The translations under genes and the position numbers were made by a program. From Sulfobacillus thermosulfidooxidans DSM 9293 (GTDB taxonomy: Bacteria > Bacillota > Sulfobacillia > Sulfobacillales > Sulfobacillaceae), in assembly GCF_900176145.1 (NCBI RefSeq), contig NZ_FWWY01000001.1, positions 2,539,444-2,603,443 of the forward strand: a stretch of DNA of 64,000 nt. The letters are read 5' to 3'. Numbering within the stretch: the first letter of the stretch is position 1; the number at the start of each line of letters is the position of its first letter. The notes beneath the pieces were generated by a model that saw nothing but the letters and a program-made list of their open reading frames with translations, had not been told where the DNA came from and did not search any database. Of this stretch, positions 1 through 64,000 are shown piece after piece.

Positions 1-510
1 GAGCAAAACCTCCGGGAGAGGATTGAAACTCCATTTTCTGCACTATTTCGGCATTTCTTCCAGGTCTCCCGGAGCAAAACCTCCGGGAGAGGATTGAAAC
101 CGTTTTCGCAAAGATCGGACTTAATTCCCTAGTAGTCTCCCGGAGCAAAACCTCCGGGAGAGGATTGAAACTTTGTAAATATTGACGGCATTGAGGCCCT
201 GTCCGGTCTCCCGGAGCAAAACCTCCGGGAGAGGATTGAAACCCAGACATCCATGCGACAATTCGCATTCGTTTTGATGTCTCCCGGAGCAAAACCTCCG
301 GGAGAGGATTGAAACCTTGAAGTGAGCCAGCGGGGATCCCAATTCCTCGTCTCCCGGAGCAAAACCTCCGGGAGAGGATTGAAACAGAGCATGGAATTGC
401 AACTCGATATGTATGCCGGAGGTCTCCCGGAGCAAAACCTCCGGGAGAGGATTGAAACCATTCCATAAGGGACTTAAGGGGGTACTACTCAACGTCTCCC
501 GGAGCAAAAC
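1..510 (+). CRISPR. CRISPR array, 7 spacers, truncated at both ends
   Basis: A 37-nt repeat that begins GTCTCCCGGAGC and ends GGATTGAAAC recurs at 64-100, 135-171, 206-242, 279-315, 349-385 and 422-458, all identical. A partial copy lies at 1-29 (cut by the window edge) and a 17-nt partial copy at 494-510 (cut by an insertion sequence). The seven spacers are 33-36 nt long and all different. The repeat contains a perfect 9-bp stem, CTCCCGGAG/CTCCGGGAG, around a CAAAAC loop. It ends in ATTGAAAC, the usual 5' handle of type I and III crRNAs, so the array probably reads on the plus strand with its leader beyond position 1. No cas genes are visible in the window. The IS sits at the leader-distal, oldest end. 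Confidence 0.98.
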
Positions 511-576
511 TGGATGTTAGTCTAAATTGTGGACACCTCGAATTGAGACAAGATGATACAATAATTCTCCATTGAG

Positions 577-873
577 GTGAATCCGATGGCCAATCAATAT
601 GATCGAGCGTTTAAAGAACAAGCGGTTCAACTCGTGTTGACCCAACAAAAAAGTGGCGCGCAAGTGGCGCGCGAACTGGGCATTCCCAGCAAAACCTTGT
701 ATGCCTGGGTCGCTGCCTACAAAGCCGATCCGGTGGAACCCTTTGTGGGTAGTGGGCATCTGAAAGCGGAAGACCAAGCCCTGCGCGATTTGCCGCGGCG
801 TATTCGGGATCTCGAAGAGGAGAATGCGATCCTAAAAAAAGCGATGCGCCTCGTCACCAACGATCGGAAGTAA
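577..873 (+). CDS. IS3-family transposase OrfA (HTH protein)
   Basis: This 98-residue protein has a helix-turn-helix of the Transposase_8 type near residues 8-45 (ELGIPSKTLYAWVAAYK) and a C-terminal leucine-rich coiled coil (RIRDLEEENAILKKAM) used for multimerisation. It binds the IS ends, and in the OrfAB fusion it supplies the DNA-binding half of the transposase. It starts at ATG 577, about 10 nt after the weak ribosome site TTGAGGTGA. The A7 run near its end is the probable frameshift site into orfB. Confidence 0.93.
   Translation: MNPMANQYDRAFKEQAVQLVLTQQKSGAQVARELGIPSKTLYAWVAAYKADPVEPFVGSGHLKAEDQALRDLPRRIRDLEEENAILKKAMRLVTNDRK
834..840 (+). other. Probable programmed -1 frameshift site (A7)
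   Basis: Seven A residues followed by G lie near the end of orfA. OrfA is read in frame 1 and orfB in frame 0. A -1 slip here gives a continuous reading through KKSDAPRHQRSEVIFQF into the orfB frame up to the MCQILDVSRSGYYAW region. This arrangement is standard for IS3-family OrfAB synthesis. The site is seen directly; its use is inferred. Confidence 0.75.
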
Positions 874-920
874 TCTTTCAGTTCATTCATGAACACCGCT
901 TCACCTTCTCGATCACGAAG

Positions 921-1730
921 ATGTGCCAAATCCTCGACGTTTCGCGAAGTGGGTATTATGCGTGGCGCCATCGCCCCCCCAGTACTCAGGCGCAAGTCCG
1001 GGCCCGGCGGGTCGAACGGATTCGGGCGGTGTTTACCGCATCAGGGGAACGCTACGGCAGCCCCAAAATCACCGCCGTGTTACGGCGGGAAGGCGAGCGC
1101 ATTAGTCAAAAAACGGTGGCACGGTTGATGCACGACCATCGATTGCGCTCTCGCGTGACACGGAAATATAAAGCCACCACGAATTCTCGGCATACGTTGC
1201 CGGTGCATGAGAACGTGTTGAATCAAACGTTTACCGCGGATCGCCCGCATGCGGTGTGGATGGCGGATATTACCTACATCCCCACGGAGGAAGGATGGCT
1301 CTATTTAGCGAGTCTTCAGGATTGGTACACCCGAAAAATTGTGGGATGGGCGGTAGACCGGCGCATGACGCAAGATTTGGTCATCCGAGCCTTAGACCGT
1401 GCGGTTACCCACAGCCAGCCGCCGGCCGGCGTGCTGCATCACTCGGATCGAGGCAGCCAATATGCCGCCGCGGCTTACCAGGAAAGGCTTCAGCAGTATG
1501 GCATGACGGCGAGCAAGAGTCGCAAAGGAAATTGTTACGATAACGCCATGATTGAATCCTGGCACAGTCTCCTCAAGAAGGAGCTGATTTACTTGACGAA
1601 ATTCCGAACCCGGGCAGAAGCGGAAGTTGCGATCTTTGCCTATATCGAGATTTTTTATAATCGGCAGCGCGTCCATAGCGCCCTAGATTATCAGACTCCA
1701 GCCGAGGCTGAGGCGGCGTATCAAGCGTGA
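921..1730 (+). CDS. IS3-family transposase OrfB (DDE integrase domain)
   Basis: This 269-residue catalytic half is made mainly as an OrfAB fusion by -1 frameshifting. It carries an HTH_21-like region (YGSPKITAVLRREGERISQKTVARLM) followed by an rve integrase core. The acidic triad is visible: D in VWMADITYIP, D in HHSDRGSQY, and E in DNAMIESWHSLLKKE, with the usual spacing. No disruption is seen, so the element may be active. ATG 921 is simply the first ATG in this frame; coding sequence joins orfA upstream of it. Confidence 0.94.
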   Translation: MCQILDVSRSGYYAWRHRPPSTQAQVRARRVERIRAVFTASGERYGSPKITAVLRREGERISQKTVARLMHDHRLRSRVTRKYKATTNSRHTLPVHENVLNQTFTADRPHAVWMADITYIPTEEGWLYLASLQDWYTRKIVGWAVDRRMTQDLVIRALDRAVTHSQPPAGVLHHSDRGSQYAAAAYQERLQQYGMTASKSRKGNCYDNAMIESWHSLLKKELIYLTKFRTRAEAEVAIFAYIEIFYNRQRVHSALDYQTPAEAEAAYQA

Positions 1731-1779
1731 TCTGGATAATGTCTCCATTTTGGGTGTCCATTTTATTGACATAGGTCCA

Positions 1780-1890
1780 AAACGCCGCAGCAAAGTTATC
1801 ATCTCGAAGTTCTTCAAGAGACGGTGTGGCCTGATGTTCCCTATGCCCATAAGGGTCAGCGCACCGATGTTCTATTGAAGAATATCCCAA
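1780..1890 (-). pseudogene. Unidentified gene remnant cut by the IS3 right end
   Basis: On the minus strand, the 110 bp between the IS and the helicase gene read without a stop as a protein-like fragment containing SLEELRDDNFAAAFWTY, which then runs into the IS. The plus strand is also open here for 37 codons, ending KGQRTDVLLKNIPRT. The family is not recognised and the coding strand is uncertain. It may be what remains of a gene removed when the CRISPR/IS junction was rearranged. Confidence 0.3.
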
Positions 1891-1919
1891 GAACCTAAAG
1901 TATGAACGCCAGTCCGTCG

Positions 1920-4900
1920 TTATATCGCGGTTTCAGCATTGGCAAAGATGGAAGAGGGAACCGGTGAGGATTTAGAGCCAGGAATAATTTCGGCTTGTTC
2001 AACGAACACGCAGAGCGCATTGATTAAGGGTAAATGTTCAATATGCGCGGGCTTATGGAATAACAATGAAGGATTCGCAATCAAAATGGCAACGCCTTGG
2101 GCCCGGGAGATGGCGACGTTCAGACGATTTAAGCTATAAAGGAATTCTAAACCATGAGGAATATCCTCAGGATTTGAAGCCGCAGTACTATAGATGACAA
2201 CAGGCGCTTCTTGCCCTTGAAACTTATCGACCGTGCCTACCCGCACGTCCTTGGGCAAAGCCGCTCGAAGCCTCGTAACCTGCGCGTTATAAGGGGCTAC
2301 AACCAGGATGTCATTGGCCGTTAAGGGGCGCATGTGTCCTTGTTGATCGGTCCAGGTGCTGGTTAAGAGTTCCATCACCACTTGACGGGTTAAGAGGACT
2401 TCTTCTTCGGAGGCGGTTCGGTTCCCTTCATGCCAAATGGGAACATAATAGAGGCCTGAATGAGACCAGGGACCCGGCCCCTGGAGATTTTGCTTCGCAC
2501 ACTGCGGATGGGATGTGAATTTGTCGTCATAGGCAATATGGGAAATATAGCGCGTGATCACGGGATGCATGCGGCGCGTGACGTCTAAGAATATCCCGTA
2601 GTGGGGGTCGATGGTTGGAGCCCCTTGCAGGATGTATTCTAAAACCGAAACATCCACGCCTGGGGGATGATGACCTTGACTGGGTTGGCGGAGTTGCTGG
2701 GGATCTCCCAACAAAATGAGGGATTTGGCGGCCTGTGCAGCGGCCAGCGCGTTGGCTAAGGACATTTGCCCTGCTTCATCAATCACGAGCACATCTAAAG
2801 CTTCACACCATTCGGGCCGAGCAAAAAGCCAAGCGGTACCCGCCACCACCTGGGCGCCGTTAAGAAATGCGGCAAAGACTTTATCATTATTATTCAATAC
2901 CTGAAGCGAAGAGGATGAAATGCCGCCATTATCCCGTCCTCGTTGCACGGCTTTGAGGTTGATGCCCCGTTCTTTGACCCGTAAGAGGACCGCGTCGAGC
3001 AAATGACGAATGACCTGATGGCTGGGGGCGGTGATGCCGACGGTTTTACCGGCCTCGACCAAATCAACGATAATGTGAGAGGCTGTGTAACTTTTTCCTG
3101 AGCCAGGTGGCCCTTGAATGGCTAAATATTGATGATCGAGGGCTAACGCGCACCGTCTGGCCGCGGCACTGGCCTCTTCACCGGGAAGGCGCAGGACGCC
3201 ATCTGGGGAACAGCCCGGGATTTCAGGGCGTCTACGCATTAAAAGCGCTCTTAAAGCCGAAAACCGGCCCTTTGTGCCCATTCCTTGTTCTAAAACCGTG
3301 GAGGCCAAAGATTTTAGTGCGTTTTTCAAAACTCCGGTTTGGATGGGGCCTGGGGGGATCAGAGCCTGGGGTCTTTTGCCGCCAGTTTTGATGGCAATAA
3401 GACCTTGGGCCGGATCAACATCAATCACTTCGCCAACCGTTTTTCCAGTCACGGGATCCACGGGCTTATCACCCACGTTGATCTTGTGTTCTTGCAGGGG
3501 ATAGCGGTATAGATCACTGCCATCTTGCCGGATACCAACAAATTCTAAACCACTGAGACTTTCGGGATCTTCCAGCAATTCTTCTAAGGACATGTCCCGG
3601 TGTGCAAAATATTTCCACCATACCGATTTATCCTCGCGGCGATGCCAATTGAGGAGATGGGCAAGGATAAAGCGCGCATATTCTGGCGCCTCGGGACCCG
3701 GTTCCTGATCAAAAGGTTTGATAAGTTCAGCGACTAAGGCGTGGGTGTCATCTTGTGGCCTTTCAAAAGCGGGAGGAGTTGCGTCGGAATTGGCATTTTG
3801 TGGGATGCTCTCATGGTTCTGGGCGATGAATTCGTGTTTTCGCGCAACAAGCCACGTGTGAAGACGCCACGTCGACAGGCAGTCATCTTGGTTGTAAGCC
3901 TCGATGTCTTCGAGAATCGTGGCGTCGCGCGATTGTTTCCACTGGTCATAGGCGATGATACTTGCGCCAGCATTGGTGATTTCTCCTTCACGCTTTTCCA
4001 TATATAAGGGCTCCAAATATTTGATGGAGTAAGATTCTTGAGAGACCATCAGGCTATGACGGACAATGTGATATAAATCAACGAGAATATGTTGGGCCAG
4101 CAGATGATCCACTTCCGCTTCCCTGGTGCTGTAACGTCCCATTAACCGTTTTAAGGCGGTGGGTTCATAGGGCGCATAATGATAAATGTGCATATGGGGA
4201 TAGTGGGCGAGACGGTCCATCATCCGGTCAATAAAGGTTTCGAAACTGTGGCGCTCGCTGGGGCGGTCATGGGCCCAAAGAGCGTGAAATGAGGGTTCCT
4301 TATCCAAGTCATCGACTTCGGCCCATCCAAAAAGATATTCCAGGGGTCCCCCTTCGGCTAAAGGATCTCCTTCCAGATCAAAGTACACATCGCCAGGTTG
4401 GGGATCGGGCAAGCGGTGAAATCCATGCTCAGGGTGAACGGGTAATATCTCGAAAATGACCTGACCCGAGATCCGCTGTTCCCACTGAAGGCGGGCTTGC
4501 TTGATTAATCGTTTTAAGGTGTCATCACTCATGCCCTTGATATGCCCTGACGGATCGGTGTGGGCTAACGCGCTGAGGGTATGGATACCGTGGTGCTGCA
4601 ATTTTTTAATCTGAGATTTGGTAATGTTGGCGACATACCAGAGGTGATCATCCTCGCGCCTTTTGGCTTCGCAGATATCAAGCCACGTGCATGATTCACA
4701 AGCCGGTTTGGGATCGGGATATGAAGGGGTGGGATCCTTTATCCAATGTTTCAGGCGGGAAGCGGCTAATTTGACATAAGACCGGGCAAATGTCGGCGGA
4801 AAATCGATTTTCTCATGCTGTCCCAAAACGAGGGTGATGGGGGCCGCTTGCCCTTGAACCCCTTCGAGTAAAAGGCTATAAAACGTTGCCTGCACCAGTG

Positions 4901-5330
4901 CCGAGACGCGTGCTTGATGAGCTAATTTCACTTCTTCGACGCGGTAATAAAAAGGACCGAGCTCTGAGGATCCCTCGTACCGCACGAGAAAATCGGGGGT
5001 CCCGATCCAGATATCTTGCTGCAATGTGCCTTGATAAATGACGGGTTCCCCTCGACCTAAGGCGAGGCGGGTTAAATGAACCCGTTCTGTGAGAGAGACT
5101 CCCTGGCTTCCGTCCCATAAGGGCAACCCTTGGGACAAGAGTTCATTTAGGTACTGCTGTTCTTTTTCATTCCCCATACGGCTTAACATCTGCTGCTGAG
5201 GATCCTGAGAATCAAGGGGTGCCATCTTTCCTTGCACGAGTTGCAGGTTAAGCCAACTTCTTTGGGGACATTCGATGTGATTGACCACATCGGATGCCGT
5301 TAATAAGAATCGGCCATCAATGAGTTGCAT
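1920..5330 (-). CDS. TM0106-family Cas4-like nuclease / exonuclease / SF1 helicase fusion
   Basis: The 1136-residue protein appears to have three enzymatic modules. Residues 1-225 form a RecB/Cas4-like PD-(D/E)XK nuclease: D113 in GTPDFL, E133 and K135 in EEVKL, and four cysteines (C21, C211, C214, C220) spaced as in the 4Fe-4S Cas4/AddB group. Residues 312-500 form an RNase H-like DEDD exonuclease (YFDLEGD at 316-322; YNQDDCLSTWRL near 485). Residues 720-1110 form an Upf1/Dna2-like SF1 helicase (Walker A GPPGSGKS 740-747; DEAGQ 851-855; RLNVAISRAQ late). The whole suggests end processing of DNA. The gene stands alone, 140 bp from the IS that ends the CRISPR array. It starts at ATG 5330 behind GGAGGCCCCG. 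A link to CRISPR adaptation is only inferred from Cas4 similarity and position; general repair is equally possible. Confidence 0.88.
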   Translation of the reverse strand: MQLIDGRFLLTASDVVNHIECPQRSWLNLQLVQGKMAPLDSQDPQQQMLSRMGNEKEQQYLNELLSQGLPLWDGSQGVSLTERVHLTRLALGRGEPVIYQGTLQQDIWIGTPDFLVRYEGSSELGPFYYRVEEVKLAHQARVSALVQATFYSLLLEGVQGQAAPITLVLGQHEKIDFPPTFARSYVKLAASRLKHWIKDPTPSYPDPKPACESCTWLDICEAKRREDDHLWYVANITKSQIKKLQHHGIHTLSALAHTDPSGHIKGMSDDTLKRLIKQARLQWEQRISGQVIFEILPVHPEHGFHRLPDPQPGDVYFDLEGDPLAEGGPLEYLFGWAEVDDLDKEPSFHALWAHDRPSERHSFETFIDRMMDRLAHYPHMHIYHYAPYEPTALKRLMGRYSTREAEVDHLLAQHILVDLYHIVRHSLMVSQESYSIKYLEPLYMEKREGEITNAGASIIAYDQWKQSRDATILEDIEAYNQDDCLSTWRLHTWLVARKHEFIAQNHESIPQNANSDATPPAFERPQDDTHALVAELIKPFDQEPGPEAPEYARFILAHLLNWHRREDKSVWWKYFAHRDMSLEELLEDPESLSGLEFVGIRQDGSDLYRYPLQEHKINVGDKPVDPVTGKTVGEVIDVDPAQGLIAIKTGGKRPQALIPPGPIQTGVLKNALKSLASTVLEQGMGTKGRFSALRALLMRRRPEIPGCSPDGVLRLPGEEASAAARRCALALDHQYLAIQGPPGSGKSYTASHIIVDLVEAGKTVGITAPSHQVIRHLLDAVLLRVKERGINLKAVQRGRDNGGISSSSLQVLNNNDKVFAAFLNGAQVVAGTAWLFARPEWCEALDVLVIDEAGQMSLANALAAAQAAKSLILLGDPQQLRQPSQGHHPPGVDVSVLEYILQGAPTIDPHYGIFLDVTRRMHPVITRYISHIAYDDKFTSHPQCAKQNLQGPGPWSHSGLYYVPIWHEGNRTASEEEVLLTRQVVMELLTSTWTDQQGHMRPLTANDILVVAPYNAQVTRLRAALPKDVRVGTVDKFQGQEAPVVIYSTAASNPEDIPHGLEFLYSLNRLNVAISRAQGVAILIANPSLLFHKPAHIEHLPLINALCVFVEQAEIIPGSKSSPVPSSIFANAETAI

Positions 5331-5612
5331 CGGGGCCTCCTTTTTCCATAATCACTAGAATAGAGTATGTTATTCAAGTCTTCCGCATCATTCTTGCCAT
5401 ATACCGGAAATTGTAACATGAATTATGTTGGGTCTCTACAATGATGCTACTTACTTCTGCGTGTCGAGAACGTCTGGAATGAATTCTGTGATGTGCTATA
5501 GACAGTTTGTGAAAATTTGTCTGTAAGGCAGGGAGGAACAGACCCTTCGTTTCAACTCGGATTTGGAGGTTAAACATATGATGCTAAAAGGAAGCGGAAA
5601 GCCTTAGTCTTT

Positions 5613-6239
5613 TTAGATCAGACCATAACGGTAGGCAATCACGGCGGCTTCAACACGGTTCCTGGCACCGAGATTTTCTACTATCGTGTTGATATGCACC
5701 TTAACCGTGTTTTCGGACAGATTTAGGATGGTACCAATTTCTTTGTTTGTCAAGCCTTCGGCAACAAGTGATAAAATACGGATATCTAAGGGTTTGAGCG
5801 GGGCCGGGAATTTGAGATGTTCCTCTTCAACCCACCTTATGACGTGTGCCGTCAATTTTGGGTCTAAGACCGCTCCTCTCGTTAAAACACGCCGGATACT
5901 GTCGATGAGTTCCGAACTGGTGACGTCTTTGATGATATAACCCCGCGCACCATTGACCAAAGCAGACCGTAATAACGTTTCATCCGTATAACTGGTCAGG
6001 ATTATGCAGGCAGTGGGCAGGCCAGCGTCTTTCACCAAACGGCAGACTGCTGGCCCTTGGAGTCCGTCCATGCGAACATCTAGCAAGGCGATTTCGGGAT
6101 GCAATTTTTGGATGAGATCCCATGCCATATTGCCATCGCCTGCCTCGCCAACCACATGAAATTCGTGGGTGTCTGATAAGACTTGTCGTAGACCTCGTCG
6201 GGTCAGTTCATGATCATCGGCAATGATTACTCGATACAT
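5613..6239 (-). CDS. NarL/LuxR-family response regulator
   Basis: This 208-residue regulator has a receiver domain at residues 1-120: acidic pocket D8/D9 in IIADDHE, phospho-acceptor D54 in ALLDVRMDG, conserved Thr in ILTSYTD and Lys in YIIKDV. A LuxR-type HTH follows at about 148-205 (ILSLVAEGLTNKEIGTILNLSENTVKVH in two helices). It overlaps the 3' end of the sensor kinase by 13 bp, so the two are translated together. It presumably activates nearby promoters on phosphorylation. The divergent CO dehydrogenase operon is the obvious candidate, but no binding site was identified. Confidence 0.93.
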   Translation of the reverse strand: MYRVIIADDHELTRRGLRQVLSDTHEFHVVGEAGDGNMAWDLIQKLHPEIALLDVRMDGLQGPAVCRLVKDAGLPTACIILTSYTDETLLRSALVNGARGYIIKDVTSSELIDSIRRVLTRGAVLDPKLTAHVIRWVEEEHLKFPAPLKPLDIRILSLVAEGLTNKEIGTILNLSENTVKVHINTIVENLGARNRVEAAVIAYRYGLI

Positions 6240-7405
6240 GGTGATGACCTCGGTTTGGTATTATTGGGGAGAACAACACGGACTGTCGTGCCGCCGTCGT
6301 CATGATTGAATATCGCAAATTGGCCCCCAATTCGGCGGGCTAAGGTATCCATCGATCGGATGCCATAGCTAAGAGGGGCATTCCACGATGGCGGCAGTCC
6401 CACTCCCATATCATGAATCGCAAGGATGGTTTCACGATCCTTTATTGATAACGTTATGACCGCTACCTCACTATGGCTATGTTTCCGAATATTGGTTAAG
6501 GCTTCATGTGCAATGGCGCGAGCAACGGAGACGGTGGCCGAGCCGATTTTTTTGTCGTTGCCCGTGCATAAGAACTTAGTTTTGATTCCACTGTCTTTTT
6601 CGAATTCTACCAACATCTGTGAAATTAAGGCGGCTAATCCCCGCGAGGGCGCATTATCGGTCAGAGAAAAAATTGCCGTTTTCACGTCTTGTAGGCCTCT
6701 TTCAGCAAGTTCTTGCATGGCGGTTAATCGAGCAAGGAGTTCTTCATCATTTTGAGGAAGATGCTGTTGGCATCGGCTTATTTCCATTTTTAACAGAAAC
6801 AATGTTTGAGCTACCGAGGAATGCAGGGCCATGCTAATTCTCTCGCGTTCTTCTAAAACTAAAATCCTTGCCAACTGATCACGACTGCGCACACTTTCAA
6901 GGGCAATCGCAGCTTGAGTAGCGAAAGCTGATAGCAAATCTTGATCTCGTTGCGTAAAATGGCGTCCGTGCGGGCTTTCAGCCAAAAACAAGCTGCCCAG
7001 TAATGTCTCAAGAGATTTAAGGGGAACTCCTAGAAATGACCCCAAACGGGGGTGGTTAGCCGGTTTGTTTACTGCATGCGATAAGGGAACTTGGTCAAGT
7101 CGTACCGCTTGTCCAGTACGGTAAGGAACCATAAACAGTCCATGGCCTGTAGGCAGTTCCTTGGCAGGAGGGACACCCGAGACTTTGAAATGCCGTAGTT
7201 GGCGAGGATTGTTCTCATCTACGACGACGAGCCCACCCATCTTAGCTCCAATGAGATCACGAGCGCAATCAACGATGGTTTGTAAGAGACTGTCAAGGTC
7301 GGCCTGCATGGCAATTTTTTGGTTCAGCATGATTAACGTTTCGAGTTCACGAACCTGTCTGGTTAAGTCGGACGGAATCGCGGTTTTTCCTTTTTTAAGA
7401 GCCAT
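6227..7405 (-). CDS. GAF-domain sensor histidine kinase (HisKA_3 type)
   Basis: The 392-residue kinase has no obvious membrane segment. A GAF domain spans roughly residues 35-172. A dimerisation/phospho-acceptor segment follows, with the family pattern ERERISMALHSSVAQ (H195). The C-terminal HATPase domain has an N box in AIAHEALTNIRKHSHSE and a G box in IHDMGVGLPP. Such soluble NarL-type kinases sense small molecules or redox state through GAF; the ligand here is unknown. It is transcribed away from coxM across a shared 252-bp intergenic region, which suggests but does not prove a role in controlling the cox cluster. Confidence 0.92.
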   Translation of the reverse strand: MALKKGKTAIPSDLTRQVRELETLIMLNQKIAMQADLDSLLQTIVDCARDLIGAKMGGLVVVDENNPRQLRHFKVSGVPPAKELPTGHGLFMVPYRTGQAVRLDQVPLSHAVNKPANHPRLGSFLGVPLKSLETLLGSLFLAESPHGRHFTQRDQDLLSAFATQAAIALESVRSRDQLARILVLEERERISMALHSSVAQTLFLLKMEISRCQQHLPQNDEELLARLTAMQELAERGLQDVKTAIFSLTDNAPSRGLAALISQMLVEFEKDSGIKTKFLCTGNDKKIGSATVSVARAIAHEALTNIRKHSHSEVAVITLSIKDRETILAIHDMGVGLPPSWNAPLSYGIRSMDTLARRIGGQFAIFNHDDGGTTVRVVLPNNTKPRSSPCIE

Positions 7406-7657
7406 GAGTATAACCTTTCTTTCGTCAACAACACCACCTGTTGGCTACTTACAACTCCTACGATGTCATGAAGGTAGTTATATATTACCACGTGACATTT
7501 AATTTTTTACGGGCATGTGTGAAAAATACCAAAACAGATGCGGGAATATACCTTTTTGGGTATCGCTTAGCAATGTCTCAATCTCCACAATGACAATAGA
7601 ATCTGCATCACGCGAGACAAGGTGATAAGCATTCTTGGACAACTAAGGAGGATAAGA

Positions 7658-8545
7658 ATGTTTCCCAATCCATTTCAATATTATGCGCCGCAATCATCAG
7701 ATGAAATATTCGAATTATTAGCTCAATATGGGGATGAAGCTAAAATTTTAGCAGGTGGCCAAAGCCTGTTGCCGATGATGAAACTGCGTTTGGCAGCCCC
7801 TTCTGTGTTGATTGATGTCAATGGCATCTCCTCATGGACTGATGTCACGGAACAGGATCACCTGCTGCATATTGGCGCCCTCGTTCGTCATTGCAAATGG
7901 GAGTCTGTGCTAGATTCGCGCGTACCTTTGCTTCACCAGACGGCGAGGCACATTGCGGATCCGCTTGTGAGAAATCGGGGCACGATGGCGGGTTCACTAG
8001 CCCACGCTGATCCAGCAGCTGATTGGGGAGCGGCCCTATTGGCTCTTAAAGCATCGGTATCCATCCAAAGTGCACAACGCTCCCGGAAAGTGCCAATTCG
8101 CGAGTTCTTTGTTGACACATTTACAACGGTGCTTGAACCACAAGAAGTGGTTACGGGAATACGTATTCCCCTGCATCACGATTCTGGATTTGTGGGCGCT
8201 CGCTATTTGAAGCTGGAGCGAAAAGTGGGGGACTTTGCAGTGGTAGGGGTTGCACTTACGCTGGTCTTAGATCCCCATGGTGTCGTGTTGGATGCTGGTA
8301 TTGGATTGGCGGCTGTGGGAACGACACCCTTGGCAGCGGTGAAAGCGGAATCGTTATTGCAGGGTCATCCTTTAACAACGGACCTCATTCGTCAGGTCGC
8401 ATCTGAGGCGGCAAAGGAATCCGATCCGGTGACGGATCGCCGCGGCAGTGAAGAGTACAAACGGGCAATGGTTAATGTTTTCGTAGAACGTGGTCTTATG
8501 TCCATTTATCAGGACTGGCAACGGCTGATGGATGTGTCGGCATAA
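7658..8545 (+). CDS. coxM: Aerobic CO dehydrogenase medium (FAD) subunit
   Basis: This 295-residue flavoprotein subunit passes electrons from the Fe-S subunit to the quinone or respiratory acceptor. FAD-binding motifs are visible near the N-terminus ([13 protein letters not shown]) and in the middle ([18 protein letters not shown]), followed by the CO_deh_flav_C domain. ATG 7658 is preferred over the upstream GTG 7622 because AAGGAGG lies 7 nt before it and the family's N-terminus is MFP-F-Y-P. It is the first gene of the cluster. The order M-S-L is that of form I enzymes; form II clusters are usually S-L-M. Confidence 0.93.
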
Positions 8546-8583
8546 GTATCTTTGAAATCCATGAAGGGAATGGAGGAAACACG

Positions 8584-9090
8584 ATGGGACAAACAGTTAT
8601 CAATGATCAAATTATGGTTCACGTCACGATTAATGGCGAATCGCGCCATGCCTTGGTGGAACCTCGAACGTTACTCGCTTATTTTATTCGGGATACTCTT
8701 GGATTAACGGGGACTCATGTCGGTTGTGATACGACTAGTTGTGGAGTTTGTACCGTGCTCTTAGATGGCATGCCAGTAAAATCGTGTACGGTTTTGGCAG
8801 TGCAAGCTGATGGTCATGATATCGAAACGGTAGAAGGCCTTGAACAGAACGGACAACTCCATCCTTTGCAACAAGCGTTTTGGGACAATCATGGCTTGCA
8901 ATGTGGATTTTGTACCCCTGGCATGTTAATGACAACCACAGCCCTCCTACGAAATTCCGAAAACATCACCGAGCATGAGGTACGACGGGCGATTTCCGGA
9001 AATCTCTGTCGGTGTACAGGATATGTCAATATTGTCAAAGCGGTTCTCGAGGCTAAACGCCGGATGGGAGAGGAGGCTAGTACGTCATGA
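8584..9090 (+). CDS. coxS: Aerobic CO dehydrogenase small (2Fe-2S) subunit
   Basis: This 168-residue subunit carries two [2Fe-2S] clusters. The N-terminal plant-ferredoxin-type site is in [16 protein letters not shown] with a further Cys in VKSCTV. The C-terminal helical site is in QCGFCTPGM and CRCTGY. It links the Mo active site in CoxL to FAD in CoxM. Its stop overlaps the start of coxL by 4 bp (ATGA), so translation is coupled. ATG 8584 follows GGAGGAAACACG. Confidence 0.95.
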
Positions 9091-11441
9091 GCATGGACGT
9101 CACGGAAACCCAGCCTTTAGGTAAAGCCATTAAACGCAAGGAAGATCCGCGGTTTATACGGGGACAAGGGCGATACTTGGATGATATTGTCTTGCCACAC
9201 ATGCTTTATATGGCACTGGTTCGTAGTCCTTATGCCCATGCCCGAATTAAATCCATTCGCACCGAAGCTGCTTATACCGTTAAAGGGGTTAAGGCTGTTC
9301 TCACTGGGGAAGATTTGGCTGCGATGAACCTCGCATGGATGCCGACATTAGCTGGAGATCAGCAAATGGTATTAGCCACTGGCAAGGTTCTATTTCAATA
9401 TCAGGAAGTCGCAGCCGTTGTGGCTGAAACTCGGGAAGCTGCTGAAGACGGTGTGTCGCGTGTTGAAGTCGAGTATGAACCTCTCACCCCGGTTATCGAT
9501 CCCTATTTTGCTTTAACGGCCGAAGCGCCCATATTGCGGGAAGACCGCGCACAGAAAAGCAACCACATTTTCCATTGGGAAGTGGGTGACAAAGAAGGAA
9601 CAGATGCGGCGTTGGCGGCCTCACCCGTGGTGGTAAAAGAACAGATCCGGATGCCCAGGGTCCATCCAGCTCCTTTGGAACCTTGTGGTTGTATCGCTGA
9701 TTATCAGAAATCCACGGGAAAACTCACCTGGTATGTTACCTCACAAGCCCCTCATGCACACCGAACGGTCTTGGCCATGGTTTCTGGACTTCCGGAGCAT
9801 ATGATTCATGTTGTGTCACCTGACATTGGCGGGGGATTTGGTAACAAAGTACCTGTATATCCCGGTTATGTTTGTGCTGTGGTTATGTCGATAAAACTAG
9901 GACAACCCATTAAATGGATAGAAACTCGCACGGAAAATCTAGCCACCACCAATTTTGCTCGAGATTATCATATGACAGCCGAGATTGGAGCCACAGAAGA
10001 CGGGCATGTGACGGCTTTAAAGGTCACCACTCTTGCCGATCACGGTGCATTTGATGCGGCAGCTGACCCTTCTAAGTTTCCGGCAGGATTATTTTCTATT
10101 GTAACGGGGTCCTACCGTTTTCCTGTGGCTTTCGCCGAAGTTGATGGAGTTTATACGAATAAAGCGCCAGGGGGTGTTGCTTATCGTTGTTCATTTCGGG
10201 TCACCGAAGCGTCGTTCTTGATTGAACGTGTGATGAATACTTTGGCATATCGGCTCAATCTCGATCCGGTCGAGTTGCGGAGACGAAATTTCATTGCCTC
10301 TGAAGAATTTCCTTATCAATCTCCATTGGGTTGGACTTATGACAGTGGTAACTATGCTAAAACCCTAGATACCGCTCTCGCTATGGTGGATTATCCAAAA
10401 TTACGTAGGGAACAGCAGAAACGGCGTGAAAAGGGCGAATTGGTCGGCATTGGGATCTCGACGTTCACTGAAATTGTTGGGGCAGGACCCAGTCATACTT
10501 TTGATATTCTTGGCATCAAAATGTTCGACAGCTGTGAAATTCGGATCCATCCCACTGGTAAGGTGATTGCCCGACTCGGCGCGCGTCATCAAGGGCAAGG
10601 ACATGAAACCACGTTTGCCCAGCTCATTGCGCAGGAACTGGGATTGTCAGCAGCCGATGTTTTAATTGAAGAAGGGGACACCGATACCGCACCTTATGGA
10701 TTAGGAACCTATGCTAGTCGTAGTACGCCAACTGCTGGAGGAGCCGCGGCACTGGCAGCCAGGCGGGTACGAAAGAAGGCCCAACAGATTGCCGCGCATT
10801 TGCTCGAAGTATCCCAAGAAGATGTGCAATGGGATGGAACCCGATTTTTCGCGAAAGGGTTGAGCTCTCGTAGTGTGACCATGGCGGATGTCGCTTTGGC
10901 GGCCTATACCAATTTGCCAGAAGGCATGGAACCAGGATTGGAAGCCACCTACTATTACGATCCGCCCAATTTGACATTTCCCAATGGCGCTTATATTGCT
11001 GTCGTCTCCATTGACCGGGGAACGGGACAAGTGCACGTGGAACGGTTTGTTGCAGTCGATGATTGTGGAACAGTCATCAATCCCATGGTCGTCGAAGGAC
11101 AAATTCACGGAGGGCTTACAGAAGGCTTTGGGATTGCCTTTATGCAAGAGATTGCATTTGATTCCGATGGTAACAATCTTGCACCGAATTTTATGGATTA
11201 TTTGGTGCCAACCGCTGTGGAGACTCCACACTGGGAAACGGGGCGTACTGTCACACCATCTCCTCACCATCCTATTGGAGCCAAAGGGGTTGGTGAATCG
11301 CCCAATGTTGGATCCCCTGCGGCATTTGTTAACGCCGTAATCGACGCCTTGGCACCCTATGGTGTTACCAATCTTGAAATCCCTTTATTCCCATGGAAAA
11401 TCTGGGATGTGCTGAAACAGCATGGGCTAACCCGGTCTTAG
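9087..11441 (+). CDS. coxL: Aerobic CO dehydrogenase large (Mo) subunit, form I
   Basis: The 784-residue catalytic subunit oxidises CO to CO2 at a Cu-S-Mo centre bound to molybdopterin cytosine dinucleotide. The signature AYRCSFR lies at residues 365-371 (bases 10179-10199), with C368 as the copper-ligating cysteine. This motif separates form I (true CODH) from form II enzymes and other xanthine-oxidase relatives. Pterin-binding glycine motifs such as DIGGGFGNK and the late conserved GAKGVGESP (Glu at the active site) are present. Length is close to the roughly 800 residues of known CoxL. It overlaps coxS by 4 bp. Together with coxM, coxS and the maturation genes downstream, it suggests energy gain from atmospheric or geothermal CO. 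Confidence 0.96.
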
Positions 11442-11460
11442 GCAAAAAGGGGGGAGAAGC

Positions 11461-12426
11461 ATGGATCCAGTCTTGCAAGAAGCTGCACGACGCGATCAGG
11501 CGGGAGAGCCCTACGTCTTCGTGACGGTGGTACGAACCCGCCCGCCGACATCAGCCATTCTCGGAGCGCATGCCATTGTTAGCCGCGATCAGCAGTTAAC
11601 AGGCTATGTGGGCGGTGAATGTACGCGACGCATTCTACTGGAAGTTGCCGAAGACGCATTGACCGATGGGAAGCCACGGCTGTTGTTATTATCACCTCAG
11701 CCAGCAGACGATGAATTGTTTCAACAGAAAGATCCCGAGGACGAGGGAGTATTGATCAAACCGATGACGTGTCACTCGGGAGGGACGGTCGAACTATTTA
11801 TCGAGCCGCATCTCGCCAACCCGCTGCTGTTAGTCATCGGTGATTCGCCAGTGGCTCGCCATGTACTGCAATTAGCCTCTCACCTAAATTTTCGGGTGCA
11901 AGGTGCAACTCCGTCTTCTGGTGGCGATTGGGAAACATTTCAACAACAGATTCGTCTATTAAGCCAAGATGGCGGCTTCGCCGTCTTGGCTTCCATGGGG
12001 CAATATGACGATTGGGCAATCGAGGCGTTACAAGATTCTCCGCTTTCCTATCTCGGAGTTGTAGCGTCGCCCCGGCGCGGGGCACTGCTGCGAGAGCGTT
12101 TCTTACAAGGGCGCAAGGTTGATGACTCCTGCATTCTCTCAATTCCGGCGGGAATAGATGTGCATTCGCGAGTTCCTGAAGAAATCGCGGTAAGTATTTT
12201 GGCTGAAATCATTCAAATCCGTCGGCAGACTCAGTCGACTGCTGTAAGGATCTCATCCCTTCTAAATACAGAGGTAATCGATCCGGTTTGTCATATGACG
12301 GTGAATCTTTCTGAGACTCCATACCAAGCAGTCTTTGGGGACAAAACATGGGGATTTTGTGCGCCATCTTGTCGGGAAGCATTTTTACAAGATCCAGAAC
12401 GCTATGTTCACCATAAGGAGGCATGA
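11461..12426 (+). CDS. XdhC/CoxI-family maturation factor with C-terminal YHS domain
   Basis: Residues 1-70 resemble the XdhC_CoxI N-terminal domain (VTVVRTRPPTSAILGAHAIV, then GYVGGECTRRILLEVA), and about 120-250 resembles the Rossmann-like XdhC_C domain ending in GIDVHSRVPEEIAVSILAEI. These proteins insert or sulfurate the molybdenum cofactor of CODH/xanthine dehydrogenase. Unusually, residues about 274-320 are a YHS domain (DPVCHMTVN, then WGFCAPSCREAF), a small metal-binding module found in copper and heavy-metal proteins. Form I CODH needs copper as well as sulfur, so a metal-delivery role is an attractive inference. ATG 11461 follows GGGGGGAGAAGC. Confidence 0.85.
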   Translation: MDPVLQEAARRDQAGEPYVFVTVVRTRPPTSAILGAHAIVSRDQQLTGYVGGECTRRILLEVAEDALTDGKPRLLLLSPQPADDELFQQKDPEDEGVLIKPMTCHSGGTVELFIEPHLANPLLLVIGDSPVARHVLQLASHLNFRVQGATPSSGGDWETFQQQIRLLSQDGGFAVLASMGQYDDWAIEALQDSPLSYLGVVASPRRGALLRERFLQGRKVDDSCILSIPAGIDVHSRVPEEIAVSILAEIIQIRRQTQSTAVRISSLLNTEVIDPVCHMTVNLSETPYQAVFGDKTWGFCAPSCREAFLQDPERYVHHKEA

Positions 12427-12430
12427 ACCG

Positions 12431-12883
12431 ATGAAAACGTATCAAGGCATTGTCGTGATGGACGCTCCCTTGAATGTGGTTTGGGATTTTGTTCAAGACC
12501 CCGATGCAATAGGACGCTGTATGCCGGATGTCGTCGAATATCAGGTATTAGATGATCGCCATTTGCATGCCAAAGTGCGGGTGGGGGTAGGACCTGTTCG
12601 CGCAGTTTTTGATATGAACGCCGCCATTGAGTTATTGCCTGAACCGTACCACGCTCGCTTAGATGCTCAAGGAGGAGGCATGGGCAGTGGTTTTCATCTT
12701 CTGAGCACAATGCATATTACACAAGAGTCAGGGCAGGTATCCCTCAATTGGATTGCGGATGTCAGTGTCAGTGGACCCCTTGCGACCTTAGGGGGGCGGT
12801 TGTTGGATAATCAAGTGAAAAAAATTACAGAACAGGTCTTTGAAAATATTCGGCAAGGGGTTGCGGCTCAGTTAGCCGAATAG
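12431..12883 (+). CDS. coxG: CoxG family protein (SRPBCC fold)
   Basis: This 150-residue protein has the CoxG/SRPBCC pattern: an N-terminal beta strand and helix (VVMDAPLNVVWDFVQDPDAIGRCMPDV), a central sheet (VRVGVGPVRAVFDMNAAIEL) and a long C-terminal helix. CoxG is reported to anchor CODH to the membrane and to bind quinone or lipid in related systems. ATG 12431 is chosen because AAGGAGG lies just before it (12417-12423), and upstream in-frame ATGs fall inside the preceding gene. It overlaps nothing and sits 4 bp after the xdhC-YHS stop. Confidence 0.9.
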   Translation: MKTYQGIVVMDAPLNVVWDFVQDPDAIGRCMPDVVEYQVLDDRHLHAKVRVGVGPVRAVFDMNAAIELLPEPYHARLDAQGGGMGSGFHLLSTMHITQESGQVSLNWIADVSVSGPLATLGGRLLDNQVKKITEQVFENIRQGVAAQLAE

Positions 12884-12903
12884 CCGAGTAAAGGAGAATA
12901 TGG

Positions 12904-13755
12904 GTGAATGGGTGCGAACTGTGGATTCAGCAATTAAACCAAGCGGGATATGTTGCGGACGAGATGCTGTCCGCCGTGTGTTATGCCGTAGACCGTTTAC
13001 GCCGTCCTTTGCTCGTGGAAGGTCCAGCGGGTGTCGGGAAAACCTTTTTGGCGAAGGCACTGGCCCAGTGCCTTAACAAGCCGTTGGTCCGTCTGCAATG
13101 TTATGAAGGACTTGATGCCTCCCAAGCATTGTACGATTGGAATTATGCCAAGCAACTGTTAGCAGCACATAGTGCTGGAACAACAACCGTTGTCGATGAT
13201 TTCTACCGCTGGGAATATTTATTGGAGCGTCCATTACTCAAAGCCATTCGTCTTCAACCCGCGCCTGTCCTACTGATTGACGAAGTGGAACGAGCCGACG
13301 AAGAGTTTGAAGCGCTACTACTGGAACTCTTGGGTGAATTTCAAATAACCATCCCTGAACTTGGAACGATTACTGCACAGGAGCCTCCATGGGTTGTGTT
13401 AACGTCTAATCGTACGCGAGACTTGTCCGACGCTTTGAGACGGCGTTGCCTTTATTTATGGTTAGATTATCCGACGCCAGAACGCGAATTGGCCATTATC
13501 CATCAACATGTTCCACATTTGTCCTTAGATATTGCCAAACGTGTCGTCGCGGCGGTAAGAACTTTACGAGGATGGAATTTGCTAAAACCTCCTGGCCTTG
13601 CGGAATCAATCGACTGGGCCCGGATGTTGGCGGAATTTGATGGCGAGGGATATTCGGAGAGTACGGTGCGGTGGACTCTGTCGAGTGTGCTGAAGACCCA
13701 AGATGATTGGATTGTGGTCGAAACACGGGGGATTCGAGCATTATGGACGGAGTGA
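12904..13755 (+). CDS. coxD: MoxR-type AAA+ ATPase CoxD
   Basis: This 283-residue AAA+ ATPase has Walker A GPAGVGKTFLAKA (about residues 40-52), Walker B VLLIDEVERADEE, sensor 1 VVLTSNRTRDLSDALRRR, and an arginine-rich finger region. CoxD works with the VWA protein CoxE to assemble the Cu-S-Mo active site of CoxL, after the Mo cofactor has been inserted. It starts at GTG 12904 behind AAAGGAGAATATG; the nearby ATG is in another frame. It overlaps the start of coxE by 13 bp. Confidence 0.93.
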   Translation: MNGCELWIQQLNQAGYVADEMLSAVCYAVDRLRRPLLVEGPAGVGKTFLAKALAQCLNKPLVRLQCYEGLDASQALYDWNYAKQLLAAHSAGTTTVVDDFYRWEYLLERPLLKAIRLQPAPVLLIDEVERADEEFEALLLELLGEFQITIPELGTITAQEPPWVVLTSNRTRDLSDALRRRCLYLWLDYPTPERELAIIHQHVPHLSLDIAKRVVAAVRTLRGWNLLKPPGLAESIDWARMLAEFDGEGYSESTVRWTLSSVLKTQDDWIVVETRGIRALWTE

Positions 13756-14852
13756 GGGTTGACCAGTTTTCCCGTCGCCTAGAAATGCAAGTGATAGAGT
13801 TTTCACACTTTCTAAGGCAGCATGGATTTCATCCGGCGGTGAGTGAGACAAAGGCCGCCCTGCAATTATTTTCTGCGTCGCCGATAGAGCACGCTCAAGA
13901 TTTGCTGAGAATGTGGCGACCCGTGTTTGCGAAGACAGCAGAGCAATGGGAAATATTTCCTAACCTGTTTCAGCGTTTCTTTTATCCGGAAAGGCCTCGG
14001 TTGACGGTACCAGAACGTATTCAAGAAAGCGCTGATGACGTGTTGTCAACGCCTGGTCAAACACGCGTGCGAGGCGAATCAAAAAATCCCTCTCCTGCTC
14101 TGTTTGCCTATAGTCCGCGTTGGGGAAGCCCTTGTATTTTGTCTCCAGGACAGGATGTGCCCTATCATGAAATGAAACATTGGACGCACCATATTGCGCG
14201 TTATTGGGCAACGAAAACTGGGCCGTGGCGTGGCAAAAGTTCCCGGGGACGTAAATTGAATTGGCGCGCTACGTTCCAAACTGCTTTCCGCCACGGCGGA
14301 GACCCTGTAAAGTGGCTTTGGCACCCTCGTAGACAAGAACACGCGCGGATTGTCGTATTGCTAGACGTTTCCGGATCGATGCAGGCTTATGTGCCTTTCT
14401 ATTTAGGCCTGATATGGCAACTGATGCGTGAGGGCAGTCGGGTGGAATGTTTTTTATCAAGTAATCAGATTAAGCGGGTGACGCCCTTTTTACGTCGAAG
14501 TGGACCAGGTGGGCCACCCGTGGCTGATGCGCATCAGCTGGGAGGAGGGACACGATTAGGATGGGCTTTCTCATCGTTATTGCACGACTATTCTCGGTTG
14601 TTTACTCGGCGAACGACCTTTCTTATTGCGTCAGATGGATTTGACACAGGAGATTTGTGGTTGCTGGCTCAATCTTTTCCCGTTCTAGTTCGTCTTACTC
14701 AGCGTGTGGTGTGGTTTAACCCGTTATTATTATTGCCAGAATATACTCCCCAATCGGCTGCTTTAAAAATTGTATTGCCTTACGTCGCGGAACATGTTGG
14801 AGTGGCCGACAGTTCCTCATGGATTCATTACGTGCGTACGTGCCTGCAATGA
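13743..14852 (+). CDS. coxE: VWA-domain protein CoxE
   Basis: The protein is 369 residues from ATG 13743, which overlaps the coxD end. The C-terminal half is a von Willebrand A domain with the MIDAS motif DVSGSMQAY, a second part GGGTRLGWAFSSLL and a third around IASDGFDTGD. It partners the MoxR ATPase CoxD in maturing the CO dehydrogenase active site. The N-terminal half is helical, as in other CoxE proteins. An upstream start (13707) lies within coxD and lacks a ribosome site. Confidence 0.9.
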   Translation: MDGVRVDQFSRRLEMQVIEFSHFLRQHGFHPAVSETKAALQLFSASPIEHAQDLLRMWRPVFAKTAEQWEIFPNLFQRFFYPERPRLTVPERIQESADDVLSTPGQTRVRGESKNPSPALFAYSPRWGSPCILSPGQDVPYHEMKHWTHHIARYWATKTGPWRGKSSRGRKLNWRATFQTAFRHGGDPVKWLWHPRRQEHARIVVLLDVSGSMQAYVPFYLGLIWQLMREGSRVECFLSSNQIKRVTPFLRRSGPGGPPVADAHQLGGGTRLGWAFSSLLHDYSRLFTRRTTFLIASDGFDTGDLWLLAQSFPVLVRLTQRVVWFNPLLLLPEYTPQSAALKIVLPYVAEHVGVADSSSWIHYVRTCLQ

Positions 14853-14870
14853 CTAAGGGAGGGATAGACA

Positions 14871-15893
14871 GTGTCGTCAATTCAAGAGGCGCGGAATTTG
14901 TGGACACTAATAACCGATGCAGAGGTATCGGAACAAAGGGCGGTCTTGGCTACCTTAGTAAGGGTGAATGGATCGGCATATCGCCGGCCCGGGGCCAAAA
15001 TGGTGAAGCGAGAGGATGGCAGAATGCAAGGTACCTTGAGTGGAGGATGTCTTGAAGGCGATTTATTTCTCCATGCCCAACGTGTTATGAAGACCCATGA
15101 ACCATGTCTGCAGCATTATGATCTGACTGAAGATGACATGTGGGGCTTGGGTATTGGATGCAAAGGGCGTGTAGATATATGGCTAGAGCCGATCCGTTTA
15201 TCTGATCCGTTTTGGACTGCATTTAATGAATGTGTACACCGCGAAGAACCCGTGATTTGGGGAGCAGAACTTCCTTCAGGACGCCGTTTTCTTTTTTCTA
15301 CCGCTACACAGTGTGGAGAAGTTCCTCCGTGGGCCTCGGCGATCTTCGCATCATCCGAGAACAAGAGGGACACCGGGTTTTTCGACGGATTTTGGTGGGA
15401 TCTCATGAAGCCCCCTACACGGTTGGTTATTGCCGGTGCTGGCCATGACGCCGAGCCTGTTGCCCAGTTGGCCCGACAGGTCGGCTTTGCCGTGACAATT
15501 GTAGATCCTCGGCCTCATGTCAATAATGATCGCCATTTTCCCCAGGTCATACATTGTCTCACTCTGATGACCCAAATAAATCCGGATACCTTAACGGGGG
15601 CTTACTGGGTTATTATGAATCATCATCAACGCCGTGATGAAGAAGCGCTGACACTTGCAGCGGCTTCCCATCCTCAATTTGTTGGGGTGTTAGGACCGTT
15701 GGCCAGGACATTGGAGATGCTGACAAACGTGGGACTCACTCCTCATGATCTGCCGTTACACGCACCCGTCGGACTAGATGTTGGCGGTGAAACTCCTGAA
15801 GAAGTGGCAGTCAGTATTGTGGGAGAGCTAATGGCTAGCCGGAAGGGCACTAAAGGAGGCACCCTACATGGACGTGAACATGTCCATTCATGA
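14871..15893 (+). CDS. XdhC/CoxF-family molybdenum cofactor maturation protein
   Basis: This is the second XdhC-like protein of the cluster, 340 residues. The N-terminal XdhC_CoxI domain reads VLATLVRVNGSAYRRPGAKM, then GTLSGGCLEGDLF. A middle segment contains CKGRVDIWLEP. The C-terminal Rossmann domain reads LVIAGAGHDAEPVAQLARQVGF and ends GLDVGGETPEEVAVSIVGEL. It is expected to protect and sulfurate the cofactor before insertion into CoxL. It starts at GTG 14871 with AAGGGAGGG 7 nt upstream. It overlaps the next gene by 26 bp. Confidence 0.9.
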   Translation: MSSIQEARNLWTLITDAEVSEQRAVLATLVRVNGSAYRRPGAKMVKREDGRMQGTLSGGCLEGDLFLHAQRVMKTHEPCLQHYDLTEDDMWGLGIGCKGRVDIWLEPIRLSDPFWTAFNECVHREEPVIWGAELPSGRRFLFSTATQCGEVPPWASAIFASSENKRDTGFFDGFWWDLMKPPTRLVIAGAGHDAEPVAQLARQVGFAVTIVDPRPHVNNDRHFPQVIHCLTLMTQINPDTLTGAYWVIMNHHQRRDEEALTLAAASHPQFVGVLGPLARTLEMLTNVGLTPHDLPLHAPVGLDVGGETPEEVAVSIVGELMASRKGTKGGTLHGREHVHS

Positions 15894-16497
15894 GAGCGTA
15901 GCGATGATCCTCGCGGCAGGGTTTAGTACGCGAATGGGACAACCCAAAGCGTTATTGCCGTGGGGGGAGGGGACCGTGCTAGATCATGTGATGGGCCAAG
16001 CCCGGCAAGCCGGCGCTCAGACCCTGGTGGTGTTAGGGTTTGAGCCCTCTTTTCCCATCACCGGAGACTGGGTGAGGAATGTTCATGCATCTCAGGGGAT
16101 TGCCAGTTCCATTCAATGCGGATTAACCTGGATTCGAAGGCATAAAGGCTTGGCCCCTGTGCTCGTCCTTTTAGCGGATCAACCCTTTGTGACCTCAGAT
16201 GATATTCTGTGGACATGGAAGCAATTTGTGGCGCGTTCAGCAGATGTTCACGCCGTGAGGCCGCTTTATGAAGGTCTGATAGGTCACCCTGTCATTTTTG
16301 ATGCGGCCTTTGATGCTGCTATTTTTCAGTTAGAAGGAGATAGGGGGCTCGGTAAAATCTGGAATACACGCCCTGATACCTTAAGCCTAAAGGCGCCGCC
16401 TTTGCTGTCACGACCTCATCCGAGTTTTGATTTGGATACACCAACCGACTATGCTCGGGCCTTGTCCCTAAGAAAGTGGAATCAAGAGCCCAACTAA
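15868..16497 (+). CDS. MocA/MobA-like molybdenum cofactor nucleotidyltransferase
   Basis: This 209-residue protein has the NTP-transferase signature MILAAGFSTRMGQPKALLPWGEG at residues 13-35 (LAAG-x-S-x-RMG-x-x-K), the metal-binding LLADQPFVT, and a late GHPVIF motif. Members attach CMP (MocA) or GMP (MobA) to molybdopterin. CODH-type enzymes use the cytosine dinucleotide, so the cytidylyltransferase activity is the likelier one; the sequence alone does not settle it. It is the last gene of the cox cluster and is coupled by overlap to the preceding xdhC gene. AAAGGAGG precedes ATG 15868. Confidence 0.87.
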   Translation: MDVNMSIHESVAMILAAGFSTRMGQPKALLPWGEGTVLDHVMGQARQAGAQTLVVLGFEPSFPITGDWVRNVHASQGIASSIQCGLTWIRRHKGLAPVLVLLADQPFVTSDDILWTWKQFVARSADVHAVRPLYEGLIGHPVIFDAAFDAAIFQLEGDRGLGKIWNTRPDTLSLKAPPLLSRPHPSFDLDTPTDYARALSLRKWNQEPN

Positions 16498-16706
16498 CCC
16501 CATTTTCCCAAAGACAATAAGAGACAGTAAGAAGATTAGTGATGTCGCGCGGGGAATTTGATGGCTTCACGATTTTTCTTTAGTCCCTCATGTTGTTTCC
16601 TAGGGCTTGATTTTCCCTCAAAATTCTTTAAGGTCCCTGCACAAGAAAACAAATGATTATATAGTGAGAGTTGACGAGGGAATATGCGCAGGAAGGGAAA
16701 AGGGAA

Positions 16707-17564
16707 ATGAAGGACGTCGTATGGATGCGGAGGGGATTGCTTTTGGGTGTGGCTCTTGTCACCACAGCATGCGGGGGCCATTCACTGAGCACAGGGGGTC
16801 CTGGACCAACATCCAGTGTACCGTCAAACCATTCGCCGTCCCGTTCTCTTTCACAATCTTCTCCTTCGCATTCTGTCTCAACGTCATCACCTTCCCCGTC
16901 TTCACCCTCTTCCAGTTCTCCCACCTCTCCGTCCTTTTCATTGTCGTCAAGTCCAGTCCCATCTACGCAGACCGTAACGCTACCGGTAGCCATCATCACT
17001 CCCAGTTTTGGAGGGGGCGTGGTGACATTTCATTATCCCAAGGCCGTGGCAGTAACAGCCCCGGTACAGTGGGCGTCTCAATTGCAAGCAATAGGGGCTT
17101 TGGGCTTTGTGATCCTCACTCCCAAAGGATGGTCGGGCACCGCACAAGAAGGCGCTGATGGCTCAAAACGCATTGTGTTATATCCTCCGGGCGGTTCCGC
17201 TCAATATGGTCCCCGCATCCTTCTAAACACTTCGGGCGGGTGTGTGGGCTGTGCGTGGTATCTAGCCGCCCCTTATTTTTCATGGGTACGCCAGCATTTT
17301 GCCAGCGCAGGCTGGGGAACCTATCAGGGACCTGTGATTTCAGGATATCCTCTCGCGGCGGATTTAAGGGCGTACCGTGCTCCTAATACGCAAACGGGTT
17401 ACCACGTCAACGGGATTGTCTATGCACCCTTTATAGAAAATCCTAATGGCAATGATCAAGTCATGTTTCGCCAAGCCGAAACGATATTGCCTCCCGGTGA
17501 GCATTCTTTAGCAACCGTGATTTTGAACAATCTCTTACCACAATTAGAAAATCCCCAGATTTGA
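16707..17564 (+). CDS. Secreted lipoprotein with Ser/Pro linker, unknown function
   Basis: This 285-residue protein starts MKDVVWMRRGLLLGV and has a probable lipobox LVTTAC (C22), though Thr at -3/-2 is not ideal. A 55-residue Ser/Pro/Thr linker follows, then a globular domain of about 200 residues beginning VTLPVAIITPSFGGG. The domain family is not recognised; it contains two close cysteines in SGGCVGCAWYL. The linker keeps the domain away from the membrane, as in other lipoproteins of this window. ATG 16707 is chosen because AAGGGAAAAGGGA precedes it. Confidence 0.75.
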   Translation: MKDVVWMRRGLLLGVALVTTACGGHSLSTGGPGPTSSVPSNHSPSRSLSQSSPSHSVSTSSPSPSSPSSSSPTSPSFSLSSSPVPSTQTVTLPVAIITPSFGGGVVTFHYPKAVAVTAPVQWASQLQAIGALGFVILTPKGWSGTAQEGADGSKRIVLYPPGGSAQYGPRILLNTSGGCVGCAWYLAAPYFSWVRQHFASAGWGTYQGPVISGYPLAADLRAYRAPNTQTGYHVNGIVYAPFIENPNGNDQVMFRQAETILPPGEHSLATVILNNLLPQLENPQI

Positions 17565-18083
17565 AATGGGGTCTGTGCTGGGTTTAGAAGTTGCCTTGTC
17601 GTAAGGAAATTTCTTGGAGCCAGGGGACACATCTTTATCATCTGTGATAAAGTTCATATTTTTAGTTATACTGTAGAAAAAGTCAATCGAAAGATCTATA
17701 TTGTTAATAATTCAATTACTAAATTTACAATTGAGGTGCCAAGATGATTGCGTCTCTAAGAACCGTCGGGTTTCGTTGGCTGTGGTTAGGGCAGTTGTTA
17801 TCCCAATTTGGCAATGCAGTATTTTTGATCATGGGGTTTTGGGTCATCCAGCTTAAAAGCCCATTTTTATTAGGGATTGCGGGGCTGGCCATGGCCATTC
17901 CCCAAATATTAGCGGTAATTGGCGGAGCGGTGGTAGACCGTTTTGATGCTAAGCAGATCATGTTATTAACCGATTTATTGCGTGGAACGGCGGTTGCCGT
18001 GGGCCTCGTAATTATCGCCCTCGATCCGCAAGCCAGTCCTTATATCATTATCACCGTCATTGGGGTGAATGCCTTAGGCACCG

Positions 18084-18091
18084 CATTTTTT
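18084..18091 (+). repeat. Left copy of the 8-bp IS target duplication
   Basis: CATTTTTT occurs here and again at 19507-19514, directly bracketing the IS256-family element. Removing one copy with the IS restores the MFS reading frame, which confirms that it is the target duplication. Confidence 0.9.
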
Positions 18092-19506
18092 CGAGGTTGT
18101 CCCAAGCTTCGTGGAATTTCGCTAGCGCATCCTTTCTCGTGATTTATCCGATTTGCTCGGTTTTTTGTTCCGGCGTTTTGGAACACGTGGCTTTTAAGGC
18201 CGTTTGCAACACGGGAATCTCGCGATAGCCGGGGATCCGCGTCAACGTGTCTTCGATAAAAAAGCTCGCCGACGCCATCCACCGTAAGACTTGTTGCCCA
18301 TTGGTCCAATGTTTGACATTTTGCGCATGAGTCCGCAATTGACTGTTGATGGATTCCAGGGCATTGGTGTTCGCCAACGTTTGGCGCAAGAGGCCCGGAA
18401 GGCCCAATCGATGGACAGTTAAGGTTTCGGCGAGTCCTTCCCGAAGGCTTCCGGCGGCACCGGGATGGTCCCGTTCCAGCTCTTTCGCGAGTGCTTCTAA
18501 TGCCTGTGCGGCTGTGTCCGCATCCGGTTCTTGATACGCTTTCCGTAAGCGCTGGCGGATCCGATTTTCGGCTGATTTCGGCAGGTGGTCGAGCACATTC
18601 CGTTGCTTGTGAATTTGGCAGCGTTGGATGAGGACTTGGTCTCCCCAGACGTCGTGCACGGCTTTGGCTAAGGCCTTGGCGCCATCGATAACCACGAGTA
18701 ATCCCTGCGCGGCCGTCAGGCCGCGGGTGATGAGATCCTGCAATAAGGCCATGACCACGGTATGATTTTCTGTCGCCCCTTCGACCAATCCCAAGACGCG
18801 TTTGTGACCGTCCGCATCAATCCCTAAGGCGCCTACCACCAGATGGTCCGCTACACGCAAACCATCGATCATCACCACCACCCACGTCCGGTCATCCAAT
18901 CGGCGCTGGAGGAAGCGGTCGAGAGCCTGTTGGGTGGCTTGGATAAAGCGGCGGCTCACCGTGCTTTTGCTGGGGCCTGGCTGCTCCATCGCGGCTTCAA
19001 AGGCTGCATCGGCATGGCGCTGTTGGCGGCTCGCTAAGCCATACAGCATGCGTTCCAGTACGGCTTGTGTCGCCAGCGTCGGGTCCTGAAACTGATGGTA
19101 GGTGTCTAACGGAATTTCCTCCGAGCCATCAGCGGCCCGCACCCGAGGGTGTGGAACGGAGATTTTGCGATCCCCCAAAAAGACACTGCCGACTTCGGTC
19201 CCGTGTCGGACCGCTTGGCGTTGCGGATCATGACGGCCTTTAGGTCCTGCCAACTGCTCCACCTCGGCCGCCATCATCTGTTGCAAAACCTGCAATCCGA
19301 CCCGGATCGACAGCGCCAATAATCCGTCTTCGGCATCCTGGAGGATGTCCACCCACGGCACCGTCACCGACTGTTCGGGAAGCGATTTTTTCTTTATACT
19401 GGTAGTCACTAGCGATTCCTCCTCAAGATGGGTTCAGACCTCTCTAGTAAACCAGAGAGCCATCAGGATCGCTAGTTTCAATTTCTACGAAAAATGGGGC
19501 ATTCTC
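18092..19506 (-). mobile_element. IS256-family insertion sequence
   Basis: This 1415-bp element carries one transposase gene on the minus strand. Its terminal inverted repeats are imperfect: the left begins GAGGTTGTCCCAAGCTTCGT, and the reverse complement of the right begins GAGAATGCCCCATTTTTCGT (about two thirds identical). It is flanked by the direct repeat CATTTTTT. The size and duplication length are typical of IS256. Confidence 0.93.
18144..19409 (-). CDS. IS256-family (MULE-like) transposase
   Basis: The 421-residue transposase has the family DDE residues in VVVMIDGLRV, LLVVIDGAKAL and NTNALESINSQLR, and the conserved CQIHKQRNVLDHLP segment. It starts at GTG 19409 behind AGGAGGAATCGCTA. 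The reading frame is complete, so the element may still move. Confidence 0.96.
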   Translation of the reverse strand: MTTSIKKKSLPEQSVTVPWVDILQDAEDGLLALSIRVGLQVLQQMMAAEVEQLAGPKGRHDPQRQAVRHGTEVGSVFLGDRKISVPHPRVRAADGSEEIPLDTYHQFQDPTLATQAVLERMLYGLASRQQRHADAAFEAAMEQPGPSKSTVSRRFIQATQQALDRFLQRRLDDRTWVVVMIDGLRVADHLVVGALGIDADGHKRVLGLVEGATENHTVVMALLQDLITRGLTAAQGLLVVIDGAKALAKAVHDVWGDQVLIQRCQIHKQRNVLDHLPKSAENRIRQRLRKAYQEPDADTAAQALEALAKELERDHPGAAGSLREGLAETLTVHRLGLPGLLRQTLANTNALESINSQLRTHAQNVKHWTNGQQVLRWMASASFFIEDTLTRIPGYREIPVLQTALKATCSKTPEQKTEQIG

Positions 19507-19514
19507 CATTTTTT
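19507..19514 (+). repeat. Right copy of the 8-bp IS target duplication
   Basis: This CATTTTTT is the second copy of the sequence at 18084-18091 and lies directly after the right end of the IS256-family element. Confidence 0.9.
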
Positions 19515-20420
19515 GGTCCGGCGGAAGCCGTGGTGTTGCCCCTTCTCGTTCCGGATCAGGATTTGGCCGCTGCCAATGGACTCTATTCACTCACCTCCCA
19601 GATGACTTCAGCCATTGGCGCAGGAATTGGCGGGGCAGCGATTGCGACCGTGGGAATTTTTGCGGTCTTTGGGTTTGACTTGGTCTCATTTTGGTTTAGT
19701 GCCCTCGCCATTTTCATCATGACCCGGTACTCCAGACCTTTAGGGCAGAAACCTACCGTATCAACTGAGACCAAACATCCTTTTGCCGGGTTTCGGGAAG
19801 GCTGGAAAATGATTACGATGATGCGCTGGTTTGTCACGTTATTACCCCTCATTTTGTTAACCAACTTTACCTTTGCTGGGGGCTTGATTCTGTTGCCCTA
19901 TTGGGTCCATCACGACCTGCATTCGACAGCATTTTGGTATGGTCTTACCGATGGTGCTTGGTCATTAGGGATGATGATTGGAAGCCTCAACGCGGGTTGG
20001 TTGAGTCGGTTTTCCTTAGAAAAAACGATTAGTGTTTCGGGGATCCTCCAAGGGTGCATGATGGCGGCATTTGCTTTTACGCATGCGCCAGGCGTTGACA
20101 TGGTGTGGCTTTTTATCGGAGGGGTCTGTAATGGATCTACCAATGCTCTGATATTTACCATGCTGCAGCGTTTAATTCCTGAGGCCATTCGTGGCCGCAC
20201 GTTTGGTTTGCTGATTACGATTGTGACCGCAGCGACCCCGCTTGCGGTATTTTTGGCGGGAGTATCCGTCAGTATTATCCCGACGATTTGGTGGTACCTG
20301 GCCATGGCTATCACCGATGTGGCCTTTGGCCTTTCGTTATGGCGGGTGATCCCCAAGAATTTGGATGGTTCATCTGGAACGGTTTTGGCCCCCGAGTCAT
20401 GAGATGAGACCCCGCGGCAT

Positions 20421-20441
20421 AAAAAGTGCCCAATGGCACTT
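20421..20441 (-). terminator. Possible intrinsic terminator
   Basis: A perfect 7-bp stem, AAGTGCC/GGCACTT with a 4-nt loop, is followed on the minus strand by TTTTT. It lies just after the MFS gene. On the plus strand it forms the same hairpin but without a U tract, so it could stop read-through mainly from the right. Confidence 0.35.
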
Positions 20442-20511
20442 GTGAAGAGGGAGGGCGAAAGCATAGGGTAACAGCAGGCAATAAAAACGGTATGGGGGAG
20501 AGGGATAAACA

Positions 20512-20850
20512 ATGGACAATTTACAGGGCATTCAAAAAGAGGATATTATCGCGATATTGAAAGCCAACCGCGAGTTGGGACCGGATTATGACGAACATAC
20601 GGCAGATCAATTGCTTCGTCTCATCCAGCACAAGATCTCACCTACCGTTTCCGCTGAGAACGACTTAAAGGCATCTGTACCCATGAAGAGGCGGCATAAA
20701 GAACGTGGACCAGCAGGCACTGTCACGTCTGTATTGGCCTTATCGATTCCTTTACTGGCGATAGCGCACGGCTCAACGATTAGTATCATCGGTGTCTTAG
20801 GATTAGATGCCTTCATTATCTCAGGCATTTTGTTTCGAAAAACGTCTTAG
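20512..20850 (+). CDS. Small membrane protein, unknown
   Basis: This 112-residue protein has a charged soluble N-terminal half (IQKEDIIAILKANRELGPDYDEHTADQLLRLIQ, resembling short helical domains) and a C-terminal pair of hydrophobic helices (VTSVLALSIPLLAIA and IIGVLGLDAFIISGILF). ATG 20512 has GGGGGAGAGGG 13 nt upstream. The helical N-terminus plus two membrane helices recalls small membrane anchors in Firmicutes, but no family is recognised. It stands alone between an MFS gene and a convergent operon. Confidence 0.65.
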   Translation: MDNLQGIQKEDIIAILKANRELGPDYDEHTADQLLRLIQHKISPTVSAENDLKASVPMKRRHKERGPAGTVTSVLALSIPLLAIAHGSTISIIGVLGLDAFIISGILFRKTS

Positions 20851-20941
20851 GCGCTTGTGTTACGCCAACTCTTTGGGTGATGACCCTATAGGTAAACGGG
20901 TGGGATAGAACTGTAACTTATTCGGTTCCGCACGAATATGC

Positions 20942-22162
20942 TTAATCGTGAATGAGGGACGAAGCCGGTAACGGCTTATGACCCGTGGGTAGGCTCCACA
21001 GCGGTATGGCGAAGAGACTTAAGCTAATAGCTGCTCCCAAAAAATCTGAAAGGGCAAATCCCACGAGGGCTACCAGGGTGTGGCCCGTAATCACCAAAGA
21101 ACCAAAGAGTAATACGCCAAGAAGACTTCCTAAGCGCCCTAGAAACTCGGCCATGCCTTGTCCGGACGTATGAATACTGGGGCGAAAGAGAAGCGAGGGG
21201 ATGAGGACGGTCGTTTTATCTGGACCTGCGGATCCCCAAAACAAGGCACCCGTGAGCAGGGCTATGGCAATCCAGTGGGACCAATGCGCCCCAATCGCTA
21301 CGCACGCACCAGAAAAACTTAAGGCACGCAGGCTAAAGGTTGCAACCTGCCATTTGACAGGACCCATTATCCGAACAACCTGTATTGTTACGAGAAAGGC
21401 GGGTAAGACCAAAAATTTGATGACCGTGGGTCCCCACGGTGCGGCCGATGGCATTAATCCGAGCAAGAGTGAAGGTAAAAACAAAGCCAGACCTTGCCCA
21501 CTAATTTGGTGCAGGGCCCAAGGTAGGCCGGTTTTTACGACATGAGTGCGGGTCTTGGAGGTCCGCAGCGATAGCATCCAGCGGGCATAATTTTTTACCC
21601 GGTATTGCTGCCAGACAAGGCTTTCAGGCAATTGCCGTCGTCCTAAAGCCAAAGGAATCACCCATAAGATCCCGAGAACAAAAGGCAGGCGATACAGCTT
21701 CAAGTGCTGAGCCAATGCATCGACGGCGTAAGCGAGCCATTGACCGAAGTCTCCTAGTCCTAGCACGGCGATGACCATGCGTGAGCGGTTGCCGAGTTCG
21801 ACGATGTAAGGAAAGATGATGGCAAAATCGCTCCCTAGTCCAATTCCTAAAAGGACTCGTGCCGTAATAAGAGTAAGGGGTGAAAAAACAAATAGGACAG
21901 CAACACTGCTAAGGAAAATGATGAGCCAGTTCCATCGCAAGATGGTTGCGCGGCCGACACGGTCACTCAGCATGCCCAACAAAAGACCACCTACCGCCAT
22001 TCCTACGAGCGGCGCGGCATTAATTAAGGATAACGTGCTGGGATGAAGATGCCAAATCCGGTGAAAATGATGTAATAATCCGGATGTGAGCGTCAGATTA
22101 TAGGTCGCGACTAACACGCTGATAAGAGAAAATGTAAAAATGATCCTATGCGTGTTATTCAT
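20942..22162 (-). CDS. MFS transporter
   Basis: The protein is 406 residues with about 12 hydrophobic segments. The loop motif LLGMLSDRVGRATILR after helix 2 is the MFS signature (G-x-x-x-D-R-x-G-R-R). The sequence is closest in feel to metabolite:proton symporters, but the substrate cannot be read from it. ATG 22162 overlaps the stop of the upstream BNR gene; an alternative TTG at 22183 would add seven residues. It is the last gene of the minus-strand operon, so its substrate may be a product of the preceding genes. Confidence 0.85.
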   Translation of the reverse strand: MNNTHRIIFTFSLISVLVATYNLTLTSGLLHHFHRIWHLHPSTLSLINAAPLVGMAVGGLLLGMLSDRVGRATILRWNWLIIFLSSVAVLFVFSPLTLITARVLLGIGLGSDFAIIFPYIVELGNRSRMVIAVLGLGDFGQWLAYAVDALAQHLKLYRLPFVLGILWVIPLALGRRQLPESLVWQQYRVKNYARWMLSLRTSKTRTHVVKTGLPWALHQISGQGLALFLPSLLLGLMPSAAPWGPTVIKFLVLPAFLVTIQVVRIMGPVKWQVATFSLRALSFSGACVAIGAHWSHWIAIALLTGALFWGSAGPDKTTVLIPSLLFRPSIHTSGQGMAEFLGRLGSLLGVLLFGSLVITGHTLVALVGFALSDFLGAAISLSLFAIPLWSLPTGHKPLPASSLIHD

Positions 22163-25100
22163 CGGCGGGCTTATGAAAATCAAAGACTATATGCTTCGTA
22201 ATATCCAGTTGCTGACTCAACTCCTGAACATTTTTCATGGTGGTTGTCCAGGCACTCTGAACCTCCTGAAAACGGGTTTTAAGATCATTATACACTTGAA
22301 GCATGGCTGTGGTAGGAGCTCCGTAAGTGGCTTGTACCCAGCGGGCTAAGGATGTGAGTTTGCCATTCAGTTGGATGGGATAGTTGAGCAGATCTTTGGC
22401 ACTGAGGGCCTTATATTGGTTTAATTGGTTGCGTAAGTGGTCTATTTGATCGAGAAGCTCCTGATACAGTGCCTGTGATTCTGATCCCTCAATGAACCCC
22501 TTTTGCTGCCAGCTTATAAGAGTTTCTTTCACGGTGGTCATATCTTTGAATAGTCGATGAACAGCCGTTAACGTATTGCCGATGTTCATTAACAATTGCC
22601 AACGCTTTTCTAAGTCGGAAGCCCGGGTATGGGGAAGGGGAACCAGCTCGAAGGTGGTACTCACCTCTTCTGTAGGAGTGGTTAAGGTCACGCTATAGAG
22701 TCCAGGCGGAGCTAGCGGCCCTTTCATACGGCCGCCGCGAAAGACCGCTCCCTCGAGATTTTCGGGATCTGGATAACGACAAGACCATGACCAGCCATGT
22801 GTCCCCTTAACGGTTGGGAGGCTTTGGGTTTCGTCCGTGGTCGTAATGGGATTTCCGCGCGAATCCTTGACGGTAATACGAAGGTGTTCCACGTTGACTG
22901 GTAGCTGGTAATAGACATAGATGCCGTCTTCAGGATTACGTCCGGCATCAGGGAATATGGGGCGCTTTTCTTGCAGTTTCCACCGGGTGGTATAGGGTCC
23001 CGTAGAAACAAAACCTTCGGACTTATCCTCCGTGGGTAGACGTGCAGGCTCTGGCCATATAAAATGTGTCGGCGCCACTGCGACCTGTAAGTGATCAGGA
23101 TCTTGCGTGGGAAATACGCGTAAGGGCGTGATATCATCGAGAACCCAAAATGATCGTCCATGGGTGGCAGCCACTAGCGAATTGCCCGCAATAGCTAAAT
23201 CATGCACCGGCACGAGTGGCAATTGATGGTTAAGGGCAAGCCAGTGATTTCCTCCGTCACGAGAATAAAAAACGCCACATTCCGTGCCTGCGAAGAGAAG
23301 ATGGGGATTGAGCGGATCTTCTCGCACAATGCGCATAACCGCGTCAGAGGGAAGATCAGAGTGACAAGGGGTCCAGCTGTGCCCATAGTCGTCCGAGCGC
23401 CATATATACGGTGTGAGATCATCGAGCTTGTAGCGGTTAGCAGCAACATAAACGCGGCCGGGGACGTGATGGGAAGGTTCAATACCACTAATAAACGCCC
23501 AAGCGGGAATTTCTGGCGGGGTAACGTCGTGCCAAGTTTTTCCTCCATCTTGGGAACAATGTACCCGGCCATCATCTGATCCTGTCCAAATTTCTGTTCC
23601 CGCCAATGGGCTGACGGCAATGACACTGAGTGTCCCAAAATATTCGACGCTGGTATTATCTTTGGTAATGGGTCCTCCTGATGGCACCATTTTGCTGGTA
23701 TCTGCTCGTGTCAGATCAGGACTAATGGTCTCCCAAGATTGTCCTTCATCGACACTGCGGAAAACCACTTGCGCTCCCGCATAAAGGGCATAGGGAGGAT
23801 GCGGATCGATGGCGATAGGGAATGTCCAGTTAAACCGGTAACGAAGATGGCTCGCTCCATGGCCAGCTTGATCTTCTGGCCAGGGCGTAATGACACGCGT
23901 GGTTCCTTCATGTTGGTCGTAACGCGTTAACAGACCATAGTTTCCGGCAAAGATGATGTGATTATGGGCCGGATGGACGACAATGTAACCGCTTTCTCCG
24001 CCACCGACTTCGGTCTGTTCCGCTACCGTGATCGCCGCTTTAAAACTGCGGAGCGGTACGGAAATGCTGCTGTTGTCCTGCTGCGTACCATAAACGCGGG
24101 GTGGAACCTGGTGATCGACGGCCAAATGATAGAATTGTGCGGTGGGTTGATTTAAGATAGTCGACCATGACTTCCCCCCATCCAGGCTAACGGCTGCACC
24201 GCCATCATGGCCATTAATCATGCGCTGGGGATTGTGAGGATCGATCCAAAGATCATGATGGTCGACATGAGGGGTCGGAACACTTTCAAAATGTCGTCCA
24301 AAATCGAGCGAACGTAAAAACTCAAAATTAAGGACATAAACCGTGCCAGGTGACTGGGGATCGGCAAAGATGTGACTAAAATACCACGGGCGTTGGCGGA
24401 CTTCAGGGTCATGCGTAGCCACCTCCCAATGGTCGCCCCCATCATGAGACACAAAGATCCCGCCTTCAGCGGCTTCAACCGACATGTAAAGAAGATCTTC
24501 TTGGGCGCCTGATGCACTAATTCCTATGCGGCCCAAGGGGCCCTGGGGAAGACCTGGGGCTTTGGTGAGATTGGTCCATGAGTTTCCTCCATCCTCACTT
24601 CGCCACAACCCACTTCCCGGCCCACCAGAGGTGAAACTCCACGGCTCGCGTTTAACTTGGTACATGGCTGCCCAAAGGCGGCGCGGATTAAAAGGGTCTA
24701 AAACCAGGTCCGTGGCACCGGTTTCCGGATTTAGATACAAGACTCTTTCCCAATTGCGTCCTCCGTCGCGGGTTCGAAATACGCCCCGTTCGGTATTCGG
24801 GCCAAACGCGTGACCAATAGCCGCCACATAAACCCAATCGGGTTGGGTAGGATGAATACGAATGCGAGCAATATGACGGGAATCGCTTAAACCAAGCGAT
24901 TCCCAGTGCCGCCCCCCATCAGACGTGCGAAAAACTCCTTGCCCATGGGTGACATTGCCCCGCAAGCAGGCTTCACCCGTTCCCACATAGAGAATGTTAG
25001 GATCTGTAGACGAGATATCTAAGGCCCCGATAGACCATGCGTTTAAGCTGTGGTCGCTAATATTGTACCAGCTTATGCCGGCATCTGTGGTTTTCCAGAC

Positions 25101-25217
25101 ACCGCCCGCAACAGCCCCAAAATAAAAGGTGTGAGCATTCGATGGGTGAGCGGTAACCGCAACAACCCGTCCACCCCGAAAAGGGCCGATCGAGCGCCAC
25201 GCCATCAATTTCTCCAT
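22155..25217 (-). CDS. Large BNR/sortilin-like beta-propeller protein
   Basis: This 1020-residue protein is built of Asp-box repeats. At least ten S/T-x-D-G-G-x-x-W units are visible (TTDAGISWYN, TSDGGRHWES, TRDGGRNWER, SEDGGNSWTN, SHDGGDHWEV, SLDGGKSWST, SQDGGKTWHD, SRDGGNHWLA and others), forming one or two propellers as in Vps10/sortilin or sialidase relatives. Residues after about 700 form another module with an Ig-like part and a helical coiled C-terminus. It lacks a signal peptide (MEKLMAWRSIGPFRGGR), so it seems cytoplasmic, which is unusual. The start at ATG 25217 is a judgement: AAAGGGGG lies 11 nt upstream. Its function is unknown; the gene sits between a peptide-type binding protein and an MFS transporter. 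Confidence 0.8.
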   Translation of the reverse strand: MEKLMAWRSIGPFRGGRVVAVTAHPSNAHTFYFGAVAGGVWKTTDAGISWYNISDHSLNAWSIGALDISSTDPNILYVGTGEACLRGNVTHGQGVFRTSDGGRHWESLGLSDSRHIARIRIHPTQPDWVYVAAIGHAFGPNTERGVFRTRDGGRNWERVLYLNPETGATDLVLDPFNPRRLWAAMYQVKREPWSFTSGGPGSGLWRSEDGGNSWTNLTKAPGLPQGPLGRIGISASGAQEDLLYMSVEAAEGGIFVSHDGGDHWEVATHDPEVRQRPWYFSHIFADPQSPGTVYVLNFEFLRSLDFGRHFESVPTPHVDHHDLWIDPHNPQRMINGHDGGAAVSLDGGKSWSTILNQPTAQFYHLAVDHQVPPRVYGTQQDNSSISVPLRSFKAAITVAEQTEVGGGESGYIVVHPAHNHIIFAGNYGLLTRYDQHEGTTRVITPWPEDQAGHGASHLRYRFNWTFPIAIDPHPPYALYAGAQVVFRSVDEGQSWETISPDLTRADTSKMVPSGGPITKDNTSVEYFGTLSVIAVSPLAGTEIWTGSDDGRVHCSQDGGKTWHDVTPPEIPAWAFISGIEPSHHVPGRVYVAANRYKLDDLTPYIWRSDDYGHSWTPCHSDLPSDAVMRIVREDPLNPHLLFAGTECGVFYSRDGGNHWLALNHQLPLVPVHDLAIAGNSLVAATHGRSFWVLDDITPLRVFPTQDPDHLQVAVAPTHFIWPEPARLPTEDKSEGFVSTGPYTTRWKLQEKRPIFPDAGRNPEDGIYVYYQLPVNVEHLRITVKDSRGNPITTTDETQSLPTVKGTHGWSWSCRYPDPENLEGAVFRGGRMKGPLAPPGLYSVTLTTPTEEVSTTFELVPLPHTRASDLEKRWQLLMNIGNTLTAVHRLFKDMTTVKETLISWQQKGFIEGSESQALYQELLDQIDHLRNQLNQYKALSAKDLLNYPIQLNGKLTSLARWVQATYGAPTTAMLQVYNDLKTRFQEVQSAWTTTMKNVQELSQQLDITKHIVFDFHKPADE

Positions 25218-25248
25218 AGCCAAAAACACCCCCTTTGATGTCAACTGA

Positions 25249-26898
25249 CTACTTGGTTAACTGCCAGTCCCAACAATTCCAGGTGTCTACGGACCAAGGA
25301 TTAGGTTGATACCCGGACATATTGATTGAGGCCGACACACCTTGGGGACTGTAATAAAAGAGATCCGGGAGGTCATTATGCAGGATTTGTTCGACACGGA
25401 ACAGGTATGGGCGGCGTTGGGCTTCTGTGACGAGCGTGCTTTGGGCTTGGAGTAAGGAGGTTACCGCCGGATTATTATAAGCGCCAAAGTTTTCAGCACC
25501 TCCTGGCTCGTACATGACTTGGGGACGGACCCCGGGATCAAGTCCTTGTCCGTATTCATACTCGGCTAAGTCCCACGGTTTCCCATCGGGCAGTATTGTG
25601 CCGAAAAACTCGTTGGCAGGGTAGTTACGAATGACTAAATTGATACCGACTTGTTTGAGCCAGAATTGCAACAAGCGTTCTGTCGCATCGCGGTAAGGGT
25701 TACCGGCAGTAGTGGAATAGATCAGGGTTAGTTCTTGCCCATTTTTGGTGCGAAAGCCGTTGGAGCCCATCTTCCATCCGGCTGCCGTCAATAACGCATC
25801 CGCTTTTTGGGGGTTATATGGATACGGTTTGATTTGCGGGTCATAGGCCCACGCATCAGGCGGTTGATCGGCTCCAACTAGCGTTGCATGCCCCATCCAA
25901 ACCTTAGAGACCAGGGCGGGCCTGTCGATGGCATATTCTAGCGCTTGCCGCACCTTGACATTGTCTAAAACGGGATCGCGCATATTCACGACGGCCATTT
26001 CTTCATTGGGGGCCGAGGTAAAGAAGACTTTAGCACCGGAAATGGCTGATAAGGGTTGTGCTTGTTCAATAGGAGCAAAATAGTAGACATTAATCGCATG
26101 CGACTGGGCATCGGCCAACAAGGTATTCTCATTGGGAATAACCTTGAAGACGATCTGACTGGCTTTAGGCTTAGGTCCCCACCAGTAGGGATTACGTTGC
26201 ACAGTAATGGCGACTCCGGGCACCCAGCTTTTGAACATAAAAGGTCCATCACTCACTGACGGGTCCACATTAAAATGAGCGGTGTTCACCTGGCTGGCAG
26301 GAATATTCTTAAAGACGGAGTAAGGCAAAATGCCGGGACTACTTCCTGTAAACACCGTATCGATCAGAGGAGCAAATGGCGCATTTAAGATGAGTTGGAA
26401 GCTATAGGGACTCAATATCTTAAAAGTTTTGACATCCGACCAACCCAGTTTTGTGACAGCATTGACGGCCGGATTGGTTATCAACTTATAAGTTTCCCAT
26501 ACATCTTTACTTGTGATAGGTTGTCCATTTGACCATTTCAAGCCTTGTTTGAGATGGAACGTATACACTAAACCGTTAGCGGAAATCCCGCCATTGGCCA
26601 CAGTGGGAACGACGGTTGCAATATCGGGTTCTAAGGTACCATTGGGTAAAACCTGAAATAGATTGTGAAACATGGAGGTTTTGACAATTGCAGAGAAGGT
26701 CATATTGGGTCCCAAGATCGGATTTAAGTTATCCGGCTCTTCAAAAATTCCGTCAACCACCGTACCATTGGCAATGACAGCCGCCTTGCTTGTGGTCGTC
26801 CCTTGCGACGTCGTCGTGGAAGGGGAGCCGCATCCTGCCGCAATAGCTGATAAAGTCAGACCAGTCGCTAACCATGTAAGTGGACGTTGTATGGACAA
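25249..26898 (-). CDS. Peptide/nickel-type ABC substrate-binding lipoprotein
   Basis: The 549-residue SBP_bac_5 protein has a lipoprotein signal with lipobox AIAAGC and a short Ser/Thr linker. The family landmarks are VVDGIFEEPDNLNPI at the start of the mature part, TYTFHL-like VYTFHLKQGLKWSNGQPITSKDV, and VRQALEYAIDRPALV in the middle. It captures oligopeptides or similar solutes for the two permeases encoded upstream. TTG 26898 is chosen as start because AAGGAGTG lies about 10 nt before it; a longer reading from 26943 would put 15 unneeded residues before the signal peptide. Confidence 0.92.
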   Translation of the reverse strand: MSIQRPLTWLATGLTLSAIAAGCGSPSTTTSQGTTTSKAAVIANGTVVDGIFEEPDNLNPILGPNMTFSAIVKTSMFHNLFQVLPNGTLEPDIATVVPTVANGGISANGLVYTFHLKQGLKWSNGQPITSKDVWETYKLITNPAVNAVTKLGWSDVKTFKILSPYSFQLILNAPFAPLIDTVFTGSSPGILPYSVFKNIPASQVNTAHFNVDPSVSDGPFMFKSWVPGVAITVQRNPYWWGPKPKASQIVFKVIPNENTLLADAQSHAINVYYFAPIEQAQPLSAISGAKVFFTSAPNEEMAVVNMRDPVLDNVKVRQALEYAIDRPALVSKVWMGHATLVGADQPPDAWAYDPQIKPYPYNPQKADALLTAAGWKMGSNGFRTKNGQELTLIYSTTAGNPYRDATERLLQFWLKQVGINLVIRNYPANEFFGTILPDGKPWDLAEYEYGQGLDPGVRPQVMYEPGGAENFGAYNNPAVTSLLQAQSTLVTEAQRRPYLFRVEQILHNDLPDLFYYSPQGVSASINMSGYQPNPWSVDTWNCWDWQLTK

Positions 26899-26981
26899 CT
26901 TGGGTTCACTCCTTGAGTTCAGATGATAGAATACGGAAGTCAAAATATTCTTTAAACTTACTCGATCATGTGTCTTGGGAT

Positions 26982-27872
26982 TTAACGAACGTCTAATGCG
27001 TGACGTAACCCATCACCCACCATATTTACGGACAAGATCACGAGGAATATCATTAATCCCGGAAAAAATGCCATCCAGGGCGCGGTGGTTAAATAGGTTT
27101 GTGCTTGATTTAGCAGATATCCCCAAGAGATATTAGGGGGCTGCAAACCTGCGCCCAAAAAACTCATGGTGGACTCGGTCAATATGGCTTGACCCACAAG
27201 CAGTGTGGCATTCACAATGAGTGGCGGCAAAGCATTGGGAAGAATATGGCGAATAATAATTCGGCTGTCTGTCATGCCCATCGCCCGGGCGGCTTCCACA
27301 AAATCACGTGATTTGAACGTGAGAAATTGACTCCGCAAGATACGTGCAGGGAACATCCACGCTGTGAGACCAATTACCAGAACCACTGTAACCGGATGAG
27401 GTCCGGTGAGCGCGGTGACAAGTAGAATAATAAAGAGTACGGGTGTGGATAACGCCACATCGGTAAGCCGCATGAGGATGCCATCAATAATGCCACCGTA
27501 ATAGCCTGCGGTCGAACCAATCGCAGTACCTACTGTAATAGCCACAACCGCACTAAAAATTCCCACCGCTATCGAGACACGTCCTCCATAGAGGACCTCT
27601 GTAAATAGGTCAATTCCTACATCGTCAGTGCCCATGAGGTGATGTAAGCTGGGTGGAGCTAACAGTGCATTCAGGTCGGGTGCATTTAAGGGATACGGAG
27701 CTAGCACTGGTGCAAGAATCGATGCTAATGTGATAACGGTCAATAGCGCCAATCCCAATAATGCGGGTCGATGTGTTTTGAACCGGGCTATAAAACGATT
27801 AGATGGTGCCTTCGTCTCAGATTGTGAGTCCTTGACATCATCAAGAGAGGCATCAAGCATTGGTAGCGACAT
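26982..27872 (-). CDS. Peptide-type ABC transporter permease (DppC-like)
   Basis: This 296-residue inner-membrane permease has an N-terminal OppC_N segment (RFKTHRPALLGLALLTVITLASILAPVLAPY) and the BPD_transp_1 core with the EAA loop EAARAMGMTDSRIIIRHILPNALPP, which contacts the ABC ATPase. ATG 27872 is chosen because GGAGG lies 9 nt upstream. An open frame continues upstream but overlaps the partner permease and has no protein-like features. The gene lies 17 bp after the dppB-like gene. Confidence 0.93.
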   Translation of the reverse strand: MSLPMLDASLDDVKDSQSETKAPSNRFIARFKTHRPALLGLALLTVITLASILAPVLAPYPLNAPDLNALLAPPSLHHLMGTDDVGIDLFTEVLYGGRVSIAVGIFSAVVAITVGTAIGSTAGYYGGIIDGILMRLTDVALSTPVLFIILLVTALTGPHPVTVVLVIGLTAWMFPARILRSQFLTFKSRDFVEAARAMGMTDSRIIIRHILPNALPPLIVNATLLVGQAILTESTMSFLGAGLQPPNISWGYLLNQAQTYLTTAPWMAFFPGLMIFLVILSVNMVGDGLRHALDVR

Positions 27873-27889
27873 GATGAGAATCCTCCGGG

Positions 27890-28849
27890 CTATTGGTATA
27901 AGACACGAATTCGTGGATCCAAGACGGCGTATAAAATGTCCGCCAAAATATTGGCAAAGACAATGACAACCGACAAAAACGAGACGATCACCAGAAGCAC
28001 GGGGTAATCGCCCTGCGAGAGTGCTTGAATAAACAAACGGCCCATTCCTGGCCATGAAAAGATCGTCTCGACCACGACTGAACCGCCAAACAAGTAGGCG
28101 GTATCGAGAACCATGACCGTAATGACAGGTAACAAGGCGTTGCGCAAGGCGTGTTTCCAAATCACGACATGTTCTCCCACACCTTTGGCCCGAGCGGTGC
28201 GAATATAGTCCTGGTTTAGCACGTCTAACATGGCAGCACGGACATAGCGACTTTCTTGCGCAACAATATAAAACGCCAGGACAGTTGCCGGGAGAATTAA
28301 ATGGCGCAAAGCATCTGCTATAGAAAATGGTTGCCCAGAACTCAAAATGCCGCCGGAGGGTAGCCAGTGAAGATCCACAGAAAACAGAATTATTAGAAGC
28401 AATCCGAACCAAAACGCAGGAACAGCAATGCCCACGTAGCTCAGGGTGGTGAAAAGGTGATCCCATTTGGATCGGTAGTGAACAGCACTATAGACTCCAA
28501 TGACAAAGGCGGTAGACGTGGCTAACAAAAATGCGGCTCCCATTAATTCTAAAGTAGCCGGTAACCGTTGCAACATCATTTGCGTGGCCGGCAGTCCATA
28601 GATGTAGGAATACCCAAAGTTGCCATGCAGTGCGCCTACAAGCCAGTGCCAGTACTGTACATATAAAGGCGCTGTCAATCCTAGGTTCACGGCCACTTGG
28701 TGCAGTTGAGCAGCAGTGACTCCCGGTTGATTTCGGTAGAGGGCTAAAGGACCGCCGGGGAGTATGTGAACCAGGGTAAACATCAAAATACTAATGCCAA
28801 AGAGCACAGGAATGGACTGGGACAGGCGACGAACTAAGAAAGTTCCCAT
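27890..28849 (-). CDS. Peptide-type ABC transporter permease (DppB-like)
   Basis: The 319-residue permease shows the typical start FLVRRLSQSIPVLFGISILMFTLVHILPGGP and the EAA-type loop RTARAKGVGEHVVIWKHALRNALLPVIT. It forms the channel with the DppC-like protein. It is the first gene of a five-gene minus-strand run. No gene for an ABC ATPase (DppD/DppF type) is present in the run or elsewhere in the window, so the motor must be encoded elsewhere or shared. ATG 28849 follows GGGAGAAGCAAA. Confidence 0.94.
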   Translation of the reverse strand: MGTFLVRRLSQSIPVLFGISILMFTLVHILPGGPLALYRNQPGVTAAQLHQVAVNLGLTAPLYVQYWHWLVGALHGNFGYSYIYGLPATQMMLQRLPATLELMGAAFLLATSTAFVIGVYSAVHYRSKWDHLFTTLSYVGIAVPAFWFGLLLIILFSVDLHWLPSGGILSSGQPFSIADALRHLILPATVLAFYIVAQESRYVRAAMLDVLNQDYIRTARAKGVGEHVVIWKHALRNALLPVITVMVLDTAYLFGGSVVVETIFSWPGMGRLFIQALSQGDYPVLLVIVSFLSVVIVFANILADILYAVLDPRIRVLYQ

Positions 28850-29405
28850 TTTGCTTCTCCCTCAAAACGATGTGATGGACTAGATGTCTTTGCCTAGATC
28901 TGTTCGATCTGTCGTCGAAGTTATTCGCTTGATTCACACATACGCCTGAGAGCTATTTCACCATCTAAATACCGCGTCATGGTACCCCACCCCCATCCGG
29001 GTGATGTGTATAACCTGCTTGGTCTTGGTTGTGTGGTTGTCAGCATTGTTTGGACAGTGAAGAAAAGGTGACAATAAATCGGTTCATTAGGAGAAAATCA
29101 TACGGATTGTAGCGAAATTATGACATATCTCCCGCAAAAAATGAATAGATATACCATGATTTTGGTCATTTAACCAAATTGGTAGGAATTGTGATCAGGA
29201 AATGACTTTATTTTGAGCTGTCTTGTGAACATGAGATAGATTGTGTTGGCCATGGATTGGAAATGCATTGTATAAAAGAGAAATTTTACCGAATCCGACA
29301 ACATTTGAGAGGAGTTTGGAGGATTCTCGTCGAATTGTCCATACGCATCGTAAAACCTCACATGATAGAGCAATCACATGATAAAGAAAGAGGATTAGAG
29401 AGCCG
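28850..29405. other. Intergenic region between ABC operon and Zorya operon
   Basis: No gene is seen in these 556 bp. It must hold the divergent promoters of the ABC operon and zorA. Notable items are a short inverted repeat CACCC/GGGTG (28988-29003) and a triplet of alternating pentamers TTGGT-ACCAA-TTGGT (29162-29183) that resembles an operator. A/T-rich sequence follows. Confidence 0.5.
29246..29276 (+). promoter_or_regulatory. Candidate zorA promoter
   Basis: TTGGCC (29246-29251) and TATAAA (29271-29276) are separated by 19 bp. The -10 is good, the -35 weak and the spacing long. It lies about 130 bp before zorA in the expected orientation. Confidence 0.3.
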
Positions 29406-31328
29406 ATGGGGAATCCTGGGGAATGGATATTTGGGCTCATTCATGCAGCCGGTGGAATAAACACCTTTGGTGCTGAATATGTTTGGACTCTGTTTTTTGG
29501 GACCGTTGCAGTAGGTATTTGGCGTATGTGGGCCGAGGGAAGAGTGTTTCGGGACGTTGGGAATTTAACTCAGGCTCTGGATCAAGCCCGTGATAAGGAA
29601 CCCCGGATGCAATTGCAAGGGTGGTTTGCTGACCATCCGGAGTCTGTGCTCAAACCTTTATGGGACCAATACCGTCAGGCTCTTCAAATTCATGACGCGA
29701 GCGGGGAAGCGGCTGTAGTCGATCCCCTGCGCTATTTTTCTGAGTATGCTATTTTATATAATATTGCGCACCGCCGCATCACCGAGATTATTCCTACCTT
29801 GTTAACGATGGCGGGGATTTTAGGGACATTTTTAGGTTTGGTGGCCGGTCTTCATGGGCTCAACATCAATTCCTCGAGTAATTTGAGTTCGGGTATCGCG
29901 CAGCTCGTAGGGGGATTAAGTCTCAAATTTACCTCGTCAGTCTTCGGGATATTGTTGGCGTTGCTATGGATTATCGCGGACAAAATGATATGGAGTCCTA
30001 GACTCGAGAAGGCCGTCGTCGATCTCTTAGATCGTTTAGAAAAATTGTTTGAGGTGCCACCTGAGGAACTTTTGTTGCACCAGCTCACCTTACTTCAACA
30101 AGCTCAACGGGACGACTTAGCCACGCTCGTGACTGATGCGTTAATTCCCCAATTAGTCGGGGGTTTTCAAGATGCCCTTTATAAGACCTTGGTTCCGGAA
30201 ATTCAGCACTTAGGTGTCAAAGAAGAAGAGACGGTGGCACGCTTAAATGCATTAGGTGAGGAATTGACCCGTGTCGCAGAAAATACGACCCAAGCTCAAA
30301 TGACGGGTCTGGAACAAATTGCCCATACCTTTATTGATCAGGTCAGCATGCAAACCGTTGACTTGACACGATCATTGCATGAAGCGTTTGCTCAAACGGT
30401 CGATGTCCAGCACGAAATCCTCGACATTGCGCGTCAAGCATTTCAAGAAGCCCAGCGTAGTATGGAACAAGCAGAAAAGGTAAACCAAGTTCAACGCGAT
30501 CTTTGGAATGAAAGTGCCGCCATTCACCGTGAGCTTCTCGATAGTGCTGGATACTGGTCACAATTTGTAGAATCCATGAAAGAGGTGACACAGGGCTTAC
30601 CAACTCGTTTGGAGAATTTCTTTAGCCAATTGGAGACGCAATCTCGAGTTTTTGTCGAGCGATTCCAAAGTATTGAAGAGGCCATGTTAAGAGATTTTCA
30701 CAGCGTGGTAACGGAAATGAAGGACGTCATGGAGGTCATCGAATCAGAAAAAATGATGTTGGCTGCCGCGCAGGAGCATTTTCAACATGAACAATTGCGG
30801 TTCGCTGATCAGATGTCTTTGGCTATCGATCGTTTTCCCACAGTGGTCGAAGAGTTGAAAACCGCAGTCCGGGATATCGAAGAGCAGGCGACTCAGGCCT
30901 TGACACAGTGGGCAACAGCCCTTAGTCATTATGGGGAATCGATGAGTCAAGCTTTATCCAATCATATGGAGGCATTTCATGAGCTTGAAACCTCAATGGC
31001 CGAGAAAATGTTGCAATTAACGGCGACTTTTGCTACCACGGCTCAGGCCTTCCAGAACTATGTGGAAAAGACCATGGATACGCTTCAGGAAAATCTTAGT
31101 ACCGGGATTCATTATACCTTTTCACAATTTGACGACGAATTAGCGCAAGCCGTGGATTACCTCGCTAATGGTGTCAAAGTGATCGAAAGCGGTGTCAAAA
31201 CTTTAGCGATTCCTGTTCAACAGGTTGATGAAGCGGCGAGGATCTTATTCCAGCATATGAACACTTTTTCACAAGCCATGAGCCGGATGCAATACCGGGA
31301 GACGCAAGACGAGGTGAATCGTTCATGA
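29406..31328 (+). CDS. zorA: Zorya motor protein ZorA (MotA/ExbB-like with long tail)
   Basis: The 640-residue protein has one membrane helix near the N-terminus (about 19-42) and two more at about 128-151 and 168-194 containing the MotA/TolQ/ExbB pattern MAGILGTFLGLVAGL and GGLSLKFTSSVFGILLALLWII. A tail of about 440 residues follows, rich in heptads (coiled coil), extending into the cytoplasm. In Zorya, a ZorA pentamer surrounds a ZorB dimer and forms a proton-driven motor in the inner membrane; the tail is thought to relay a phage-infection signal to the cytosolic effectors. It is slightly shorter than the E. coli type I protein. It overlaps zorB by 4 bp (ATGA). Confidence 0.9.
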   Translation: MGNPGEWIFGLIHAAGGINTFGAEYVWTLFFGTVAVGIWRMWAEGRVFRDVGNLTQALDQARDKEPRMQLQGWFADHPESVLKPLWDQYRQALQIHDASGEAAVVDPLRYFSEYAILYNIAHRRITEIIPTLLTMAGILGTFLGLVAGLHGLNINSSSNLSSGIAQLVGGLSLKFTSSVFGILLALLWIIADKMIWSPRLEKAVVDLLDRLEKLFEVPPEELLLHQLTLLQQAQRDDLATLVTDALIPQLVGGFQDALYKTLVPEIQHLGVKEEETVARLNALGEELTRVAENTTQAQMTGLEQIAHTFIDQVSMQTVDLTRSLHEAFAQTVDVQHEILDIARQAFQEAQRSMEQAEKVNQVQRDLWNESAAIHRELLDSAGYWSQFVESMKEVTQGLPTRLENFFSQLETQSRVFVERFQSIEEAMLRDFHSVVTEMKDVMEVIESEKMMLAAAQEHFQHEQLRFADQMSLAIDRFPTVVEELKTAVRDIEEQATQALTQWATALSHYGESMSQALSNHMEAFHELETSMAEKMLQLTATFATTAQAFQNYVEKTMDTLQENLSTGIHYTFSQFDDELAQAVDYLANGVKVIESGVKTLAIPVQQVDEAARILFQHMNTFSQAMSRMQYRETQDEVNRS

Positions 31329-32023
31329 TGGCAATGCGAAATCGAAGACGGCATAGGGAGCGGCCAACGAATGACTTCGATCACTGGATTATGTATTCAG
31401 ACCTTATGGCAGGTTTGGTCTTGATGTTCATCTTATTTCTGGCGGTCAGTGTTTTAACTTATCATCATTTGTTACAACAAAAAGAAGCCCGGATTAATGC
31501 GCTATTAGGCGTCCAAACTGCCATTGTCCATTCATTGGAACAGGAATTTCAAAAATCACATTTGCATATGACGATTAATCCTAAGACTGGTGATATTCAA
31601 TTCGCGAGCGATGTGTTTTTCGCGTTTAATTCTTACCAGGTATCGCCAGCGGGGGTAAAAAGCCTTAAATCGTTTATTCCCGCCTATATTTCGGTCTTGT
31701 TGAGTCCGAAATATCGGCACGACATTTCGGCCATTGTCGTTGAGGGGTATACAGACCGACAAGGGACCTACTTGTACAACCTCAATCTGTCGCAAGAACG
31801 AGCGTTAGCTGTTGTCGACACGATATTTAGCCCAGCATTTGGCTCCTTTCCTTATCAAACGGAGTTACAAAAATATATTACGGCCGAAGGGCGCTCTTTT
31901 AACGATCCCGTATATATTGATGGGCGCTATAGTGCCAAAGCGTCTCGACGGGTTGTATTTTCATTTAAACTGAATCAGACCCAAATTATGAATGCCGTGC
32001 AAAGCACGGTTAATGCGCCATGA
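31325..32023 (+). CDS. zorB: Zorya stator protein ZorB (MotB/OmpA-like)
   Basis: This 232-residue protein has a short basic N-terminus, a single membrane helix preceded by the conserved proton-carrying aspartate (D26 in MYSDLMAGLVLMFILFL), and a C-terminal OmpA-type peptidoglycan-binding domain (VVEGYTDRQGTYLYNLNLSQERALAVV). It anchors the ZorA motor to the cell wall. It overlaps both neighbours by 4 bp, so zorA, zorB and zorC are translationally coupled. The periplasmic domain is OmpA-like although the host is probably a monoderm, so it must grip the thick wall. Confidence 0.92.
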   Translation: MMAMRNRRRHRERPTNDFDHWIMYSDLMAGLVLMFILFLAVSVLTYHHLLQQKEARINALLGVQTAIVHSLEQEFQKSHLHMTINPKTGDIQFASDVFFAFNSYQVSPAGVKSLKSFIPAYISVLLSPKYRHDISAIVVEGYTDRQGTYLYNLNLSQERALAVVDTIFSPAFGSFPYQTELQKYITAEGRSFNDPVYIDGRYSAKASRRVVFSFKLNQTQIMNAVQSTVNAP

Positions 32024-33201
32024 CAACGCCTAGTGGTTTTCGCTATGTTCCCGAAAAGCTTCAGCGAGTGCGCCAAGCATTAGCGAAGGTGTATCCCCAG
32101 CACCATGACAATGCCCGATTTCTGGCCGAAATACATAAGGGACGCTTGCCGAAATTGCTGGCACTTCTTGAAGGGATGTCTGAGAAGCAAATCTTGGAAT
32201 GGGCAGAAACCATGGACCGCATTGATCTGTATGTGCTCATTCTCTTTTATACAACATTAGTACCGGCAGCCCTGCATTCAACCGTTCAACAACTCGTTAA
32301 AATACGGGGGGATGATCCCGCCTTAGCATTAATTTGGGAGCTATTTGTCGAATTTCCCGAAAGTGCGTATTTAGAACTGATGCGCAGTGTTATGAACCAC
32401 ATTGAACAATTTCCGTGGTGGTCCAATACGCCCCCGGCAATGGTTGAGGCGGCCCGGCTGGCGTTTCAAGACAATGAGCCGCTATCCACGTGGGCAGGGA
32501 GCTTACGCCAAGGGGCCTTGGATTATGACCTTCATGCTTTAGGCTTATCACAACAGAATATCTTGGCGCATGTATTGATGGCCCATGTCTTAATAGCCGC
32601 CACACCACCGATTTGGCAAGAGATTTTGGCCTCAAAGCATTTTTCATGGTCGAGTTGGAGTAGCCAGCTGGATGACAAATCCCGAGGGCGTGCGCAACAG
32701 GCCATGCGGTCCTACTTGTTAAACGTTCCCGTTGACCGGTTCGACGGGGATGTCATCCAGACCTTTCTTGGGAGATGGGGCAATCCCGAACTTCCCACAG
32801 AAGCGTGGCTCAAAGTCGGTAATGATGCGCGAGGACGTGTCCTACAGTGGTTACGTCTTCAGCGTCTGGCAGAATTCTTTAATCAAGACAATGCACGTTA
32901 CCAGTTTTGGAAAGGGTATTTGGATCGCTGTCGGCACGTTGAAATATGGGAGGAAGATACACCGCGCTCTGCAGTGGTTCTTTATTTCGATAAGATTGTC
33001 GCTGTTGAATTTTCTTTTGTCGGGAATGCATGTTATATCTATTTACCCCAAGCCTTCGCTATTGTGAAGCGATACGCCGACAATAACGCCCTGAAACTGA
33101 AAGACCAGGATTTAGCTATTAACCGTTTATTACACAACGGAGCGTGGCCGGAACATTTTATGTGGGAGTTAGAACCCTATTTGGGTTGGCCCCATCGGTA
33201 G
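32020..33201 (+). CDS. zorC: Zorya effector ZorC (EH_Signature family)
   Basis: This 393-residue protein is mostly alpha-helical, with a C-terminal EH_Signature-like region: FNQDNARYQFWKGYLDRC and a following strand-rich piece ending AWPEHFMWELEPYLGW. In type I Zorya, ZorC binds DNA and works with the helicase ZorD after the ZorAB motor detects phage. The presence of ZorC and ZorD rather than ZorE marks this as type I. It is clearly shorter than the E. coli ZorC (about 560 residues). It is assigned mainly from position between zorB and zorD plus the EH-like motif. Confidence 0.82.
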   Translation: MTTPSGFRYVPEKLQRVRQALAKVYPQHHDNARFLAEIHKGRLPKLLALLEGMSEKQILEWAETMDRIDLYVLILFYTTLVPAALHSTVQQLVKIRGDDPALALIWELFVEFPESAYLELMRSVMNHIEQFPWWSNTPPAMVEAARLAFQDNEPLSTWAGSLRQGALDYDLHALGLSQQNILAHVLMAHVLIAATPPIWQEILASKHFSWSSWSSQLDDKSRGRAQQAMRSYLLNVPVDRFDGDVIQTFLGRWGNPELPTEAWLKVGNDARGRVLQWLRLQRLAEFFNQDNARYQFWKGYLDRCRHVEIWEEDTPRSAVVLYFDKIVAVEFSFVGNACYIYLPQAFAIVKRYADNNALKLKDQDLAINRLLHNGAWPEHFMWELEPYLGWPHR

Positions 33202-33212
33202 GTGAATTATGA

Positions 33213-35936
33213 ATGGATCATAAAACACAGGCATTTCACACAGAGGAACATCCACTTCCTGAGGGTTTGGCGATTACACTTTGCTACCAGGACCAGGTAC
33301 TGAGCCTCCCATTAGTGGGTTTGGGTATTCCCATGCGTCAATTAGTGAATGACGCGTGTTGGCCTAAATTGGCATTGTTAGACGAGCTATGGCATCAGCA
33401 ACGCATTACTTCATATCAAGATGGTCAATATCTCTTGCCATGGACGGTTTATTTTACCCTAGGTGTCGATGATTTCGAGGGGACCCACTGGCCTGTACCC
33501 GTGAGACCTGGGGTGTCCTTATTTTCAACCGGGAGTATTACGCAGTCCCGGTTTCGCATTCGCGCCGATGTTCGCTATCAAGGCCATGAGGGAAACCTCT
33601 TGTTGTGGGGACGCCGTTATGGACCATGGATTGTCACCGATAAAGGGCCTGTGGTCATCGATGCTTTGACCTATCGGCTTCTAACTTTATTAGATCAACC
33701 TGTTCCGGTAGGCTTGGAAGAGAAAATGGCATGGGTGGCTGAGATTAAGGAAGTGGCCGGAACTCTTGGTGCAACTTTGGATACCTATTTAACCCGTGAA
33801 AATTATGTGTTGGTTGATGATTTTGAGATACAGCCTGTCCTTGATGATCCGGAACACTTGCACTGTGATGTGCAATACCATGATGAGCGTCTTGATGAAG
33901 ACGTCTTACGTCAATTATCGAAGGCGGGAGGATATGTCGAAGCCCGCCATGGTGCCGAACGGCGGCGTATTGTTGCCAAGAAAGTGACCAAAGAGCGTGT
34001 GCAGCAACTGCGCACCCAGTTACCGCCGCTCTTTGGGCATCAAGTTCCCCAATTCCTCAAAAATCCCGAAGCGTTTATCCCCGAGAACGTTCCGATTGAT
34101 CTGGCGCAATTCTCTGAACGGGTACGCGGCTTGAAACTCCGAATTTACCGGGCGCAACCTTTTGTCAACGGGCAAACGAATGATCGCGGCTGGTTCGAAC
34201 TCCAGGCTGGAGTGCGCCTCGAACTGCCCAGTGAGGGGGAAGACAAGATCGAACCTGAGATCTTGTCCCCCGAAATGATTCGGGATTTGGCTAATCAAGC
34301 CGGAGAGGAGGATCGTTTTGTTCGATTTCAGGATGGTTGGATCGAGTTGCCGCATCATTACCGAGAAAGTGTCCAGGCTATTGAAGAAATTTCAAAACAG
34401 GGGCCCGTGGCACCACATCGTCTCCCCTATGTGTTAGATATTTTTACCAATCTCGAGGTCATTGATTTTAATCAACCCCTGCGTGAATGGATAGCCTTGG
34501 ACGATGATGCCACAGCAATGGATGTACCGGTCCATTTCTGTGGGAACCTATTGTCTCATCAATGGGAAGGGTTTCAATTTTTGATGCGCCGGTATCGTAG
34601 AGGATGGGGAGTTCTTTTAGCCGATGACATGGGATTGGGCAAGACGGTTCAAGTCATTACCGTCTTGGCATATCTCTATCAAGAAGACAAACGGCCAAAC
34701 TTGGTTGTTGTACCGCTTTCCGTTCTCGATAACTGGGTCAATGAAATCCATCGATTTGCTCCACAAATACAGGTACTGACGTATTATGGTCCCGGACGCG
34801 CTGCCGTGCGAGATCATATAAACAATGTTGATGTGGTGATATCGACTTATGAGACGGTGACGCGGGACCAACTGGAAATAGGCAAGATTAATTGGCATGC
34901 CGTTATTTTGGATGAGGCACAAAATATCAAGAATGCATCGACAGCTCGAACCGAAGCAGTCAAAGCCTTGAAGAATCATTTTCGCGTGGCAATAACCGGA
35001 ACACCCGTCGAAAATAGTTTGCGTGACTTATGGTCCCTCGTTGATTTTGTGCAACCGGGGTTTTTAGGGAGTCTCAGGGAATTTCGTGATCAGTTTGAAG
35101 AACCCGGGAAGGGACAGCCCCTGACTCCCGAGTCCGCTAGGGTTTTGGAACAACGTCTTATCACAACGATTCGGCCTATTTATCTCCGCCGAACCAAAGA
35201 AGACGTGAATTTAGAGATACCGGAAAAGACGATTGAGAAGCGATATGTTCCCCTAGGAGAAGAACAAAAACAGATTTACCAGCAAATTATCCTTCAAGTC
35301 AAGAAAAGAGAACTTTCTGGCCTCGTTGCGTTAGATCAATTACGCAATGTTTTGGGGCATCCATGGGCGTTAAAACGTCACGCGGTTTGGACAGCCTTGC
35401 CCGCTGAACAAGTTCCCAAATTACATGAGACCTTGAAAATTCTTAGCGAGGTCAAAAATCGGGACGAAAAAGCTTTAGTCTTTACAACTAGCCTGATTTT
35501 ACAACGGATGCTGCAGGAATGGATCATGAAAGAATTCGATAAAATGGCCTATATCGTGAACGGTGAAACCGTTGACCGGCAAGCGATCGTTCAGAGCTTT
35601 AATACCGATAAGGGATTTGGGGTGATGATTTCCACTCCGCGTGCTGGCGGAGTGGGGTTAACCATAACCGGTGCCAATCACGTGGTGCATTATACCCGGT
35701 GGTGGAATCCAGCCGTGGAAAATCAAGCAACCGACAGGGTGCACCGTCTAGGTCAAACGCGTCCTGTCACCGTTTATTATCCTTTAGTGGTGGATAGGGA
35801 ATCGCTTACTCAACAGGGAACCGTGGATGAAATTATGGATCGGATCTTATCGGAGAAACAGGCGCTGGCAGACCTTGTCATGGTACCTTCTGGTGATCTC
35901 GATTTGGAACAAGAAATTTTGCGCCAAACTTTCTAG
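33213..35936 (+). CDS. zorD: Zorya SNF2-type helicase ZorD
   Basis: The 907-residue protein has an N-terminal region of about 430 residues with no clear motif, then a Snf2/Swi2 ATPase: Walker A DDMGLGKT (471-478), DEAQ box (567-570), motif III ITGTPVENSLRDLWSL, and a helicase C domain ending GGVGLTITGANHVVHYTRWWNP and ATDRVHRLGQTRPV. In Zorya, ZorD degrades or translocates on invading DNA. The C-terminus ends soon after the helicase core, so no separate nuclease domain is visible. ATG 33213 starts 11 bp after zorC. A DISARM DrmD assignment was considered and rejected because of its neighbours. Confidence 0.87.
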   Translation: MDHKTQAFHTEEHPLPEGLAITLCYQDQVLSLPLVGLGIPMRQLVNDACWPKLALLDELWHQQRITSYQDGQYLLPWTVYFTLGVDDFEGTHWPVPVRPGVSLFSTGSITQSRFRIRADVRYQGHEGNLLLWGRRYGPWIVTDKGPVVIDALTYRLLTLLDQPVPVGLEEKMAWVAEIKEVAGTLGATLDTYLTRENYVLVDDFEIQPVLDDPEHLHCDVQYHDERLDEDVLRQLSKAGGYVEARHGAERRRIVAKKVTKERVQQLRTQLPPLFGHQVPQFLKNPEAFIPENVPIDLAQFSERVRGLKLRIYRAQPFVNGQTNDRGWFELQAGVRLELPSEGEDKIEPEILSPEMIRDLANQAGEEDRFVRFQDGWIELPHHYRESVQAIEEISKQGPVAPHRLPYVLDIFTNLEVIDFNQPLREWIALDDDATAMDVPVHFCGNLLSHQWEGFQFLMRRYRRGWGVLLADDMGLGKTVQVITVLAYLYQEDKRPNLVVVPLSVLDNWVNEIHRFAPQIQVLTYYGPGRAAVRDHINNVDVVISTYETVTRDQLEIGKINWHAVILDEAQNIKNASTARTEAVKALKNHFRVAITGTPVENSLRDLWSLVDFVQPGFLGSLREFRDQFEEPGKGQPLTPESARVLEQRLITTIRPIYLRRTKEDVNLEIPEKTIEKRYVPLGEEQKQIYQQIILQVKKRELSGLVALDQLRNVLGHPWALKRHAVWTALPAEQVPKLHETLKILSEVKNRDEKALVFTTSLILQRMLQEWIMKEFDKMAYIVNGETVDRQAIVQSFNTDKGFGVMISTPRAGGVGLTITGANHVVHYTRWWNPAVENQATDRVHRLGQTRPVTVYYPLVVDRESLTQQGTVDEIMDRILSEKQALADLVMVPSGDLDLEQEILRQTF

Positions 35937-36062
35937 ACGATTCGTTAAGAAGAAAGAGAGGATAGGAGTCGCAAAGACGGACGGAAGACGAAAGCTGTCC
36001 TTTAGGCTTGTCGTTGATCGATTTTGGGCACGTTGGATCCCACGGATCTCGTGTGCGTTGAG

Positions 36063-36089
36063 CCGGGAACGACAACAACATGGTATACT
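36063..36089 (+). promoter_or_regulatory. Extended -10 promoter of the decayed lipoprotein gene
   Basis: TGGTATACT (36081-36089) is an extended -10 element (TGnTATACT). The best -35 match, TTGAGC, begins about 20 bp earlier, which is long but acceptable for extended -10 promoters. Transcription would start about 25 bp before the ATG at 36121. Confidence 0.45.
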
Positions 36090-36120
36090 GCACCAAAGAG
36101 GTTGTGAAGGTGGCAAATTA

Positions 36121-37258
36121 ATGAAAACCCTCACTTTCCCGTAATGGTTTTAACGACGAGCTTTTTGACCAGTGTCTGTGGAAATCCGGCTGCGGCAACT
36201 AAAGAAACAATCCGTTAGTGCGACTGACTCACCAAGCGTGTTGATGAGTTCACCATCACAAAGCCCATTGCCGTCCTCCTCACCGTCCCCATCTCCATCA
36301 AACTCAACCGCCAATCAAATCGAGGGATATATCGCCGATTTTTCAAATGGCGTGGAATTTTTCGCACCCTTTGTTAACGGAACTAGTCAATTTTATGAGG
36401 TCTACGATCAAGGGCCGAATAATCCGGTGGCAGTGACCGAATCGAGTGTGGTATCCATTAATCAAGATGGAAGCAATGTGCAAATTCTCTTTCAAGGCTT
36501 AAACTTTGGGCCTAATTTCCAATCCCAGTTGACCGGAACCCTGTCCAATGGACAGCTCACAGTGCTATTTCCTCAATCCGATGGCTCACTCAACAGCGTC
36601 ACATTTCAACCCAGGACTATCGGCCAATATAATCAGGCGGTTCATCAACTCAAAGAACAAGTCAACCAACAACAACAAGCATTGGCTCAGCAGGCTCAAA
36701 TTAGCAATGAACAGCAAACAATTAGTAATGATGCCCAAACTGTGCCGGCAGATTTGCAGTCTGAACAAAGTGGACAGAACAGTATCACGGCTGCGCTATC
36801 GGCGATGAACCAAGACCTACAATCCGAGACCGCTGATTTGGTCACGACGGCCAATCAACTTCAAGCCGAAGAGGTTTTGGCGGAACAATACCCAAAGGGA
36901 TAATGGACAAATTCACGATGACGCTTCAGAAGTGTCCGATGATGCTTCTGTTGTAGGGAATGATCAGCAATCAGTACAATATGATGATCCGTCTTCGGAT
37001 ATCACCGGTCTTGCTAATCTCGGACCGCAAATCCAAAGCGATTTTGCTATCTATCAGAGTGCCCAGTCCCAATTGCCTAACTATGTTCCATCTTCGGTTC
37101 CTACATCTGCTATGATTCAAAATGCGCTAAATGCTATTCAAAACGATCTCAACGCGGATAAAACCACGGGAAGTCAGGATCTGGCTAAGGCTCAGCAATT
37201 GTTTAATCAAGCTCAAGCCGATGTGACCACCGCCAATCAGGTGGCATCTGCTCACTAA
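36121..37258 (+). pseudogene. Frameshifted lipoprotein gene
   Basis: The pieces of one lipoprotein lie in successive frames. A start MKTLTFP at 36121 follows AAGGTGG. A signal-like VMVLTTSFLTSVCGN (lipobox Cys) lies in another frame from 36141. A Ser/Pro linker and a domain of about 120 residues with a Gln-rich coiled tail run to 36903. A C-terminal part containing SSDITGLANLGPQIQ continues in a third frame to 37258. At least two or three frameshifts are needed to join them. The architecture (lipobox, Ser/Pro linker, domain) matches intact lipoproteins at 16707 and 51901. Decay is the simplest reading, although sequencing errors in low-complexity DNA cannot be excluded. It separates the Zorya and BREX operons. 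Confidence 0.6.
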
Positions 37259-37686
37259 GCGTGACATAATCAAGACGTTCTTTCTTAACCTTCTCAACTT
37301 CATTGGCGAAGTTAACGGTGAGAACTAGCATTCCATGGAACTCTACACATAACCTTGCCGATAGTCTAGAAGCAGCAGTCCATCCTTCTCCTACTGTTTG
37401 CCTTTGAAACAATATTTTAAAGGTGATCAAGAGGAAACGTGTCATCTTTAGAAGAGTAAACAGACTAGGCCAACGGACAGATCTGCCACAATGAATTTTT
37501 TGGGTAATACTCCAAAAATTCTCAGCAGATTTTTCTGTGAAGACCGCAATCCTGAAGAAGGATTATGCCAGTTTTTCCCGAATCTTATACAATAGAACTT
37601 CGCAAGGTAGGAATATGTTACAGGCCATGTGAAATATTGGGGATTTCTTTTGGGTACACAGAGGTTTGGGGAATAGGAAGGGTGTC
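37259..37686. other. Intergenic region before the BREX operon
   Basis: No gene is seen in these 428 bp. It should contain the BREX promoter: a weak candidate -10 TACAAT lies at 37588-37593 with a poor -35 (TTATGC at 37563). An imperfect inverted repeat (GAATTTTTTGG/CCAAAAATTC, 37493-37521) is listed separately. Confidence 0.45.
37493..37521. repeat. Imperfect inverted repeat upstream of BREX
   Basis: GAATTTTTTGG and CCAAAAATTC are complementary apart from one extra T and flank an 8-nt spacer. It could be a terminator for the lipoprotein gene or an operator for BREX; the sequence does not decide. Confidence 0.4.
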
Positions 37687-38163
37687 ATGCAAGAAGGTTG
37701 GGATGTAATCAGCCAAAAGGTGAGACACCTGCCTTCACATTTGCATCCTTTATATGTCATCGCAGGGGCACAAGGCTCGGGCAAAACGACTTTGGCTCGG
37801 CGGATTGCGAATGAGGGACTTGGTGTCTATATCAATTTAAGTTGGGCGTTGGCCCGGTATCTTCTGCACCAGGGAGACCTCGCTCTTTTCACTATCCATC
37901 ACCTGCTGATGTGTTGCGAGGAAACGCTTTCATCCGTACCTTTCGTGTTCGACAACATCGAACTTTTAATGACGTTAAAAATTCAGGTCATTCCCTTCTT
38001 TCAGGATTTCTCTCGCCATCATCCTGCTGTGGTGATTTGGCCGGGATCCGTTGAGGACGGGGTTTTTCAATATTCCATGCCGAGTCGAGACGATTATTAC
38101 TATTTTCGCGACACGGTGGTTATGGTGACAAATCTGGAAAACAAGAATGGTGGGAACGTATGA
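37687..38163 (+). CDS. brxF: BREX-3 P-loop protein BrxF
   Basis: This 158-residue single-domain P-loop ATPase has Walker A GAQGSGKT (residues 27-34) and a short Walker-B-like strand before FQDFSRHHPAVVIWPG. BrxF is a small ATPase found at the head of type 3 BREX operons; its role in the complex is not established. ATG 37687 behind GGAAGGG is preferred to a TTG at 37666. Its stop overlaps the start of brxC (ATGA), and the following genes match the known type 3 order. Confidence 0.83.
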   Translation: MQEGWDVISQKVRHLPSHLHPLYVIAGAQGSGKTTLARRIANEGLGVYINLSWALARYLLHQGDLALFTIHHLLMCCEETLSSVPFVFDNIELLMTLKIQVIPFFQDFSRHHPAVVIWPGSVEDGVFQYSMPSRDDYYYFRDTVVMVTNLENKNGGNV

Positions 38164-41100
38164 AATATCGTGATTTAATTCAGTTTCAGCCGATTGAATC
38201 GGTTATTAAAGTGCAAGACGCTAATGAAAAAACTAAAGCCTTGGAACTTGTTGGCAATTATGTGATCTCTGAACGGATGGAAGAAGAAATTCGCCATCAC
38301 ATTGTACCCAATTTGCAATTTGACGCGCCCTTTGATAACAAAGGCTTATTGATTGTGGGTAACTATGGCACTGGTAAGTCCCATTTGATGGCGGTGATTT
38401 CGACCATTGCCGAAAATGCTGAGGCCTTAACGGCGCTGCACAATCAGCAGGTGGCTCAATCGCTCGAAGCGATAGCAGGAAAATTTCATGTGTTGCGCAT
38501 GGAATTGGGAAGCACAAAAATTGACTTGCGGGATGCTATCGTTCTTGAACTCGAGAAAGGGCTCAAACGCTTAGGAATTGACTACCAATTTCCCCCTGTC
38601 AACCGTATTGCCAATAATAAGGAAAGTTTTGTGGAGATGATGGGTCTTTTCCATGAACATTTTCCTGAACAAGGTCTTCTCATGGTAGTGGATGAATTAT
38701 TAGACTTTTTAAGGGCTCGCAACGAACAGGAAATAGTTCTTGATTTAGGATTTCTGCGTGAGATCGGCGAACTCGCCACATCCACCCGTTTAAGACTTAT
38801 GGCTGGTATTCAAGAGATGCTTTTTGGTAATCCTCATTTCCAATTCGTGGCAGAGTCCATCAAACACGTCCAAGCACGGTTTTTACAAGTTCATATTGTG
38901 CGTCAGGACGTGGCATATGTCGTTAGCCAGAGGATTTTAGTGAAAACGGCTGAACAAAAAGAATGGATTCGCCAATATCTCAAACCCTTTATGCCTCTAT
39001 ATCAGAGTTTGTCCAGTGATATTGACCGTTTTGTTGAGCTTTTTCCGGTTCATCCCCAATTTTTGAGCACATTTGAGCAAGTGGTACTCGCCGAAAAACG
39101 TGAGATTTTGCGTACGATTAGTGAGGAGATTCGGGGCTTACTGGATGAGGAGATTGACGAGTCAACACTTAAACTCTTAAGTTACGACAGTTATTGGGAT
39201 TACTTAGATACGGATACGACGCTCACGGCGGATCCCACCTTTGATAAGTTAAAGCGCCGTACTCATCTAGCGTTAGAACGTGTTGAGAAGGGTTTGGATA
39301 CCCCTCAGTATTGGCCTGTCGCCGAACGCATCATTCGCGCGTTGGCCATTTCTCGCCTAACCACAGATGATTTCGATTTACCCTTGGGGTTAACGGCAGA
39401 GAATTTACGTGATGATCTCTGTTTGTACCTTCCCCTACCGGTTCAGGACATGCGTTTTTTAACGACGTCTATCCGATCTATTTGTCAAAGCATTTCAGCG
39501 ATTTTAGGCCACCGTGTCATCGTTCATAATGACACCAACGATCAGTACTATTTAGATATGGGCACCCTGGTTGACTACGAAGGGATATTAAAAGAAAAGG
39601 CCTCGGTTTTAAGCCCTGATGTCCTTAACCGGTACTACTTTGATGCCGTGATGCGGATTTTGCAGCGAACAGACGCTCCTTACGTGTCTAATACCCGAAT
39701 TTGGCGCTTTGATGTGCCGTGGTTGTCGCATAATGTGGAGCGCCCGGGCTACCTATTTCTCGGGACACCCAATGAACGCTCTACCGCACAACCTCCACGG
39801 GAGTTTTATGTCTATTTTCTCCCGCCTTTTAAAACCAACCGTTTTGAGGATGAAGGCCGTGATGATGATGTTTTTTTCCGATTATCTGAAGTTGATGAGG
39901 AGTTAAGCGATATTTTACGGCATTATGCGGCGGCAAGAGAACTGGCCAATGATAAACCAATTAATAGTCCCGATTGGCGAGAATATACGCTGCGCAGTGA
40001 CAGGGCCCTCAAAAACCTCAATGAGTGGTTCAGGGTCCACTTCGTCACGCATTTTGAAGTGGTTCATGAACGTCAGCCTAAGCGGTTAGTTAGCGTGGTC
40101 AAAGAGTTAAACTTTCCTTCCGATAGCCTCATTCACGAAATGGTGCCCAAGATTGCAGGCTATTTTTTGGAAAAAGCCTTCAACCGCCAGTGCCCGGGAT
40201 ACCCGTCATTTACCGCCTTTAAAATGCCGGTAAGCCAGTCTAGCCTGAAAACCTATGCCAAAGAAGCTATGGACCGTATCGCGGGGAAGTCATCCTCGGC
40301 GGCGACAGGAATGCTTCTTGAATCCTTAGAATTACTAGAGGACAACAAGATCCATCGCCGTCATTCCCCCTATGCACAGTGGGTTTTGTCGCTCATGGAA
40401 CAAAAACCAGCACCGGCTCATTTGGTCAATCGTGCGGCACTGATTGAGACGATATTGACACGCAATGGTGTCGAAGATGTGGCCTATACTAAGGAATTCC
40501 ATTTGGAGCCCGAACTACTTTTGGTGGTTTTAACAGCCCTTGTCTATGCAGGGGACCTAGTGATTGTTGCCGGCAATGTGAAGTATGACGCGAGTCGGCT
40601 GGCCGACTGGGTCAAGCTGTCTCTTGATGACAGACTCCATTTTAGTCATATTGAACGGCCCAAAGAAATGCCTTTGGCCCCGTTAATTGTCCTATTTGAA
40701 ATGCTGAATCTCGCACCTGGGTTGATTCAACAAGAAAAGCAGCGAGAAGAAGGGATTAGGCAATTACAAGAAAAGCAGCAATATCTCGTAAAAGACGTTG
40801 TGCAGTGGGAAAAAATCTTGCAAGACGGAATGACTGTGTGGGGAAGACCGCTGTGGTCCTCAGAGGAACAGCAACATTGGGCTGATTTGCTTCAGACATT
40901 ACATCAGTTTCTTGACGAAGTGAGCAAATATAACACGGTGGGAAAACTGGCAGCATTCGCGTATAGCGCTGATCAAATCAGCCACGTCGATGATATGTTA
41001 CACCGCGTGCGTAAGGCATTTGCCCCCGTGATTACAAGAGTGCAAGAAGTACAACCGATGTTGAGTTATCTGGATAAGGCATCGCAAATTATACCATCAG

Positions 41101-41870
41101 ACGATCCATGGCAAACAGAGGCTTTGCGTCTTAAAGAGCACGTGGTTGAGGATCTGAAGGGGGATGAGAGCCTCACCCACATCAAACAACAACTTGTACC
41201 ACTGATCAACCACTATAAAGAGATTTATTTCAGCTTGCACAAACAGTATCGGCTAAACAAAGCCGATGATGAACGCAAGGCAAGACTCGTAGAATCACCC
41301 GAATGGCAAGCGCTCGCCTCGTTAAAACTAGTGCCTCTGATTAGCGGTGAACAGTTTGAGCACCTCCAAAGGGATTTGATGAGCCTCAAAATGTGCAGCC
41401 GTTTAACTCCATCCGATCTCGATAAAGATCCTATCTGTCCTCATTGTCATTTCAAGCCATTGGAAGAACGGGACACGGTGCACGATCTCAATTGGTTTGA
41501 AGAAAAGACGCAAGAAGTATTGGATCAGTGGACGGCGAACTTGCACGAATCCCTTCAGGATCTTTATTGCCTACAGAGCTTGTCCTATTTGGATAACTCT
41601 TCACGATCGGTTATTAACAACTTTATAGAATCGGGGCGTTTGCCCTTGCCCTTACCGCCTGGATTTATCGAAAATGTCAAAACAGTTCTTGGGGGCATTG
41701 AAGCCAGGGAAGTAACCCTGGCTACCTTACGTGAGCATTTGACCAAAGCAAGCGCCTTAAAGCCTGAAGAAGCGAAAGCCATCTTGGCCAAAGTTATCGA
41801 TGATGTGATTCGAGGCAGCGATGATCCCAGCAAAGTGCGGGTAATCTTTAAACTGCCCGACGCCAATTAA
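38160..41870 (+). CDS. brxC: BREX ATPase BrxC/PglY (DUF6079-type)
   Basis: This large ATPase of 1236 residues has Walker A GNYGTGKS (67-74) and Walker B GLLMVVDELLDFL (about 174-186) in the N-terminal AAA+ core, long helical stretches in the middle, coiled coil around 880-1050, and a small zinc-knuckle-like CPHC near residue 1100. BrxC is essential for BREX in tested systems and probably loads or gates the methyltransferase/PglZ complex on DNA. It overlaps brxF by 4 bp. No frameshift is seen. Confidence 0.88.
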   Translation: MKYRDLIQFQPIESVIKVQDANEKTKALELVGNYVISERMEEEIRHHIVPNLQFDAPFDNKGLLIVGNYGTGKSHLMAVISTIAENAEALTALHNQQVAQSLEAIAGKFHVLRMELGSTKIDLRDAIVLELEKGLKRLGIDYQFPPVNRIANNKESFVEMMGLFHEHFPEQGLLMVVDELLDFLRARNEQEIVLDLGFLREIGELATSTRLRLMAGIQEMLFGNPHFQFVAESIKHVQARFLQVHIVRQDVAYVVSQRILVKTAEQKEWIRQYLKPFMPLYQSLSSDIDRFVELFPVHPQFLSTFEQVVLAEKREILRTISEEIRGLLDEEIDESTLKLLSYDSYWDYLDTDTTLTADPTFDKLKRRTHLALERVEKGLDTPQYWPVAERIIRALAISRLTTDDFDLPLGLTAENLRDDLCLYLPLPVQDMRFLTTSIRSICQSISAILGHRVIVHNDTNDQYYLDMGTLVDYEGILKEKASVLSPDVLNRYYFDAVMRILQRTDAPYVSNTRIWRFDVPWLSHNVERPGYLFLGTPNERSTAQPPREFYVYFLPPFKTNRFEDEGRDDDVFFRLSEVDEELSDILRHYAAARELANDKPINSPDWREYTLRSDRALKNLNEWFRVHFVTHFEVVHERQPKRLVSVVKELNFPSDSLIHEMVPKIAGYFLEKAFNRQCPGYPSFTAFKMPVSQSSLKTYAKEAMDRIAGKSSSAATGMLLESLELLEDNKIHRRHSPYAQWVLSLMEQKPAPAHLVNRAALIETILTRNGVEDVAYTKEFHLEPELLLVVLTALVYAGDLVIVAGNVKYDASRLADWVKLSLDDRLHFSHIERPKEMPLAPLIVLFEMLNLAPGLIQQEKQREEGIRQLQEKQQYLVKDVVQWEKILQDGMTVWGRPLWSSEEQQHWADLLQTLHQFLDEVSKYNTVGKLAAFAYSADQISHVDDMLHRVRKAFAPVITRVQEVQPMLSYLDKASQIIPSDDPWQTEALRLKEHVVEDLKGDESLTHIKQQLVPLINHYKEIYFSLHKQYRLNKADDERKARLVESPEWQALASLKLVPLISGEQFEHLQRDLMSLKMCSRLTPSDLDKDPICPHCHFKPLEERDTVHDLNWFEEKTQEVLDQWTANLHESLQDLYCLQSLSYLDNSSRSVINNFIESGRLPLPLPPGFIENVKTVLGGIEAREVTLATLREHLTKASALKPEEAKAILAKVIDDVIRGSDDPSKVRVIFKLPDAN

Positions 41871-43508
41871 GTTGTTCTTATGAGAAAACATTAGATGGAA
41901 GGATGAATGAACCTTGGCATGGGATTTAGAATTTGAACAAGACAAAAAGAAAAAGGGCCCGGTAACCTGTCTTGGCATGGTATTTGAGAGCGAAGAAGCC
42001 CGTCGCACCTATTTTACAGAGGAACTTAAGAAGAAATTACCCGAACTCAAGAACATCGAAGGGTTTCCCAAGGGGCGCGATGAGGATATTTTAGCATTAT
42101 CCGATCCCCCGTATTACACCGCATGTCCCAATCCCTTTTTGCCACAAATTGTAGAAGAATGGGAACAAGATCGTCCGCAGAACGACGACCCCTATCTTCG
42201 CGAACCCTATGCGGCCGATGTCTCTGAGGGCAAGAATGACCCCATTTACAATGCCCATTCCTATCACACCAAAGTTCCGCATAAGGCGATTATGCGTTAT
42301 ATCCTTCATTACACCAATCCTGGGGATATTGTCTTCGACGGCTTTGCGGGGACGGGCATGACCGGAGTAGCCGCTCAGCTCTGTGGTGACCGGAAAACCG
42401 TAGAATCTTTGGGATACCGCGTTGAGGAAGATGGTACGATTTTATCGAATGAAGACGATGAAACGGTGTGGAAACCGATTTCGAAATTAGGGGTTCGCCA
42501 CGCGATTTTAAATGATTTAAGTCCTGCTGCCTCCTTTATTGCCTATAACTATAATACGCCAACTGATCCCCAGTTGTTCCAAGAACAAGCTGAGCAGGTT
42601 CTACGTGAAGTTGAAAAAGAGTGTGGGTGGATGTACGCGACATTGCCCTCTTACGCGACCGAAGAACAAAGGGAAAAAGCGTTAGAAGCATTGCGCAATC
42701 ACCCTCAATCTATTTTAGAAGATACCTCTTTGCCGTGGGCGAAAATTAATTACACAGTATGGTCCGATGTGTTTGTTTGCCCGAACTGTTCCCATGAAAT
42801 CATTTTTTGGGAGGCGGCCGTTGATAAAGAGCAAGGGAAAGTGCGGGATGAATTTCTCTGTCCATCTTGCGGTGTGCAACTAACGAAAAAGAAGCTGGAA
42901 CGAGCATGGGTGACGGCATATGATGACGCTATTCACGAGACGGTTCGCCATGCCAAGCAGGTCCCAGTTTTAATTAATTATTCTATTGGGAAAAGACGGG
43001 AGGACAAAATTCCCGACGCTTTTGACTGGGCTTTACTTAATGTTATTAATTCGCAGCCCATACCCTATTGGTTTCCAACGGATAGGATGCCTGAGGGATA
43101 TAATACGAAACAACCAAAAGAGTCTCATGGGATAACGCATGTACACCAGTTTTATACGAAGAGGAATTTATGGACGATGGCAATGATAGCTACAAACGCC
43201 AACGGTGATAAACCCTCTAGAATCCATTTTTGGAGGGGATCAATAGATCATGGTCTAAGTAAAAGAGTCAAGCATGGAAATTGGTCATTTCCTATGAGTG
43301 TTTTGTCTGGAACATTATATTTGCCAGCTCTTTCTCGGGAGAATAATCCTATATATTTTTATGGAAACAAATTGAGAAAACTGACCTCAGCGATCTTGTC
43401 ATCTACATTTTTGATACCGTCGCCAAATATTATTGAAACAAATGATATTTCTGCATTTTATTTTTCTGTCAAGGAAGTAGTTGACTACATCTTCATTGAT
43501 CCTCCTCG

Positions 43509-43514
43509 TATAAA
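43509..43514 (+). promoter_or_regulatory. -10 half of the IS110 circle-junction promoter
   Basis: TATAAA lies 2 bp inside the left end. In a circular intermediate it would sit 17 bp downstream of TTGACA (45212-45217), giving a near-consensus sigma-A promoter that reads into the bridge-RNA region and the transposase gene. In the integrated state no good -35 is upstream of it. Confidence 0.75.
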
Positions 43515-43639
43515 GAAATTGATTCTGCTACCCTGAGGCTTTATCTTGAGGCCTGCCTCGCGGCCAGCAGCAATCGGCATTCGGGATGATCAGGCTTGCC
43601 AGATCGGGTTTCGTCGGCGATGCTCGAAGAAGATCGGGA

Positions 43640-43805
43640 CGATTCAAGACTGCATTCCTCCTGCCGGATTGACGGCTTCGAAAGTCTGTGAGTCGGCGAC
43701 GCCGCTTCGTCACAGTTAACGCGCGGGATGCCGCTCCCCTCGTGGAGACCCGTGGCACCGGTCTATCGCACACCGCGGGTGGCGATGACGGCTTATAAGC
43801 GAGGT
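43640..43805 (+). ncRNA. Candidate IS110 bridge RNA
   Basis: A target-binding loop is visible. Outer stem AGACT (43647-43651) pairs with AGTCT (43683-43687), and inner hairpin GCCG (43663-43666)/CGGC (43673-43676) has loop GATTGA. The left strand of the loop carries TCCTCCT (43656-43662), identical to the left target flank including the core CT (43500-43506). The right strand carries TTCGAAAG (43677-43684), which pairs with CTTTCGGA of the right flank through seven Watson-Crick pairs and one G-U. A donor-binding loop is less clear: ACCGCGGG (43772-43779) and CGCGGGA (43722-43728) both match the right end of the element (AACCGCGGGACT). The exact 5' and 3' ends are not determined. Confidence 0.75.
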
Positions 43806-43878
43806 TGCGGCGAAGGCGTCGGCGCGTCGGCGAAATCCCGTTCCCGATGCATTCCTCCGCGAAGGGAGGTGAAATCCC

Positions 43879-45114
43879 ATGGATAGCGTGTTGTACGTCG
43901 GTATTGACACCAGTCTCGGGGCTCACGTCGTCTGCGCGATGGCGGCGGATGGCCATGTCGTCGCGCGGACGACCGTCCCCAACGATCAGGCGGGGGCCGA
44001 GCAATTCGTCGCTTGGCTGCACCCCCACGCCGCGCCGTACGCGCGGCTGGCCATTGGCGTCGAGGCCACGTCCGTGTACCATGTGCCGCTGATGGAATGG
44101 CTGACGCAAACCCCCGACTTGCAGCGGTGGCAACCCACCTGGTACGTCCTCAATCCGAAAGTCGTCCAGAAATTCCGAGAGACCTATGTGGATCGGGGCA
44201 AAACCGACCGAGCGGATGCCGCCCTGATTGCGGATGTCATGCGGTTTGGGCGCGTCACGCCCTGGACCCCGCCGGATCCGCGCTATGCGGCGTTGCAGGT
44301 CTTGACCCGCCATCGTCGGCAGCTGAGCCACCTCATCACCCAAGAAAAAAATCGCGCGTTGGTGCAATTGTTTTGTGTCTGGGGGCAGTATGCCCATACG
44401 GAGGAGCCGTTTTTCTCGAACGTCTTTGGGGTAGCGTCGCAAACCGTGTTGGAACGCTACACGCCCGATACGCTGGCAGCCATCCCGCTGGCGGATCTGG
44501 TGGCGGAAATCGCGGCGGCCGGTCGCCAACGGCTGAAAGCGCCCGATGACATTGCGCAGACCTTGCACCGCTTGGCGCGGCGCGCCTTTCGGTTGCATCC
44601 GGACGAGCAGGACGCGCGGCACCAAAGCTTGGTCCTGCATTTGGACACCATCCGGGCCTTGGAACATCAACAACAGGCGCTGGACAAAGTGATTGCCCGT
44701 GACATGCAGGCGTTTCGCCAAACCCTGACCACGATTCCGGGGATTGGTCCGGTCTATGGCGCGGGCCTCTTGGCCGAAATCGGTCCCATCGAACGATTTC
44801 CGTCGGAAAATGCCTTGGCCAAATATGCGGGGCTGACCTGGCGCCCGCATCAATCGGGGAATTTTGATGCCGACATCCGTCCGCTGACGCGGACGGGGAA
44901 CGTCTATTTGCGGTACTACTTCATCGAAGCGGCGGAGAGGGTCCGGGTGCGGGACCCGCAGTTCAAAGCCTTTTACGAGAAGAAGTACCACGAAGCCACG
45001 CACCACGCGCATAAGCGGGCGTTGGTCTTGACGGCACGCAAGTTGGTCGGCGTGGTCTACGGGATGCTGACCCGGGGCCAAATCTACGACGAAAGGAAGT
45101 TGATGCCGCACTAA
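43879..45114 (+). CDS. IS110-family DEDD recombinase/transposase
   Basis: The 411-residue enzyme has an N-terminal RuvC-like DEDD domain (D in VGIDTSLGAHV, E in IGVEATSVYHV, D residues in GKTDRADAALIADV) and a C-terminal transposase_20 domain (LTTIPGIGPVYGAGLLAEIG...KYAGLTWRPHQSGN), in which the Ser of QSGN is the probable nucleophile. It uses a bridge RNA to recombine the element into a target chosen by base pairing. GGGAGGTGA lies 7 nt before ATG 43879. The reading frame is intact. A long open frame on the opposite strand is a GC-driven shadow. Confidence 0.96.
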   Translation: MDSVLYVGIDTSLGAHVVCAMAADGHVVARTTVPNDQAGAEQFVAWLHPHAAPYARLAIGVEATSVYHVPLMEWLTQTPDLQRWQPTWYVLNPKVVQKFRETYVDRGKTDRADAALIADVMRFGRVTPWTPPDPRYAALQVLTRHRRQLSHLITQEKNRALVQLFCVWGQYAHTEEPFFSNVFGVASQTVLERYTPDTLAAIPLADLVAEIAAAGRQRLKAPDDIAQTLHRLARRAFRLHPDEQDARHQSLVLHLDTIRALEHQQQALDKVIARDMQAFRQTLTTIPGIGPVYGAGLLAEIGPIERFPSENALAKYAGLTWRPHQSGNFDADIRPLTRTGNVYLRYYFIEAAERVRVRDPQFKAFYEKKYHEATHHAHKRALVLTARKLVGVVYGMLTRGQIYDERKLMPH

Positions 45115-45211
45115 AGGGATTGACAACTGATTTGCCATTATCTACCACCTCCTTTTAGGCAGGTTTATGTTGACCTGGCCCTGTTCGTCGTTGTCCTAAG
45201 CTGATCGGTTC

Positions 45212-45217
45212 TTGACA
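45212..45217 (+). promoter_or_regulatory. -35 half of the IS110 circle-junction promoter
   Basis: This consensus TTGACA lies 15 bp before the right boundary of the element. With the left end joined, the spacing to TATAAA is exactly 17 bp. IS110-like elements are known to make such junction promoters, and this fit independently supports the chosen boundaries. Confidence 0.75.
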
Positions 45218-46491
45218 TTTAACCGCGGGACTTTCGGATCCAATATTATGTATTCGGAACTTAACTTTTTGTGGGAAGCATGGCTTAAGGTCTTTACGAA
45301 TAATGGACCCGAGGCCATAGTAAATCCGGTGCAGAAGAAGACTCTTGAAGATTATCAAAAACTTATGACCCAAAGTTTTGAGGCAGCATACCGGATGTTG
45401 AAACCCGGGCGCTGGATGACCGTTGAATTTAGCAATACCCAAACAGCCGTATGGAATGCGATTACCCAAGCTATTCAACAGGCCGGCTTCGTCATTGCGA
45501 ATGTCTCTGCTTTGGATAAACAACAAGGAAGCTTCAAAGCGGTGACGACAACGACTGCGGTAAGGAAAGATCTCGTTATTTCCGCGTATAAACCGTCTGA
45601 AAAGATGACTGACGAGATGGAAGCGGTGTCAGGACAGAGTGCCGGAATCTGGTCCTTTGTTGATGAGCATCTGCGGCATTTGCCGGTATTTGTGGGCAAA
45701 CGCGGTCAAGCACAACTCATTGAAGAACGTAGGCCCCGCAACATTTACGACCGGTTAGTGGCATATTATGTATCCCGTGGATGGCCGTTGCCCATTCTCA
45801 CCTCAGGGGATTTTCAATCGGAACTGGTGAGGCGATACCCGGTGCGCGACGGCATGGTGTTTATGGAAGATCAGGTAGCGGAATATGATCAGAAGAAGAT
45901 TCTTGTTAAAGAGTTATTACAAGCCGATCTCTTTGTTTCTAATGAATCAAGTGCCATTGAATGGATTCGCCAACGACTGATAAATAAACCGCAAGCCTAC
46001 CATGATTTGCAGCCGGATTTCATGAAATCCATTCAGCATCTGAATAAATATGAGAAATTGCCGGAATTAATGGAGCTTCTGGAACAAAACTTCTTAAAAT
46101 ATGACGGGGAAGACGAGATCCCCGAACAAATCATGAGTTATTTACGAGCCAACTATCATACTTTCCGGGGAACAGAAATAACCCGGGAAATGCGGCAAAA
46201 AGCCAAGGGCTTTTGGTATGTTCCCGATCCCCGTAAAGCTGCAGACCTCGAGAAGTTGCGAGAACGGGAATTGTGGCGGGAATTTGAGCACTATCTTGAT
46301 GAGGCTAAAACCAGCAGCAGTAAACGCCTCAAAATGTGCCGGACTGAGGCCCTCAAGGCGGGATTTAAACGGTTATGGATGGAACAAAAATACGCCGACA
46401 TTGTTTTGGTTGGAGATAAATTGCCACCTGCTATGGTCCAAGAGGATATCTTTTTGTCCCAGTTTATTCATAATGCGAAGTCGTTGATGCG

Positions 46492-49218
46492 ATGAACACG
46501 TGGCGATATCTTCCCTCATGTTCTCAAATGGTGCGTATCCTGGATTGCCAGACCGTGTTCGACCAAAAAACATGTCAGGTGTGGCTACCGAACGAAGAGC
46601 GGGTCATCACGGTTCGCGAAGAGGAGCTCGGTGATGCCAGGGTTCTTTCGCTCGCCGAGATTCGCTACCGTGCTTTAGTGGGCCGAATTATTCAGGCCTT
46701 AAACCAAGATGTGCTGTTAGCGCCATTGGAGGGGCAAATTGAACCAATGCCCCACCAGTTCGCGGTATTGGAGCGTGTTATTTACGGCGGGCAGGGACGG
46801 CTTCTTTTGGCCGATGAAGTGGGTTTGGGAAAGACCATTGAAGCCGGATTGGTGATTCGTGAACTAAAATTGCGTGGGCTCATCCAGCGTATTTTAATTG
46901 TCACTCCCAAAGGACTCATGCAGCAATGGAAGAGTGAACTCTGGTTGCATTTTGACGAGGTCTTCCAGCTCATTACCGGGGAGGACATGAAACGGGTTGA
47001 TGGCGTCCAACCCGAAAGGTTATGGCTCGACCACAATCAGGTCATTGTTTCTCACGATAGCATTAAGCCATTGGCCAAACGCGCGGGATGGGAAGCTCGG
47101 CAGATTGCGGAATATAACCGGAGACATTTTGATGCGATTACCCATGTGCCCTGGGATCTCATTATTGTTGATGAAGCGCATAGGCTTGGCGGAAGCACCG
47201 ATTACGTGGCCCGCTTTCGTTTAGGGCAAGCGCTGGCTATGGCTTCACCCTATCTCCTGCTGCTTTCGGCGACGCCACACCAGGGAAAATCAGACCAATT
47301 TGTGCGCCTCTTGTCCTTACTTGATGCCGAACGCTTCATTGACGCGGATCACATGACGCCAGAAGATGTCAGGCCGTATGTGATTCGTACGGCCAAACGG
47401 CAGGCCTTGTCGTTGGATGGCACACCTCTTTTTAAGCCGCGGATCGTGGAATTAGTCTTGGTCGATTGGAGTGAGCCCCAGTATCAAGCGCAAAGAGCAT
47501 TATATGAGGCCGTAACCGACTATGTCCGGCACCGTTATCAGAAGGCTTTGCGTGCTAAACAATTTTCCCAAGCCTTTCTCTTGATTCTCATGCAGCGGTT
47601 GGTGACCTCATCACCTGCGGCGATTTTACGCGCTATTGAAAGGCGACTTCAGGTCTTAGATGGGCAGGAAGAACAAGAGGATGAGCATTCTGTAATCAGT
47701 GAAGATGACGAGGAAAATAAGGAAATTATGGCGGGATCGGTGATTGGCGGAGAACGGCAACACCTATTAAGTCTTAAGGATTTAGCACTGGTTGCCTTAA
47801 ATCATGCGGACGCCCGTTTAGACCGTTTATTGCGATTAATGGATGAACTGCGGCAAAAAGAAACAAGCGACATGAAATTCCTCATTTTTACGGAATTTCT
47901 TCCGACTCAAGCCATGTTGGCGAAAATGCTGAAAGAAGCGGGATACCGAGTCAGCATACTCAATGGTCAAATGAGCCTGGAGGAACGGCTTGCTGTGCAA
48001 GAAGAGTTCCGGGATGCCAGTCAAATTTTGATATCCACCGATGCAGGTGGAGAGGGATTGAATCTGCAGTTCGCTCATGTGGTCATTAACTACGATTTGC
48101 CCTGGAATCCCATGAAAATTGAACAGCGCATTGGGCGTGTCGATCGGATTGGGCAAACCCATGACGTTTGGGCCTTCAACTTTGTCTTGCAAGACACCGT
48201 GGAATCGAGAGTCCATCAAGTTTTATTAGAAAAACTGCAGAGGATACTAGAGGAAATGGGAATCGATAAGCTCGGGGATGTGTTAGATTCCTCCGGCACG
48301 GATATTAATTATCCGCATCTCTTTATGGAATCTTTAATGAATCCAGAGCGGACAGAGCAATACTTGAGGGAATTTGTGGAAAGCGTCGAGACTCAAGCCA
48401 AGAGCAGTCGACACCAAATTGATGCGATTAGTGCGTCGCCGCCTGATTTAAAGAAAGTGTCCCAGGCGTTACGGCATCCTTTTCCTGAATGGGTACAGTT
48501 GATGACCGAGCAATATGTGATGGCGCGAGGCGGTATGATTGAGCCACGCCTGTTTGGCATCGATATTCATTTTCCGGACGGTGAGGTCATATCCCAAGCT
48601 GTTTTTCGAAAACGGGACCGGGCGGTCCATGCCCATTACGTGGGTATTCATCATCCCCGTATCGCCCAGCTCATTGACCAGGTACCCTGGGTAACACCGG
48701 GTGAAATGGTTGTGACGCTTATCTCGCCCCAATTTCCACAAGGATTACAGGGCCTGTGGAGCCTATGGAAATTGACTCTCACGACTTCGGAGCAAAAACG
48801 GTCCCGTCTTATCCCTCTGTTTATTTCGCATGATGGCAAACGGTTTCGAACGACGGCACAAAAGATATGGGAACAACTATGCCAAATAGAATTTCAGGGA
48901 CAGATTACGGCGCACCGGGTCCTAAGTGATGAGGAATTTCATAGGCTTCGACAAGCTGCCGAAGAAGAAGGTCGATCTTCTTATCAAGACCTCATCGCTT
49001 CTCACCAGATGTTTTTGCAGGGGGAAAGAGACAAAGCCATCAAAGCCTACCGCATCCGCGTGCAAATGGCCGAGCATGTTGGCTTACCGGAAGTGCGTGA
49101 GTTTCGCCTCAAGCGGTTGCGACAAGAACTGGACAAACGGCAAGCACAACTTGATCAGATGCAAAAAACCATTGCCCAGATCACCCCGTTGTTGATTGTG
49201 GAGGTCAAAAACCTATGA
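46492..49218 (+). CDS. brxHII: BREX-3 SNF2-type helicase BrxHII
   Basis: This 908-residue helicase has Walker A DEVGLGKT (108-115), DEAH box IIVDEAHRLGG, motif III LLLLSATPHQGKSDQF, and a helicase C core ending STDAGGEGLNLQFAHVVINYDLPWNPMKIEQRIGRVDRIGQ, with a long acidic/helical C-terminal part. It belongs to the HepA/RapA-like group and is the helicase of type 3 BREX, lying between pglX and pglZ as expected. It overlaps pglX by 4 bp (ATGA). The helicase is intact, but its transcript must cross the IS110 in pglX. Confidence 0.87.
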   Translation: MNTWRYLPSCSQMVRILDCQTVFDQKTCQVWLPNEERVITVREEELGDARVLSLAEIRYRALVGRIIQALNQDVLLAPLEGQIEPMPHQFAVLERVIYGGQGRLLLADEVGLGKTIEAGLVIRELKLRGLIQRILIVTPKGLMQQWKSELWLHFDEVFQLITGEDMKRVDGVQPERLWLDHNQVIVSHDSIKPLAKRAGWEARQIAEYNRRHFDAITHVPWDLIIVDEAHRLGGSTDYVARFRLGQALAMASPYLLLLSATPHQGKSDQFVRLLSLLDAERFIDADHMTPEDVRPYVIRTAKRQALSLDGTPLFKPRIVELVLVDWSEPQYQAQRALYEAVTDYVRHRYQKALRAKQFSQAFLLILMQRLVTSSPAAILRAIERRLQVLDGQEEQEDEHSVISEDDEENKEIMAGSVIGGERQHLLSLKDLALVALNHADARLDRLLRLMDELRQKETSDMKFLIFTEFLPTQAMLAKMLKEAGYRVSILNGQMSLEERLAVQEEFRDASQILISTDAGGEGLNLQFAHVVINYDLPWNPMKIEQRIGRVDRIGQTHDVWAFNFVLQDTVESRVHQVLLEKLQRILEEMGIDKLGDVLDSSGTDINYPHLFMESLMNPERTEQYLREFVESVETQAKSSRHQIDAISASPPDLKKVSQALRHPFPEWVQLMTEQYVMARGGMIEPRLFGIDIHFPDGEVISQAVFRKRDRAVHAHYVGIHHPRIAQLIDQVPWVTPGEMVVTLISPQFPQGLQGLWSLWKLTLTTSEQKRSRLIPLFISHDGKRFRTTAQKIWEQLCQIEFQGQITAHRVLSDEEFHRLRQAAEEEGRSSYQDLIASHQMFLQGERDKAIKAYRIRVQMAEHVGLPEVREFRLKRLRQELDKRQAQLDQMQKTIAQITPLLIVEVKNL

Positions 49219-51011
49219 CGTGGCGCCAGCGCATTGTCGATTTCATTTGTGAATCGAGTAAGAGAGTGCGGGTTATCTCTGATCCCCATGGCTTATTATT
49301 AGATGAAGAGTTGCTGGCACTTTTGCAGCAGCAAGAGATCGTGGTCCTCAGTTACGAGGATCCCCTGCGTTTTCGTTTAGTTTACGAAGAGGACTTTCGC
49401 ATGAAATGGGATCAACATCAGAGCACTCCTATCTTGGTGGTGAGAACGGGTTATTTTGATCTTCATCAACTGCCTTATGATGTTGTGAGCCGTGCAAACC
49501 AGCTCTATCTATCTATGAACCAGGTCTTTCCGAATTTGGATGTGGCCGTACTCGATGCTTTAGATTCCCGTGCCTTCGATCAGATTCTCGAATCACCCCG
49601 TTATCCCCAAAAGTCTCTGACCTATGAAGACAGTGCCGTCTTCGTTATGCGCACGTTATACCGGGTCGATCCCGACTTAGTGGGAAGTGAAGAAGATCTT
49701 CTGACGTTAATTTTCCGAGTCCATTCGACGGATTTAGGATTGTCACCCGGATTGATATCGTGGTTAAGTACTTTGTTGAACGGGTATTGGCATAGTGAAA
49801 TCCCGTTATCTGAGGTGCTCCTGTCCCGAGAGAAATGGCAACAATATCTGGCCCAGTGGTCTCACCAGAATGACCTGTTATGGCTACAAGGGAGCTATTG
49901 GATCAAACGATTAGGGGGTGATGATCACATTGGGGAAAATGAAGTCATCATTGGAGAGGAAACCCATCATAGTATTCAAGAATTTTTGCACAGGGAGCAT
50001 CTGGTCGGTCTTGATTGGATTGACAAAGCCTATGATATGGCTCGCATTTACCTCGCCACTTACTTAGGAAATGATACCTATTCCCCACTCACCTGTGAGA
50101 TTGAGCGCGTATTTTATGAATGGGTTCTCCATCATTACGCCCTGATGGCGTCTTTACCGCATTTACCCCGGCCCAAAATGGTCCATCATATTCCCCAGTG
50201 GATAAGCCATGAGTGGCGTATTCGCCACGACCGGTGGGCGCTTGTGGTGCTTGATGGGCTGAGTTTGCCGGAATGGATTTATCTACGTCAGTTTCTTTCC
50301 CTGAAGTGGGACCAGTGCGATCAGTGGGCTGTGATGGCATGGGTACCGAGCATCACTAGTGTTTCTCGCCAAGCGATATTTTCGGGACGTATCCCCCGAG
50401 CTTTCGCCGGATCCATCTATACAACGCAAGGAGAAGAGAAGGCATGGAAGACATTTTGGAAGGAACAGGGCATGGATTTATACCGTGTTCTTTACCAGAA
50501 TACGGTGGATACAATGACCGTAAAAGATTTCATGCAGCAAATAGACAGTCGGGATGCGATCATGGTAGGATGTGTCGCGAATATGGTCGATGATTTGGCA
50601 CATCATGCCCAAATGGGCATGAGGCAAATTCTCGCCGATCTAAAACAATGGATGAAAGATGTGGGCTGGTTGTCTCAACTTATCAAGGCACTTCAAGAAA
50701 GACATTATCACATAGTCATCACTAGCGACCATGGCCATACACCAGTGCGGGGGATTGGCAAACCTCCTACCGGGTCATTAAGCGCCACCAAGGGGGAACG
50801 AGTTCAGATTTTTGAATCCGAAACCTTACGCCGCAGTGTCAATCTCGATAATCAGTGGGGTATAGACTGGCCCTTTGCCCATACTTTACCCGTCGGAACC
50901 TATCCCTTATTAGCCCGATCCCATGAAGCCTTCAATACTGAAGCTCAGGGCGTGAGTCATGGTAGTATTTCGTGGGAAGAACTCATGGTGCCGGTGGTGG
51001 TGATATGGTAA
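49215..51011 (+). CDS. pglZ: BREX phosphatase-domain protein PglZ
   Basis: The 598-residue PglZ has a C-terminal alkaline-phosphatase-like domain: WALVVLDGLSLPEW (metal Asp), VPSITSVSRQAIFSG (nucleophile Ser/Thr), IVITSDHGHTPVRG (Asp/His metal ligands) and a late His in HGSISWEELMVPVVVIW. PglZ is the hallmark protein of BREX; the fold suggests hydrolase or phosphodiesterase action. It overlaps the upstream helicase by 4 bp and brxA by 7 bp. Confidence 0.9.
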   Translation: MTWRQRIVDFICESSKRVRVISDPHGLLLDEELLALLQQQEIVVLSYEDPLRFRLVYEEDFRMKWDQHQSTPILVVRTGYFDLHQLPYDVVSRANQLYLSMNQVFPNLDVAVLDALDSRAFDQILESPRYPQKSLTYEDSAVFVMRTLYRVDPDLVGSEEDLLTLIFRVHSTDLGLSPGLISWLSTLLNGYWHSEIPLSEVLLSREKWQQYLAQWSHQNDLLWLQGSYWIKRLGGDDHIGENEVIIGEETHHSIQEFLHREHLVGLDWIDKAYDMARIYLATYLGNDTYSPLTCEIERVFYEWVLHHYALMASLPHLPRPKMVHHIPQWISHEWRIRHDRWALVVLDGLSLPEWIYLRQFLSLKWDQCDQWAVMAWVPSITSVSRQAIFSGRIPRAFAGSIYTTQGEEKAWKTFWKEQGMDLYRVLYQNTVDTMTVKDFMQQIDSRDAIMVGCVANMVDDLAHHAQMGMRQILADLKQWMKDVGWLSQLIKALQERHYHIVITSDHGHTPVRGIGKPPTGSLSATKGERVQIFESETLRRSVNLDNQWGIDWPFAHTLPVGTYPLLARSHEAFNTEAQGVSHGSISWEELMVPVVVIW

Positions 51012-51718
51012 GGCCAGGACCGCGCGTCGGGATTGATCATAAGATTCGCTGGGCCGACTTAGACATGGTGTATCACTGGTGGTTAAGGGGAGAGTCTATT
51101 TCCCCAGCGACCCTCATACCCCGCTGGCAGCATATTCAAGGACAAGCCGCACGCAAGAAAGCGGCGACCATTATGACCCGGCTGTGGAATCAACCTTTTT
51201 GGCAAGATCCTTTAAATTACGATGTTTTAGTGAAGACCTTGAATGAAAACCGGATTCTCGGATATTGGGGACTCTTTATCACTGCCTATCCATTTTTTCG
51301 GGACACGGTTACGGCGATAGGGCGGTTGTTAGCCCTATCAGAAGGGTTTACGACCCGCCAAGTTTACGCGCAAATCGCGACGATTTATGGCGATACCGAA
51401 AGAGTCCGCGTTGGCGTCCGGATGATTTTAGGGTCACTGACCGAATGGCAAGTATTAAAGCGGGAGAAAATCGGCCACTACAGGTTACATTCCTCTCCAG
51501 TCACGGTTGTAGGGGCTGAACTCTTAACCTTTGTACTTTATGCGACGCTTCAGACTTTAGACCAAGACCGGATTGCTCTGGATACCGTAGGGCATCTGCC
51601 GTGGTGGTTTCCCTTTCAGATTGAGGCATCTCGCTGGACTTTACGAAGCACGGGCCTCGTCATTGAGCCTTCCGGCGGAGAGCATTTAATGGTGGGGAGG
51701 CCATTCTCATCTGTTTGA
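51005..51718 (+). CDS. brxA: BREX protein BrxA (DUF1819-like)
   Basis: This 237-residue protein has the DUF1819 pattern: multiple short helices, KKAATIMTRLWNQPF, then ILGYWGLFITAYPFFRDTVTAIGRLL and a winged-helix-like C-terminal part. Homologues bind DNA and resemble the RNA-binding protein NusB. ATG 51005 inside the end of pglZ is chosen rather than an upstream start at 50972, which would duplicate coding sequence. It is the last gene of the BREX operon, completing the order brxF-brxC-pglX-brxHII-pglZ-brxA that defines type 3. Confidence 0.83.
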   Translation: MVRPGPRVGIDHKIRWADLDMVYHWWLRGESISPATLIPRWQHIQGQAARKKAATIMTRLWNQPFWQDPLNYDVLVKTLNENRILGYWGLFITAYPFFRDTVTAIGRLLALSEGFTTRQVYAQIATIYGDTERVRVGVRMILGSLTEWQVLKREKIGHYRLHSSPVTVVGAELLTFVLYATLQTLDQDRIALDTVGHLPWWFPFQIEASRWTLRSTGLVIEPSGGEHLMVGRPFSSV

Positions 51719-51847
51719 CAAGCGGGATAGTTATGAGCTACAAACACGGCAAAGGCCTCGATGACGAGAGTTTTTTGGTTCTTAGCACAATCTTTAAATC
51801 CCGAGTCCTCCAATATTCCTCAAGATATTGGTAACCCCTATGTGCTT

Positions 51848-51899
51848 CCTGGCGTTATTGGCAGTGATGAGAACTGTGCATAACGTCAGGAGGTTTTTT
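51848..51899 (+). terminator. Hairpin and T-run embedding a Shine-Dalgarno
   Basis: CCTGGCGTTAT (51848-51858) pairs with ATAACGTCAGG (51880-51890) over 11 positions including one G-U, and an inner stem (GCAGT/ACTGT) continues it. Three bases later comes TTTTTT (51894-51899), directly before ATG 51901. It looks like an intrinsic terminator for BREX. The downstream gene's AGGAGG overlaps the stem's right foot, so the hairpin may also control translation. Confidence 0.55.
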
Positions 51900-51900
51900 G

Positions 51901-53805
51901 ATGAAACCACTGAGAACGCCATTCATGGCCCTTACATTGATGCTGAGTGTCACCGGCTGTGGCGTCAGCGTCAATCCTTCTCCGTCCTCTTCCCCATCTT
52001 TTCACTCTTCTTCTCCTACGCCTTCTTCACCTATATCCTCCAAACAGCCTGTGTCCCAGGCACCATCTCCCACGGAAAATACTTTGCCACAAATTTCTGT
52101 GAATACAGCCGATCAGACCCGTATGCAGGCCATTGATTTTCTCAGCCCTTCGCAGGGGTTTTTGGCCGGATGCGGAGGGATTTGGCAAACCACAGATGGT
52201 GGGAATGCGTGGAGCTCGGTCTATTCGCATGCGGCAAATTTTTGGGGAATTCAATTTATCAACAATAAAACGGGATGGACGTGGAGTGACTACACCTTGG
52301 TAGCTACCACCGATGGCGGAAAAAGCTGGCAGGTTCGCTATCACGGTGGGTCCCCATTTATCTCCATCAGTTTTACGGGCACTCATACGGGCTATGCTGT
52401 GATGGGAACGCCGAGCGCTCCTCCGGGAAGTGGAGGACCAGGCGATGGTCTTTATGAAACACACGATGGGGGACGGCACTGGCAGGTGTTAGCGACACCG
52501 TTTCATCCTTTGGCCGTTGCTTTTTGGGGACAGCAGCTAGGCTGGGTGGTCGGAGATAGTCGCATTTGGCATACCACCGATGGAGGAAAACGGTGGAGTC
52601 CTGTCTATATTTTTGGCTCAACTGTTCCTATGGCTGCCCATATCACGGTGGCGACACCGAAAAGTATCTGGGTTATTTTGCAAGGCGGATCGGGAATGAG
52701 CCAGACATCCTATACGGTGATTCATGATACCCCACAGACGGGATGGAAGGTGGTGGCGGCCAAATCCACCGCCGGAGCTGGGCCGGCACCAGATGCTCCG
52801 TCTGATGCGCCTAAAGCCCCGGAATTGGCACCGGGCCCTCTTGCCGTGGTCAATGGTGCGACATTTTTAGGTGGGGTCAGTTCTGCTCGAAATTTGGGCA
52901 CGACAGCTATCTGGTCGACACAAAACGGGGGTCAAAGTTGGAATACCTATCCCCCGATTTACGGGGCCAATGGCGTGCCTGGATACGCTGCTCTGAGCTT
53001 TGTCTCGCAAAAACAGGGTTGGTTGGTCGACGGGCTTAATAATACACAAGTGCTAAGGACCTTAAATGGCGGGAAGACCTGGCAGCAAATTTTTCCCCCA
53101 CCGGAACCGGTGAAGTCGGTGAGTTTTGTCACCCAGTTTGTCGGCTATGGTTTAGGGCTTCCGGGACACCCCAATCAAATTGTCATGACTCAAAATGGCG
53201 GAAGCCGTTGGCAACCTGTAGGGAGACTGCCCGCGTCGTCGCAGTGGCAATTTGATGGCAGTGGTAATAGTCTCGATTTTACCAGTGAAGCGAACGGCTG
53301 GGTGGTACGGCAAAGTCATTTGTTCAAAACCCTTAATGGCGGAAAAAGCTGGGCCATGGTAACGCTACCGGGCTGGACACCTCAAGATGGTTTAACCGAC
53401 GTCAGTTTTATTGGACACAGTGGTGTGGTGGGAGCACCGTACTCTAACACCTGTTGGTGGACCGCTGATGGCGGACAGACATGGAATGAGGCTCAACATG
53501 AAAACTTTGAGCAAGCCTTAACTGATATAAATCATTTTGTGAACCAAGAGGTCCAACGCGTGGGACAACCTCTAGAAATGGCAGGGTCAGAAGGCCCCAT
53601 ATTATGGCTCGTTTTTCAAGATCAGCGTTGGGTGCTATCGGTCAATAACGGGAGATCATGGACGATGCATTCGTTTCCCACTTCGCTAAATTATGCATGG
53701 GGAGCTTTAGGTTTTACCAGTGCTACCGATGGTTGGCTTCAGGCTGTCCAAGGGATGTTGTATCATACCACAAATGGAGGTATTAGTTGGACGCCTGTCC
53801 CCTAG
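51901..53805 (+). CDS. Lipoprotein with about 11 BNR/Asp-box repeats
   Basis: This 634-residue surface lipoprotein has a signal peptide with lipobox SVTGC, then a Ser/Pro linker of about 40 residues, then repeated Asp boxes (TTDGGNAW, TTDGGKSW, THDGGRHW, TTDGGKRW, TQNGGSRW, TLNGGKSW, TADGGQTW, TTNGGISW and others), forming an Ycf48/sialidase-like beta propeller. Family members serve in assembly or binding of surface partners; no catalytic residues are evident. It starts at ATG 51901 after AGGAGGTTTTTTG. It shares its architecture with the lipoprotein at 16707 and, in its repeats, with the cytoplasmic protein at 22155. Confidence 0.82.
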   Translation: MKPLRTPFMALTLMLSVTGCGVSVNPSPSSSPSFHSSSPTPSSPISSKQPVSQAPSPTENTLPQISVNTADQTRMQAIDFLSPSQGFLAGCGGIWQTTDGGNAWSSVYSHAANFWGIQFINNKTGWTWSDYTLVATTDGGKSWQVRYHGGSPFISISFTGTHTGYAVMGTPSAPPGSGGPGDGLYETHDGGRHWQVLATPFHPLAVAFWGQQLGWVVGDSRIWHTTDGGKRWSPVYIFGSTVPMAAHITVATPKSIWVILQGGSGMSQTSYTVIHDTPQTGWKVVAAKSTAGAGPAPDAPSDAPKAPELAPGPLAVVNGATFLGGVSSARNLGTTAIWSTQNGGQSWNTYPPIYGANGVPGYAALSFVSQKQGWLVDGLNNTQVLRTLNGGKTWQQIFPPPEPVKSVSFVTQFVGYGLGLPGHPNQIVMTQNGGSRWQPVGRLPASSQWQFDGSGNSLDFTSEANGWVVRQSHLFKTLNGGKSWAMVTLPGWTPQDGLTDVSFIGHSGVVGAPYSNTCWWTADGGQTWNEAQHENFEQALTDINHFVNQEVQRVGQPLEMAGSEGPILWLVFQDQRWVLSVNNGRSWTMHSFPTSLNYAWGALGFTSATDGWLQAVQGMLYHTTNGGISWTPVP

Positions 53806-53870
53806 CATTGGGATGGCCAGGACTTTAACAATTGACAAGACGAGGAAAGCGAATGCACGCATCACGAAAA

Positions 53871-53910
53871 GCCCCCAAGAGGAACGGTTGGGACCGTTCC
53901 TCTTGGGGGC
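53871..53910 (-). terminator. Perfect 18-bp hairpin, probable terminator
   Basis: The arms (53871-53888 and 53893-53910) are perfectly complementary over 18 bp with a TGGG loop, starting GCCCCCAAGAGG. On the minus strand it is followed by TTTT. It lies 15 bp after the end of the small minus-strand gene at 53925 and could also stop transcripts from the BNR lipoprotein gene. Confidence 0.65.
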
Positions 53911-53924
53911 GAGACTTCGCAGCA

Positions 53925-54143
53925 TTAGATTGTTCTCCCATACTCATTCCACTGGCTATCTGCCCTGATGACTCGGGCGCTTTCTTCAATTAGGCCCTCA
54001 TGAACGACAACAAAGTACCGGATATTGCCCGCAGACATATGTTCCCAGGAGCCCCGGAAGAAATTGATACCTTGGAAATTACCCCAATCTTTTTGTTGAC
54101 AATGCACAGCTTCCTCAAACATTTTGTGTACGATAATAGGCAA
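53925..54143 (-). CDS. Small hypothetical protein
   Basis: This frame of at most 72 residues starts at TTG 54143 or, more simply, at ATG 54122 (MFEEAVHCQQKDWGN). It has a balanced, protein-like composition (GINFFRGSWEHMSAGNIRYFVVVHEGLI) with alternating hydrophobic residues suggesting a small alpha/beta fold. A strong hairpin terminator follows it directly, which supports a real gene. The ribosome site is not obvious and the family is not recognised. Confidence 0.45.
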   Translation of the reverse strand: MPIIVHKMFEEAVHCQQKDWGNFQGINFFRGSWEHMSAGNIRYFVVVHEGLIEESARVIRADSQWNEYGRTI

Positions 54144-54282
54144 TGAATTCAGTCAAACGAAAAGAGTCTCTAGGGGTTACCTGGGAGGAAGAAGGTATAA
54201 GAGAGACGCGTTTTAAGGGATGTCATGTGGGTATGGCCAACAAGAGTGGTCGGTGGACATCAACCGTTTGGAGGTAAAACCT

Positions 54283-55371
54283 ATGGATGATTGGGATGAA
54301 TGGTGTACCGCGATCGATTCCTCCATCCGGCGTTATTGTCAGAACAGAGTTCCGGAGCAGGATGTCGAGGATGTGGTTCAAGAGATTTGGCTGAAATTCT
54401 TTGATCGTCCCCGAGAGCATGTGAACGCCATCTGGGTGCAGGGGAATCACGGCTATGTCATGGGTATTGCCAAGCATGTCGTCGCCGATTACTGGAGAAG
54501 GCAAAAATCGGTGGACATTGTGGCTGACCGACCAGCCTTCTCATCGGGTCATGACGTGGTGGAAGATAAAGAATTTGAACAAGAAATACGCTTGCTCATT
54601 AAGCAGTTGCCAAAGACCTTGCAAGGGATAATCCAGGACCGGTTATTTGTGGAAGCAACACTTGAGGATTTGGCACGTGTGTATCATCTTCCCGTGGGCA
54701 CGGTGAAATCGCGGCTACATCAAGCCCGGCATTTATTACAACGCCGCCTGCTCGCTTTGCCACATGATGACGGGCCGTTGTTATTCCCGGATCCTTACCG
54801 AATCGTATTAGGTAGGGAAAAAGCCTTGTGGCAATGGCTCAAAGCGGGGGAATTTGATATCCGAATGACCTGGACGGTGCGGGTCGAGCCTCTAGGCTCA
54901 ATATGGCTGGATGTTCACGTGGCGATGACCCAGATGAGGTCGTTATCCCCGTTGTCGATGCGTTGGACTGATTTGGGGTGGCCGAGGCGTTTAGTGAGCA
55001 ATACCGCTCTTCGTCGTTTTGTCTCAACAGACGGATCTATTCACAGAGGATATCAACTCAGTGACGTAACCCATCCTACCCATATCAATTTGTCTTTCTT
55101 TCTCTCTCCGCAAAAGGCCCGACGTCTTCATATGCTCAGTATCACCCGGTCCGGATTTCATGTGGCATTTGAAACTATTCCCGTCTCTTCGCCTCCATCG
55201 CACCTTCGTATGACCTCAAAAATGGCCTTGGTTTTGCCAGCTAGATGGCATGTGAAAACCCCGGCCCGCCAGCCGGAGCAACATCTTGTCGTGAATGACA
55301 GGCAATATCTCTTATATCAGATGGCGGATCCGGCGAAACTCTTTCGCATGGCCTGTGATACCCACATCTAA
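54283..55371 (+). CDS. ECF-like sigma factor with long C-terminal extension
   Basis: The protein is 362 residues from ATG 54283, which has GGAGG 8 nt upstream. Sigma region 2 is visible in VEDVVQEIWLKFFDRP and GYVMGIAKHVVADYWRR, and region 4 in LEDLARVYHLPVGTVKSRLHQARHLLQ (HTH). Typical ECF factors end about residue 180. Here about 190 further residues follow with no clear motif, ending PARQPEQHLVVNDRQYL. No gene for an anti-sigma factor is adjacent, so the extension may be the sensor or regulator. Its targets are unknown; it could serve the neighbouring lipoprotein or transporters. Confidence 0.82.
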   Translation: MDDWDEWCTAIDSSIRRYCQNRVPEQDVEDVVQEIWLKFFDRPREHVNAIWVQGNHGYVMGIAKHVVADYWRRQKSVDIVADRPAFSSGHDVVEDKEFEQEIRLLIKQLPKTLQGIIQDRLFVEATLEDLARVYHLPVGTVKSRLHQARHLLQRRLLALPHDDGPLLFPDPYRIVLGREKALWQWLKAGEFDIRMTWTVRVEPLGSIWLDVHVAMTQMRSLSPLSMRWTDLGWPRRLVSNTALRRFVSTDGSIHRGYQLSDVTHPTHINLSFFLSPQKARRLHMLSITRSGFHVAFETIPVSSPPSHLRMTSKMALVLPARWHVKTPARQPEQHLVVNDRQYLLYQMADPAKLFRMACDTHI

Positions 55372-55607
55372 ACTGCCGACGACAAGGATGGTCCGCCGCA
55401 TTTCTTGATCAGAACTGTGATGAGATTGATGCACGTAAGTCGAAAAAGCTAATCCCATCTCGGGACGTTGTCCGATGGCTTGGTAGTTTGTGTACCAGGA
55501 ATTGTTTTTTGGCATTTTTCATTCCACCCTATCTCAAAACCCGAACCTCATGGGGTGTTTTTCCGACATGCTTAGTGGAACACCAGCAGATACTTGAGGA
55601 GGGTTTG

Positions 55608-56849
55608 ATGTTGGCGTCACGGCGTTTGTGGAAACATCCGCAGTTTATCGTTTTGATTTCCGGTCAATGGGTTTCCCAAGTGGGGAATGCGCTCTTTCTG
55701 ATGGGGGTCTCGTGGTTTATTTTGAGTACCACCCATAACCGCACCGATTTAGGGTATGTGCTCGGTACTGCAGGCATTGCAGGGCTGATGGGCATTGTCT
55801 CCGGAGTGTTTGCAGACCGTTGGAATCACCGCAGAACGTTGGTATTGACCGATTGGCTGCGGGCGGTATTAAGTGTAAGTTTAGTGGCTCTGTTTTGGTT
55901 TCATGATCTGCATCTCGTCCTTCTGGCCGTTATATTATTTCTTCTGAATCTGTTAGAAACCTTATTTAATGCGGCAGAGATGGCCTATTTGCCGGAAGTG
56001 ACGGGGCAAGATCTCTATCCCGAAGCTAATAGCGTGAATCAAAGTAGTAGTGCCCTCTCACAACTCGTCGGTCTTGGCACTGGGGGTTGGCTATTAGCGC
56101 TTGGCGGTCCGTCATTGCTGTTTTTGTTAAATGGCATAAGTTTTGGCGTTTCCGCACTGAGCTTGCTGATAACCCGGCCCAATACCCGGTCCATGCAATA
56201 CGTGTCGTCTCATCACAGGATTCGTGAAGATTTGATAGAAGGCCTGCAGATCATTTGGCAGAGTGCTTTCCTTCGTCGATTAATTCCTTTGACAATCGCG
56301 ATTAATTTTGTGCTCACGCCGATTAGCATTATGGATGTCGCCTGGGTGCGTCAGATTCTGCACCGGGGGGCCGTTTCCTATGGATTCTTTAGCGTGGCAT
56401 TTCTCATCGGCGTGATTGTCGGCAGCTTCTTCGCTTCGTCACTGCACAAAAACTGGGAAATGTCCAAGACGATTATGGGGAGTTTTGTTGTGCTTGGAAC
56501 CGCCTTTGTTAGTATGACCTTGTATCCTCGTTTGTGGGCGAGCCTTCTTTGTTTACTGCTTGCGGGAATCACGGTGGGGATCATCAATACATTACTTTCT
56601 ACCCAAATCGTTCTCATGACAGCGCCCGAGGTGCGGGGGCGCATTGGGGGAATCGTGTCTACGGGTATGAGCATGGCCACACCGCTGGGCGAGATTTTCG
56701 TGGGATGGGCAAGTGGTGTGCTGGGATTGATCTGGCTGTTCCGCTTGGCCGGATTATTGATTATGGCCCTGGCCTCTGGGTTTATCGGATTACCCACGCC
56801 CCAGCCTCTTGAAATCGACCCCTCTTCCCATCGAGACCTTAGCCCATAA
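55608..56849 (+). CDS. MFS transporter (MFS_3 type)
   Basis: This 413-residue transporter has 12 predicted helices. It begins RRLWKHPQFIVLISGQWVSQVGNALFLMGVSWFIL and has loop motif FADRWNHRRTLVLTDWLRA, close to the macrolide/enterobactin exporter group and to the split MFS gene at 17744. ATG 55608 with GAGGAGGG just upstream is preferred to a longer reading. Probable drug or metabolite export; substrate unknown. Confidence 0.88.
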   Translation: MLASRRLWKHPQFIVLISGQWVSQVGNALFLMGVSWFILSTTHNRTDLGYVLGTAGIAGLMGIVSGVFADRWNHRRTLVLTDWLRAVLSVSLVALFWFHDLHLVLLAVILFLLNLLETLFNAAEMAYLPEVTGQDLYPEANSVNQSSSALSQLVGLGTGGWLLALGGPSLLFLLNGISFGVSALSLLITRPNTRSMQYVSSHHRIREDLIEGLQIIWQSAFLRRLIPLTIAINFVLTPISIMDVAWVRQILHRGAVSYGFFSVAFLIGVIVGSFFASSLHKNWEMSKTIMGSFVVLGTAFVSMTLYPRLWASLLCLLLAGITVGIINTLLSTQIVLMTAPEVRGRIGGIVSTGMSMATPLGEIFVGWASGVLGLIWLFRLAGLLIMALASGFIGLPTPQPLEIDPSSHRDLSP

Positions 56850-57296
56850 GGTTTGGCCATCATCATTTACACAAATACTCTTGAGGGGCAATGGGGTTCA
56901 GGGATTTGTGGGGAAATCGTGGGGCAGCTTTCTGCTCTATTCGCACCTAACCCGCGCCTCATTGCTAGATAGCGAAGCAAAAAAAATGACTGTGACAAGT
57001 CCCGGTCAAAACGCCAAGCAGGATTCGATCCACGCAAATTATGTAAGAGTTATGATATATCGCCCAGAAAATCTAACATAAATAGAGAAATATAAACGGA
57101 CTTTTGACGGGACAATGCAAATTTTGTGACATATGACGAGGGTTGTCTCGGCAATTTTTGCCGTGCCATGTTACAGTAAACGTGTGAGTTGGTTTGTATT
57201 TTCGCAGTTCCTTCTCCCTTGATGATGGACTTTAGCCCACAGCGATCAATCCGGTGATGATTTGTCATTTGCCCACAGAAAGGACGGATCCATCCT
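56850..57296. other. Intergenic region before the APC permease
   Basis: No convincing gene lies in these 447 bp. A perfect 6-bp inverted repeat CGGCAA/TTGCCG with a TTT loop (57149-57163) could be an operator. The last 30 bp hold the permease ribosome site (AAAGGACGG). Confidence 0.45.
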
Positions 57297-58937
57297 ATGG
57301 TCAAAGAATCGCATGTTAGTACCCTCTCTTTAGATCCCGACGTCGCGCCCTATCGCCGGGAGCTCACCTTTTGGGATCTGGTATTTGTTTCGATTACCGG
57401 GGTTGTCGGATCGGGTTGGTTATTCGGATCCTATAATGCGGCCAAAATCGCTGGGCCGGCTTCTTTGATAGCCTGGGTTATCGGCGGCATTGTGGTCTTG
57501 TTAGGCGCCCTGATCAATGGCGAGTTAGTTGGCATGTTCCCCAGAGCTGGGGGAGCTATGCGCTATCCTTTGTATTCTCATGGATCGTTAGTGGCATTTT
57601 TGATCGGGTGGGGCAGTTGGATCCCTGGGGCAGCGGGGGCTGCAACCGAGGCGGCGGCTGTCATTCAATATGCCAGTTCTTATCTGCCCGGGTTATTTAA
57701 CGGAACCACCATGACGCCCGAAGGCGTGCTCGTGGCGGCAGCCTTGGTGGTCCTTTTTACTTATATCAATTTGCTGGGGATCAGGTTTTTTGCCCGAATT
57801 AATGGACCGATCACCGTGATTAAATTGGCGGTGCCGATTGCGACGATTATTATCTTGTTGGCTACGAGTTTTCATGCCAGTAATTTGACATCCCATGGGT
57901 TTATGCCGTTTCATATCAAGAGTATTTTCCTGGCGCTGGCGACATCCGGGATCGTTTATGCGTATTTGGGATCGAGCGGACCCTTGGAATTGGCCGCGGA
58001 AGCGAAAAATCCTAACCAGCAAATTCCTCGCGTGTTATTGATGGTCGTGGGCTTCTCCTTTTTACTCTATACCTTGCTGCAACTGGTATTTTTAGGAGCC
58101 GTTCCTCCTAGTTTGCTTGCTCGCGTCAATTGGAGTGGGTTGTCATTTAATGCGCCATTTGCCAATTTGTTAATTGCTGTGAATTTGGTTTGGTTTTCCT
58201 ATTTTCTCTATGCCGATGCCATCTTATCACCCTCAGGAACGGCGTTATCCGGAACAGCCGTTGTATCGAGGATCGTCTATGCGTTAGGTCTTGAGGGATG
58301 GGCCCCTAAATTTCTTGCGCATGTGAGTGAGAAAACGGGGGTACCGACCAGAGCCTTGTTGGTGAATTTGCTCTTTAGTGTCTTTTTCTTGTTACCTTTT
58401 CCCAGTTGGCAAGCGTTAGTTGGGGTCATCGTCACCTGTGCCCTGTTTATCCGGTTGGTTATACCCATATCCCACATGGTGATGCGAAGGACTTTGCCCG
58501 ATCAAACCAGGCCGTTTCGTACACCCTGGGCTAAGATTGTTAGCCCATTGGCCACGATGATCTCGGCTTTGATTATCTACTGGGTGGGATGGCCTATCAA
58601 TGGTCAAGTGATTTTATTTTTCGCGGTAGGACTCGTGTTTTATGCTCTGTCTTTTAGGAAGCAAGGTTGGCCTTTGTCTCACATTTGGCATGGAATTTGG
58701 TTTTTAGTCTTTATGGGATTTTTGGCGGTCATGTCGTGGCTCGGGACCTATGGCGGGCGTCATCTGATTGCAGCCCCTTGGGATTCCTTAGGGGTTGCAG
58801 CCGGAGCTCTCGTGCTTTGGGGTTGGGGTGTCGCTTCGGGATTGCCTATTGAACAAGCGCTTATGGGTGGACGGCAAATGGCCAGAGAACTTCGGGTACA
58901 AGAACCCGAGCTAAGTAGTTTTGATCAAAATTTCTGA
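57297..58937 (+). CDS. APC-superfamily amino acid permease
   Basis: This 546-residue permease has about 12-14 membrane helices. It begins RRELTFWDLVFVSITGVVGSGWLFGSYNAA, in which the glycine-rich unwound helix 1 (VGSGWLFG) is the APC substrate motif. It also has LGSSGPLELAAEAKNPNQQIPR in helix 6 and its loop. It transports amino acids or polyamines into the cell; the exact substrate is unknown. ATG 57297 follows AAAGGACGGATCCATCCT. Confidence 0.9.
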   Translation: MVKESHVSTLSLDPDVAPYRRELTFWDLVFVSITGVVGSGWLFGSYNAAKIAGPASLIAWVIGGIVVLLGALINGELVGMFPRAGGAMRYPLYSHGSLVAFLIGWGSWIPGAAGAATEAAAVIQYASSYLPGLFNGTTMTPEGVLVAAALVVLFTYINLLGIRFFARINGPITVIKLAVPIATIIILLATSFHASNLTSHGFMPFHIKSIFLALATSGIVYAYLGSSGPLELAAEAKNPNQQIPRVLLMVVGFSFLLYTLLQLVFLGAVPPSLLARVNWSGLSFNAPFANLLIAVNLVWFSYFLYADAILSPSGTALSGTAVVSRIVYALGLEGWAPKFLAHVSEKTGVPTRALLVNLLFSVFFLLPFPSWQALVGVIVTCALFIRLVIPISHMVMRRTLPDQTRPFRTPWAKIVSPLATMISALIIYWVGWPINGQVILFFAVGLVFYALSFRKQGWPLSHIWHGIWFLVFMGFLAVMSWLGTYGGRHLIAAPWDSLGVAAGALVLWGWGVASGLPIEQALMGGRQMARELRVQEPELSSFDQNF

Positions 58938-59122
58938 ATCATCCTAGGCACTAAAGCGTCTGTTATAGCAAAGATTTCATCATCAGAGACCAAATAAGAC
59001 CAAGACATAACGAATGGGTTTTGATTTCCGCTTATCTGAGACCATATATCATGGGTCAGGCTTAAGGGATACACCAGGGTTATCATGGCTAAGGATACCT
59101 CAAGTCTGGCCCATGGATACCA

Positions 59123-60358
59123 TTAGCCTGTGGTTATCATCCGTTCTTCTTGCGAGGCTGTTCCGAGGCGGAATGCGTTGCGATAAGAGAAGACGGCAAG
59201 AATGGTTAGGGGAATGGTCAGCATGAACATGCCGAACGGGTGTAAAATTTCATACCCTATGCCTCCTAATGCGTAGGCCACGAAGGTGCCAAAACCTTGG
59301 ACCATGCCCAACAGGCTAAAGTATAGCCCATGTTGGCCACTTTTCGGCAACACACCCATTAACGAAAAGATTTGACCAAAGGCAAAGACATCGCCCACAC
59401 TAAGAAGAATGATGGCAATACTCCAGCCTAAAACTGTTTGCCATATGGCTCCGATAACTAATCCACTCAGTAAAAACATGCCGACTGATCCAGACCACGA
59501 GTTCGGGTGTTTATCCAAAAAATGGGCTACAAGAAGTTGCAGGGAAAACACGAGAATCATATCGATAGCTCCGAGCACACCGTATAACTTTGCCCCATGA
59601 GCAAAATGAAAAGACAAGTCTAGGGGCACGCCTGATTCAAACTGCATTTCAACGATGACGACCAGCGCAAATGACAAAAGAAGCCAGGAAAACGCTCGAT
59701 CATGTTGGAGAATCTGCCACGGCTTCATAGATGATGGGGACTGGGACATTCTTAACGCGGGCTCAGGCGACCGAGATCGTGAGCGGCCCACAGTCATCGC
59801 GAGCGCCCCGGCTGCGAGCGCATAACCTGCTGCTGCAAAAAAATAGGGTGCGCGTGAATAACCTCCTCCTAAGAGGAGAGCAGAGAGAGGCAACGCCGCC
59901 GCCATGCCAATATTATTGAGCCAATGAATATAGTTCTGAATGACCCCTCGGTACTCGTCTTTGACCAGTTCGTTAGCCAAGCCCCGCGCCATCGCGTTAA
60001 CGGTGGACGCAGCGAGTCCTAAGATGGCAAGGGTCATCACAATGGTGGCCGGTTTGTGCGTGAAAGCCAAGGCCACGATTGCTGCGGCACTCAGGAGGCC
60101 AGAAATGATATAGGTGCGAAGATTCCCCAGTCTCTGGGACACAAGTCCCCCAGTAAACCCGAAAATTCCACTCGCTAAGAAACGGACAGATAACAACAAG
60201 CCGGCTTGCCAGGGATGATAGTGCAAGACGTGCGTGAAGTAAATAATGAGGAAGGGATAAAGCATAAATGCTGAAAAGGGGACGATGAAAGAAATTAAAA
60301 AAAGGACGATCACGGGTCCTGTGATTACGGACCGAAACGACTGAAGGGTTTTCGGCAT
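59123..60358 (-). CDS. MFS transporter
   Basis: This 411-residue transporter has 12 hydrophobic segments. The loop after helix 2 reads GGLVSQRLGNLRTYII, a variant of the MFS signature, as in multidrug exporters of the MdtG/DHA1 type. ATG 60358 follows GGATTACACAACC, so the ribosome site is weak. Substrate unknown. It is transcribed alone, convergent with the APC permease gene. Confidence 0.85.
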   Translation of the reverse strand: MPKTLQSFRSVITGPVIVLFLISFIVPFSAFMLYPFLIIYFTHVLHYHPWQAGLLLSVRFLASGIFGFTGGLVSQRLGNLRTYIISGLLSAAAIVALAFTHKPATIVMTLAILGLAASTVNAMARGLANELVKDEYRGVIQNYIHWLNNIGMAAALPLSALLLGGGYSRAPYFFAAAGYALAAGALAMTVGRSRSRSPEPALRMSQSPSSMKPWQILQHDRAFSWLLLSFALVVIVEMQFESGVPLDLSFHFAHGAKLYGVLGAIDMILVFSLQLLVAHFLDKHPNSWSGSVGMFLLSGLVIGAIWQTVLGWSIAIILLSVGDVFAFGQIFSLMGVLPKSGQHGLYFSLLGMVQGFGTFVAYALGGIGYEILHPFGMFMLTIPLTILAVFSYRNAFRLGTASQEERMITTG

Positions 60359-60598
60359 GGTTGTGTAATCCTTTCAATATATTGCATCAATGTATTTCAG
60401 CATCGATTGGCGTGCCATTGAGAAATCAAGGACGGTACGGGCCAAAATGTGACTCGATAAACACTAATCTGTGTTCACTATCACATAACACTTTTGAGGG
60501 GTTTTCAATTGATATGACCCGATATTTTTGTTTTTACTCAAGATTTTTTCCCCTTTGCCTCTCACTCCGGAACAATCATGTTTTGTATGCGCCTTCGA

Positions 60599-61195
60599 TT
60601 AAGGGGCGATAGTTAGATAGACCATAATGAGGATGATTGTCACTTGTAGGAGGCCTTGCACAGCCGCTAACCGACGGTTGCGAAAGATAAGGCGGGTTAA
60701 GCGGGAAGGGTCGGGATGCGGTCGCGCCATTTCTTTGAGCATGGAAAGACTGGTCGGCAGCATAATACCCAGTCCGACGACGGTTAAAGTGACGGTCACG
60801 AATCCGGCGGCGACAATCCATCCGAAGATGGTGCTGTGGGTGGTGGCAAACCCGTTATATTGGGCAACATACCATCCGGCTGTTCCCGTGGTGAGACCTA
60901 AAACAGGCATATAGAGTAAAGTTTTGGGAATGAGACGGGATTGAACCGCTTTTCGTTCGCTGGGCGATAGATGTTTCCAAATGGGGCCAAGAAGAAATCC
61001 GAGAAAAATATCGGCACCCGTCCATAAGGAGCCCGCCATGACATGGGAAAACAGAAGCAGATAAAAGCTATGAATAATGAGGGCCAAGACCATTAATACG
61101 GGCAGTATCAAAATCCACCAGGTGAGAATGCGCCAGGGTATGGTGGGAAAAGGCATAGGGTCTTTTGAGTTTTTTGGAGTGATGGGCGTGGGCAT
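60599..61195 (-). CDS. Multi-pass membrane protein, unknown
   Basis: This 198-residue protein has five probable helices: WRILTWWILILPVLMVLALIIHSFYLLLFSHVMAG, then GADIFLGFLLGP, a helix around LLYMPVLGLTTGTAGWYVA, GWIVAAGFVTVTLTVVGLGIMLP and a C-terminal VQGLLQVTIILIMVYLTI. Conserved-looking His (HSFYLLLFSHV) in helix 1/2 recalls heme- or copper-binding DUF2269/CopD-like proteins, but this is only a resemblance. ATG 61195 is chosen for its spacing to GGAG. Confidence 0.65.
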   Translation of the reverse strand: MPTPITPKNSKDPMPFPTIPWRILTWWILILPVLMVLALIIHSFYLLLFSHVMAGSLWTGADIFLGFLLGPIWKHLSPSERKAVQSRLIPKTLLYMPVLGLTTGTAGWYVAQYNGFATTHSTIFGWIVAAGFVTVTLTVVGLGIMLPTSLSMLKEMARPHPDPSRLTRLIFRNRRLAAVQGLLQVTIILIMVYLTIAP

Positions 61196-61385
61196 GATCA
61201 TGCTCCATTTCGTAACGTCAATGATTGCCGAACGGTTTCAACGGGTCGCTTCTCTTTTGATTATAAGCAAGACTTTAAGCGCGTATGGGGCTTGATACGA
61301 TTGATGAGACGTATAATATTTTGATGCCTTGATTATCTCATTCGTGTTCCCTGTCGGGGATTAGCGGAGTCGAAGCGTTAGGAAA

Positions 61386-61505
61386 TCAGTCTCTCAAGGC
61401 AATAAGTCCTGAGTAGGTACTGCGCCAACTGGCTATTTGCACGCGAAAAATGGCTTCCGCGTCATCAGCTCTTGCTGGCCGAATGTGATACGGGAAAGAA
61501 GCCAT
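61386..61505 (-). pseudogene. Truncated GNAT acetyltransferase gene
   Basis: Only the first 39 residues remain: IRPARADDAEAIFRVQIASW followed by RSTYSGLI, the typical start of a GNAT N-acetyltransferase. The start ATG 61505 still has a ribosome site (AAGGAAGGG). The rest of the roughly 150-residue domain is missing, with unrelated sequence beyond 61386, so a deletion removed it. Confidence 0.6.
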
Positions 61506-61762
61506 AGGATTATCCCTTCCTTTCGTCCTTCCTTTTCGCTTTAAGAAGCCCCGAGGGCACCGAACCATAGTCTTGGCAAACTGCACGGACCATGGCACTT
61601 GGGGAAAAACCTCTTTTTCAGTGTATCAAAACACCACTGACCGTGGCCACCTTCCAGTGCTTCGACAGACTCGATCTGGCCTGCGGCCCTTACCAGAAAA
61701 AAGCTTCAGCATTCGGTCGGGACACGCTTCTGAGGGAGCACCTAGAGTTCGTGAGCTTAGGC
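61506..61762. other. Intergenic region with no recognised gene
   Basis: Short open frames on the plus strand (for example 61592-61774, 60 codons) have no protein-like character. They may be debris of the rearrangement that truncated the GNAT gene. Confidence 0.4.
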
Positions 61763-62659
61763 TCAGAACGGTGACCATTCGTAGCGGGCCCACCGAATGA
61801 GTGCCATTCTCTCAAAGGCATTTAGTAGGGGTAAAGGGGTTTGCTGGCTCAGTTTAATTTGCCACGATTTGATGCTAGGCAGTAGAAGGGGAGGAATACG
61901 CGTGGGATCTTGGACGAATTTGCCTAAGATTTTAGACGCTCCGGTGAACTGCTGCCGCTGCCAATGGACAAACAGGGCGGCAATCCAAATCGTGCTTTGA
62001 GAGCGGGTATCATGGTGTTGGCGCCATAAGGCTTCAATGTCCTCATGGGCAGAAAAATACTGCTGTTGCATGAGGTGATGGTTAAACAAAAACCACGATG
62101 ATCCCTCGAGATCCTTGGTATTCAACGGGTAATAGGCGTATATTCCATGCCTTGAGGGCTCAGATTGGTAGAGAACCACCCCTGTGATATGGCCGACGAG
62201 GGGCGTAAAGAGATTGAGGGCCAGATGACGGCTACGCGCAAGCAGCGTATCACCCAAATGAGAAGCTAGGGTGACCCCGGGAATCCACGAATGGGATAAG
62301 GAGGTGGACAAAAGGCGGCCCATGCTGGGAGACAAACATTTTAACCAGTGATCATAAAGATTCTTCAGGGGAGCATGAGGTAAGACCTCAATGAACAAGT
62401 CATGGGGCGCATGCGGAAAAGTCGTGATTTTCTCAAGCAACAGAGCAGGCAGATGCGCCGAGGAAGGGAATACACATTCTTCTAACCCCTTTTGGATCGA
62501 AAAGGGGTCCAATCTTTCCGTGCTAAATAATGTCATATGGGGTCCTAGAACAGGATCGAATTCTTTAGGCCTCAAGCCGGCTTTTGTGAGTGCCGCACAA
62601 ACCTCTGCAATAGCTCGAGTGCTCTTCGCATCCCATAGCAGGGCGAGCGTGTACTTCAT
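61763..62659 (-). CDS. 2H-phosphoesterase-like protein with extra domain
   Basis: In this 298-residue protein, residues 1-165 resemble the 2'-5' RNA ligase/cyclic phosphodiesterase (2H) fold: first H-x-T motif at H41-M-T43 in GPHMTLFS. The second motif, usually P-H-x-T, reads WIPGVTLASH with Gly128 in place of His. Either catalysis is lost or a neighbouring His (SHSW) is used. Residues 165-298 form a helical region of unknown family (WIAALFVHWQRQQFTGASKIL). ATG 62659. Function unknown; a binding role for cyclic or linear RNA phosphates is possible. Confidence 0.6.
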   Translation of the reverse strand: MKYTLALLWDAKSTRAIAEVCAALTKAGLRPKEFDPVLGPHMTLFSTERLDPFSIQKGLEECVFPSSAHLPALLLEKITTFPHAPHDLFIEVLPHAPLKNLYDHWLKCLSPSMGRLLSTSLSHSWIPGVTLASHLGDTLLARSRHLALNLFTPLVGHITGVVLYQSEPSRHGIYAYYPLNTKDLEGSSWFLFNHHLMQQQYFSAHEDIEALWRQHHDTRSQSTIWIAALFVHWQRQQFTGASKILGKFVQDPTRIPPLLLPSIKSWQIKLSQQTPLPLLNAFERMALIRWARYEWSPF

Positions 62660-62817
62660 GAGTTTAGTCCTTTAAGGTTAACCGTGTTCACCGACCTTCC
62701 AGGGTTTGTATCATGCAAAACTTAGGAACAGGTACGAATAAAAGTGTAAACCATTTAGGATGGGTCGGCACAACCAAAAAAAACGCCGTGCACAAGTGAA
62801 AAGCATTGGGTGTCTTG

Positions 62818-63474
62818 TCATGGCATTTCTTCTTGCCAGCAAGGAATGTCGGAATAAGCGGGATCCATCTCTCCCTGTGCGCGTACAATGCGAGAGACCA
62901 AGTGCTTGTGAACATAATGTTGGGCCCATTGCTGCAAGTGTGCTCTTTTAACCGAACTAGCCTGTTCCGAACGCTGACAGCGGTAATAATAGAGTTTCGA
63001 AACCAAAGGAGCCCACGATCCATCAAAAAGATTTTCGAGAGCCAGGCGCACCTGCTTGGCCAAGCTTGGGGCTTTTCCGCTTGTTGAGATGCCGATCACC
63101 AAATCGCCTCGCCGTAATTGGCTGACGGCATAAAAATCACACAATGACGGCACGTCGGCAACATGGAGCCAGGCATGGTGTTGATGAGCCCATTTTTGAA
63201 TCACCGCGATGTGGGGGCTCAGCCTATGGATATCGGTAACAAACACCAGTTTAGCACCCACAAAATCCTGTTCACAGACATCGCGGTGATAATAACTCAC
63301 ACGGCCTTCTCGAATATCACTCTCAACTGGGCTATCTGGATCGCGGGATCCATAGAGTTCCACGACGGCTCCCGTATCAAGAAGGCTTACAATACGTTCG
63401 TGTGCCAAGGCGCCTGTGCCAATGATCAGAACTTTTTGTCTTTCTAATTCAATGGCGATGGGCAATGCGCTCAT
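62818..63474 (-). CDS. Precorrin-2 dehydrogenase / siroheme synthase (CysG N-terminal / Met8 type)
   Basis: This 218-residue protein has a Rossmann NAD site VLIIGTGALAHERIVSLL, then the conserved DVPSLCDFYAVSQLRRGDLVIGISTSGKAPSLAKQVRLALE. It oxidises precorrin-2 to sirohydrochlorin and may insert iron to make siroheme, the cofactor of the reductase encoded just upstream (63471-64000), with which it overlaps by 4 bp. This coupling makes the function firm. Confidence 0.92.
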   Translation of the reverse strand: MSALPIAIELERQKVLIIGTGALAHERIVSLLDTGAVVELYGSRDPDSPVESDIREGRVSYYHRDVCEQDFVGAKLVFVTDIHRLSPHIAVIQKWAHQHHAWLHVADVPSLCDFYAVSQLRRGDLVIGISTSGKAPSLAKQVRLALENLFDGSWAPLVSKLYYYRCQRSEQASSVKRAHLQQWAQHYVHKHLVSRIVRAQGEMDPAYSDIPCWQEEMP

Positions 63475-64000
63475 GATGAGGCCTCCTGGGACACCACGGC
63501 ACCTGGGTGTCCGTCCGGATTCTCATGCATGAGGCGATCAGCAAAATGGGTCAATATCACCTCTTCTAACGTGCGGGTGAGCTGACTGAATGGAATTTGC
63601 CGGTAAAGACGTTCAGCAATCCGGGCCTTGGGACCAGACTGTCCTCCAATGAAGATATCAGCCCCTTCTTCCCACTGCTCTCCCACTTTCACTTTGACCC
63701 CGGTTAAGGCGATATCGGCCAATCCTTGCTGGGTGCAGGCATTCGTACACCCCGAAAAGGAAATGGTGACACTTTGGCGTAAGCGGATGTCAGATGACAA
63801 TGTCGACAAAATTTGGGAGAGGGGTTCTTTGGTATGGGTAATGGCTAAGGGACAATGGGGTTTGCCCGTGCAAGCCACGGCATTACGCTCGAGTAATGGG
63901 GGATCTGGAGAATATTTGGTCAACAGCGGATGTTGGGAGATGGCTGAGACATTTGTGATATTTAACAGCACAAGATCTTGACTGGGCAAGAGGTTCAAAT
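63471..64000 (-). CDS. Siroheme-dependent sulfite/nitrite reductase, 3' part
   Basis: At least 175 C-terminal residues lie in the window and the gene continues past 64000. The siroheme/[4Fe-4S] ligands are visible: CTGKPHC (C-x5-C) and GCTNAC (C-x3-C) within SFSGCTNACTQQGLADIALTG. It reduces sulfite to sulfide or nitrite to ammonia with ferredoxin-type electrons; which one cannot be told from this part. It is followed by the siroheme synthesis gene in the same operon. Confidence 0.92.
   Translation of the reverse strand, partial: LNLLPSQDLVLLNITNVSAISQHPLLTKYSPDPPLLERNAVACTGKPHCPLAITHTKEPLSQILSTLSSDIRLRQSVTISFSGCTNACTQQGLADIALTGVKVKVGEQWEEGADIFIGGQSGPKARIAERLYRQIPFSQLTRTLEEVILTHFADRLMHENPDGHPGAVVSQEASS

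Follow-up and report, generated by a model that had tools for sequence, protein, structure and literature searches.

The gene studied here encodes a full-length member of the already named TM0106/COG2251 family, in which a Cas4-like nuclease, an RNase H-like exonuclease and an Upf1/Dna2-like helicase are joined in one chain. We suggest, with a probability of roughly 55%, that the accessory copies of this protein (those of patchy occurrence or carried on plasmids), including that of the window (the whole 64,000-nucleotide stretch of Sulfobacillus thermosulfidooxidans DSM 9293 DNA that was analysed), are one-chain helicase-nucleases destroying or processing invading DNA, either free-standing or with partners. 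The position of the gene beside a CRISPR array would then reflect defence-gene clustering together with chance rearrangement. A general enzyme against mobile DNA, or of repair, is better supported than a role in CRISPR, if unproven.

Features at and near the TM0106-family gene (window positions)
Feature	Positions	Strand	Basis or remark
End of type I-C CRISPR array (neighbour only)	1..510	+	Last repeat truncated at 510
IS3-type insertion sequence (IS) between array and gene	515..1771	+	Transposase domains, imperfect terminal inverted repeats
TM0106-family (TIGR03491/COG2251) nuclease-exonuclease-helicase gene	1920..5330	-	ORF, ATG start, 1136 aa
SF1 Upf1/IGHMBP2/Dna2-like helicase module, aa 546-1129	1944..3695	-	Pfam and IGHMBP2 structure match
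DEDD (RNase H-like) 3'-5' exonuclease module, aa 311-505	3816..4400	-	Pfam RNase_H_2, structure matches
Probable helix-hairpin-helix (HhH) linker, aa ~235-290	4461..4628	-	Weak basis
Cas4-like PD-(D/E)XK nuclease module, aa 1-227, Cys 21/211/214/220	4650..5330	-	TIGR03491 and Cas4 models, residues, Foldseek
LuxR-type response regulator, upstream neighbour	5613..6239	-	Same strand as gene
GAF histidine kinase, upstream neighbour	6227..7405	-	Same strand as gene

The protein matches NCBIfam model TIGR03491 with 285.2 bits against a cut-off of 97.45 (1e-84, aa 11-494). The match spans model positions 2-462 of 462 and thus places it in the family; the model itself covers the Cas4-like and RNase H-like unit and ends short of the helicase. 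Pfam recognizes RNase_H_2 (PF13482; 1e-29, aa 315-495) and the helicase halves AAA_11 and AAA_12 (best stretches aa 816-880 and 895-1086), and the protein has the COG2251 order of DUF83-like nuclease, PF13482 exonuclease and tandem AAA domains. It stays below the family cut-offs of Cas4 (PF01930, Cas_Cas4, 15.4 of 22.7 bits; TIGR00372, 21.8 of 65) and of the IGHMBP2 helicases (TIGR00376, 115.4 of 348.9), and PADLOC gives no full-length match to a system protein, only partial ones of MkoA over the helicase (E 3.8e-41) and of Cas4 over the nuclease. The putative HhH linker is helical in the predicted model, with a RAD51 model at E 0.044 (aa 235-279) and a Foldseek match to NusA AR2 at E 0.16. 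This domain make-up was already in print in 2014, in a paper that we take to be by Majorek et al. Its passage on COG2251 (PMC3985635) describes DUF83 with PF13482, often with tandem AAA domains, and presumes a 3'-5' exonuclease. Relatives named after TIGR03491 are annotated on plasmids, one of them as a 'bifunctional RecB family nuclease/DEAD/DEAH box helicase'. No biochemical study of the TM0106 family was found in the open-licence PubMed Central literature.

The preliminary description had recognized three modules from the sequence, namely a four-cysteine Cas4-type nuclease, an RNase H-like exonuclease and an Upf1/Dna2-like helicase. Profiles, residues and the predicted structure agree on all three, with an Fe-S cluster probably held by the cysteines. 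The AlphaFold2 model, built with 45 homologues as input, is confident (pLDDT 89.6, pTM 0.86). Its helicase half fits IGHMBP2 (4b3g_A) with Z 26.4 and rmsd 4.5 over 513 aligned residues, Upf1 with Z 24.3 and Dna2 with Z 21.3. The full-length match to Dna2 (5eaw_A, Z 21.3) extends over 660 residues at rmsd 25.5, with the DEDD module intervening. Residues 1-505 modelled alone reach pLDDT 94.8, and Foldseek relates them to Dna2 and to the type I-C Cas4 8d3l_J (E 2.8e-5, TM (target) 0.65). Cas4 is absent from the best 50 structure matches of the same residues because the exonuclease domain fills the list. The DEDD module resembles the exonuclease domains of family-B polymerases (Z up to 16.6, rmsd 3.2, 181 aligned). 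Two sequence searches for solved structures returned none covering the nuclease part; both match helicases over the helicase half.

Catalytic residues were compared in an alignment of 45 full-length homologues with 31-83% identity to the window protein. Its nuclease residues E57, D113, E133, K135, Q147 and Y151 are present and conserved, with E57 and K135 kept in 43/45 sequences each, and D113 and D/E133 in 44/45 each. Present and conserved are also the DEDD residues D318, E320, D418 and D483, and the SF1 motifs are near invariant. The four cysteines (21, 211, 214, 220) are all kept in 36 of the 45 and all gone in eight, C211 alone being lost in one. Copies without them come from Legionella, Thiothrix, cyanobacteria and gammaproteobacteria. 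This nearly all-or-none pattern argues, at the level of sequence, that the four cysteines behave as a unit. In the copy of genome G014, from the same taxonomic family as the window genome, the nuclease residues are replaced (E57A and K135V).

The defence reading rests in part on the plasmid relatives, which occur on 68 of 72,556 plasmid records and on none of 50,697 phage records. Fourteen plasmid neighbourhoods were compared with eight control stretches taken at an offset on these plasmids. A WYL regulator is present at a distance of up to 8 kb in 8/14 neighbourhoods and in 0/8 controls (p 0.009, the 14 loci being mutually related and thus non-independent). It is directly upstream and divergent in six (H15, H19, H24, H30, H32 and H34); in H12 one gene intervenes, and in H28 it is downstream. 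All but the H28 protein belong to one family (42-82% identical), and the pairing with this family holds at seven plasmid loci. Hits to a keyword list, found at 11/14 loci against 3/8 controls (p 0.07), are suggestive only; loci H2, H11 and H36 have none. The neighbours include E1 (ThiF), multiubiquitin and DUF6527 genes at H9 (there with E2 too) and at H32, SIR2 at H4 and H32, an AAA protein with a restriction endonuclease at H19, and an SbcD-like exonuclease, AAA protein, methyltransferase and restriction endonuclease at H24. No CRISPR array was found at any of the 14 loci.

On chromosomes, restriction-modification (R-M) genes (TmtA, HsdR/HsdS, type IIG or HsdM) stand near at least four of the eight loci of the cysteine-less clade. 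L027 is adjoined by TmtA and a UvrD-like helicase, L028 by HsdR and HsdS, L030 by a type IIG/ISP enzyme and L046 by HsdM. A protein more distantly related to ThiF of H9 is encoded 3.2 kb from the L027 copy. Near the cysteine-less copies 66 ORFs match 220 PADLOC models, whereas 66 control ORFs from these genomes match 6; these figures count models, not proteins, and the matches listed are the first 25 of the 220. No neighbour is common to all chromosomal homologues, the large shared clusters being mostly mycobacterial, and the WYL gene of the plasmid type is near none of the chromosomal homologues examined, that of the window included. Further results count against the defence reading. Only 2 of 52 genomes have an N6-methyltransferase at 10 kb or less from the gene, against an estimated ~0.3 expected (p 0.04). 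The presence of Zorya and BREX in the window suits a defence setting, but these nearest known defence genes besides the I-C locus are at least 24 kb from the gene.

The serious rival is an enzyme of chromosomal DNA repair or of replication forks, active in Dna2-like end resection or flap processing; the copies found near defence genes would then be hitch-hikers. We consider it quite possible, while leaning against it. Its standing follows from a conserved mycobacterial place and a widespread cyanobacterial form, both of which look like housekeeping. Mycobacterial copies occupy one conserved chromosomal place, and from gene order we take the M. tuberculosis copy to be Rv1251c. The portion of PMC4450064 that names Rv1251c classes it with DNA replication/repair and calls it 'ortholog of RecB family nuclease', and the literature passages found for this gene mention it in lists only. 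Among cyanobacteria 145 of 292 genomes exceed the TIGR03491 cut-off, most with a helicase-less form of ~490 aa and some with genomes of 1.6-1.7 Mb. The fold, nearest to Dna2, IGHMBP2 and Upf1, agrees with repair as well, and the H15 plasmid copy adjoins SOS and translesion polymerase genes. Against a repair role stand the patchy occurrence over the cut-off in the own genus (3/8 genomes) and phylum (2/398), the carriage on plasmids, and the WYL, ThiF, SIR2 and R-M neighbours. The pertinent part of a Synechococcus elongatus screen (PMC10653904) names a 'cas4' and Synpcc7942_0992 as genes that limit RSF1010 plasmids; from that part, the two could not be shown to be TM0106-family members.

The CRISPR array and the IS named in the preliminary description are both real. 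The genes cas3, cas5c, cas8c, cas7c, cas4, cas1 and cas2 lie to the left of the window (L010 11378-19273), followed by the array, whose 37-nt repeat has 12 exact copies genome-wide, all at this one locus. The IS (ORFs 577-873 and 921-1730) interrupts the terminal repeat of the array (494-510), and no target duplication is evident. The gene is oriented toward the IS from the side opposite the array, which is 1.4 kb off.

The history of the place is seen in blastn comparison with the congener G003, where the order is identical: first the hydantoinase block, then the gene (window 1777-5536), then the block of regulator and xanthine dehydrogenase (5586-18091). G003 has neither the ~11 kb I-C locus nor the IS here; its gap holds an array of 29 copies of a different repeat, ~3.4 kb from the gene, and three repeats of this second type remain in the window genome between the hydantoinase gene and cas3. 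The lost segment proposed between array and gene is therefore half right: relative to G003, one stretch with the second-type array and other genes was replaced by the I-C locus and the IS. CRISPR loci have thus been gained and lost here, whereas the gene has persisted. In the congener G005 the gene has another setting, with no array nearby. An operon of the gene with the upstream response regulator and kinase was also considered; the surrounding block is kept in G003, but the G005 match to the gene region leaves both out, so they are not a conserved pair. G014 shares with the window no synteny beyond a short-chain dehydrogenase and array repeats.

That the protein helps CRISPR adaptation by making or trimming prespacers for the adjacent I-C system is, in our view, very improbable. 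The proximity to an array with a complete cas operon, the kinship in fold of the first module with type I-C Cas4, and the arrays near the G003 and G014 copies (the latter ~7 kb away, adjoining cas1 and cas4) would suit such a role. However, the operon has its own cas4 (L010 17202-17798) adjoining cas1 and cas2, the gene lies beyond array and IS and not within the cas1-cas2 adaptation module, G003 keeps it at the same place without the I-C locus, and the G014 copy lacks E57 and K135. Beyond the window genome and one congener, an array was found in 1 of 89 family neighbourhoods, which include some short or helicase-less members and many flanks below 10 kb since contigs end; the array finder, though crude, recovered known arrays and flagged 3-copy repeats, judged non-arrays, in 2 of 26 control stretches. 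The single positive is the G014 locus, and outside the window's own taxonomic family arrays occur at 0/76 loci. Cas1 is missing from 18 of the 22 genomes with close full-length relatives, and in Actinomycetota it is rarer in carriers (6/49) than in non-carriers (11/31; Fisher p 0.02, ignoring relatedness). To our knowledge, the curators of TIGR03491 mention no CRISPR association either.

Hence, the prespacer supply or processing that had been proposed finds no support. A lack of enrichment near CRISPR loci, which the preliminary description had named as the refuting result, is what the counts outside the window's own taxonomic family show. The accompanying caution that the association could be accidental was justified. 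Local clustering remains in the own taxonomic family, with gene-to-cas1 distances, match to match, of ~5 kb in the window genome, 52 kb in G003 and 9 kb in G014, of which the first two represent one shared place and the third an independent one. This fits ordinary defence-gene clustering, and the position beside the array looks incidental.

That the gene is a decaying remnant of an IS-driven rearrangement, as the adjoining IS and rearranged junction might suggest, can practically be discarded in view of the intact ORF, the presence of every motif and a dN/dS of ~0.09 against G003 (dN 0.10, dS 1.16), which indicates purifying selection.

For the one-chain helicase-nuclease that we prefer, the following course may be proposed. 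Movement in the 5'-3' direction is established for helicases of the Upf1/Dna2 family. By analogy with them, the SF1B-type helicase would unwind DNA while moving 5'-3' on single strands. The Cas4-like Fe-S nuclease would cut the strand it encounters, while 3' ends would be degraded by the DEDD domain. With a helicase and two nucleases, the single chain could break down an open DNA end on both strands, which would make it roughly a one-chain analogue of Dna2 or AddAB. The substrate might be foreign DNA at the accessory loci and damaged or stalled DNA at the core loci.

Compared with known systems, the window protein shows essentially no difference from TIGR03491/COG2251 proteins, apart from the helicase-less ~490-aa forms that prevail in cyanobacteria. 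It is similar to Dna2, a full-length Foldseek partner, in that an SF1 Upf1-like helicase comes after a RecB-family nuclease. However, unlike Dna2, it has an extra DEDD module and a probable HhH between these parts, and the two proteins cannot be superposed in their relative domain positions (rmsd ~25 over the full match). The UvrD-Cas4 fusions (pfam12705; Hudaiberdiev et al. 2017, PMC5704561) likewise join a Cas4-like nuclease to an SF1 helicase and are linked to R-M; as presented in the section of that paper on these fusions, they differ by a UvrD-type helicase and another nuclease family, with no DEDD domain described there. With CRISPR-associated Cas4 the first module shares its fold and four-cysteine plan, whereas the protein scores below the Cas4 cut-offs, is encoded outside the adaptation operon and is fused to two other enzymes.

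Last, we tentatively extend this picture, though we hold it rather unlikely: the fused TM0106 protein may be an exchangeable, often WYL-controlled, DNA-destroying immune module of chromosomes and conjugative plasmids, with lineage-specific partners (E1/E2/DUF6527, SbcCD-like, R-M, SIR2), and in one clade the protein would work without the Fe-S cluster, having lost the four cysteines together while keeping the nuclease residues. The family is broad, including cyanobacteria, actinobacteria with the mycobacteria, Legionella and rhizobial plasmids. The CRISPR guess can be dropped for it. The cysteine-less clade and the G014 variant, predicted to be nuclease-dead, are natural experiments that could tell which active sites are needed. 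The pairing of plasmid copies with WYL regulators, like the R-M genes near other copies, offers concrete and testable grounds for assays of defence, and this pattern is the part worth following.

Left of the window, in the stretch of the same genome with the complete type I-C cas locus (L010), the three repeats of the second CRISPR type are a remnant of the 29-repeat array held at the same place by the congener G003. Two short Cas1-like fragments also occur in this genome, and they apparently represent a broken second adaptation locus. Inside the window, pglX of the BREX-like set is in two pieces, which match two halves of one model.

Features in the window, its genome and the neighbourhoods of TM0106 relatives
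Feature	Position	Strand	Content or basis
Second-type CRISPR	L010 10465-10628		three repeats
Cas1-like fragments	C1:2466638-2466863		two
Type I Zorya-like operon	window 29406-35936		ZorA, ZorB, ZorD, weak ZorC matches (PADLOC)
BREX-like set	window 38160-51011		BrxC/PglY, PglX, BrxHI, PglZ (basis includes PADLOC)
pglX pieces	window 41914-43536; 45212-46495
ORF between pglX pieces	window 43528-45138	minus	536 aa
Ubiquitin-like operons	L144 11386-13196; L129 4609-7034		two plasmids, directly adjoining TM0106 gene
TM0106 gene with PLD-SF2 helicase	L056 3442-9201; L065		G014, G022

Both plasmid operons contain multiubiquitin, E1/ThiF and DUF6527, with E2 in one of them. In two congeneric genomes a PLD-SF2 helicase gene converges on the TM0106 gene (Cas4-like nuclease, DEDD exonuclease and SF1 helicase), whose end is 7-26 bp away from it; the PLD-SF2 helicase of L056 resembles type IV restriction enzymes. 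The TM0106 protein of G014, from the same taxonomic family as our strain, is without the nuclease residues E57 and K135.

Five genomes, from Legionella and others (G434, G437, G439, G454 and G455), carry two TM0106 family members apiece above the curated TIGR03491 threshold, and this pairing suggests one core and one acquired copy.
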